Below, one piece after another: positions 1 to 37,851 of a stretch of DNA of 37,851 nucleotides. This stretch comes from Thermoanaerobaculia bacterium (GTDB lineage Bacteria > Acidobacteriota > Thermoanaerobaculia > JALWYX01), in assembly GCA_027078415.1 (NCBI GenBank), contig JALWYX010000067.1:1-37851 (forward strand), in the 5' to 3' direction. The position numbers were made by a program, and so were the translations under genes. Under the pieces are notes generated by a model that had not been told where the DNA came from, made no database searches, and saw only the letters and a list, made by a program, of their open reading frames with translations. Positions within the stretch are counted from its first letter, which is position 1; each line of letters opens with the position of its first letter.

Positions 1-902
1 AGTTCATCCAAAAAGAGTATCCCTTTATGTGCTAAACTTGCTTCTCCAGGTTGAGGAGGATTACCGCCTCCAATAAGTGCTGCTTGAGAAATAGAAGGAT
101 GTGGGGCTCTGAAGGGAGGAGTTGTGAGCAGCTTGCCTTTGGGTAGTAAGTTTGCAATGTAATAGATCTTTGATACATCTATAGCTTCCTTTTCTGTAAG
201 AGGCGGTAAGAGGGTTTTTACAGAGTTGGCGAGCATAGATTTACCTACCCCTGGAGGTCCAACTAAAAGTAAGTTATGACCTCCAGCTGCAGCAACTACA
301 GCGGCTTTTTTAGCTAATTCGTTTCCTTTTATAAGCTCAATATTTACTTTGTTGTCTATGTAAGTTGTGTTTTTTATCCCTTGAGTCCTAATTAAATTCT
401 TTGAATCTTTAAGCCATTCCAACACCTCTAGGATATTTTCTGCTAAGAGTGTTCCTTTTAATGTTTCATCTTTGTTCTCTAGAGGTAGGATAACGTTTTT
501 GCCGCTTTTGTATCCGAAGCTGGAGAATATAAAACCGCCATCTATTCTTTTTAGTTTTCCATCTAGCGATAGTTCACCGCAAAAGAAACTGTTTTCAAGT
601 CTCTCTGTAGCCATAATGTATCCGTTTGCAACCATTAAAGCCAATGCTATAGGAAGATCAAAATGTGTGCCTTTGTTAAAAGTGTTGGCTGGAGAGATAT
701 TTATTAATACTTTTCTAGGTGGTAGATCTATACCTAAGGAAAAAAGTGCCCCTTTTGTTCTATCTACAGCTTCTTTTACTCTAGAATCGCTAGTACCTAC
801 AACCTTTATAGTAGGTAATCCTCTTTTTTTGATCTGTACCTCTATAGTGGTTTGGTAAACATCTAACGATGAGTAAGTTAAGGTTTTTACCCTGCATACC
901 AT
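1..902 (-). CDS. comM: ComM/YifB-family Mg-chelatase-like AAA+ ATPase, 3' end cut by window
   Basis: Translation of the minus strand from the ATG at 902 stays open to the window edge, giving about 300 residues of a family usually near 500. The N-terminal part is the Lon-protease-like ChlI N domain (start MVCRVKTLTYSS, with FDLPIALALM and GELSLDG). The AAA+ core follows, with Walker A GPPGVGKS at about residues 215-222 and a Walker B-like LFLDEL at the very edge. In family members such as Haemophilus ComM, a hexameric helicase promotes branch migration during natural transformation; in other bacteria the role is less clear. The start is supported by AGAGGTG six bases upstream. The C-terminal Mg-chelatase domain lies outside the window. 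It sits alone downstream of the thioesterase gene. Family assignment is firm; the role in DNA uptake is inferred from homology. Confidence 0.9.
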   Translation of the reverse strand, partial: MVCRVKTLTYSSLDVYQTTIEVQIKKRGLPTIKVVGTSDSRVKEAVDRTKGALFSLGIDLPPRKVLINISPANTFNKGTHFDLPIALALMVANGYIMATERLENSFFCGELSLDGKLKRIDGGFIFSSFGYKSGKNVILPLENKDETLKGTLLAENILEVLEWLKDSKNLIRTQGIKNTTYIDNKVNIELIKGNELAKKAAVVAAAGGHNLLLVGPPGVGKSMLANSVKTLLPPLTEKEAIDVSKIYYIANLLPKGKLLTTPPFRAPHPSISQAALIGGGNPPQPGEASLAHKGILFLDE

Positions 903-1213
903 TTTTTACACCTCTAAAGAGTTGTTTCTATAACTAAGTAACGTATATATAGTGTGAAGAAAGCTGTATAAAATCTTCGGATAGCTAACTTGTAATTGAG
1001 GAGTCTGTTGAAATATTTTCTAGAAAATCTGTTTTTGTCGCTTTTTTGGTAGTTGTAAGGCGTTAGGCAGATGGGATAGTTTTATAAATTTTTTATCTGC
1101 TCTGTGAATGGTAGATTTATTTAAGTGGATAAGGTATTTTCGCTGCACTTGCTAATGCAGTTTATCTCTCTTGATAGAGTAATTAGAAATTACAAGAGTT
1201 TTGTGTGTGGTTT
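903..1213. other. 311-base gap between thioesterase and comM, no gene seen
   Basis: Both flanking genes run on the minus strand, so this holds the comM promoter and the end of the upstream unit. I see no convincing ORF or RNA. There is a short inverted repeat, GCAGAT at 1068-1073 and ATCTGC at about 1095-1100, and a 5-bp CTGCA/TGCAG stem near 1143-1158. Neither is followed by a clear T-run on the minus strand, so no terminator is called. Confidence 0.5.
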
Positions 1214-1669
1214 TTATCTTACAAATCCTTTTTCTACCACTACGAATATCCCTTCCATTTTGGCTGTTATCTTTCCGTCTTCTCGTTGTATTTCGCCTTC
1301 TACTTTTATTTTTCTTCCTTTTCTCTCTGTAGCTCTATTTATAATGATTATTTTTTCGTTGGACGGTGTGGGTTTTAATAACTTTACTTTTATCTCTGCC
1401 GTTACAGTATTTGGAGGTTTTGATAAATTATCTTCGTTCATAACAAACCAGGCAGCACACCAGTTACCGTTACAATCTAGAAGGGTACATACTATTCCGC
1501 CATTTAATACTCCTTGCCACGCCTCGTGTTCCTTTCTTGCGTACCATTCAGCTTTGATAGATCTTTTATCTATAGGAAAGCTCTTTATCTGTAATCCTTT
1601 GCTATTTGCAGGACCGCATCCGAAACAGCGATTTTCCGGGTAAAATTTGTCTTGAATGCTAACTTCCAT
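1214..1669 (-). CDS. PaaI-type hotdog thioesterase family protein
   Basis: This 151-residue protein matches the hotdog-fold acyl-CoA thioesterase family in length and layout. An N-terminal NRCFGCGPANSKGLQIK block is typical of the subgroup that starts with F-x-CG-x2-N-x2-GL. The active-site segment GVLNGGIVCTLLDCNGNW forms the central helix and catalytic turn. In many PaaI proteins this segment reads HGG...LDE; here it is NGG...LDC. From memory this resembles a recognised subfamily with LNGG and LLDC, so I do not treat it as a dead enzyme. Substrate is unknown. It overlaps the end of the ureohydrolase gene by 11 bases and is probably cotranscribed with it. A long open frame on the opposite strand over the same region is a shadow. 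Confidence 0.8.
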   Translation of the reverse strand: MEVSIQDKFYPENRCFGCGPANSKGLQIKSFPIDKRSIKAEWYARKEHEAWQGVLNGGIVCTLLDCNGNWCAAWFVMNEDNLSKPPNTVTAEIKVKLLKPTPSNEKIIIINRATERKGRKIKVEGEIQREDGKITAKMEGIFVVVEKGFVR

Positions 1670-2531
1670 CTCTATTCTCCTTCTTTAACCATATGTTAAC
1701 GCTTTTATATATAAGCTTTGTAGCTGTGTAAGTACCCCATTTGAGTGTTTCCCGTGGAGAAAGCTCCACAAAATCTAAAGCTATAACTTCTTTTCTCCTT
1801 ATTATTTTTTCTATTATAGATATTGCTTGTTTCCATCCAATCCCTCCTGGTTCAGGAGTTCCTACGCAAGGAATTACAGAAGGATCAAGGAAATCAAAAT
1901 CTATACTAAGGTAGATTTTGTTAGGCATGTGATAAAGGATACTCTCTACCTCTTTTTCCCAAAAATCTAGTTTTAGTTTATCAGCTGTTGTAAATGGTAT
2001 GGAGTGTTCTTTGAGAAAGTTAAGTTCTTCGAGAGAAAATGCTCTTATGCCTATAGGAGCTATAGGTATTGATTGTTCGAATATTCTTCTTGCTGTACAA
2101 GCGTGCGAAAAATGATCCTTTTGGTATATTTTTCTGGTATCACAGTGAGCATCTAGATATATAAAGCCGAACCTTTCCCCTTTATCCTTTAAAGCTTGTG
2201 CTACACCTATAGATAGTGAATGTTCACCTCCTATTACAACGGGTAAAGTTTCGCTTCTACTTATAATATTAAATACAGTTGTAGCTATAGATTTAAGACC
2301 TTCAGAAGCGTCGGTGCTGGGAAAAAGGAACTCTGAAGTTGCAACTGGAACCGATGATAGGTCTATATTGGTTTGGTAATCCCAATCTTCCAATTGATTA
2401 GATAGTTGTATTATTTCGTAAGGGGCATTAACTGTGCCTTTTATAAAACTTGTAGACCTTTCCCAACATATAGGAATAAAGGTTATTTTAGGATTGGTAG
2501 AGTTTGGTAAACCTAAAAAGGTGGTAAGCAT
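1659..2531 (-). CDS. speB: agmatinase/arginase-family ureohydrolase
   Basis: This is a binuclear-manganese ureohydrolase of 290 residues, a usual family length. The metal-binding motifs are complete: GGEH (about 101-104), DAHCD (127-131) and SIDFDFLDPS (D211, D213), followed by GTPEPGG, which is closer to agmatinases than to arginases. The expected reaction is hydrolysis of agmatine to putrescine and urea, or of a related guanidino compound; substrate cannot be fixed from motifs. I start at the ATG at 2531 because the residues before it need a TTG at 2537. Neither start has a Shine-Dalgarno, but a TATAAT lies 13 bases before the ATG and 7 before the TTG. The stop overlaps the thioesterase start, and it diverges from the glycosyltransferase at 2728. 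Confidence 0.85.
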   Translation of the reverse strand: MLTTFLGLPNSTNPKITFIPICWERSTSFIKGTVNAPYEIIQLSNQLEDWDYQTNIDLSSVPVATSEFLFPSTDASEGLKSIATTVFNIISRSETLPVVIGGEHSLSIGVAQALKDKGERFGFIYLDAHCDTRKIYQKDHFSHACTARRIFEQSIPIAPIGIRAFSLEELNFLKEHSIPFTTADKLKLDFWEKEVESILYHMPNKIYLSIDFDFLDPSVIPCVGTPEPGGIGWKQAISIIEKIIRRKEVIALDFVELSPRETLKWGTYTATKLIYKSVNIWLKKENRDGS

Positions 2532-2544
2532 GATCAAGAGTTAA

Positions 2545-2570
2545 ATTATACCTTAGTTTATGGAAACTAA
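2545..2570 (-). promoter_or_regulatory. Possible ureohydrolase promoter: TATAAT next to a 7-bp inverted repeat
   Basis: On the minus strand a perfect TATAAT occupies 2550-2545. Directly upstream, 2553-2570 is a perfect inverted repeat, TTAGTTT-ATGG-AAACTAA, which fills the spacer where a repressor or activator could bind. No good -35 is seen at 16-18 bases. If the TATAAT is used, transcription would begin at or just before the start codon. The inverted repeat is seen directly; operator function is inference. Confidence 0.4.
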
Positions 2571-2687
2571 CGTTTTCAGTTTCTTAAATAACCATTTAGT
2601 TGAAAAGTTTTTATGGCGTTTTACATAAAACCGTTAATTTTAATTGTTGTTAATCTTTGCTACACGTTCACAATTGTAGTGCTTTGC

Positions 2688-2716
2688 TTGAAAAAGTATC
2701 TGTTACCTACTACTAT
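2688..2716 (+). promoter_or_regulatory. Sigma70-type promoter for the ArnT-like gene
   Basis: TTGAAA (2688-2693) and TACTAT (2711-2716) are separated by exactly 17 bases, the best consensus match I found upstream of a gene here. The ATG follows 11 bases after the -10 element and a TTG in the same frame 5 bases after, with no Shine-Dalgarno, so the mRNA would have almost no leader. Confidence 0.55.
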
Positions 2717-2727
2717 GTAAGTTGTCT

Positions 2728-4248
2728 ATGAGAATAGATAAAAGGGCTGTTCTGCTTCTACCTTTCGTTTGGGCCTTCTTTTCTATAGCGTTTAGAGATG
2801 TTACAGCGGTAGATGAAAGCCGCTATCTAACTGTCGCGTGGGAGATGTGGATTAATGGAAATTTTGTTGTGCCTACGCTTAATGGCGAATTTTACTCCCA
2901 TAAACCTCCGCTCCTTTTTTGGTTTACTAATATCCTCTGGTTATTAGGAGGCGTAGATGAGTTTTGGGGTTACTTAGTGCAAGCTTTCTTCTCTTCTTTA
3001 ACCATTTGGATAGTTTATAGATTGGATAAGCTTCTATTTCCAAAAGAGGATAGATATTCGCCTCTTATTCTGGCAAGTTTCTTTTCATGGTTTATATACT
3101 CTATTTTTTATTCTTTTGATGTGCTGCTTACCTGTATAGTTACTTTAAATATCTATCTGCTCGTAAAAATCGTTTTGGAGGGTAGTAGTAAGAAAAGTAT
3201 TACAGGATATCTGTTAACCTATACTGCAGGTATCTTAGCAAAGGGACCTGTCTTTTTGATTTTCGCTTTGCCTCCCGTTTTGTTTATTAAGTTCTGGAGA
3301 CCTAGAGAAGAGAAAAATAGAATTAAAGTTCGTACTCTTCTGTTAGCCTCATTAGGAGGTATACTTTTGGTGTTTGTATGGGTATACTTAGTTTTCGTTT
3401 ATACCGATCCATCGTATCTAAGAGAGATTCTTATATCCCAACATCTAAGTAGGGTACATGGGGATAAGCCTCCTCATGATACTCCGTGGTGGGGGTACAT
3501 TGTTATTATGCCCTTTCTGCTCTTGCCGTATAGTGTCAAGAGGGAGTTTTGGAAAGAGGTTAGTAATCTTTTTAGTTCTTCAAACGATTGGCGGAAAATG
3601 TTACTTTCTGTGTGGATATTTATACCTTTCCTTATTTTTACTTTTATTCCCTCAAAAAGACCTCACTACCTTTTGCCCATTTTACCGGCTTTTGCACTTC
3701 TTATAGGTAAAATAGACCTGCAAGTGAGAAAAACTTTTTGGTTTAAAATTTTTCCTGTTGTACTCTTACCTTCTATATTAAAATTCCACTTCACAGATTA
3801 CGACTTTTCTAATCTTTCCTTGCTTTCAGGTGTAATGGTATTTACTATAATGTTAATATCTTACACTTACCTGGAAAAAAGCTTTTCGCGGCTGAAATTA
3901 CCTCTGTTGGCTAATATTTTTTATATCGCTCTTTTGGCGTTTATTTTACCTTCCTTTGCTGCCAACTTTTCTCCACGTAAAGCTGCAGAGCTAATCGGTG
4001 TTTATGAATCGCAGGGATATGAGATAGCTTTTGTCGGAAGGCATCATGGTGAATTTGGTTTTCTGGGACGGTTGAAAAAACCTTTAGTTATACTGACAGA
4101 AAATAGTTCCTTGGGATGGCTTGATGAAGGTACCAAGAGAATGTTGGTGGTAACCGAAGCTGGTAAGTACACAGAAATTTTTGGTAGACCTCCAGATATA
4201 AAGATTCCTTACAGAAGTCGTCATATAGGAATCTGGCTTTCTAGATAA
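2728..4248 (+). CDS. ArnT/PMT-like GT-C membrane glycosyltransferase
   Basis: This 506-residue polytopic protein has the hallmarks of family 39/83 GT-C transferases: a first membrane helix, then DESRYL (D29, E30 as likely catalytic acids in the first periplasmic loop), the segment WEMWINGNFVVPTLNG and a KPPLLFW motif. About ten more hydrophobic helices and a short soluble tail follow. Such enzymes transfer a sugar from a polyprenyl-phosphate donor to lipid A, protein or another lipid; ArnT adds aminoarabinose, but nothing here shows which substrate is used. The ATG at 2728 is chosen over the TTG at 2722 because position 2728 gives the family-like N terminus. It is a single gene between divergent and convergent neighbours, with its own promoter. 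Confidence 0.8.
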   Translation: MRIDKRAVLLLPFVWAFFSIAFRDVTAVDESRYLTVAWEMWINGNFVVPTLNGEFYSHKPPLLFWFTNILWLLGGVDEFWGYLVQAFFSSLTIWIVYRLDKLLFPKEDRYSPLILASFFSWFIYSIFYSFDVLLTCIVTLNIYLLVKIVLEGSSKKSITGYLLTYTAGILAKGPVFLIFALPPVLFIKFWRPREEKNRIKVRTLLLASLGGILLVFVWVYLVFVYTDPSYLREILISQHLSRVHGDKPPHDTPWWGYIVIMPFLLLPYSVKREFWKEVSNLFSSSNDWRKMLLSVWIFIPFLIFTFIPSKRPHYLLPILPAFALLIGKIDLQVRKTFWFKIFPVVLLPSILKFHFTDYDFSNLSLLSGVMVFTIMLISYTYLEKSFSRLKLPLLANIFYIALLAFILPSFAANFSPRKAAELIGVYESQGYEIAFVGRHHGEFGFLGRLKKPLVILTENSSLGWLDEGTKRMLVVTEAGKYTEIFGRPPDIKIPYRSRHIGIWLSR

Positions 4249-4261
4249 AGTTTGCGTGCCT

Positions 4262-4807
4262 TTATACTGTTTGGTCGTTTTCATAGATATTCCAACTTAT
4301 TAATGCCGATGCGGTTAAAGCATGAATATAGTGTATAGAAGTTGTTTTTGTTCCGACCAACAACACTCCCGTTGCTATCTGAAGAATAAGAAGTGCTTTT
4401 GTTGTAATAGATATTCTCTGTCTAATAGCTGCTAGGAGTATAACAAATCCTAGCAAGGGATGAACTATGTTGTCGTAGTTTTTACTTCCCATAACAGATC
4501 CTATAATAGCGGTTATACCTATTGCTAAGGGTAAAATTAGGTTGTAGAGATTTAGCTTTGCCGATAAAAGAGATAGTATAATAACGGCTATTTTGTTTAT
4601 ATATTCCTCTAGCTGTATACGAAAGTTGATTAAAGAGAAGATGAAATATGCTAGGAATAGGATTCGTGTACTTGTTGTTTTTACAAAGGATATTCCGAGT
4701 AGGGTTAAAGAGTAGATAAAAAATTTTTTTAAAGACTCTGGTAAAGAGATAAATGATACACACAATAAGAGGAAAAGGAGTGAATTTTTAACTTTTTTCT
4801 CTTTCAT
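4262..4807 (-). CDS. Small polytopic membrane protein, possibly half-size CtaA/COX15-like
   Basis: This 181-residue protein is almost all hydrophobic helices, about six. The C-terminal half resembles a heme A synthase half: GSVMGSKNYDNIVHPLLGF, then a helix with LQIATGVLLVG, then SIHYIHALTASALISW, so histidines sit where CtaA/COX15 proteins place heme ligands. CtaA is usually about 300 residues with two four-helix halves; half-size forms are known in some archaea. Similarity was judged by eye and could also reflect another b-type membrane cytochrome. The start is fixed by translational coupling: its ATG overlaps the TGA of the upstream lipoprotein gene as ATGA (4804-4807). An ATG at 4849 in frame would overlap that gene more and has no ribosome site. 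No oxidase genes are near. Confidence 0.5.
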   Translation of the reverse strand: MKEKKVKNSLLFLLLCVSFISLPESLKKFFIYSLTLLGISFVKTTSTRILFLAYFIFSLINFRIQLEEYINKIAVIILSLLSAKLNLYNLILPLAIGITAIIGSVMGSKNYDNIVHPLLGFVILLAAIRQRISITTKALLILQIATGVLLVGTKTTSIHYIHALTASALISWNIYENDQTV

Positions 4808-6261
4808 TGAGCTGAGATAAATAGTGGGAGGATAAAATTTGGTTTCCATTGAATATCTCTACGTTTTATATATATGGAATCGGGATTTATAATAGGTATG
4901 AATATAAATTTATCTTTCAATACTTTTAGAGCTAAAGACAATTTCTGTTTTCTTAGTGCCATATCTAAAGTTCTACTTGCATCTTCTATTATTTTATCCA
5001 GTTCTTCATCTTCGAGATTTACAAAGTTGGCTGCACCCTTTGAGTGTACGAAAGTTTCAAGAAATCCTATTGAGTCACCTACTAAAGTTATAACTCCTCC
5101 GTAATAAAACTCTATCTCTTTTTTTTGGAGTTTTGGATAGAGCTCTGAAAAATTTAGTCTTTTGATATTCACTGTAATACCTATCTCTTTTAGGTCTGAA
5201 GCTATATATTCAGGGGTTTTGTCTGTAGTGCTTGTGTACAACGTTATAGGTTCTGATGGGTAATTTGCTTTTGATAATAACTCTTTTGCTTTTTGTAAAT
5301 TTCTTTTTGGGAGATTTATCTCGTCGGTATAACCAAAGATATATTTAGGTATCATAGCGTAAGCTGCTCTAGCGTACCCTTTAAATAACTCTTTCACCAT
5401 CCTTTCTCTATCAATTGCTAACGCTATTGCTTTTCTTACCTGAGGATCTTTGAAATAGATAGAGCTAGGTTTAAGGTGGAGGTAACGAATTATTAATCCT
5501 TGAAGAGGTACTATTTCTACATTTCTGTGCTGTTTAACACTTAATGAGGCCTCATAAGGTGTTATATCTTCTGCAATGTCAGCTTTGCCTGTAGTTACCA
5601 TGGAGATTCGTTTTTTCTCGTTGCTTTCTATAATAAATTCTAAAACGTCTGGGTACTGTTCATTAGCTAGAAAGTGGTAACTGTTTTTCACAAGTATGAT
5701 GTTGTTTTCTTTACCAAACCATTTTTGCACTCTGTAAAGTCCGCTACTTATCTTACCATCGTATGGAGATTCAAGGTATTCGTGGGGAATAATGTATATA
5801 TAAGCCAATTTGTAAAGTAGTAGTGGGTCTGGCGTATAAGTTTTAATTTCCACTATCCAGTTAGATATAGCTTTTATCTCTTTGACTGTTAAAAGGTAAC
5901 TTTTTATAGCGCTTTTTTCTTGTAGTGATCTTCTAATAGTTGCGACAACGTCCTGTGCTCTTATGGGAGAATTATTGCTAAAATGCAGATGCCTCTTTAT
6001 ATATATTTTCCAGGTTAAATCATCGGTATTTTCCCATTTTTCTGCTATTCGTGGGTGTATACCGAAGTCATTATCAAGTACAAATAGAGGATCGTTTATG
6101 TTGGCAAGTAACGCCAAAGTTATTATCTCGTTTCTGGAGTGAGGATCTAAAGACAACGGAGCTCTTTTGATAGCTATTTTAAGTTCACTTCTGGTATAAT
6201 TTTGGCGTTCTTTAGAGCAGGAAGTGAGAAGTATAAGTATGACTAGCAGTTTTATATTCAT
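4804..6261 (-). CDS. Family 5 (Dpp/Opp-type) solute-binding lipoprotein
   Basis: This 485-residue protein begins with a lipoprotein signal, ILLTSC with C15 as the acylated cysteine. The rest follows the SBP_bac_5 fold: ALSLDPHSRNE-like opening (KRAPLSLDPHSR), FSNNSPIRAQDVVATI (the F-x-DG-x2-AxDV region), FKDPQVRKAIALAIDR (the RxAxxxAIDR signature) and AYAMIPK. These proteins bind peptides, nickel or other solutes in the periplasm for an ABC importer. No permease or ATPase genes lie beside it, so it is an orphan that either works with a remote transporter or has another role. The ATG at 6261 has no Shine-Dalgarno; TATAAT lies 17 bases upstream. The downstream membrane protein gene overlaps its stop codon. 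Confidence 0.85.
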   Translation of the reverse strand: MNIKLLVILILLTSCSKERQNYTRSELKIAIKRAPLSLDPHSRNEIITLALLANINDPLFVLDNDFGIHPRIAEKWENTDDLTWKIYIKRHLHFSNNSPIRAQDVVATIRRSLQEKSAIKSYLLTVKEIKAISNWIVEIKTYTPDPLLLYKLAYIYIIPHEYLESPYDGKISSGLYRVQKWFGKENNIILVKNSYHFLANEQYPDVLEFIIESNEKKRISMVTTGKADIAEDITPYEASLSVKQHRNVEIVPLQGLIIRYLHLKPSSIYFKDPQVRKAIALAIDRERMVKELFKGYARAAYAMIPKYIFGYTDEINLPKRNLQKAKELLSKANYPSEPITLYTSTTDKTPEYIASDLKEIGITVNIKRLNFSELYPKLQKKEIEFYYGGVITLVGDSIGFLETFVHSKGAANFVNLEDEELDKIIEDASRTLDMALRKQKLSLALKVLKDKFIFIPIINPDSIYIKRRDIQWKPNFILPLFISAQ

Positions 6262-6306
6262 ATCGGTTTTAATTATTAATTATAGTGGTAATTTTAAGAG
6301 GGAGCG
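6262..6306. promoter_or_regulatory. Short divergent promoter region between the binding protein and carbamate kinase
   Basis: Only 45 bases separate the two starts. For the minus strand, TATAAT (6284-6279) precedes the binding-protein ATG by 17 bases. For the plus strand, TATAGT (6281-6286) with a weak TTCATA 18 bases before it could serve carbamate kinase. The two -10 candidates overlap, so the promoters may exclude each other. The -35 matches are poor. Confidence 0.3.
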
Positions 6307-7215
6307 ATGGAAAGGGCAGTTTTTGCTATAGGTGGTAACGCGATAGTTGATCCTAGAGATATGTCCGGTACAGATGTTATAAAAAAAGTGGTAAATGTCA
6401 TTCATATATTGGTGGATCGTGGCTATGAGATAGCTATAACTCACGGTAATGGTCCTCAGGTTGGGTTTGCTCTTCTGCGCAACGAATTGGCTCAACAGGA
6501 ACTCCCTTTGCAATCTTTGGACCTTATAGTGGCGACTACTCAGGGTGAAATAGGATACTTTATAGAAAAGGAATTAAGGGGAACCGTTTCAGCGGATGTT
6601 GTAACTGTTATTACGATGGTTGAAGTGGATGTGGATGATAAGTCTTTCGTGAATCCTACTAAATTTGTTGGTAGAACGTATCCTTTTGAGGAGAAAACGA
6701 GATTAGAGAAGGAAAAGGGATGGATTTTGAAAGAATACAGGAGAGGTGAATATAGAAGAGTTGTCCCGTCACCAAAACCCAAAACGATAGTGCAGTCTGA
6801 AGTTATAAAAGAGATATTGTCCAACAAGTTTCTGGTAATATGCTGCGGAGGTGGGGGTATTCCGGTAGCTAGGAAAGGGGAAAAATTGATCGGTGTTGAA
6901 GGAGTAGTGGACAAAGATCTCTCTTCCTCTTTGCTTGCAAAGGAGATAGAGGCTGAACTTTTAGTTATAGTTACCAATGTTCCGGCAGTTTTTTTAGGTT
7001 ACGGGACTCCTAACGAGGTAGCTATAGATAAAATATCTGCTAGTGAGCTTAAAGTATACTTGGATAAAGGTTATTTCCCCCCTGGTAGTATGGGACCTAA
7101 AATAGAAGCTGCAATTTTTTTTGTAGAGAACGGAGGGAAGAGAGCTATAATAACTGATCATAATAATTTGCAAGCAGCTTTAGAAGGTAGATCTGGTACG
7201 ATAATAGTTAAGTAA
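6307..7215 (+). CDS. arcC: Carbamate kinase
   Basis: This 302-residue protein is a full-length carbamate kinase (family about 310). Visible signatures are FAIGGNAI at the N terminus, ITHGNGPQVG, VPSPKPK, CCGGGGIPV, a late GSMGPKIEAAI and the C-terminal ITDHNNLQAALEGRSGT. It catalyses carbamoyl phosphate + ADP to ATP + CO2 + NH3, normally the ATP-yielding last step of the arginine deiminase, agmatine deiminase or purine/allantoin fermentation routes. The ATG is supported by GAGGGAG just upstream. No arginine deiminase or carbamoyltransferase gene is in the window; a ureohydrolase of guanidino compounds lies 4 kb away but does not make carbamoyl phosphate. The pathway is therefore open. Confidence 0.95.
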   Translation: MERAVFAIGGNAIVDPRDMSGTDVIKKVVNVIHILVDRGYEIAITHGNGPQVGFALLRNELAQQELPLQSLDLIVATTQGEIGYFIEKELRGTVSADVVTVITMVEVDVDDKSFVNPTKFVGRTYPFEEKTRLEKEKGWILKEYRRGEYRRVVPSPKPKTIVQSEVIKEILSNKFLVICCGGGGIPVARKGEKLIGVEGVVDKDLSSSLLAKEIEAELLVIVTNVPAVFLGYGTPNEVAIDKISASELKVYLDKGYFPPGSMGPKIEAAIFFVENGGKRAIITDHNNLQAALEGRSGTIIVK

Positions 7216-7282
7216 TAAGGTATAACTACCTTTTTGGTTTATATAGGGCTACACTCTGTATATTTAGTAATTAACTTTTATT

Positions 7283-7288
7283 TATACT
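7283..7288 (+). promoter_or_regulatory. -10-like TATACT before the helicase gene
   Basis: TATACT ends 7 bases before the ATG at 7296. No Shine-Dalgarno is present and no -35 match is seen. If used, transcription would begin at the start codon itself. Confidence 0.35.
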
Positions 7289-7295
7289 TTCATTG

Positions 7296-10175
7296 ATGGA
7301 TGCAGATTATTTTATTGAGAAATTGACTTACGATTTGGATGTAGAGAAAGCACTTTATAACGTTTCTTCTCTGTCTGAAAAGGAGGCTGAGTTTGAGTTT
7401 ATAGAATTGGATGAAATAGAGATAGAGTCTTTGAAAAGATTAGGTATAGAACGTCTCTATAAACATCAGGTTGAAAGCTTAAACGCTATCCGCAAAGGTA
7501 AAAATGTTTTACTCTCTACTCCTACTGCCTCTGGAAAATCTGTTGTGTTTTACTTAGCTATTCTGGATAAGTTAAGAAAAAATAGCGACGCTAAAACGCT
7601 TATTGTGTATCCTCTTAAAGCTTTAGCTAGGGATCAGATTGCTCGTATGAAAGATTTTTTTTACAGCGTTGGTGTAAAATGTGCCGTTTACGACGGTGAT
7701 ACCCCTTTAAGTGAACGTGAATGTATAAGGAAGGAGCAACCCCAAGTTCTGTTGACTAATCCAGATATGTTACATTTTGGAATACTTAGAAACTGGAAAA
7801 ATTGGGAGAGATTTCTATGTAGTTTAACTTTGCTTGTTTTAGATGAATTACACATATACAGAGGTATTTTTGGCAGCAATTTCAATCATATATTGGCTCG
7901 TATGAGACGATTTTCTCTCGCGAATCTCCAGATTGTTGCTGCCTCAGCTACTATAGGAAATCCTAAAGAGTTTGCTTCTCAGCTTACAGATTGTGATATA
8001 GAGGTTATAGATCGCTCAGGAGCACCATCTAAAAAACGGTATTTCCTCTTCTTTAACTCTTTGCTTTGTTCAAGTTCCTATTCGTTGGCGTTGAAATTAT
8101 TTGTGAGATCTATAGAAGCAGGTAAAAGAACGATTCTTTTTACAAAGTCTAGGGTAGCTACAGAAAGTATATACTCTAAACTCAAGCTATACAACAGCTC
8201 ACTGGCTAAAAAGGTAACCTCTTATAGAGCGGGTTATCTACCGTCTGAAAGGAGGTTTTTAGAGAGAAAGTTGTTTAATGGGGAACTGTTGGGGGTTATT
8301 TCCACTTCTGCGCTTGAGATGGGAGTGGATATAGGTGCCCTTGATGCTGTAATTTTGCTGGGTTTCCCTGGCAGTATAATTTCTTTCTGGCAGCGTATAG
8401 GTAGAGTTGGACGAAGAGATAGGGAAAGTTATATTGCTCTGGTAGCTATGCCCGATGCGTTGGACCAGTTTTATGTGAGGAATACTCATTTGCTTTTAAA
8501 CAAAAGGTGTGAAGAAGTTGCTATAAATCCTTATAACAGGTACGTGGCTTCTTGGCATCTTAGATGTGCTGCTGTGGAAAAACCTATATTGAAAGAGGAA
8601 CCAATAGCAAAAAGGTTCAATTTGTTACTTAAAGAACTTGCCGATGAAGGTATTTTGGAGTTTGACGGCTCTTTCTATTATTCCAGAGGAAAAGTTGTAC
8701 ACGATTTGCAAGGGATAAGAGGGGAAGGAGGGAAAGAATTTGTTATCAGAACTGAGGATAACAGAAAAATAGGAACAATTTCAGGGGTAAGGGCTTACCT
8801 CGAGTGTCATAAGGGAGCTATTTATTTGCATCGAGGGGATGCGTGGGAGGTGACCGAGTTTAATGAGATTACAAAAGAAATTATTGTAAAACCAGCATAT
8901 GCACACCTTTATACCAAAGCTCTTACCAGGAAGAATACCACTATTATTGCGGAGTATAACTCTTTTAGAGCTGGACGTTTTACAGTATCTTTTGGAGAGA
9001 TAGAAGTTGAAGAAGAGGTAGTAGCTTATGAAGTTAGGAACTCTAAGACCGGTCAACTTTTAGGGATAAGAGAATGCAAAATGCCTAAAGTTGTTTTTAA
9101 TTCTCATTCGATATGGTTTAAGTGGGATGATAAAATCACTACCATCTTGTCTAGAAATTTTGATTATGCAGGTTCTATTCACGCTTTTGAGCATGTTGCA
9201 ATAGCCCTGATACCTAGTGTAGCACTGTGCGATAGAAACGATCTAGGGGGAATATCTTTTCCTTATCACGAGCAAATAGGTTCCGGGGTTGTGTTTATTT
9301 ACGAAAGTTATAGGGGTGGTATGGGGGTTGTAGAAAGTGCTTTTGGAAATATAAATCTTTTATTAAGAAGGATTGTAAATACTTTAGAAAATTGCTCGTG
9401 TGATGATGGGTGTCCTGCATGTATACATTCTCCGAAATGTGGGAACGGGAATAGACCGCTAGACAAAAAAGGTTCTCTATTTCTAGCTAAGATTATCTTG
9501 GAAGAGCTTTCTTCGCCTGACACCCTTTTTAGAGCATCTAAAGAGCAAAATAACGATTCATATTGTACCTGTAAGGATAAAGCGAATTCAAATAGTCATT
9601 TGGTGTGGATCAAAAAATATTCCTCAGATATACCTAAATATGGAGTAATAGTTTTTGATATAGAGACCCTCAGGTCAGCTGCAGAGGTAGGAGGGTGGAA
9701 CAATGTAAAGGATATGGGAGTTGCATTGTCTGTAGTGTACCACTTAGAAAGCAAGCAATTTGCAACTTTTAAAAGGGATGAAACCTCCAAACTGCTAGAA
9801 CTGCTTTTATCCGCTGATACAGTTATAGGTTTTAACGTTAAGAAGTTCGATTACAAGGTTCTAGAAGGAGAATTGGGAATATCTTTGAGTTCCAGGTTGA
9901 CTTCTAAAACTATAGATATATTTGAGAAGGTTCATACAAGTATAGGAAAGAAAGTTTCTCTTGCCAATCTGGCACGTAATACTTTGGGAAAAGGTAAGAT
10001 TGCAAACGGTATGCAATCGTTGGTGTGGGTAAAGAAAAATAGATTAGATCTTGTAGAAGAGTATTGTAAGGTAGATGTTGAGATTACCAAAGAACTCTAT
10101 ATATTCGGAAAAAAATTTAAATATTTATTGTGTAATTTCAACAAAAAACTGATTAAAGTAGAAGTTGATTGGTGA
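7296..10175 (+). CDS. MrfA-like DExH helicase with DUF1998 zinc region fused to MrfB-like exonuclease
   Basis: The 959-residue chain has three parts. Residues about 50-420 are a superfamily 2 helicase: TPTASGKS (75-82, Walker A), DELH (183-186), SATIGNP, and the motif V-VI region ALEMGVDIG to QRIGRVGRR. Residues about 430-730 are the DUF1998 region, closing with cysteines C700, C702, C706, C709 and C715 (CSCDDGCPACIHSPKC), the cluster typical of YprA/MrfA. Residues about 780-955 are a DEDD-type 3'-5' exonuclease like YprB/MrfB: FDIET (D788, E790), GFNVKKFDY and YCKVDVEIT. In Bacillus subtilis MrfA and MrfB are separate proteins of a mitomycin-damage repair pathway. The fusion suggests one repair machine. 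I start at ATG 7296; TTG 7293 is possible. The next gene begins just after the stop. Confidence 0.88.
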   Translation: MDADYFIEKLTYDLDVEKALYNVSSLSEKEAEFEFIELDEIEIESLKRLGIERLYKHQVESLNAIRKGKNVLLSTPTASGKSVVFYLAILDKLRKNSDAKTLIVYPLKALARDQIARMKDFFYSVGVKCAVYDGDTPLSERECIRKEQPQVLLTNPDMLHFGILRNWKNWERFLCSLTLLVLDELHIYRGIFGSNFNHILARMRRFSLANLQIVAASATIGNPKEFASQLTDCDIEVIDRSGAPSKKRYFLFFNSLLCSSSYSLALKLFVRSIEAGKRTILFTKSRVATESIYSKLKLYNSSLAKKVTSYRAGYLPSERRFLERKLFNGELLGVISTSALEMGVDIGALDAVILLGFPGSIISFWQRIGRVGRRDRESYIALVAMPDALDQFYVRNTHLLLNKRCEEVAINPYNRYVASWHLRCAAVEKPILKEEPIAKRFNLLLKELADEGILEFDGSFYYSRGKVVHDLQGIRGEGGKEFVIRTEDNRKIGTISGVRAYLECHKGAIYLHRGDAWEVTEFNEITKEIIVKPAYAHLYTKALTRKNTTIIAEYNSFRAGRFTVSFGEIEVEEEVVAYEVRNSKTGQLLGIRECKMPKVVFNSHSIWFKWDDKITTILSRNFDYAGSIHAFEHVAIALIPSVALCDRNDLGGISFPYHEQIGSGVVFIYESYRGGMGVVESAFGNINLLLRRIVNTLENCSCDDGCPACIHSPKCGNGNRPLDKKGSLFLAKIILEELSSPDTLFRASKEQNNDSYCTCKDKANSNSHLVWIKKYSSDIPKYGVIVFDIETLRSAAEVGGWNNVKDMGVALSVVYHLESKQFATFKRDETSKLLELLLSADTVIGFNVKKFDYKVLEGELGISLSSRLTSKTIDIFEKVHTSIGKKVSLANLARNTLGKGKIANGMQSLVWVKKNRLDLVEEYCKVDVEITKELYIFGKKFKYLLCNFNKKLIKVEVDW

Positions 10176-10182
10176 TGTATGG

Positions 10183-11733
10183 ATGGGTATAAAAAAGACT
10201 GTTGTTGTAAGTAATCTATTTATTGTCTTGTTTTTAACATTTTATGTTTCCCAAATATTCTCTAGAACTAGCGGTAAAAATTTTTATCTTCTAGATGATG
10301 CGTATATTCATCTAGCTGTTTCTGAGGAGATCGCTCGAGGTGGTTACGGGATCAACAAAGACGAGTTTTCTGCTCCTTCGTCTAGTATAATATGGCCTTT
10401 TATCTTTGCTCCTTTTGCTGGCTTTAAATGGCATATTATAACTCCTTTGCTTGTGAATACTATCCTTATTTTCCTTATTTTTTATCTGGGTACACAAATT
10501 TTATCTCAGGAAGGCTATCCGTTGGAGTTAAGTGTTGTACTGGTTTGGTTTATATTTGTTGTTGTTGGTAACTCTTTCTACTTACTGTTTTCGGGGATGG
10601 AACATCTACTACAGGTTTTAACTATTCTTATAGCTTATAAAGTGGTAAGAGATTCGATTTTCGACGGCAGTTGTTCCCGATCTTTAGCACTATTATCTCT
10701 TATACTAGCTCCTTTAGTACGTTACGAAGGGTTAGCAGTAACTGTTAGTTCCCTACCATTTTTGGGAAATATTAAGTTAGCAGCTTCAATAGTTGCTGTT
10801 GTTATTGTGTTTTTAGGTAGTTTCTCTCTATTTCTTTATATAAACGGTGGTATTCTTTTGCCCTCTTCTGTTTTAGCAAAGAGTGTTGTAGGGATACCTG
10901 GCAAAGAATCTTTATTAGAGGCGATAGTGTTCAACTTCTATCGTAATATGACGATTAAGAATTACGGAATGACTATGTTAATTATTCTAATCACTATAGT
11001 GTCTATGGTGCTTTTTTTACCTGAGGGTGAAAGGGAACGTAAACGTTTAGGAGTTTGGGGTATTACTAATTTGCTCCTTTTTATGTTTTTTGGGTCGATG
11101 ACGGGCATAGGCAGATATGGAGTACCTTTTTTGGTATTAGGTACCTTGGTTGTTTTGAATCTTATATCTTACAGAGTTACTGAGCTTTGGTATACAAAGA
11201 GAGCCCTTTTTGTATTGTGGCTTGTTTCTATAATGCCGCTTTTTTATATGAATATCTATTATCAATCAAAGATAGTGGATGCAGTTGAAGATATATATTT
11301 GCAGCACTATTTTATGCATTATCTAAGTAAATTTCTAAGAACCGGTGCTGTTGCACACGATATAGGGTATCTCTCTTATAGGAACGATTATTATATACTT
11401 GATATAGTAGGTTTAGCGAATATCAAGGCTTTGAAAGAGAATCGTAAACCTCAGAAACTGCCTTATTCATGGGTAATTTCTGAAGCTTTGAAAAAAGGTG
11501 CTCATATAGCTTTTACTTACCCTACATGGGTTCAGCTTCCTAGACCTTGGCTACCTGTTGTAGTAATAGAAGAGAAAAGAAAACCTATTACTGCGTCTTA
11601 TGACAAGATATTTTTGTATACTCACAACGAGAAATTAGCTAAATCGTTGCTGGAAGTTCTAAATGAAGTCTCTTTACCGTCAAACAAAGTTGCTTTTAGA
11701 CCTATTGTAGTTGTAAAGGGTGCCGGAAAGTAG
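10183..11733 (+). CDS. GT-C-type integral membrane glycosyltransferase-like protein
   Basis: The protein of 516 residues has an N-terminal membrane anchor followed by LLDDAYIHLAVSEEIARG with adjacent aspartates D38-D39, and then APSSSIIWP. This first-loop DD plus SS-x-(I/L)W layout is common in GT-C transferases of the AftB/GT39/GT87 kind. About ten hydrophobic helices and a C-terminal soluble domain follow. Donor and acceptor are unknown. I use the ATG at 10183, supported by GGTGA seven bases before, not the TTG at 10165 that overlaps the helicase gene. It overlaps the next gene by 14 bases, so the two are surely cotranscribed and may work on the same glycan. Downstream of a DNA-repair gene, the transcriptional link is probably incidental. 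Confidence 0.7.
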   Translation: MGIKKTVVVSNLFIVLFLTFYVSQIFSRTSGKNFYLLDDAYIHLAVSEEIARGGYGINKDEFSAPSSSIIWPFIFAPFAGFKWHIITPLLVNTILIFLIFYLGTQILSQEGYPLELSVVLVWFIFVVVGNSFYLLFSGMEHLLQVLTILIAYKVVRDSIFDGSCSRSLALLSLILAPLVRYEGLAVTVSSLPFLGNIKLAASIVAVVIVFLGSFSLFLYINGGILLPSSVLAKSVVGIPGKESLLEAIVFNFYRNMTIKNYGMTMLIILITIVSMVLFLPEGERERKRLGVWGITNLLLFMFFGSMTGIGRYGVPFLVLGTLVVLNLISYRVTELWYTKRALFVLWLVSIMPLFYMNIYYQSKIVDAVEDIYLQHYFMHYLSKFLRTGAVAHDIGYLSYRNDYYILDIVGLANIKALKENRKPQKLPYSWVISEALKKGAHIAFTYPTWVQLPRPWLPVVVIEEKRKPITASYDKIFLYTHNEKLAKSLLEVLNEVSLPSNKVAFRPIVVVKGAGK

Positions 11734-13900
11734 TTATATATATATTGCCTATTTTTCTGTGCTTATTCTAGTTACCGTTTGGGTATCTCGTTTTGAAAAA
11801 AAGAGCGATATCTTTATATCTTTATCGTTATCTTTTTGCATTATGCTTTTCTTCTTCTACAAGACTTTTATTTTTTTAGAACCTTTAGTTCCGTTTGACT
11901 CTTTGCGAGGTAGCAAGCCCTTCGATTCATTACCTCCTTTAGACCCTCATACAAATTTTCAACTTTCCGATGTAGTAACTATGCTTTTGCCACTTTATAG
12001 TGAGGTTAAAAGTGCGATTCTGAACGGTGATTTTCCTTTGTTTAGTGATATATTGGGAACAGGTCATTGTCTTGCATGTGATCCCCAAGCGCAGGTGTTT
12101 TCCCCTCTTACATGGTTTGCTCTCCCGCTGGATAGTGTAGCAACCCAGAATTTTTTTGTAATCACTAAGATAACTTTAGCTGTTTTTTTCACGTTTCTTT
12201 TTCTTCGTTCTTTAGGTTTGTCTGTTGCTGCATCTATCTTCGGTGCTAAAGTGTGGGGGGCTTCAGGTTTTACGCAGCAGTGGATAGCTTTTCCTTTAGG
12301 CAATTTTTCCTATTCTTTGCCTTTTTCTCTCTACGGTATCTCTAAAATGGGATCATCTTCATCTTTGCCTGTATTTGCTCTATATACACTCCTTACTTCT
12401 GGTCATCCAGAGGCTGTTGTATGGTCGCTAGTTGTTATAGGAACGTTCTACCTATTATGGTATCAAAATAAAGATAAAAAGGATCTGTTGTTAGTATTTG
12501 CCGCTTTTTTTCTCGCTGCACCCGCTTTACTGATGCCGTTTACATCTTTTAGAAATTCTTGGAGAGCAGAAACTCTAAAGGCCACCGTTGAACACCTTGA
12601 AAATAATCCCCCGCCGCGTTTACAACGTTTAGCTCAGATACTCTTCCCCAACGCATGGGGAAATACCAGATTTTATATGTCTTATTACGGTGAAAATAAT
12701 TCGTTGGAAGACTCCAGCGGATTTGTAGGTACTCCTTCATTTATGCTTTCGATTTGCGCTTTATATGTTTTAGGTAAAACGGCTCTTCCCTGGTTCGTTC
12801 CTATAGCAATGGGATTTAGTGTCCTTTCTTTTCCTATAGAGTATATATCGTTACCTCCTGCACTAGTTACTTTTATAACTAAAAGGAGAAGTTACCTTAT
12901 TATTTCATTTTCCTTGACTGTGTTAGCTTCATTAGTTCTTGATAAAATCAGAAATTTTAAATCTATTCTCTACCCTTTTTCTTTGACTCTTCTATTACTT
13001 TTTGGTATATATTCTTACTCGCCGTCTACAGAGACAATTCTTCCTTTTAAAAAAGGTTACTTTAAGCTGCAGTTGATGGTATTGGTTACGTTTTTTCTAG
13101 GATTTGCTTTTTATTTACTGTTTATCTATAAGTGGGTACGCAAGGGTATTTTTTTGTGTGCTATGTCAGTTATAGCTTTTTTTGAACTTTATAAACATCA
13201 TAAGGATAACTACCCTTCAGATTTTCCTTATTCTACCCTACCCTCTTCACCCGTTATAAATAAGTTGTCATCTGTTGCAAAAGGTTACCGCATTTCTGGT
13301 GTAGATACAGTGTTTATACCTTCTGTAGCAGCTTTGTATCGATTAAACGATATTAGATTTTACAACCCATTGGTTAACAAGTTTCACTTTGGCCTTTTTT
13401 ATCCTTTTATTTTAAGTGAGGAAGGCCCTCCTTTTTTAGACGGTGAAAGTATTTCTCTGCTGCCCTACTGGGGGGTAAAATTTTTAGTAACTCCTCCTCG
13501 GTACTCTGTTCCTGGTGATTGGAAACTGCAATACAAAGGTTACGACTGTTGGATATATTCCCATTCACGTCCTCGTCCTATTTTTGGTTTTCAGAATAGA
13601 GATGGGCTTATACAACTGCAGCCTTTTAAGGAGAGGAACGGATATTGGGAATTTATGCTGCCGAAAAAAGAGGGAGATTTCTTTGCAATTTTGGTTAATG
13701 ATGGAGGATGGAAAGCTTATGTAGATGGTAAAAGAGTAAAGGTTCAAGCCTCCAAAACACCTGAAGTTAAGATAAGGGTCAAGGAGGAAGATAAGAGGTT
13801 AGTAATTAAATATTCTCCTGATCTATTAATGGTTTCTGCTGTAGTTCATATGATAGGATGGATATTCTACTTTATACATATCTTTTTGAGAAGAAGGTGA
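11720..13900 (+). CDS. YfhO-like polytopic membrane protein
   Basis: At 726 residues with about 12-14 membrane helices and a C-terminal periplasmic domain, this fits the YfhO family (GT-C-like proteins; Bacillus YfhO is linked to lipoteichoic acid glycosylation). Supporting stretches are LDPHTNFQLSDVVTMLLPL, the loop ILGTGHCLACDPQAQVFSPL and, late, LLPYWGVKFLVTPP followed by a beta-rich tail with VNDGGWKAYVDGKRV, which is typical of the family's end (x-DPGWKAYVDG). Function is likely glycan transfer from a lipid-linked donor; the target is unknown. The start is a GTG at 11720 inside the previous gene, with AAAGG directly abutting, so the true start could lie slightly downstream. No further gene follows on this strand before 15656. 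Confidence 0.72.
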   Translation: MPESSYIYIAYFSVLILVTVWVSRFEKKSDIFISLSLSFCIMLFFFYKTFIFLEPLVPFDSLRGSKPFDSLPPLDPHTNFQLSDVVTMLLPLYSEVKSAILNGDFPLFSDILGTGHCLACDPQAQVFSPLTWFALPLDSVATQNFFVITKITLAVFFTFLFLRSLGLSVAASIFGAKVWGASGFTQQWIAFPLGNFSYSLPFSLYGISKMGSSSSLPVFALYTLLTSGHPEAVVWSLVVIGTFYLLWYQNKDKKDLLLVFAAFFLAAPALLMPFTSFRNSWRAETLKATVEHLENNPPPRLQRLAQILFPNAWGNTRFYMSYYGENNSLEDSSGFVGTPSFMLSICALYVLGKTALPWFVPIAMGFSVLSFPIEYISLPPALVTFITKRRSYLIISFSLTVLASLVLDKIRNFKSILYPFSLTLLLLFGIYSYSPSTETILPFKKGYFKLQLMVLVTFFLGFAFYLLFIYKWVRKGIFLCAMSVIAFFELYKHHKDNYPSDFPYSTLPSSPVINKLSSVAKGYRISGVDTVFIPSVAALYRLNDIRFYNPLVNKFHFGLFYPFILSEEGPPFLDGESISLLPYWGVKFLVTPPRYSVPGDWKLQYKGYDCWIYSHSRPRPIFGFQNRDGLIQLQPFKERNGYWEFMLPKKEGDFFAILVNDGGWKAYVDGKRVKVQASKTPEVKIRVKEEDKRLVIKYSPDLLMVSAVVHMIGWIFYFIHIFLRRR

Positions 13901-13904
13901 TTTC

Positions 13905-13932
13905 TTAACCAAGTTTCCAACTTCTGGTTTAA
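13905..13932. terminator. Weak hairpin between convergent YfhO-like and HIT genes
   Basis: AACCA-AAG near 13907 pairs imperfectly with CTT-C-TGGTT ending near 13929, with a loop of about seven bases, in the 73-base gap between two convergent stops. No long T-run follows on either strand. A bidirectional terminator is likely from position only. Confidence 0.25.
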
Positions 13933-13973
13933 TAATAGTAGTAAGAGGTTATGAGTATATTTGACCTATTGTG

Positions 13974-14429
13974 CTAAGGTAAGAATGAATTGTTAGATGT
14001 TGAAAGCAAGGATTTGAATTTAGATCCTATACTTTTAGCTATCTCTTCAGCTTCGCTTTTTTTATATCTAGTGCGTTTCCAAATCAATTTGTAAGAAAAC
14101 AAGCCGTCTCCTTTTTTGCGCGGTATTACGTGGAAATGAACGTGTGGTATAGATTGACTTACCTTTACATTTATTGCTATAAAAGATCCATCTTGATCTA
14201 GAGCCTGTTCAACTGCCAAGGCTAGTACTCGTAGATAGTTTATTATCTTGGATGAAATTTCATTGTCTAGCTCGGGAAATAGTTCCACATGTTTGTTGGG
14301 TATAAGGAGGCAATGTCCTTTACGTAAAGGGTATTTATCTAGAAAAATTGAGATAAGTTGATTCTTGTATACCCAATAAGCCTTTTCCTCGCCTTTTACT
14401 ATTTCACAAAATATACATTTTTTAGCCAT
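13974..14429 (-). CDS. HIT-family nucleotide hydrolase/transferase
   Basis: The 151-residue protein carries the HIT signature PHVHFHVIPR with H96, H98 and H100; the middle histidine is the nucleophile in the family. The N-terminal CIFCEI pair, a frequent zinc-binding feature of HINT-type proteins, and HCLLIPNKHVELF are also present. Family members cleave AMP or other nucleotides from small molecules or dinucleoside polyphosphates. Length is slightly above the usual 110-140 because of a basic C-terminal tail. GGAG a few bases upstream supports the ATG at 14429, and the gene overlaps the stop of the preceding cyclotransferase-like gene by 8 bases. It is last in a three-gene unit after rdgB. Confidence 0.88.
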   Translation of the reverse strand: MAKKCIFCEIVKGEEKAYWVYKNQLISIFLDKYPLRKGHCLLIPNKHVELFPELDNEISSKIINYLRVLALAVEQALDQDGSFIAINVKVSQSIPHVHFHVIPRKKGDGLFSYKLIWKRTRYKKSEAEEIAKSIGSKFKSLLSTSNNSFLP

Positions 14430-14937
14430 CTACGCTCCAGTTGGATAATGGGTATTGTTGCAATGGATATTTGGGCTTGTTGGCTACATAAGCCCATGCA
14501 GGTATAGAGTAGCCGTTAGAATAGCAATTGATAAGTACCCTCATATACTCAGAGTCTTCGCCGCTAAATCCTTCAAAATCATCTAGCTTTTTAAGTAGTT
14601 TTACTATATTCTGCGTTGATTCTTTAACAACTATCAGTTCACCCTCTATTGGTTTTTTTGTGCGGTAGTTTGGTTTGCTTTTTATAGGTGTGAATTTTTT
14701 AGCTAGATGTAGATCTTTTCTTATATCTTTTGATCCTTGTAGAACAAATGTTTCTACCTTTAGAAACGGTATGTTTCTTTTTATATCTACGAGTAGGATG
14801 CCAGGTATATATGCGATTTGAACTTCTTTGGTTAATCTTGAGAAAAAGAGGTTGTGATAACTGTATCTACGTTTTAGGAGTCCGTATACGAATAAATTTA
14901 CTTTTTCTGTGTTAGTTTTGCGATCAGATCTCTCCAT
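14422..14937 (-). CDS. Gamma-glutamylcyclotransferase-like (AIG2 family) protein
   Basis: The 171-residue protein begins after a short basic lead with LFVYGLLKRRYSYHNLFF, matching the VYGxLk nucleotide-like loop that starts the GGCT/AIG2 fold. Near the end, KLDDFEGFSG then YMRVLINCY matches the LDxFEG...Y-x-R region holding the family's acidic catalytic residue. The family releases 5-oxoproline from gamma-glutamyl peptides or acts on related amine adducts; the substrate is not known here. The middle part is poorly conserved. AGAGGA lies six bases before the ATG, so the unusual 40-base overlap with the end of rdgB is likely real. It also overlaps the HIT gene by 8 bases, which suggests coupled translation. 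Confidence 0.72.
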   Translation of the reverse strand: MERSDRKTNTEKVNLFVYGLLKRRYSYHNLFFSRLTKEVQIAYIPGILLVDIKRNIPFLKVETFVLQGSKDIRKDLHLAKKFTPIKSKPNYRTKKPIEGELIVVKESTQNIVKLLKKLDDFEGFSGEDSEYMRVLINCYSNGYSIPAWAYVANKPKYPLQQYPLSNWSVDG

Positions 14938-15455
14938 GCTTTTCCTCTGTGTGCTATTCTATTTTTCTCGTTTTGTGAAAGTTCAGCAACCGTTTTTCCT
15001 ATCTCTGGTATAAAAAATATCGGATCCCAGCCAAATCCACCTTTTCCACGTGGAGGAAGAACTAACAACCCTTCGTCTTTTCCGTATCCTATAATTGTTT
15101 GGTTACCGTCGTACCAAGCTACCACCGATATCGCTTTAACCTTGGGGTTACCTAGGGATATAGCTATTGATGCTAGCTTTTCATTGCCTACAGATTTTAG
15201 CATCCATTTAGCTAATGGGCCTGGAAACCCGTTCAAAGATTCCAGTTCTAAAGCGGTTTCTTCAATAACAACACTCTCCCCTACTTCCGTAAATGCACGC
15301 TTCGTTTTACTTTTGATAATAGTGTGTATATCTAGAGACTGCGGTTCTTCTAATTCAAGTTTTTTTATTTCCAATTCAAAACCTAAAGGTTTTAGTATGC
15401 TCTCTACTTCTTTTGCTTTGTTAATATTTGAAGTAACGAAAGTGAGTTTCCTCAT
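14898..15455 (-). CDS. rdgB: RdgB/HAM1/ITPA-type nucleoside triphosphate pyrophosphatase
   Basis: This 185-residue enzyme is expected to hydrolyse dITP, ITP and XTP to monophosphates, keeping deaminated purines out of DNA and RNA. The family landmarks are LTFVTSNINKAKEVESIL, LNGFPGP, GGFGWDPIFF and AHRGKAW. It looks more like the archaeal/eukaryotic branch (LNGFPGPLAKWMLKSVGNEKL) than like E. coli RdgB. The usual acidic pair before the substrate loop, (A/E)DDSGL or EDTCL, reads IEETAL here (E65, E66), so the catalytic aspartate position holds glutamate. That may be tolerated or may change activity. The ATG at 15455 has no Shine-Dalgarno; an extended -10 sits 14 bases before it. It heads the rdgB-GGCT-HIT unit. 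Confidence 0.88.
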   Translation of the reverse strand: MRKLTFVTSNINKAKEVESILKPLGFELEIKKLELEEPQSLDIHTIIKSKTKRAFTEVGESVVIEETALELESLNGFPGPLAKWMLKSVGNEKLASIAISLGNPKVKAISVVAWYDGNQTIIGYGKDEGLLVLPPRGKGGFGWDPIFFIPEIGKTVAELSQNEKNRIAHRGKAWRDLIAKLTQKK

Positions 15456-15469
15456 ACTGTAGAGGCAAT

Positions 15470-15478
15470 TCTATAACA
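15470..15478 (-). promoter_or_regulatory. Extended -10-like element before rdgB
   Basis: The minus strand reads TGTTATAGA (15478-15470), an extended -10 form TGnTATAGA, or alternatively TAGAAT at 15473-15468. The rdgB ATG follows 14 or 12 bases later with no Shine-Dalgarno between. No -35 match is seen. Confidence 0.35.
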
Positions 15479-15655
15479 AACTTAAGAGAAATTTTATATC
15501 GATTTTCTAATTCAGAGTTACTTAGCTTTTGATTACACCTTTAAATTGAAGACGTTTGTGGTATTGGTCAATGTGTTTGGGCCCCAATCATCTTTTGTTA
15601 TTTTCTCTGCTTGGGGTTTCTATTTCTCAAGAGCACCGGTAAAATTTTATCTAAG

Positions 15656-17500
15656 ATGGGAAGGGTAAGGTGTTGTGCTTTTTTTCTCTTTGTTTTTCCT
15701 ATATTTTGTTCTTACGCAGATTCCTTGTGTATGCCTGATAAAGAGACAAGAGATTTTATAGAGAATTCTCTTGAAAAATTTAACAGTTGTAGGGATCAAG
15801 AGTGTTTTGTAAAAGTTTTGAATGAAGTTGAAAAGCAAGTTTTTTCCTATCCTATAAATTTACACCGGCATTTGTTGTACCAAGATCTTTTATGGCGTCT
15901 TGGGCTAATAGAAACTCTTTCTGGGTATACTCACTTAGCTGCTGAAGCGCCTGAGGACCCAAAAGCCCTTTTCCTTCTTGCCATCACACCTATAAAGGAG
16001 CCTTTTGAGCAAAGAGAGATAGCGAGCAAAATAAAGGAAATAGATCCTGATTTTCCTTATCTGGATTTGCTTTACGCTTATATATATCTAAAGGAAAAAG
16101 ATAATAGTATGGCAGCCAAGCACGCTACTTCTTTCTTCGATAAATGTTCTAACTTATTTCTTATTGTTCCTTTTCTAGAATTTATTCCGGAAGATATATT
16201 AAAGACCCTTGTCCCCAAGGTTCATAGTTTGTTGTTAGAAAACCCTATAGCGTATATAGATAAGTTTGTACCCCTATGGCGGGCGTTGGTCAAATTGTCA
16301 AATGGTAAAGATGTGGTAAAAAGTGACCTTGCTCTTTTGGAGAAGTTGAAGTTGCCTAACAACTTATTTTCTCTTACCGTTTTGATTGAAGGATATAGGA
16401 TTGTTGATGATTTAGATAAATTTGTAGAATACGGCAAGAAAGCTGTAAGTAGAGATATATGTAGTGTTACACCTCTAGCTTTAGATATAAACGAGGTAAC
16501 AGGAGCTCAAGATTCTTTTGAATTTCTTAAAGATCTGTTGTTTCGATGTCCTAACGACTTATTTGTAGCTTCCAAAATAGTTGAGGAATTGGAGAAAAGA
16601 GACCTCGCGGGAGACAATTCTATATCACAAATAGTAGAGAAATTGCTAGACGATTTTGAATTCTCAGATGAAGTTATGCTTCCATTGCTCAGGGTCGCAG
16701 ATCGGTGGAACAGTGAAAAATGGGCAAAGGAGCTAGTTAGGTGGTTTATAGAAGAGTACGATCTTTATGACAAGAAGCTATTCACTGCTTATTTAGTGGA
16801 AATAAACCGTCTTAAAAAGATCGGTGAGCTAGAAAAAGCTATTGCTATAGCGTTGAAAATGGTTAAAGAGTTCCGTTTCTTCTTACTGGAACTACCTAGA
16901 GAAGAAGCGTCTGAGTTAGCGTATCTACTATACGACCTTTACAGCCTTAAAGGAGACAGCGTCAGAGCAATATTGTGGTATAACCTTTATCTCTCCTACG
17001 GTAACGGATACAGAGTGCAAGAGTACGAAAAAGTTGAAGATATTTTAAAGCAAGTAGGAATTTCAAAAGATGAGTTTAGAGTTATGCGCAGCTTTTATGC
17101 AAGGTATCATTATGATTATAGCTACTCTAAGAACGTTAAAATCCCTACCAAGGTTCTCATTTTTGGGTTGGATGGTAAATTTTGGGTTTGGGAAGATATA
17201 GAACAGCTTGATAAAGCTGCTATTGTTATTGTTAATAATCAGTGTTACAACTGCGATCTTCATATAACAAATCTGCTTGGTTGTTTATCTGAAGGAGTTG
17301 ATGTTGTAGTTATTGTTGTTGGAAGAGATGCTAAAAATTTTTATTCCTTCAAAGATAGAGTTATTTTATTGACAGATCCCAACGGTAATTTTGCAGTTTT
17401 GAGTGACATCTACCCAACAACTGTTTTTCTCAAAGATAAGAAGATTAAAAAGGTTGTAAAAGGCAAAATCGAGTGTAAATCTGATATAGATGTTTTTTAA
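15656..17500 (+). CDS. Exported helical-repeat protein with C-terminal thioredoxin-like domain
   Basis: I start at the ATG at 15656, which gives a 614-residue protein with a signal peptide (MGRVRCC, a hydrophobic core, then CSYA before DSL); the longer TTG-initiated frame would bury that signal. Residues about 25-470 are helical and leucine-rich, resembling degenerate TPR-like repeats, though I could not define clear repeat units. Residues about 500-610 read like a thioredoxin fold: a strand KVLIFGLDGKF, a strand AAIVIVNNQC, the dithiol motif C530-Y-N-C533, and YPTTVFLKDKKI with the cis-proline position. The dithiol suggests a periplasmic redox, disulfide or sensing role. Hydrophilic N-terminal cysteines (LCMPD, SCRDQEC) could be its partners. 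No homologue is recognised by name; neighbours give no clear function. Confidence 0.6.
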   Translation: MGRVRCCAFFLFVFPIFCSYADSLCMPDKETRDFIENSLEKFNSCRDQECFVKVLNEVEKQVFSYPINLHRHLLYQDLLWRLGLIETLSGYTHLAAEAPEDPKALFLLAITPIKEPFEQREIASKIKEIDPDFPYLDLLYAYIYLKEKDNSMAAKHATSFFDKCSNLFLIVPFLEFIPEDILKTLVPKVHSLLLENPIAYIDKFVPLWRALVKLSNGKDVVKSDLALLEKLKLPNNLFSLTVLIEGYRIVDDLDKFVEYGKKAVSRDICSVTPLALDINEVTGAQDSFEFLKDLLFRCPNDLFVASKIVEELEKRDLAGDNSISQIVEKLLDDFEFSDEVMLPLLRVADRWNSEKWAKELVRWFIEEYDLYDKKLFTAYLVEINRLKKIGELEKAIAIALKMVKEFRFFLLELPREEASELAYLLYDLYSLKGDSVRAILWYNLYLSYGNGYRVQEYEKVEDILKQVGISKDEFRVMRSFYARYHYDYSYSKNVKIPTKVLIFGLDGKFWVWEDIEQLDKAAIVIVNNQCYNCDLHITNLLGCLSEGVDVVVIVVGRDAKNFYSFKDRVILLTDPNGNFAVLSDIYPTTVFLKDKKIKKVVKGKIECKSDIDVF

Positions 17501-17989
17501 ATTTCAGATTAAAGGATAGGTTATAGTGCTATCTCGTTGCTAACTTTAAAGGCATTTTTGAAAAACTCTCAGAAACCGTTGCTGGTGATACTACTGCGTA
17601 GTGGCTGTTGAGCTGTTAGCAGTGTTGCATAAACTCCTTAAAATAAAGAGAGAGGTTAATGTTTTTATGGTCTTTTATATAAAAGTAAATATAGTTCATT
17701 TGACTGTGGTTAGTTAAAGGTTATCTTGGCGATTGAAGGTATCTCTCTATGCTAGCGTTCATTTTATTTACTATAGGGATATTGGTGTGACTGTTAAAAC
17801 AGTTTATGAGAGAGGTGGAGCTCTAGATACAAAGAGTATAAGTTTTGTATTGCTTTTATTGTGCATATATATGTTCTATTTTTGTTGGGTGCGGTAGCTC
17901 GAGATAGTTATTATGAAAAATAGTTTGTTTTTACATACTTAAGATTTTTTGATAAAAATTGTGCTCTTTAGTTGTAGAATTAGGTTGAT
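17501..17989. other. 489-base gap with one possible small ORF
   Basis: Both flanking genes run on the plus strand. The gap holds a small perfect hairpin, ACTAC-TGC-GTAGT (17590-17602), a possible 36-codon ORF at 17787-17897, and a TAGAAT (17975-17980) nine bases before the symporter ATG. The length is more than a promoter needs, so a leader RNA or small gene is plausible. I recognise no riboswitch family and no tRNA. Confidence 0.45.
17787..17897 (+). CDS. Possible 36-residue single-helix membrane peptide
   Basis: A GTG at 17787 opens 36 codons ending in TAG at 17895-17897. The peptide has a charged start (MTVKTVYERGG) and one strong hydrophobic helix, SFVLLLLCIYMFYFCW, close to the C terminus. 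GGGAT eight bases before the GTG could be a ribosome site. It lies 92 bases before a sodium:solute symporter. Small single-helix subunits are known beside several sodium symporter families, so an accessory role is possible, but the ORF is short enough to occur by chance and uses a GTG start. No family is recognised. Confidence 0.3.
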   Translation: MTVKTVYERGGALDTKSISFVLLLLCIYMFYFCWVR

Positions 17990-19384
17990 ATGTGGTGGAC
18001 GGTAATTTTCTATTTTACTGTAGTTATTCTAGTAGGTTTTTTTGCTAGCAATTTCTCTTCTCGTGGGATAAGCGAGTTTTTTGTGGGTGGTAGAAAGATT
18101 AACAGGTTTGTTGTAGCGTTATCCGCTGTTGCTTCTGGTAGGTCAGCATGGCTTTTTATAGGGTTTACTGGTACTGCTTACGTTATGGGTGTATCTGCGG
18201 TTTGGGCTCTTGTGGGATATATAGTTGTTGAAATGCTACTTTTCTTTTTCTTTGCGCCCAGAATTAGAGACTTTGCAGAGAAAAGGGATGTTATAACTTT
18301 AATAGACTATTATTTGGAGCGTTTTGGTTCTGGTAGGCTGCTTCGTTTCCTGCTTGCCGGTGTGATAGTGATATTTATGGTTTCTTATTTATCTGCCCAA
18401 TTGGTAGCAGGCGGTAAAGCTGTTTCCGCCACTCTTGGAATAGGTTTAGACAACGCTATTTTCCTAACTGCTTTGGTGGTTGTTAGTTATACAGTATTAG
18501 GAGGTTTTCTCGCAGTTAGTGTTACCGATTCTATTCAAGCTATATTTATGTTATTAGGCGTTTTGACCGTAGTGTTTTTAGGTTGCAGCAAGATAGGGGG
18601 ATTGTTCTTATTGAAAGAACTTTTGGAAGCGTTAAATCCTAGCTTGGTAGATCCGTTAGCCCTTTCTCTAGGTTCATTTATAGGTTTTTTAGCTATAGGG
18701 CTTGGTTCTCCAGGTAATCCCCACATAATAGTTAGGTATATATCTATAGAAGATTCAAAATATTTTCCAATTGCTGCTGTTGTAGGTACCGTTTGGAATG
18801 TAGTTGTTGGTTGGAGTGCACTTCTTGTAGGTTTACTAGCTAGAGTTCTGTATCCAAGCAAAGAGGTTTTCTTGGGTGCCGATCCTGAACAAGCATTTTT
18901 GTATATGGCTAAAGATCTTTTACCTTCCCCTTTGTACGGCTTGGTTCTCGCATCCGTTTTTGCAGCTATTATGTCAACGGCAGACTCTCAGTTGCTCGTT
19001 GCTTCATCAACCCTTATTAGGGATATTTATCAGAAAATGCTAAAACCCGATGAAGATAGTAAACGATTGGTTGTTCTCAGTAGGGTTTCTGTAGTAGCTT
19101 TAACCGTTGTTGCAGTAGCGTTGTCTGCGGTTGCCTCTAATGTTGTTTTCACTCTCGTGCTGTACGCTTGGGCTGGTTTAGGAGCGGCTATAGGACCTAC
19201 AATTTTGTTGGGAGTTTATTGGGAAAAAACCAACTATTACGGTGTAGTTGCGGGTATAATAGTTGGTACAGTTACTGTAATAGTTTGGAAAACGTTTAAC
19301 TTACCTCTATATGAGCTTATTCCAGGGTTTATATTTTCTATTTTAGCTACTGTCGTGGTAACTTCTTTGGTAAAGAAATCTTAG
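17990..19384 (+). CDS. Sodium:solute symporter (SSS/PutP-like)
   Basis: This 464-residue protein has about 13 membrane helices and the SSS family features: an N-terminal FFVGGRKINRFVVALSAVASGRSAW (sodium-site and substrate region in helices 1-2), VSYTVLGGFLAVSVTDSIQA, the sequence PSPLYGLVLASVFAAIMSTADSQLL near the SSS signature, and a hydrophobic end. Closest in character to proline transporters (PutP), but the substrate is not fixed by motifs. It moves a solute inward with Na+ across the inner membrane. The ATG at 17990 has AGG five bases before it and a TAGAAT nine bases before it. It converges with the AGCS Na+:alanine symporter with only 17 bases between their ends, so two sodium symporters lie tail to tail. 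Confidence 0.9.
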   Translation: MWWTVIFYFTVVILVGFFASNFSSRGISEFFVGGRKINRFVVALSAVASGRSAWLFIGFTGTAYVMGVSAVWALVGYIVVEMLLFFFFAPRIRDFAEKRDVITLIDYYLERFGSGRLLRFLLAGVIVIFMVSYLSAQLVAGGKAVSATLGIGLDNAIFLTALVVVSYTVLGGFLAVSVTDSIQAIFMLLGVLTVVFLGCSKIGGLFLLKELLEALNPSLVDPLALSLGSFIGFLAIGLGSPGNPHIIVRYISIEDSKYFPIAAVVGTVWNVVVGWSALLVGLLARVLYPSKEVFLGADPEQAFLYMAKDLLPSPLYGLVLASVFAAIMSTADSQLLVASSTLIRDIYQKMLKPDEDSKRLVVLSRVSVVALTVVAVALSAVASNVVFTLVLYAWAGLGAAIGPTILLGVYWEKTNYYGVVAGIIVGTVTVIVWKTFNLPLYELIPGFIFSILATVVVTSLVKKS

Positions 19385-19401
19385 TGTTAGGTACAAAAGT
19401 G

Positions 19402-21030
19402 TCACTTTATACCCATTCTAGATAGGTATTCTCGTGTCATTTCTGTAACCTTTCCCGTCAGGAGAAAAACTGCTAAGAGGTTTGGGAAAGACATGAGGCC
19501 TAGTGCTACATCCCCGAAAGTCCAAACCGCTTTCAGGGGTAGAATTCCTCCTAGAAAAAAGAAAAATACGTATATCCATCTATATATTTTTACGGCTTCT
19601 CTGCCAAATAGGTATTCTGTGGCTCTATCTCCATAGTAAGACCATGATATTGCGGTGGAGACCGCGAAAAGCAAGACAGCTATGGTCACCACTATATCTC
19701 CTCGCTGGCCTGGTAAAGATTTTTTGAATGCCCAAGCTGTAAGGGGGGCACCGGTTAAATATTGATCTACTGATATTTCAAACCCTTGGGGGAGTTTTTC
19801 TCCTTCCACTTTAATTTTTCCGGTAAAAGCTGTTCCTTGATAGTAAATTGTTGGATTATCTAGTTTAGAGCCTCTACTAAATAAGGTTCCATTTGAAAGT
19901 TTTCCTTCAACTACATGTAAACTTTTTGTATCGCTTTTGATTGAGATTTGTTCAGAGCTGTAAGTTATTTTTTTTGTATCTAGGTGTGCTTGCGATACTA
20001 AAATAACAAATCCTGTCATAGAACAGATTACTATAGTGTCGATAAATGGTCCTAACGACGCGACCAATCCTTCTCTTACTGGTTCTTTGGTTTTAGCGGC
20101 TGCGTGCGCTATCGGAGCGCTTCCTTGACCTGCTTCATTTGAAAATAAGCCTCTTCTTATTCCCCACATAAGTGTCATGATAAAAGATCCTGCAGCTCCA
20201 CCTGCGATCGGTTCAGGAGCGAATGCGTTTTTTATTATGGAGAGAAATACGGAGGGCAATTGTTCAATATTTATTATCATTACTGCTATTGCCGATATTA
20301 CGTAGAAAATTGCCATAAAAGGTGCTAAAACGGCTGTTACTTTCCCTATTCTTTTTATTCCTCCTACTATAACTAGCCATACGACTATAGCGAATAACAG
20401 CGCTGTCCATGTGGGTGTTATTCCCCAAGCTTCCTCTATAGCATCTGTCATTGTGTTGGATTGATTCATGTTTCCGGTTCCAAATGAGCATATAATTGTG
20501 GCTACCGCAAAAAATACTGCCAAAGGTTTGAATTTTTTACCCAAACCTTTCTCGATATAGTACATAGGTCCTCCCGATACGCTACCGTCTGGGAGAACTT
20601 TCCTATAAGCTGTAGCTAATGTACATTCTGCAAATTTTAGTGCCATGCCAAAAAAGGCTGTTACCCACATCCAGAACAAGGCACCTGGACCTCCCATTCT
20701 GATAGCTATAGCAACTCCTGCTATATTACCTATGCCTACGGTCGCAGATAACGCAGTGGTTAACGCTTGAAAATGTTTTAGATCCCCTTCATCTTCCGGG
20801 TTATCGTATTTGCCAGATGTTACTTCTATTGCGTGCTTGAAACCTCGTATCTGGATAAAGCCCAACCTTAGAGTTACGTATAAACCTGTACCTAGAAGAA
20901 CTACCATAAGAATAGGAGCTTGTGGTGGCCAACTCCACACATAGTACTCTAGAAATGACGCTATAGGACCTAGTGTTGCCGTTACAGTGTCTGCAAATTT
21001 TTGTGTTGCTGTTTCAAGTAGATCTAACAC
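19402..21030 (-). CDS. AGCS-family Na+:alanine/glycine symporter
   Basis: The protein of 542 residues shows the AGCS core: ALTTALSATVGIGNIAGVA, GGPGALFWMWVTAFFGMALKFAE, GSVSGGPMYYIEKGLG, GIRRGLFSNEAGQGSAPIAHAAA and AISWSYYGDRATEYLFG. It imports alanine, glycine or related amino acids with Na+. It is longer than the usual 450-500 because of a hydrophilic insert of about 75 residues (about 349-425) between two helices, rich in beta-type sequence and probably on the outer face. The start is GTG at 21030, with AAGGAGG four bases before it, the strongest ribosome site here; that site lies inside the end of the upstream oxidoreductase gene, 17 bases overlapping. It is the last gene of the thiolase-oxidoreductase-symporter unit. 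Confidence 0.93.
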   Translation of the reverse strand: MLDLLETATQKFADTVTATLGPIASFLEYYVWSWPPQAPILMVVLLGTGLYVTLRLGFIQIRGFKHAIEVTSGKYDNPEDEGDLKHFQALTTALSATVGIGNIAGVAIAIRMGGPGALFWMWVTAFFGMALKFAECTLATAYRKVLPDGSVSGGPMYYIEKGLGKKFKPLAVFFAVATIICSFGTGNMNQSNTMTDAIEEAWGITPTWTALLFAIVVWLVIVGGIKRIGKVTAVLAPFMAIFYVISAIAVMIINIEQLPSVFLSIIKNAFAPEPIAGGAAGSFIMTLMWGIRRGLFSNEAGQGSAPIAHAAAKTKEPVREGLVASLGPFIDTIVICSMTGFVILVSQAHLDTKKITYSSEQISIKSDTKSLHVVEGKLSNGTLFSRGSKLDNPTIYYQGTAFTGKIKVEGEKLPQGFEISVDQYLTGAPLTAWAFKKSLPGQRGDIVVTIAVLLFAVSTAISWSYYGDRATEYLFGREAVKIYRWIYVFFFFLGGILPLKAVWTFGDVALGLMSFPNLLAVFLLTGKVTEMTREYLSRMGIK

Positions 21031-22249
21031 TTCTCCTCCTTAAATCGTTTTTAAGAATTCTCAACTTTTCTATTTTTAACTCTTCTTTACCAATTGCCCA
21101 CTGAGCTAAAATTTTACCGAATATAAAACCTAGGCTAAACCCATAATTGCTCATCCCTGCTGTGTACACTATATTTTCAGAAAGTTCGCTGATGTCTATA
21201 ACGGGCAATCTATTGGGTGTTAATCCTTCTATACCTGCCCACCTATAAAGTACTCTTGATTTGTTAAACTTTTTGAATATAGAGAAAAAGTTCTTTTCTA
21301 GGCTCACTTGTACTGTAGCGGTTGGTAGAGATTTTAGAGTGGGTATAACCGCGCTTTCGTATTGCCAACCTCCCCCTGTTACTAATATTTCTCCACTAGA
21401 GTATTGAGTGATGTTTAGTTGTGCATCGGAAATCAACCAACATCCAGGTAGTTTGTTGATGTTTTTCTCCGTAGAGAAAGCTTCTAGCCTTACGGGAGTT
21501 ATTACCTTGTTAAGCTCAGGTAGAATAGATCTTGCGTGTACATTTGCTGCTACTATAACCCTTTGAGCTATGTATCTTCTGTTCGAACCTACTACTAGTA
21601 AGCCGTTACTTTTAGGTTCTATAAATCGTACCTTCTCTTTTCTGATTACGTTTACTTGCGAGTGTTCTGCAAGAATAACAGCCAATTTATGAGGATTTAA
21701 AGAAAAATCTAAAGGAGTAAAAAACGCTCCTCCTAACAGATTTGATCCGGTAAGTTTTGCTACTTCTCTTTCAGATATCCATTTAGATCTACTTTCTGGG
21801 AAAAGATGTTCTATTACATTAAAGCTCTCTTCCCACTCTTTTATTTCTATACCGCCTTTTTTGGCACTTCTGAAGCTGCTAAAGTTAAAGATTAAATCTT
21901 TTGTTTGTGGTATATGGGATATTTCTTTTTTTAGTAATATTTGATTCTCTATCGATAGTTGCCATACCGTTTTTGCGGCATCTTCTCCTACAAATTTAAC
22001 GAGTTTTGTATATGGGAAAATTCCTCCTGTATAGACTGCTCCTATCGATTGTCCAGTTGCTCCTTTAGCTATAGAATCGGCTTCTATTAGAGTAATTTCA
22101 CTTTTTTTTGCACCTAGCTTGGTAAGCCACCAGGCTGTTGATGCCCCTACTATTCCTCCTCCTACTATTAGTATTTGTGTAGGAATAGCATGGCTTTTGT
22201 TAACAAGCCAGAAAGATAATGGTTGTTCAGGTAGCTCTAATTTAGTCAT
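21014..22249 (-). CDS. DadA-like FAD-dependent amine/amino-acid oxidoreductase
   Basis: This 411-residue flavoprotein has a dinucleotide-binding fold, LIVGGGIVGASTAWWLTKLG (G30-x-G32-x2-G35), preceded by an unusual lead of about 25 residues. The DAO-family landmarks follow: TLIEAD, GATGQSIGAVYTGG, and near the C terminus YRWAGIEGLTPNRLPVID and TAGMSNYGFSLG. Relatives include D-amino-acid dehydrogenase, glycine/sarcosine oxidase and dimethylglycine dehydrogenase. With an alanine/glycine-type importer directly downstream, oxidation of an imported small amino acid is the natural guess, but stereochemistry and electron acceptor are unknown. It overlaps the thiolase by 8 bases and the symporter by 17, so all three are one transcript. 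Confidence 0.85.
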   Translation of the reverse strand: MTKLELPEQPLSFWLVNKSHAIPTQILIVGGGIVGASTAWWLTKLGAKKSEITLIEADSIAKGATGQSIGAVYTGGIFPYTKLVKFVGEDAAKTVWQLSIENQILLKKEISHIPQTKDLIFNFSSFRSAKKGGIEIKEWEESFNVIEHLFPESRSKWISEREVAKLTGSNLLGGAFFTPLDFSLNPHKLAVILAEHSQVNVIRKEKVRFIEPKSNGLLVVGSNRRYIAQRVIVAANVHARSILPELNKVITPVRLEAFSTEKNINKLPGCWLISDAQLNITQYSSGEILVTGGGWQYESAVIPTLKSLPTATVQVSLEKNFFSIFKKFNKSRVLYRWAGIEGLTPNRLPVIDISELSENIVYTAGMSNYGFSLGFIFGKILAQWAIGKEELKIEKLRILKNDLRRRSVRST

Positions 22250-23426
22250 AGCTACGTACAGCTATCGCTATACCTTGTCCTCCACCTATACATGCAGAAG
22301 CTACTCCTATGGAGAGATTTTTTCTTCGAAGTTCTTTAAGTAAAGTTATAACAAGTCGTGTCCCTGTAGCTCCTAATGGGTGTCCTAACGCTATGGCACC
22401 TCCGTTTACGTTTACTTTTTCTCTGTCGAGTTCAAGCTCCTTAAGTACAGCTAATATTTGACCTGCAAAGGCTTCGTTGATCTCGAAAAGATCTACATCA
22501 TCTATCTTCAATGATAGTTTGGAAAGGAGCTTTTTTATAGCAGGAACAGGTCCTATTCCCATATATTTAGGTTCTACTCCTACAACTTCCCAGGCTAATA
22601 TTTCGCCCAACGGTTTTATTCCTAAGTTTTTAGAACTTGTTTCATCTGTAACGACTGTGATAGCTGCTCCGTCAACTATGCCAGAAGCGTTACCAGCTGT
22701 CACTGCGCTATCTTTACCAAACGCAGGGCTTAGTTTAGAGAGTTCTTCTACAGTGGTTTCTCTTATATGTTCATCTATAGTTAATATGAACCTGGTTCCT
22801 TTTTTATCGATCTTTACCGGTGTTATTTCTTCCTCAAATATTCCTTTTTCCAAGGCTTTTTTAGCTCTCTTATAACTTGAAAATGCGTAATGGTCTTGAT
22901 CCTGGCGCGATATACCGTATTTCTTTGCTAAATTGTCGCTTGTTTGCGCCATAGAATATCCGCAATAGGAGTCAAATAGAGATGATAATAGGTAATCTTC
23001 CATCTTTCCTGCGCCTAGGCGTTTGAATCCTTTTCTTGCGCCCCATATACAGTGAGGCACTTGAGACATATTTTCTGTTCCTCCAGCTACAACGGTTCGT
23101 GCTTCGTTGAGTAAAACCAATTTAGCGGCAAACGTTATCGCTTCAATTCCTGAGCCACATAGTCTGTTTACAACTAAAGCCGGAGTTTCGATAGGAATCC
23201 CGCATTTTAAGCTTGCATGTCTAGCCAGATATATAGCGTTATTGGAGGATTGGATAACGTTACCTATAACTACGTGATCTATTTCGGAAGGGGATATAGA
23301 AGTTTTAGATAAAACACTTTTTATGGCCAATGCAGCTAATTCGGTCGCATTTAAGTCTGAGAGTGACCCCAGGTAATTACCCATAGGTGTTCTGAGACCT
23401 TCAACTATTACAACTTTTTTGTTCAT
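22242..23426 (-). CDS. Thiolase-family acetyl-CoA acetyltransferase
   Basis: The protein of 394 residues is a full-length thiolase. The catalytic triad is complete: C90 in VVNRLCGSGIEAI, H349 in ALGHPLGATGTR and C379 in ACIGGGQGIA. It condenses two acetyl-CoA or cleaves 3-ketoacyl-CoA; the short loop regions suggest a biosynthetic/acetoacetyl-CoA type rather than a long-chain beta-oxidation partner, though I cannot decide this firmly. I start at the ATG at 23426, giving the normal MNKKVVIVEGLRTP opening; a longer frame to 23456 adds residues without family support. No Shine-Dalgarno is present, but TGGTATCAT lies ten bases upstream. It is the first gene of the three-gene unit that includes the FAD oxidoreductase and AGCS symporter. 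Confidence 0.93.
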   Translation of the reverse strand: MNKKVVIVEGLRTPMGNYLGSLSDLNATELAALAIKSVLSKTSISPSEIDHVVIGNVIQSSNNAIYLARHASLKCGIPIETPALVVNRLCGSGIEAITFAAKLVLLNEARTVVAGGTENMSQVPHCIWGARKGFKRLGAGKMEDYLLSSLFDSYCGYSMAQTSDNLAKKYGISRQDQDHYAFSSYKRAKKALEKGIFEEEITPVKIDKKGTRFILTIDEHIRETTVEELSKLSPAFGKDSAVTAGNASGIVDGAAITVVTDETSSKNLGIKPLGEILAWEVVGVEPKYMGIGPVPAIKKLLSKLSLKIDDVDLFEINEAFAGQILAVLKELELDREKVNVNGGAIALGHPLGATGTRLVITLLKELRRKNLSIGVASACIGGGQGIAIAVRSYD

Positions 23427-23436
23427 TTGGAGAAAT

Positions 23437-23445
23437 ATGATACCA
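23437..23445 (-). promoter_or_regulatory. Extended -10 promoter of the thiolase unit
   Basis: The minus strand reads TGGTATCAT (23445-23437), a TGn-extended -10 element, ten bases before the thiolase ATG. Initiation about seven bases downstream of TATCAT would leave a leader of only two to four bases. It lies just after the terminator of the yceI unit, which makes an independent promoter here necessary. Confidence 0.5.
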
Positions 23446-23508
23446 CAATAATGCAACTTTACGTATTAATTGGTTTATCTGAGAAGAAAACTGTAAATAT
23501 AAATTGAA

Positions 23509-23534
23509 AGAGTGAGACGTACTTGTCTCACTCT
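23509..23534 (-). terminator. Rho-independent terminator after yceI
   Basis: A perfect 10-bp stem, AGAGTGAGAC / GTCTCACTCT, with a six-base loop spans 23509-23534, 32 bases after the yceI stop. On the minus strand it is followed by a T-rich run (TTTCAATTT). It separates the etf-yceI unit from the thiolase unit and is the clearest terminator in the window. Confidence 0.85.
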
Positions 23535-23566
23535 GTAAGTGGAGGGAGGGATCGAGATATACTGGG

Positions 23567-24178
23567 CTATTTAAGCGCTTCTATGTGGATCTCTATTTCT
23601 ACATCGTTTCCAAGCAAAGTTCCTCCTGTATCTAATGTTTTGTTCCAGGTGATACCAAAATCCTGTCTATCAATAGTAAGAGCCGTATCGAATGCGCCTA
23701 CTATTTTACCTTTAACTATAGGATGTTTGGCAAAACCAAGGATTTCAACAGGTAAAACTACTTTCTTAGTTGTACCTTTTATCGTTAACTCTCCTTCTAC
23801 TAGAACTCTATTGTCATCTACTTTTTTCACTTTAGTGCTTTTGAAGGTTATATAGGGGTATTTCTTTACCTCAAAAAAGTCCTTTGATCTCAAGTGTCTA
23901 TCTCTTCTTTTATTACCTGTGTCTATGCTGGAAGCTTCTATCTTGAAGTTGACCCAGGAATTGCCTACTTCATCCGGATCATAGTATATTTCGCCATCAA
24001 ACTCGGTAAACTTTCCCGGCACTTTAGTAAAAATGTGGCGAATTTTAAAAGTTATGGTACTGTGAGCAGGATCAGGTTTATATTTTCCTTTTACTTCTTC
24101 GGAAGCTAATTTGGCCTGTAAAGAAAAGCTTGCTGTCAAGGCAAGAATAACAAAAGTTTTCATACCTCTAGCTTTCAT
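23567..24178 (-). CDS. YceI-family periplasmic lipid-binding protein
   Basis: The 203-residue protein has a signal peptide (MKARGMKTFVILALTASF, cleaved near SLQA) and the YceI lipocalin-like fold: YKPDPAHSTITFKIRH, IDTGNKRRDRHLRSKDFFEV with the family's R-D-x2-L-x2-x-DFF core, KYPYITFKSTKV and ELTIKGTTK. Related proteins bind polyisoprenoids or quinone-like lipids in the periplasm, and some YceI genes respond to stress. GAGGAGG nine bases before the ATG at 24178 fixes the start. It is the last gene of the etfB-etfA-DUF445-orf106-orf91 unit, 45 bases after the previous stop, and ends at a strong terminator. A link between a quinone-binding candidate and an electron-transfer flavoprotein is attractive but unproven. 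Confidence 0.88.
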   Translation of the reverse strand: MKARGMKTFVILALTASFSLQAKLASEEVKGKYKPDPAHSTITFKIRHIFTKVPGKFTEFDGEIYYDPDEVGNSWVNFKIEASSIDTGNKRRDRHLRSKDFFEVKKYPYITFKSTKVKKVDDNRVLVEGELTIKGTTKKVVLPVEILGFAKHPIVKGKIVGAFDTALTIDRQDFGITWNKTLDTGGTLLGNDVEIEIHIEALK

Positions 24179-24223
24179 ACTTTTAACCTCCTCAGCTTAC
24201 CTTTTTATTTAGATACGATGGCT

Positions 24224-24502
24224 TTACTTTACCGGTTTTATAGTTTTTAATTCAGGATACAAAGTATAAAGTATAGAATGGTCTTTTATTCCGTAACTTT
24301 CCCTTTGTACTATCAAGTACCAAAAGTGGAGAGCTACCTTTTTTTCTATCTCCTTAAGTCTTTCGGTTCTTACTTTTTCCTGGGAATTGGATATTTCTCT
24401 GTATTTTTCTATATAAAATTCAAACTTCTCTGCTACTCTTTTTAGCGCAGATGCTTTTTCCTCTTCTATTTCTTCTATAAGCCTTTGATAGTTATTCGTC
24501 AT
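24224..24502 (-). CDS. Small charged coiled-coil protein, unknown function
   Basis: I start at the ATG at 24502, giving 92 residues; the longer reading needs a TTG at 24520. The N-terminal two thirds are a highly charged helix (LIEEIEEEKASALKRVAEKF, then IEKYREI and ERLKEIEKKVALHFW) likely to form a coiled coil. The end is LYPELKTIKPVK. There is no signal or membrane helix. It overlaps orf106 by 11 bases and sits between it and yceI, so it is cotranscribed with etfBA and DUF445. It could pair with the coiled-coil tail of orf106. No family recognised. Confidence 0.6.
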   Translation of the reverse strand: MTNNYQRLIEEIEEEKASALKRVAEKFEFYIEKYREISNSQEKVRTERLKEIEKKVALHFWYLIVQRESYGIKDHSILYTLYPELKTIKPVK

Positions 24503-24812
24503 TCTTTTTGTTACTTGCAATTAACGATTTAATATTTTCTGTTACTGACTTTGTGAAAGATTTGGATATTTTCTCTATTCCTTCTAAAGTGGGTAGCTTT
24601 AACAGAGAATGTTCTACTCCTACCTTTACAGAGTGTTCTATTTCTTTGGGAAGAGATTTAGCTGTTTTTTCTAAATTTTTTAGTTCTTCTATATACTCGT
24701 TGAGTTTATCTTCTATATAACGTCTTACTAGATAGATGGTAAGTAACGAAGATGTTATGGCTGACAAAAAAGAGATGCTGATTACTATTGCTATTATTTC
24801 TATAAGGTTCAT
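24492..24812 (-). CDS. Small membrane-anchored coiled-coil protein, unknown function
   Basis: The 106-residue protein has one N-terminal membrane helix (about residues 4-29, IIAIVISISFLSAITSSLL), then RRYIEDKLNEYIEELKNLEK, a charged helix that probably forms a coiled coil in the cytoplasm, and a mixed C-terminal helix rich in K and S. Its ATG overlaps the DUF445 stop by four bases (ATGA, 24809-24812), so translation is probably coupled. Context suggests a partner of the DUF445 membrane protein. No family recognised. Confidence 0.65.
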   Translation of the reverse strand: MNLIEIIAIVISISFLSAITSSLLTIYLVRRYIEDKLNEYIEELKNLEKTAKSLPKEIEHSVKVGVEHSLLKLPTLEGIEKISKSFTKSVTENIKSLIASNKKNDE

Positions 24813-26020
24813 CTTTTAGGTGCAAATACCCATACCCACTGTGCTATACCTGCTAAGAATCCCAGTATTCCTCCTAGTAGTATAACTTTGAACTCGTCTT
24901 CTTTAAAGCATGGCCTTAATAATCCCTGGAATTCTTCAGGCGGCAATTGCGTCATTCTGTGTGTTAAAAACCTTTCCATAACTTTTGCTCTATCTTCAAT
25001 AAACACGGGATCATCAAATGGTTCTATCGATACATCCACGGCTATCTCAGCTACTTTATCTTTAATTTTCGAATAGTTCTCTATTCCCACTGTTAGTTGT
25101 GCTAGAGGTCTGATTGTGCCTACCGCTTTGTCTACCAAAGGACGCAAGTGTTTTTTTATCAGTTGACGAGTTTTTTTACTCTTGGATCCTTTTATCATTC
25201 CCTCTACTAGAAGTTTTATAGTAAAAATTTCTCTAGTTACTATTTTAGACCATACCTTTGCTACCTCGTTTTGACGCTTGAGGAAGAGTCCCTGTATTGT
25301 AAAAGGCCCCAATTTAACAGGGTAGAGAGGTCTAAATATTAAGTTTATAGCTATATAGTTTGTTATATAACCTACTAACGCGCCAAACAAAGGCAATATC
25401 CAAGGTTTTGGATATATTTTCCAGACCGCTAGTTGTATTAATCCAAACAGCGTTCCAAATATAAACCCTGAGTTTACTAAGAATTTAAACTCCTTTTGCC
25501 CACTTTCCATAAATAGTTTGTTTAAAAGCTCAGGATGTTTTACCAGTTTATTTATGATCAACTCTTTTAAGTCTACCAAATCTTCTATTTTTTCACTTAT
25601 ATCTAACAGTAGGTTATCTACAAGTTGCGGAAGGTTTTTCTTTACATTTTTATAAATATTGTTTTTCACTATCTGTGGAAGGTTGTCCCATACTGTAGGT
25701 TCTGTTTCATGCATTATTTCGTCCGTTATTTCGTTTAGAAACGGTTCTATGTGGTGTGTTATATGTTGTGAGATTACTTTAGGGTCGAGCTCGTTGAAAA
25801 CCTCTTTTAAGTTTCCAAGTTTTGCCATTGTTTCATCTACAAATATGGTTGCCATTTTTACGGTTTTGGAAGGTATTATTCCTTGCCATCCCAGATATGG
25901 TGGTATTCCTACAAATCTTACTGGGTAGAAGGTCATTTTTATAGCTATCCAGTTGGTAAACCACCCAACTCCTCCTGCTACAAGAGGAATGGTTAGGTCT
26001 TTTAAAGAGAGATCTAACAT
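24809..26020 (-). CDS. DUF445 (YheB-like) membrane protein
   Basis: The protein has 403 residues from the ATG at 26020; the extra codon to 26023 would need a TTG. The DUF445 signature occurs twice, GWFTNWIAIKMTFYPV near the N terminus and GYITNYIAINLIFRPL at about residues 220-235, each followed by a P-x-K/R segment and a long amphipathic helical region (GIIPSKTVKMA and LFLKRQNEVAK). The protein is thus an internal duplication with about four membrane helices and two long helical domains. The molecular role of DUF445 is not established. ATG and the etfA stop overlap as TGATG, a one-base coupling. Position between an electron-transfer flavoprotein and two small helical proteins is notable. Confidence 0.85.
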   Translation of the reverse strand: MLDLSLKDLTIPLVAGGVGWFTNWIAIKMTFYPVRFVGIPPYLGWQGIIPSKTVKMATIFVDETMAKLGNLKEVFNELDPKVISQHITHHIEPFLNEITDEIMHETEPTVWDNLPQIVKNNIYKNVKKNLPQLVDNLLLDISEKIEDLVDLKELIINKLVKHPELLNKLFMESGQKEFKFLVNSGFIFGTLFGLIQLAVWKIYPKPWILPLFGALVGYITNYIAINLIFRPLYPVKLGPFTIQGLFLKRQNEVAKVWSKIVTREIFTIKLLVEGMIKGSKSKKTRQLIKKHLRPLVDKAVGTIRPLAQLTVGIENYSKIKDKVAEIAVDVSIEPFDDPVFIEDRAKVMERFLTHRMTQLPPEEFQGLLRPCFKEDEFKVILLGGILGFLAGIAQWVWVFAPKR

Positions 26021-26973
26021 CAACTGGTTTCTTTTAGGTAATTGAGGATAGCAGGTAGAATCTCTTCGAGATTTCCTACTATTCCGTATCTCGATATATT
26101 AAAGATCGGTGCGTTTCTATCTTTGTTTATACTTACGATAGTTTTAGATCCTTTCATGCCTACTACGTGCTGGATAGCACCTGATATTCCTAAAGCTATG
26201 TAGAGTTTAGGAGAAACTGTTTGTCCGCTAGACCCTATTTGCCTATCTCTAGGTAACCATCCGTTGTCTACGACTGGTCTGGATGCTCCTATTTCCGCTT
26301 TTAATATTTTTGCTAGTTCCTCGACTAAAGCTAGGTTCTCCTGTTTACCTATACCTCTACCCACTCCTATTATTATCTCTGCTTGTGAGAGGTCAACTTG
26401 TTCTTCAGCGGCTTTCTCGATAGAGGTTATTTTTCGTAAGGGGTCTATGTTCTGGAGGAAAGATATATCTTCCATCTTTAGTTCAGCTTTTGAAGATTCT
26501 TCTTTAGGTTCGTATATTCCGGCTGATAAAGATACAATAACTCTGTGCCTCTTGTCTATTTTGAAAAGTCCTGTCATCTTGCCTTCCAGCACAGGACGTT
26601 CGCAGAGAAGAAAGTTGTTATCTTCACTTATATTGTGAACGTTTGTTAATATAGCGCAGTTTAGTTTTGCAGCAAGTCTAGGAATAGAGTCCATAAAGGA
26701 GTAGTTATGAGGAACAAAAATTAGTTGTGGAGTTTGTTCTAAGATACGTGTTATAGCAGCTATAACGTAGCCTGGTGGCCATAGTTTGTTGGGATAACAT
26801 ATAACTTTTCCTTCTGAACCGGCGGTAAATAGTATCTTTTCTAAAACAGAATCTTCAGGTTTGCCTAGTAGTACTATGCCAAAATTTTCTCCTTTAGAGA
26901 GTCTTTTAGCTGTTTCTACTACTTCTAAAGTTTTAGCAGCTTCTTCCCCTTTCAAAATTCCCCATACCTTCAT
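26020..26973 (-). CDS. etfA: Electron transfer flavoprotein alpha subunit
   Basis: The 317-residue protein has the ETF alpha fold. The C-terminal FAD domain is well conserved: SRPVVDNGWLPRDRQIGSSG, QTVSPKLYIALGISGAIQH and AIXXINKDRNAPIF-type sequence (SINKDRNAPIFNISRYGIVG). The N-terminal domain pairs with ETF beta to hold AMP or, in bifurcating forms, a second FAD. It carries electrons from acyl-CoA or amine dehydrogenases to a quinone reductase or another acceptor. No ETF-quinone oxidoreductase or acyl-CoA dehydrogenase is in the window. It overlaps etfB by four bases (ATGA, 26970-26973) and the DUF445 gene by one. Confidence 0.95.
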   Translation of the reverse strand: MKVWGILKGEEAAKTLEVVETAKRLSKGENFGIVLLGKPEDSVLEKILFTAGSEGKVICYPNKLWPPGYVIAAITRILEQTPQLIFVPHNYSFMDSIPRLAAKLNCAILTNVHNISEDNNFLLCERPVLEGKMTGLFKIDKRHRVIVSLSAGIYEPKEESSKAELKMEDISFLQNIDPLRKITSIEKAAEEQVDLSQAEIIIGVGRGIGKQENLALVEELAKILKAEIGASRPVVDNGWLPRDRQIGSSGQTVSPKLYIALGISGAIQHVVGMKGSKTIVSINKDRNAPIFNISRYGIVGNLEEILPAILNYLKETS

Positions 26974-27731
26974 TCTATTACCCTCTCCTCCTTTCTTAAT
27001 TTTTCTATAAGTGTTTTTGCTACTGTTTCAGGATCTCCCTCCAAGAATTCTACTTGAGTAGTAGTTTTAGGTTCAAAGATTTTTAATATTTCAACTCTAT
27101 TGTCCGGAATAGTTACAGATATTTTTTCTATAGGTTTTTTCTTAGCTTGCATTATGCCTCTTAAAGAGGCGTATCTAGGTGTGTTTATTCCAGCTTGTAC
27201 TTCTATTACTGCAGGTAAGGATATCTCAGATTTTTCTATCATTCCCGCTTCCATTTCCCTGTCTATAAAAGCTTTACCGTTTTCGATCTGTAGTCCTATA
27301 ACTAACCAGGCGTGTGGAATATCGAGAAGTGATGCTAAGATAGTAGCTGTAGTACCCCACCCTAGATCTGAGCTTTGAGAGCCTGTGACGATTATATCCG
27401 GTTCTATCCTATTAACAACTTGCTCCATAGATTTTGCAAGTGCATAACTGTCTCGAATATACCATTCATTATCCTCTACATGAATAGCTTTGTCTGCACC
27501 TAGAGCTAGAGCTTTACGAAGGGCATCTGTTGCTTTATTACCTCCGATAGTAGCGACTGTTACTTCCCCTCCGTGTTTTTCTTTTATACGCAAAGCTTCT
27601 TCGATTGCAAATTGATCGTTCTCGTTTATTTTCATAGGAACCTCGTTAAGGTTGATCCATTTCTTGTCTTCCCTTAAAACTATTCTCGCTTCCACATCTC
27701 CTACCTGCTTTATAAAAACTAGAATTTTCAT
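26970..27731 (-). CDS. etfB: Electron transfer flavoprotein beta subunit
   Basis: The 253-residue protein begins KILVFIKQVGDVEARI, the usual ETF beta opening, and holds NENDQFAIEEALRIKEKHGG, ALALGADKAIHV, GSQSSDLGWGTT and SLPAVIEVQAGINTPRYAS, all standard for the subunit that binds AMP or the bifurcating FAD. GDxxxR-type loop detail needed to tell bifurcating from classical ETF is not something I could settle by eye. A strong ribosome site, AGGAGGG, lies a few bases before the ATG. It is the first gene of the etfB-etfA-DUF445-orf106-orf91-yceI unit and diverges from tolQ. Confidence 0.95.
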   Translation of the reverse strand: MKILVFIKQVGDVEARIVLREDKKWINLNEVPMKINENDQFAIEEALRIKEKHGGEVTVATIGGNKATDALRKALALGADKAIHVEDNEWYIRDSYALAKSMEQVVNRIEPDIIVTGSQSSDLGWGTTATILASLLDIPHAWLVIGLQIENGKAFIDREMEAGMIEKSEISLPAVIEVQAGINTPRYASLRGIMQAKKKPIEKISVTIPDNRVEILKIFEPKTTTQVEFLEGDPETVAKTLIEKLRKEERVIE

Positions 27732-27757
27732 CTTTCCCTCCTCTTAGCAATATTGAT

Positions 27758-27800
27758 ATATGATACACTTGAGCAATTGTTTTAAAGTAGTGTATCGTAT
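27758..27800. promoter_or_regulatory. Inverted-repeat divergent promoter region between etfB and tolQ
   Basis: ATATGATACACT (27758-27769) and its near-perfect inverted copy (27789-27800, reading ATACGATACACT on the minus strand) match at 11 of 12 positions across a 19-base spacer. Each arm contains a -10-like hexamer pointing outward: TATCAT for etfB (27765-27760) and TATCGT for tolQ (27793-27798). The tolQ side also has TTGAGC (27769-27774) at an 18-base spacing. The repeat may be paired promoters, an operator, or both. Confidence 0.45.
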
Positions 27801-27838
27801 CTTACAGATCATGTTAAGTATTCTAAGGATGGCTGTAT

Positions 27839-28507
27839 ATGAGTAACGTTATAGTTGAAGCTTTTTTGGCTACCGGAGTGGTAGGTAAAGTTGTATTTGG
27901 GTTATTATTGCTTTTTTCCGTTACATCGTGGACAGTTATTATAGGCAAATGGTTATACTTTGGTAGAGTTTCCAGAGATACTAGAAAGTTTAAAGATACT
28001 TTTGCTCGTACTACAAAATTTTCCGAATTGAATACAGCCGCTGCTCAACTATCTACTTCTCCTTTAAGTACTATATATTCTGTTGGTTATGAAGAACTAC
28101 AGTCTCAGTTCAAGTTAGCTAAGAAACACTCTAAACCTCTTGAAAGGGTGTTAGGAGCTATAGAAAGGTCTATGAAAACTACCGCTTTGCAAGAACAAGC
28201 AGTTTTGTCTAGAGGTTTGTTTATCCTAGCTACCACCGCAGCTACAACTCCATTTATAGGTCTGTTCGGTACTGTTTGGGGAATAATGATAGCGTTTACA
28301 GATATATCACGTACAGGATCCGCATCTATAGTAGCTGTTGCTCCTGGTATAGCAGAAGCTTTGGTTAATACAGCTGCTGGTCTTGGAGCTGCAGTTCCTG
28401 CTCTTATTTTTTACAACTATTTCTCTTTCAAGATAAGAGGTTACAGGAGAGATATGGAAGATTTTATACTGACGTTTCTAAACTTGGCAGAGAGGTTATT
28501 TGAGTAG
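27839..28507 (+). CDS. tolQ: TolQ, proton-channel subunit of the Tol-Pal system
   Basis: This 222-residue protein has three membrane helices (about 15-37, 126-152 and 163-190) in the TolQ/ExbB/MotA layout, with LATTAATTPFIGLFGTVWGIM and AEALVNTAAGLGAAVPALI as the conserved second and third helices. With TolR it uses the proton gradient to drive TolA and tighten the outer membrane at the division site. AAGGA ten bases upstream supports the ATG. It is the first gene of a tolQ-tolR-tolA-tolB-pal-cpoB operon in the canonical order, and its downstream neighbour starts immediately after the stop. ExbB is the alternative, ruled out by tolB and pal downstream. Confidence 0.95.
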   Translation: MSNVIVEAFLATGVVGKVVFGLLLLFSVTSWTVIIGKWLYFGRVSRDTRKFKDTFARTTKFSELNTAAAQLSTSPLSTIYSVGYEELQSQFKLAKKHSKPLERVLGAIERSMKTTALQEQAVLSRGLFILATTAATTPFIGLFGTVWGIMIAFTDISRTGSASIVAVAPGIAEALVNTAAGLGAAVPALIFYNYFSFKIRGYRRDMEDFILTFLNLAERLFE

Positions 28508-28939
28508 ATGGGTTTTACAGGTTTTGACGAAGAGGATGGATTTCTGGCAGATATAAATGTAACGCCTTTAGTGGACGTTATGCTCGTTTTATTGATAGTG
28601 TTTATGATAACAGCGCCTATGTTACAAAAAGGGATAGAAGTTGTTTTGCCTGAAAGTAAATCAGGTGTAGTAACTTCTACCGTTGAAGAACCTGTTATTG
28701 TATCTATAGATCAGAAAGGAAGAATATTTGTAGAAGAGCAACCTGTACATATTACCAGGCTGGTAGAAGTGCTTATGCCGCGTTTAAATTATAGAAAAGA
28801 GAAAGTTGTTTTGATAAAAGGAGATAAGAGAGTTAATTATGGGTTAATTGTAGAAGTTCTTGATCTTTTAAAAGATAACGGTATTTCTAACGTAGGGCTT
28901 ATTACCAAAGAGAAAAGAAGTGACAAAAAAAGGCGATAA
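28508..28939 (+). CDS. tolR: TolR, proton-channel subunit of the Tol-Pal system
   Basis: The 143-residue protein has one membrane helix holding the essential aspartate D23 in INVTPLVDVMLVLLIVFMI, then a periplasmic ExbD/TolR domain. It forms the TolQ5-TolR2-type proton-driven motor with TolQ. The ATG directly follows the tolQ stop codon with no gap, and its end overlaps the GTG start of tolA by 20 bases. Confidence 0.95.
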   Translation: MGFTGFDEEDGFLADINVTPLVDVMLVLLIVFMITAPMLQKGIEVVLPESKSGVVTSTVEEPVIVSIDQKGRIFVEEQPVHITRLVEVLMPRLNYRKEKVVLIKGDKRVNYGLIVEVLDLLKDNGISNVGLITKEKRSDKKRR

Positions 28940-29627
28940 CTTTCTTATATCAACTTTTCTTTCTTTGGTTTTTCATGTGGCTTTTATATACCATCTGGTG
29001 GTAATATCTGTCGCGAAAAAGCGTGAAGTTATAGAGTATGTTCCTGTTAGGTTGATCGCATATCCCATGGCAGAGACAGGAACCGGGAAGCTGGAGACTA
29101 AGGAGAGAAAAAAAATCGAAAAGGACCTATTGCGCAATAATAAGTTGAAGAAGCAGGAAGAGAGTAAGAAAATAGAAAACAAAAATGGTAAAGGATCAAA
29201 GAAAGAAAAATCTGTTGTTTTTGAGAAAAATAGAAAGGTAAGAGAGCAACAGGGAAAAAGTGAAGAGTTAGTTAGTACAACGTCTGAAAAAGATAGAGAT
29301 ACAGATTCCCCCTCGGTCTCTACTTTGGGTGCTAATTTAGCTGGATTTGAGGATCCAAATTTTAAATATGATTATTACACTTCACGTATGTTGGCTATAA
29401 TAAGATCTAACTGGCGTAAGCCTGCTGGAGTAAAGAGTATGGAAGCTACAGTTTATTTTACAATAACAAGAGATGGTAGAGTTGTTAATTTACGTTTGCT
29501 TAAAAGTTCTGGTAGCAGTTCGTTTGATTTAGCGGCTCTTAGGGCAATTCAGGCATCTGATCCTTTTCCTCCTCTTCCTGGTAGTTATAGAGAAAACAGT
29601 TTGGGTGTAAGGGTGGTGTTTAAATGA
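28920..29627 (+). CDS. tolA: TolA-like periplasm-spanning protein with TonB-type C domain
   Basis: The 235-residue protein starts with a GTG inside tolR. A membrane helix at about 9-31 leads to a highly charged K/E-rich linker (about 55-130) that probably forms the extended rod, and a C-terminal TonB/TolA-type domain with ATVYFTITRDGRVVNLRLLKSSGSSSFD and DPFPPLPGSY. TolA couples TolQR force to TolB-Pal at the outer membrane. It is shorter than E. coli TolA (421), with a compact linker, as in many other bacteria. Its TGA overlaps the tolB ATG by four bases (ATGA, 29624-29627). Confidence 0.9.
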   Translation: MTKKGDNFLISTFLSLVFHVAFIYHLVVISVAKKREVIEYVPVRLIAYPMAETGTGKLETKERKKIEKDLLRNNKLKKQEESKKIENKNGKGSKKEKSVVFEKNRKVREQQGKSEELVSTTSEKDRDTDSPSVSTLGANLAGFEDPNFKYDYYTSRMLAIIRSNWRKPAGVKSMEATVYFTITRDGRVVNLRLLKSSGSSSFDLAALRAIQASDPFPPLPGSYRENSLGVRVVFK

Positions 29628-30919
29628 ATAGGTTTTTGTATTTGTTATTATTTTTATTTTGTTCTGTTTTTATGTATGCCCAGGAGGAACCTCCTCCTGA
29701 GGTGACTTTGGTTGTTGAAGGTGAGGTTAGAGCCCAACTCAATCTAGTGTTTCCTGAAGTTATTAGTAGTAGTAGGGACGAATATGTGAAGGAGTTGGAT
29801 GATGCCTTATGGGGTGATTTGGAACGCTCAGGGATTTTTGAGCTTTTGGACCGAACTCAGCTTAGCAAGGTAGATTTGACCGGTGATAGAAAAGAGGACT
29901 TTATAAGTTATAGATCTCTTGGTGGTGAGGTATTACTTGAAGTTAAGGCTAGTTATGAAGGTGAGAAAATAGTTGTAGAAGCTTTGCTTTACGATCTAGG
30001 TTCAGGTAAGGCTATATTGGGTAAGAGGTACAGAGCGAAAAAGGAGTTAGTGCGTAACATAGCCCATGTTCTCTCTGATGAGATAGTTTTGCATTTTACC
30101 GGTAAAAGAGGTGTAGCTTCTACCACTATAGCGTTCGTTTCAGATAGGACAGGTAATAAAGAGATTTTTCTCATGGATGCTGATGGAAAAAATCAAAGGC
30201 AGATAACCGATCATAGATCTATTTCTCTATCTCCTACTTGGAGTCCAAAGATGGACATGCTTTCTTACGTATCTTTTGTTCTTGGATATCCTGCAATTTT
30301 TGTGATAGATTTTGCAACTGGTAACAAGCGGGTTTTATTTGAAGGTAAAAATTTTACTTCTTCATCTTCTTTTTCTCCCAACGGAAAGCAAATAGTATTT
30401 TCACGTTCTTTGGGCGGTAATTCGGAGATCTTTATAGCAGATCTGGAAAGTAGGAGTATTCATAGGCTTACCTATTCTCCCGGTATAGATACCAATCCAG
30501 TTTGGAGTCCTAATGGTAATCTTATAGCTTTTACTTCGAGTAGAGCTGGTTACCCTAATGTTTTTGTTATGGATGTAGAAGGTACTAATGTTCGCCGGAT
30601 TTCGTTCGGGGGAAACTATAACGACGGTGCCACCTGGCACCCTTCAGGTACTAAGATAGCGTATGCTTCTCGTAGAAACGGCAAGTTTAAGATAGTTGTA
30701 ACAGATTTAGCGTTGTTAGAAACTAAAGTAATAACGAAATGGGAAGGGAACCACGAATCTCCTTCCTTCTCTCCAGATGGTCGTTGGCTAACGTACGCTT
30801 CGTCGCGAGGAGGTGGTACCCAAATATACGTTACAGATATAAGAGGTATTTACGATATCAAGTTGACGGAAGAAGGTAACAACTATTCACCGGAGTGGTC
30901 TCCTTATACGAAAAAGTAA
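29624..30919 (+). CDS. tolB: TolB, periplasmic beta-propeller of the Tol-Pal system
   Basis: The 431-residue protein carries a signal peptide (MNRFLYLLLFLFCSVFMYAQ), an N-terminal alpha/beta domain, and a C-terminal propeller of PD40/WD-like repeats. The repeats show the recurrent blades DRTGNKEIFLMDADGKNQRQI, SLGGNSEIFIADLESR, SSRAGYPNVFVMDVEGTN and SSRGGGTQIYVTDI. TolB sits in the periplasm, where its N terminus can be pulled by TolA and its propeller binds Pal. Length equals the family norm. It overlaps tolA by four bases and is followed by pal after about 110 bases. Confidence 0.95.
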   Translation: MNRFLYLLLFLFCSVFMYAQEEPPPEVTLVVEGEVRAQLNLVFPEVISSSRDEYVKELDDALWGDLERSGIFELLDRTQLSKVDLTGDRKEDFISYRSLGGEVLLEVKASYEGEKIVVEALLYDLGSGKAILGKRYRAKKELVRNIAHVLSDEIVLHFTGKRGVASTTIAFVSDRTGNKEIFLMDADGKNQRQITDHRSISLSPTWSPKMDMLSYVSFVLGYPAIFVIDFATGNKRVLFEGKNFTSSSSFSPNGKQIVFSRSLGGNSEIFIADLESRSIHRLTYSPGIDTNPVWSPNGNLIAFTSSRAGYPNVFVMDVEGTNVRRISFGGNYNDGATWHPSGTKIAYASRRNGKFKIVVTDLALLETKVITKWEGNHESPSFSPDGRWLTYASSRGGGTQIYVTDIRGIYDIKLTEEGNNYSPEWSPYTKK

Positions 30920-31031
30920 GTTTTGCAAAGAGAATCCTTAACTTTTATCTGATATATCAATTTGGTTCTTGTTAATTTTGGTGCAATTTGATACATTTAT
31001 TATCGATAATTCTTTAAAGAGGGTTTGTAGT

Positions 31032-31607
31032 ATGAAGGTAAAAGTGGTGGTGGTAGGTTTGTTTTTATTGGTTAGTGTAGTTGGGTGTAAAAAGAAGAAA
31101 CCTGCAAATATTGAAAAAGAGATAGAAGAGACCACTACGGAAATTCCTGAGGTAAAGGAAGAGGAAGTTGAAGCTGAACCTGAAGTAGATCTTTCTCTTG
31201 ATAAAAAGCCTGAGACGTTACCTGAGGATATTGTAGAACTCAATCAGTATGTAGTAAATGAAGGGTTGTTAGGGGATATATTTTTCGATTTTGATCGTTT
31301 TGATTTGCGTCCGGAGGCTAGGGAGAGGTTGGCTAAAAACGCTGAGTTTCTTAAGAAACATCCGGAGCTAATAGTATTGATAGAAGGTCATTGTGATGAA
31401 AGAGGTACAAATGAATATAATCTTGCTTTAGGAGACAAGAGAGCAAATGCTGCTAAAGATTTTCTGGTCTCATTAGGTGTTAATCCCGATAATTTAAAAA
31501 CTATAAGCTATGGTGAAGAAAAGCCTTTCTGTAAAGAAAGTAATGAGCAGTGTTGGCAGCTTAATCGTAGAGCTCACTTTAAGATAATAAGTAGAAGTAA
31601 AGAATAA
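31032..31607 (+). CDS. pal: Pal, peptidoglycan-associated outer-membrane lipoprotein
   Basis: The 191-residue protein starts at the ATG at 31032, with AGAGGG about nine bases upstream; the longer TTG frame from 30969 is rejected because the lipobox (LLVSVVGC, C19) then lies where it should. A short acidic spacer rich in E and P (about 25-65) precedes an OmpA-type C domain with GDIFFDFDRFDLRPEA, LIEGHCDERGTNEYN, LGDKRANAAKDFL and NRRAHF, the peptidoglycan-binding residues of the family. Pal links the outer membrane to the cell wall and binds TolB. Confidence 0.95.
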   Translation: MKVKVVVVGLFLLVSVVGCKKKKPANIEKEIEETTTEIPEVKEEEVEAEPEVDLSLDKKPETLPEDIVELNQYVVNEGLLGDIFFDFDRFDLRPEARERLAKNAEFLKKHPELIVLIEGHCDERGTNEYNLALGDKRANAAKDFLVSLGVNPDNLKTISYGEEKPFCKESNEQCWQLNRRAHFKIISRSKE

Positions 31608-31621
31608 AAACAGTTAGGATC

Positions 31622-32389
31622 ATGAGAAAGGTAGTTCTGGCAGTAGGTATATTGTTGGTAGGGTGTAGTTCTAACGAAGAGTTGATAAATATTCAGAGAC
31701 AGCTTAACGAAATTGATAAAGATATAGCTAGTATTGAGGAAAAAGTTGTGACCAAACAAGATTTTGTAGCTTTTACTAAAGGTATAGAGGACGAAGTGGA
31801 AGAAATTTCCAGGGTGCAAGCTAATTTGCGTGAAGATGTTAAAGAGTTGGTTGCACGTTTAGAGGTTCTAAAATCTGAAATAGATGATACAAATGCCCGG
31901 TTGGCACAGCTATCGCAGGAAACTGCTCTTCTACTTAAACAGATGAAAAAATCGTTAGAGAGTGTTCCTGGTTCTGGTGAGGGAGTACCTTTAGGTGGTG
32001 GGGAGGAATTAGTTGATCCTAAGAGTATTTATGAAAATGCTTATAACGATTATTTGCAAGGCAATTACGATTTGGCTATAGCCACTTTTCAATCCTATCT
32101 AAAAAATTATCCAGACACAGAACTATCAGATAATGCCCTTTATTGGATAGGAGAGTCGTATTATAGGAAGGGTGAATATTTGTCAGCGATTAAAGTTTTT
32201 AACGATGTCGCTATTAAATATCCTAACAGTGACAAATTGGCCAGTTCTTACTTGAAGAGCGGTTTTGCTTATCTAAAGATAGGGAATAAGGCTAAAGCTA
32301 AAGAGTATTTGGAGAAAGTTGTGTTAAAATTCCCTAATACCGATGAGGCTAATTTAGCTAAAGAAAGGTTAAAAGGGTTGGAGAAGTAA
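31622..32389 (+). CDS. cpoB: CpoB/YbgF-like Tol-Pal associated TPR lipoprotein
   Basis: The 255-residue protein has a lipobox ending at C15 (GILLVGC), a long coiled coil at about 20-105 (IQRQLNEIDKDIASIEEK and following), a Gly/Pro linker, and three TPR-like repeats in the C-terminal half, starting IYENAYNDYLQGNYDLAIATF with YYRKGEYLSAIKVFNDVAIKY next. This is the CpoB/YbgF architecture: a trimer that coordinates Tol-Pal with peptidoglycan synthesis. E. coli CpoB is a soluble periplasmic protein; here a lipoprotein cysteine is present, as in many other bacteria. It ends the operon and is followed 25 bases later by rpsT. Confidence 0.88.
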   Translation: MRKVVLAVGILLVGCSSNEELINIQRQLNEIDKDIASIEEKVVTKQDFVAFTKGIEDEVEEISRVQANLREDVKELVARLEVLKSEIDDTNARLAQLSQETALLLKQMKKSLESVPGSGEGVPLGGGEELVDPKSIYENAYNDYLQGNYDLAIATFQSYLKNYPDTELSDNALYWIGESYYRKGEYLSAIKVFNDVAIKYPNSDKLASSYLKSGFAYLKIGNKAKAKEYLEKVVLKFPNTDEANLAKERLKGLEK

Positions 32390-32414
32390 AAGGCTGCTAA
32401 AGAGAGGTGAAGAT

Positions 32415-32690
32415 ATGGCGAATACTGCATCAGCTAAAAAGAGAGTACGTCAAAATGAGAAAAGGAGGTTACGTAATCTCTTTCATAAATCGAGGATGAA
32501 AACTTTTATAAAGAAGGCTCGCAGAGCTATAGATGCCAAAGATCTAACTCTAGCTGAGGATTTGGTACGGCAGGCTGTTCGTTATATAGATAGGACAGCG
32601 GAAAGAGGGGTTATTCATAGAAATACCGCAGCACGGTATAAATCTAGACTTATGAGAGCTTTTAACAAGGCGAAGAATGATAGTAGTTAA
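32415..32690 (+). CDS. rpsT: 30S ribosomal protein bS20
   Basis: The 91-residue basic protein is full length (family 85-90). The N-terminal MANTASAKKRVRQNEKRRLRN and the later IDRTAERGVIHRNTAARYKSRL match bS20. Binds 16S rRNA early in 30S assembly. AGAGGTGA a few bases before the ATG is a strong ribosome site. It lies 25 bases after cpoB, so it could be read through from tol-pal, and ends four bases from the convergent lptE stop. Confidence 0.97.
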   Translation: MANTASAKKRVRQNEKRRLRNLFHKSRMKTFIKKARRAIDAKDLTLAEDLVRQAVRYIDRTAERGVIHRNTAARYKSRLMRAFNKAKNDSS

Positions 32691-32694
32691 AAGG

Positions 32695-33207
32695 TCAAAA
32701 ACCTTCTAGTATATCGGTAATAACAGATTTAGCTAATCCCTGAGCGGCAGTTTGGAGAGCTATTTTTTCTCTATCTATGTAGGTTTCTGGGTCCAGATCT
32801 AACTCGTAATTTTCTCTGTAAATATAGGAAGGACTCTCCCAAATAACGCTGTTTTCAGGTCTCTTTAACAGAAGGGATAAAGTAATAACAACTTGGTATT
32901 CAGTTGCTCTACCCTCTTCGTCAAATATTTGCGGTATGACATCCAGTTTTTTTATTGTTCCTATCAAGACAGAATCTGCTTTTTCTTTATCGCTCACGAC
33001 CTTTAACGCTTTTCTAGCAATCAGTTCCTCTGTTATGTATCTAGTTACTATTTTAGATAATTCCTCCCTCCGAGTTTTATTCTCGAACGGTTCTATATAT
33101 ACACTTTTTATATCTGGGGGTAAAAATTTACCTTTCCCAACAAGGGAATAGCCACATCCCAAACTTAAAGTAACACAACATAAAACAAGTTCTTTGAGAA
33201 ATTTCAT
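32695..33207 (-). CDS. lptE: LptE-like LPS-assembly lipoprotein
   Basis: The 170-residue protein has a lipobox ending at C18 (VTLSLGCGYS). The following GYSLVGKG-x-LPPDIKSVYIEPFENKT, EELSKIVTRYITEELI and the ERYxxxE-type ending (RENYELDLDPETYIDREK, LAKSVITDIL) fit LptE/RlpB, the lipoprotein plug of LptD in LPS insertion. Sequence conservation in this family is low, so the name rests on layout: lipobox, GYxLxG, IxPxxN. It is alone on this strand, convergent with rpsT, with no lptD nearby. TACAAT sits 21 bases before the ATG; the Shine-Dalgarno is weak. Confidence 0.75.
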   Translation of the reverse strand: MKFLKELVLCCVTLSLGCGYSLVGKGKFLPPDIKSVYIEPFENKTRREELSKIVTRYITEELIARKALKVVSDKEKADSVLIGTIKKLDVIPQIFDEEGRATEYQVVITLSLLLKRPENSVIWESPSYIYRENYELDLDPETYIDREKIALQTAAQGLAKSVITDILEGF

Positions 33208-33373
33208 AACTCTACTCTTAAAGATTTTATTGTACTTTTTCTATTTTAAATGTTCTTGTTGTAGTTTTGTTGTCATAGTGTAATCTTCAAGGTATGAGAA
33301 ATTTGGGGACCATAACGTAGTTATTTTTCCTTTGTTCACATATTTAGGATTTTTAACTTACAAGTTTGAACTT

Positions 33374-34138
33374 TTATTTTCTTATAATTGAAGTTCTTGC
33401 TCCCTTTATTTTGTCAGTTTTTATTGTTAGTTTAGGGTGAAAATGCTGTAGTTTAGATATTTCTATTATCCGGGAATTTCGTTCTAGAATGTATCCCGGT
33501 GTGGGATCTGTAGTGTAAGGAACTAGAGTAGAAGCTATTTTTACGTAGGTGGCGGGTACAAAATTGATAAAAGAGTATGGATCGGAAAATATCCAGGTTC
33601 CGTTGTAATCAACTTCTATCCATCTATGAAATATGCCTTCTTTTTTGCCTTTTACAAAAATTATTCCAGGTATTTCTCTTACAGGTATCCCTAAAGATTG
33701 GATCATCTCCTTAGCTAATTTTGCTATGCCTGTACAGTATCCTCTTCTCTTATTCAACACCTCGTAAGGTGATAAAGGAGATTTAGGGTACTGATAAATA
33801 ATATTTCTGCGTATCCAATCTATAACTTTGCCAACCGCTTCTTCACGCGTTTGTGCGCTTAGAGTGACAACCGAGGCGATCTTTTTTAGGGAATTGTTTC
33901 CTTTGTATAGTTTCCCCTCGAATGGAATTGTAGGTATAGGTTTTGTAAGGTCTACTTTTACGTGAACCTTATTACCCACTTTTTTTAAAGTGTAGGAATG
34001 GTTTTTATAATTCTCTATACTAACGTTTTCTATTGCAAAATTAGCTTCGTCGTAACCTGTTACCACGCTTGCTTGAGCGTGTAATATTCTGAAGGTTAAA
34101 AAGAGTAAAGTAGGTATCACCTTTGGAGTAAGTTTCAT
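33374..34138 (-). CDS. Exported transglutaminase-like cysteine protein
   Basis: The 254-residue protein has a signal peptide (cut near HAQA, residue 23) and a transglutaminase-core domain with a complete catalytic triad: C135 in RRGYCTGIAKLAKEM, H171 in IFHRWIEVD and D186 in TWIFSDP. Relatives are periplasmic proteases or peptide-bond-modifying enzymes; the substrate is unknown. The ATG overlaps the nusB stop by four bases (ATGA, 34135-34138), so translation follows nusB. It closes the tolC-nusB unit. A beta-rich tail after residue 195 is not recognised. Confidence 0.82.
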   Translation of the reverse strand: MKLTPKVIPTLLFLTFRILHAQASVVTGYDEANFAIENVSIENYKNHSYTLKKVGNKVHVKVDLTKPIPTIPFEGKLYKGNNSLKKIASVVTLSAQTREEAVGKVIDWIRRNIIYQYPKSPLSPYEVLNKRRGYCTGIAKLAKEMIQSLGIPVREIPGIIFVKGKKEGIFHRWIEVDYNGTWIFSDPYSFINFVPATYVKIASTLVPYTTDPTPGYILERNSRIIEISKLQHFHPKLTIKTDKIKGARTSIIRK

Positions 34139-34599
34139 GATAGCGTCTTAGCTATTTGGTCTAATACTGCGTTTATAAAAGATCTCGATTTAGAGGTAGT
34201 AGCAAACTCTTTCGCTATTTCTAAAGCTTCTGATATAGCTATTGGAGGAGGCAATTTTTCTATCATCATCTCTACCGTTGCTATCCTCAATATGTTTCTA
34301 TCTACAGCTAGTAATCTCTCTATTTTCCAATCCTTTAAGTGTTTCTCAAGTTGTTTATCTATATTGGCTAAGTGTGTTATTACTTTATTGGTTAAGCTTT
34401 TAGCTAGCTCGACTATTTCCGTTTTTAAAGGTTGTGAATAATCTATTTCTTCTCCTAGAGATTCAATAGTTTCTTCGATCTCTTTTTCAACCTCTTTCTT
34501 TCTTAAATGGCCTTTGATATCTAAACTGTAGAGAGTCTGTAGTACTAATATTCTCACTATTCTTTTTTTTCCTCGTATCTTTTTTTGTTTCTGTTTCAT
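34135..34599 (-). CDS. nusB: NusB transcription antitermination factor
   Basis: The 154-residue protein is a NusB by its RIVRILVLQTLYSLD opening (the family's RexALQaLYqxD motif), DWKIERLLAVDRNILRIA and the C-terminal AISEALEIAKEFATTSKSRSFINAVLD. It binds boxA RNA with NusE (S10) and is needed for rRNA antitermination. A basic lead of about 12 residues precedes the motif. The ATG at 34599 lies 113 bases inside the end of the tolC gene, far more overlap than any other pair here; AAGAG upstream is a weak ribosome site. Confidence 0.9.
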   Translation of the reverse strand: MKQKQKKIRGKKRIVRILVLQTLYSLDIKGHLRKKEVEKEIEETIESLGEEIDYSQPLKTEIVELAKSLTNKVITHLANIDKQLEKHLKDWKIERLLAVDRNILRIATVEMMIEKLPPPIAISEALEIAKEFATTSKSRSFINAVLDQIAKTLS

Positions 34600-36157
34600 T
34601 GGGAAACTCTTCTAGTGTCTCTAATTTTACAACATCTATGTACTCTTCTATAATTTCTCCTGTTGCGTAATTGTAGCTTGCGAGGTTCTTATTAAATAAA
34701 ATTTTAGCTGTTACAGCTCTACTTTTAGCCTTTATTAGCTCTTCTTGTGCTTGCATTACCTCAAAAGAAGTTGTTATACCGTTTTCAAGTTTCTTTTTAA
34801 CGGCTTGTAAATTAGCCTCAGCTGCTTCTACGGAGATAGTAGCAGCTTGATAGCTAGAAAAAGCGGTTCTTATAGTCCTAAGGATAGAGTCTATTTCTCT
34901 AGCTATACTAAGTTTTGCATTTTTGAGTGATGATCTGTTTTTTTTCTCGTTGAAAACCGCGTTTATATAATCTATTTTAGCTGCAGTATTGCCTATAGAG
35001 TGCTTGAAAGTTAGAGTTATAGACCATCTAGGAAATTGTCGTTCAACTATTTGTTCAAAAGAGTCTCCTATTGAGCCCGGTATAATTGCTATAATTTCTC
35101 CGGTAGAAGGGTCACGTACGACCACATCTCCACCCGTTCCGCTATAGCCATAACTGATTTGTAGATCTAAGGAAGGTAATAGTTTGTTACGTGCAACTTT
35201 CTTTTCTATTTTTGATATTTTGGTTGATATTTCAGCTTCCCTTATCTCCCATCTCTGATCTATTGCTTTTTTTAATGCTTCACTTTTTGATAGAGGGGAT
35301 GGGTCTTTTATTTCTGGTAATGAAGTGGGCAAAATTTCTCTGAACCATTCTCCTATAGGCATTCCAAGTATATGTTTCAAGGTTGTTTGGGCCTCTTCAT
35401 AAGCTGATTGTGCTCTAACAAGTTCTTCTTCTCTTGTTACTACCGCTACTCTACTCTGAGTTAGTTCCACTTTAGGCATCACTCCAGCATCTACTCTTGC
35501 AATATTTGCTTGATGTAATTCTTTTGCGAGTTTCAGCCCTTCTCTAGCGACTTCTAGTTGTTCCTTTTTCTCGACTAGATCCCAATACGATATAACTGTA
35601 TCTTTTATTATCTGGGCTACTTTTCTGTAAAAAGATTCTTTTTGTAACAAAGCCTTTAATGATGCAACTTTTATCGGAGCTAGCGTTACAAAAGAACCTC
35701 TGTTTTTTAGCAACGGTTGCCTTATAAATAGCGAAAAGGAGTTCTGGTAGTTGGGATTAAGAATAAGAAACCTAGAGTTACTAGAAAATCTTGATCCATC
35801 TAGAGAAATTCCTAAGGTTGTACCCCAGCTTAGGTTTCTAGACAGTTCAAAGTTGAAATTTCGTATGTTGCGTTTTATTACTTCTGCACCATCAAGATTA
35901 CTCGCTGCAGGAGATTGGAAGTCCTCGATAGAAAATGTACCTGTTATAAGAGGATCGTGAACGATAGAGAAGGATTTTTTAACTTCGTTAGCTGCTAGTT
36001 TGTAATCGTACAAAGCGGTGCGGATTGAGGGGTTGTGCGAGATAGCGAAAATAACTGCTTCTTGTAAAGTTAGTTCTAAAGGTGGAAATATAGAACTACT
36101 TGCTAGCGATCTATACGAGATTGCAATAAAAAATAGTATTATAACTCTCATTACCAT
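34487..36157 (-). CDS. tolC: TolC-family outer-membrane efflux channel
   Basis: I start at the ATG at 36157, where GGGAGGTGG lies just upstream, giving 556 residues with a signal peptide (MVMRVIILFFIAISYRSLAS). The longer frame to 36193 has no such site. The body is two long helical/beta repeats of the TolC kind: LTLQEAVIFAISHNPSIRTALYDY, LRQPLLKNRGS-type sequence, GVMPKVELTQSRVAV, and in the second half KLLPSLDLQISYG and NGITTSFEVMQAQEELIKA. It forms the outer-membrane exit duct for tripartite pumps or type I secretion; no pump genes are adjacent. The last 37 codons, from the overlap with nusB onward, are charged and unlike the family, and may result from the A8 tract described in the findings. 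Confidence 0.9.
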   Translation of the reverse strand: MVMRVIILFFIAISYRSLASSSIFPPLELTLQEAVIFAISHNPSIRTALYDYKLAANEVKKSFSIVHDPLITGTFSIEDFQSPAASNLDGAEVIKRNIRNFNFELSRNLSWGTTLGISLDGSRFSSNSRFLILNPNYQNSFSLFIRQPLLKNRGSFVTLAPIKVASLKALLQKESFYRKVAQIIKDTVISYWDLVEKKEQLEVAREGLKLAKELHQANIARVDAGVMPKVELTQSRVAVVTREEELVRAQSAYEEAQTTLKHILGMPIGEWFREILPTSLPEIKDPSPLSKSEALKKAIDQRWEIREAEISTKISKIEKKVARNKLLPSLDLQISYGYSGTGGDVVVRDPSTGEIIAIIPGSIGDSFEQIVERQFPRWSITLTFKHSIGNTAAKIDYINAVFNEKKNRSSLKNAKLSIAREIDSILRTIRTAFSSYQAATISVEAAEANLQAVKKKLENGITTSFEVMQAQEELIKAKSRAVTAKILFNKNLASYNYATGEIIEEYIDVVKLETLEEFPNETETKKDTRKKKNSENISTTDSLQFRYQRPFKKERG

Positions 36158-36586
36158 CTGCCACCTCCCGGTTCCTATATATCTACGCAACACTTTTTTA
36201 AAGGTTGCAGTGAAGGTCCGTTTCTGCTTTCTAAAAATAGAAAATCTTGGAATAGATGTATAGTAAGGTATGGGTATATACTACTTGTAAAAATACTTCG
36301 TTGTGTAAGATAAGTTTATTTGGATTTAAAGATTATTTTTTACTTATATTTGGAGTATATATCTTATTGATACATTAACGTGATTAGAAAAAATTAGGAG
36401 TTACTTTATGTAAGCTTTATAATAGTTAGACGATAGTATAGGTTGTAGAGTTTGTAGTTTATCTTTGGGAAACAAAGTAACTGTTGTTTAAGGGAGTTAA
36501 ATATACAGATTTTCGGTCTTAGTAGGTTGTAATTTATATTGGTAAATTATTTAAGGTTTTTGTAAATGTGTGCTCTGGATAAGTAT
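36158..36586. other. 429-base gap upstream of tolC, no gene seen
   Basis: The gap lies between two minus-strand genes, so it holds the tolC promoter. It is very AT-rich, with many short purine/pyrimidine runs and no ORF above about 20 codons with a ribosome site. I see no RNA gene and no convincing hairpin terminator after the upstream flavoprotein. The length is unusual for this otherwise tightly packed window; degraded coding sequence is possible but not demonstrable. Confidence 0.4.
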
Positions 36587-37851
36587 TTAAAATTTTAGAA
36601 AATCTCTGAGGGAGGGTATATTTTTTCTGCTTACTATAGGTTTTATTGGGTGTATAGATTTAACCACAAAATCTAGCACCCATAGTCTCCACCTTACTGA
36701 GAATTTCAGTTTTGGAAATAGTGCACCAGATAGTATGGATATTACTGCATTGTGTATATTTAAGGGTCCTTTTCCTTCCAAGAAAAAATCTCTGAAATCT
36801 GGATCGTAGTATCTGTTTATCATCTTGTGAAATTCACGCACCACTCCTAGGATAATTTTTTCATACAGGTAGGATGCTTTTTTAGATGATAATTTTCCTG
36901 TTATTATTTGTTTTACTAGATCTGTTGCTATTTTTGCTGAATGAGTCCCTACACATACGCCTGCTGAAAAAATGGGGTCTATAAACAGAGCAGCATCTCC
37001 GCATAGGAAGCAGTTTTTAAAAGAGATAGGTGTGCAATAGTAAGAGAAATTGGCTCTAGCATAAATTTTTGTGGTTCTTGTAATTTTGTGGAACTCTTTT
37101 TCTATAGGAGGTATCTTGGTAATATTATCTAATATCTCTTCTTTAGAGATTTTTTTTACAAGTTTTTTAAAGAGATCTTTTTCTACAACAACTCCTATAG
37201 AGTATTTTTCTTTACTAAGTGGTATTATCCATGCCCAGCTATCCTTAAATATGGCAATAGTTATGTAACCATTTGGGTAAAATAATCCTTCGCCTTTGTA
37301 ATGTGCGAAGATAGAAATTTTTTGGCTACCAGGTAGATATTTCTTTCTACCCCACCTTTTCCCGACAAAAGTTGCTGGTCCCGATGCATCTATAAGAAAC
37401 TTGGATTCTATTTTTTCTATTGGTCCTTTTAAATAGAGTTCAAAATAGTTACCGTTGTACCTTATATCTTTAACTGTTGTTTCTTCATAAATTTTTCCTC
37501 CGTTTTCTTTAAAGATTGCGGCTAGTTTTTCGTCCAGTAAGGATCTTTCTATGTTGATAGCTAATGGAGTGGGAGTATACAGAGCGTCTTTGAATAATAT
37601 TTTTGTTCTTCTTCTACCGTCTGCTGTGACAAATATAGCACCGGGTTTCTCTGTATGAGGGAGTTTTCTTATCTCTTTGTCTATTCCTAGTTTTTCCAGT
37701 AAATGCCAACCGGCAGGTATAAAGGACTCTCCTATTGTGAATCTTGGGTGTCTTCTTCTGTCGATTACTATACACTCTATCCCAGACTTTATTAGGTTAA
37801 GTGCTGCTACAATTCCGGTAGGCCTCGAACCTATTATGGCTACTTCTTTTT
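36587..37851 (-). CDS. Halogenase-like FAD-dependent oxidoreductase, 5' end cut by window
   Basis: The open frame runs from the window edge to TAA at 36589-36587, giving about 420 visible residues. Numbering from the first visible codon, landmarks are a dinucleotide loop IIGSRPTGIVAALNL (G7 and G12 present but the middle glycine is Arg), GESFIP (40-45), a TEKPGAIF segment with K68, WAWIIP (205-210) and GDAALFIDPIFSAGV (284-298). GES-x2-P, the K-x-G and W-x-W-x-IP are together typical of flavin-dependent halogenases, although GGR-type reductases share parts. W-x-W-x-IP in particular is regarded as a halogenase hallmark. The substrate is unknown, and no partner flavin reductase is in the window. 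The start lies beyond the edge. Confidence 0.7.
   Translation of the reverse strand, partial: KEVAIIGSRPTGIVAALNLIKSGIECIVIDRRRHPRFTIGESFIPAGWHLLEKLGIDKEIRKLPHTEKPGAIFVTADGRRRTKILFKDALYTPTPLAINIERSLLDEKLAAIFKENGGKIYEETTVKDIRYNGNYFELYLKGPIEKIESKFLIDASGPATFVGKRWGRKKYLPGSQKISIFAHYKGEGLFYPNGYITIAIFKDSWAWIIPLSKEKYSIGVVVEKDLFKKLVKKISKEEILDNITKIPPIEKEFHKITRTTKIYARANFSYYCTPISFKNCFLCGDAALFIDPIFSAGVCVGTHSAKIATDLVKQIITGKLSSKKASYLYEKIILGVVREFHKMINRYYDPDFRDFFLEGKGPLNIHNAVISILSGALFPKLKFSVRWRLWVLDFVVKSIHPIKPIVSRKNIPSLRDFLKF

Follow-up and report, generated by a model that had tools for sequence, protein, structure and literature searches.

A single-chain MrfA-type helicase and DEDDy exonuclease in Acidobacteriota as a candidate counterpart of the MrfA–MrfB pair

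One gene of the Thermoanaerobaculia DNA analyzed here (the window, 37,851 nucleotides) joins a helicase and an exonuclease in a single protein. The nearest characterized counterpart is the MrfA and MrfB (YprA/YprB) system of Bacillus subtilis, which has the same helicase architecture, the same zinc cluster (MZB), and a paired DEDD 3'-5' exonuclease, but in which the two activities reside in two proteins and not in one chain. An earlier note, made from the sequence, described the gene as a fusion of an MrfA-like helicase with an MrfB-like exonuclease. This raises the question of whether the nuclease is in fact MrfB and, if not, what kind of enzyme has been attached to the helicase and for what role. 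The reading we favor, with a probability of roughly two in three, is that of a self-contained 3'-5' helicase–exonuclease, built like WRN, which replaces the MrfA and MrfB pair and probably serves in DNA repair.

One reading frame with two catalytic halves

Translation of the frame gave 959 residues followed by a stop codon, and every motif quoted in the earlier note was recovered (Table 1), including D788 and E790 within FDIET, GFNVKKFDY, YCKVDVEIT, and a cluster of five cysteines at residues 700–715. Pfam identified DEAD (1e-31), Helicase_C (9e-18), MZB (2.7e-17), and RNase_H_2 (2.9e-5) domains in the full-length protein, with the last improving to 1.2e-6 when the C-terminus was the sole query. 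Chance, sequencing artefact, frameshift, and mis-assembly could all be ruled out because many relatives share the same unbroken frame. Homologous single frames of approximately 870 to 1,490 amino acids occur across the phylum with identical active-site residues. The source genome is approximately 1.96 Mb in size and 97% complete, and the G+C content of the window is 36.5%.

Table 1. Coordinates of the fused gene, its domains, and other genes in the window
Feature	Position	Strand	Details
Whole fused gene, MrfA/YprA-type SF2 helicase, linker, and DEDDy 3'-5' exonuclease	7296..10175	+	959 aa
SF2 helicase core, TPTASGKS, DELH, and QRIGRVGRR	7461..8417	+	Pfam DEAD residues 56-225, Helicase_C 269-374; motif columns invariant
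Winged-helix region, weak WHD_HRQ1, residues 410-462	8523..8681	+	21.2 bits against a Pfam cut-off of 27
MZB (DUF1998) Zn-binding domain, residues 631-710	9186..9440	+	Pfam; Cys conservation
Predicted disordered linker, residues 743-781	9522..9638	+	pLDDT <50; length differs among relatives
DEDDy exonuclease domain, residues 782-959 (D788, E790, D852, Y923, D927)	9639..10172	+	model pLDDT 94.3
Amino-acid-use genes, clustered: arginase, peptide-binding protein, carbamate kinase, sodium:solute and sodium:alanine symporters, FAD oxidoreductase	1659..2537; 4804..7215; 17990..22249	- (1659..2537)	
Frame with no family match	10165..11733	+	522 aa; overlaps the end of the fused gene
Weak YfhO membrane-protein match	11720..13900	+	726 aa; overlaps the 10165..11733 frame
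HIT-domain, AIG2-like/gamma-glutamyl cyclotransferase, and Ham1-type NTPase genes	13974..15455	-	in a row, with slight overlaps
Frame without Pfam or PADLOC match	15611..17500	+	629 aa

The description of the N-terminal half as MrfA-like was upheld by the MZB domain and by both sequence and fold. The nearest solved protein by sequence was B. subtilis MrfA/YprA (6znp, E = 1.9e-111, residues 22–712), and the best match of the model among PDB folds was the same DNA-bound MrfA structure (7e-65, TMt 0.78). The DEAD and Helicase_C domains make up an SF2 core with intact helicase motifs, and C700, C702, C706, and C709 correspond to the four-cysteine DUF1998/MZB zinc site of MrfA. These four are invariant in a wider alignment that takes in unfused as well as fused helicases; together with Cys 715 they are invariant across 24 fused sequences. 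By analogy with characterized MrfA, the fused helicase would unwind DNA in the 3'-5' direction.

The window protein together with 29 relatives served as input for an AlphaFold2 model (mean pLDDT 86, pTM 0.74), which placed a disordered segment between the helicase and the C-terminal domain, and no helicase–nuclease interface could be read from it with confidence. The linker, taken from the PLDK motif to the DxET of the nuclease, ranged from 41 to 133 residues in the 16 sequences measured. The fusion had previously been taken to support direct physical cooperation between the two activities. Such cooperation is plausible, but a rigid coupling is unsupported, since the tether is predicted to be disordered and varies in length.

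A DEDDy nuclease family distinct from MrfB

The exonuclease half is a DEDDy, proofreading-like enzyme and not an orthologue of MrfB. D788, E790, D852, and Y923xxxD927 are invariant in the sequences of 35 relatives and follow a DnaQ-like order. The tyrosine of motif III stands where MrfB has a histidine: the published MrfB active site includes His258/Asp262, of the Hx3D type (PMC11194089), and the MrfB proteins of this phylum carry D, E, D, and Hx3D, with H251xxxD255. The TPR tail of MrfB is also absent, as nothing follows the exonuclease domain, which closes the chain at residue 959.

Could the nuclease nevertheless be MrfB itself, joined to its partner? Its pairing with MrfA is identical, both nucleases match Pfam RNase_H_2, and the two can be aligned by hhalign (94.8%), which indicates relatedness at the level of the superfamily. 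However, the solved MrfB structure (8UN9) was matched neither by the single sequence nor, at E<=1, by a profile of 35 sequences, whereas a profile of the phylum's own MrfB, used as a positive control, matched it at 1e-57. In a tree, the fused nucleases grouped with standalone nucleases of approximately 190 residues, and MrfB was set apart by a total branch of approximately 5.8 changes per site. With Yx3D in place of Hx3D and no TPR tail, a true MrfA–MrfB fusion is disfavored and very unlikely. The earlier label of "MrfB-like" therefore holds for the superfamily but not for orthology; the C-terminal 180 residues retain invariant DEDD residues and a DnaQ-like fold while failing to match solved MrfB.

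The structural neighbors of the DEDDy domain lie elsewhere. By fold, the C-terminal model came closest to T7 DNA polymerase (5e-6) and to polymerases of the B type (1e-5 to 1e-4), in which the aligned domain is presumably the proofreading exonuclease, and the closest phage family was phrog_403, annotated as "DNA polymerase exonuclease subunit" (8.7e-16). These matches favor exonucleases of DNA polymerases over a second possibility, namely an RNA-processing protein in which a nuclease like RNase D or NrnC is mounted on an SF2 motor. DEDDy chemistry is common to RNase D and NrnC, Pfam DNA_pol_A_exo1 was matched at 7e-5, and the 35-sequence profile gave weak matches that included NrnC (0.38–0.67). 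Membership in the NrnC/RNase D group was rejected, as the E-values of the profile search were insignificant. The solved MrfA structures from this helicase family have DNA bound to them (6znp). While RNA is a possible substrate, since DEDDy enzymes include RNases, we regard a role in RNA processing as unlikely.

The standalone members of the DEDDy family, approximately 190 amino acids in length, were found in Acidobacteriota genomes that lack the fused helicase (L104-L116, e.g., L114:3195-3743:+). The closer ones are 36–44% identical to the fused domain and, unlike it, have no helicase attached.

Distribution of the fusion and of MrfB

Helicase and nuclease share one uninterrupted frame in at least 39 of 297 sampled Acidobacteriota genomes, a lower bound given that several helicases of the fused clade were incomplete and were not classed. 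A search of genome contigs with the single protein found one relative only; a query made from an alignment would have had a longer reach. The fused helicases form one clade (support 99/90), and the unfused MrfA-type helicases make up the other main branch. The sister of the fused clade is an unfused helicase without a nuclease (G146:C76, L102:3018-5342:+), which may represent either an early branch predating the fusion or a loss; the same genome also encodes a genuine MrfB and a second YprA-type helicase that belongs to the other branch.

Genuine MrfB was present in 88 of the 297 genomes and adjoined the helicase in 47. Downstream of the unfused MrfA gene there was often a second gene, of approximately 415–620 residues (stop-to-stop), that matched RNase_H_2 at 1e-31 to 1e-36, with TPR matches in some cases. 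In two genomes (G287:C32, L117; G318:C6, L119), unfused MrfA-type matches were split over different frames, which suggests frameshifts or assembly errors. None of the 39 genomes with the fusion encoded MrfB, compared with 88 of the 258 others (Fisher p 3e-7, with no correction for kinship). Because a deep split divides the two helicase clades, the exclusion is confounded by kinship and is suggestive of replacement without being proof of it. The DEDDy family as such is compatible with MrfB, since five of the genomes with MrfB also hold a standalone copy.

The fusion as such is already known. A 2025 preprint describes a DNA-repair branch of the YprA family with members "fused to" MrfB/YprB homologs (PMC12458937), and those fusions very likely include the present architecture. 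The earlier note had allowed that the fusion might prove common and already described in many lineages, which is borne out in part by its frequency in this phylum and its mention in the preprint. The main text of the preprint reports neither a separation of the DEDDy nuclease from MrfB nor an exclusion between the fusion and MrfB. In the literature searched (open-licence papers only), we likewise found neither of these two points.

Genomic context and proposed function

Nuclease fusions at the C-terminus of YprA helicases are also typical of the antiviral systems ARMADA, TALON, and Druantia, according to the preprint (PMC12458937), and the helicase part of the fused protein shows similarity to the DruE, DrmA, and BrxH models. 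Consequently, a helicase–nuclease of the YprA defense branch (Druantia, ARMADA, DISARM-like) has to be considered. However, the protein matches MrfA best, lacks the large inserts of the defense branch, and has a nuclease of neither the Vsr nor the PLD type reported for that branch. Five window proteins, neighbors included, were scanned for defense systems, and no neighbor gave a match. Among the scanned neighbors there was no methylase, PLD or Vsr nuclease, or defense operon of the kind that marks YprA helicases of DISARM, Druantia, ARMADA, or TALON. The nuclease had no match in 72,556 plasmids. In relatives, the neighbors are metabolic, with a thiolase and a 3-hydroxyacyl-CoA dehydrogenase upstream and a shikimate kinase downstream. 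The metabolic neighbors and the lack of defense matches favor a housekeeping role over defense, and an antiviral function appears highly improbable. No conserved operon partner emerged: in the regions flanking the fusion in 22 relatives, no homologue of any window neighbor was present.

The earlier remark that no UvrABC genes are in view is correct for the window but does not extend to the genome, where UvrA, UvrB, and UvrC were each found elsewhere, above their curated cut-offs. Consequently, the fused gene is no stand-in for missing excision repair.

For the favored reading of a single-chain helicase–exonuclease, two further systems provide points of comparison. WRN, a RecQ helicase with a DEDD exonuclease, likewise combines a 3'-5' helicase and a 3'-5' exonuclease in one polypeptide, and coordinated action of the two has been reported (PMC1435914). 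It differs in its RecQ-type motor, its N-terminal exonuclease, and its eukaryotic origin, and the architecture is convergent. SaDinG, the exonuclease–DinG protein of Staphylococcus aureus, is likewise a bacterial helicase–exonuclease fusion and has been tied to crosslink repair (PMC12345164), but it has a DinG-type 5'-3' helicase and an N-terminal exonuclease.

That all helicase and nuclease residues are conserved speaks for two active enzymes, as far as can be judged from sequence. In the proposed mechanism, the MrfA/YprA motor would load onto single-stranded DNA and unwind it in the 3'-5' direction, carrying the proofreading-type 3'-5' exonuclease on a flexible linker. The exonuclease would then trim the exposed 3' end, so that one protein could both open a damaged stretch and remove it. 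The fusion would thereby substitute, in the Acidobacteriota lineages that carry it, for the two-gene MrfA and MrfB system, with its nuclease drawn from another DEDD subfamily. Unwinding followed by trimming is the best reading by likeness to MrfAB (PMC11194089), WRN (PMC1435914), and SaDinG (PMC12345164). Catalytic activity, DNA as the substrate, the stated polarity, and participation in the repair of lesions are probable attributes, and any specificity for mitomycin or other lesions would be carried over from B. subtilis by analogy.

Whether this arose by non-orthologous replacement of MrfB, with a DEDDy proofreading-type exonuclease of another subfamily recruited in Acidobacteriota to form a WRN-like chain in place of MrfA and MrfB, is in our view an evenly balanced question. 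If it did, physical coupling of an MrfA-type helicase to a 3'-5' exonuclease would have been selected more than once. The support for contact between MrfA and MrfB consists of two-hybrid results and a computed model only (PMC11194089). As a naturally occurring single chain with another nuclease, the fused protein would offer an easily purified means of testing whether repair needs a tethered 3'-5' exonuclease. It also corrects the assumption that a nuclease fused to a YprA helicase is MrfB.
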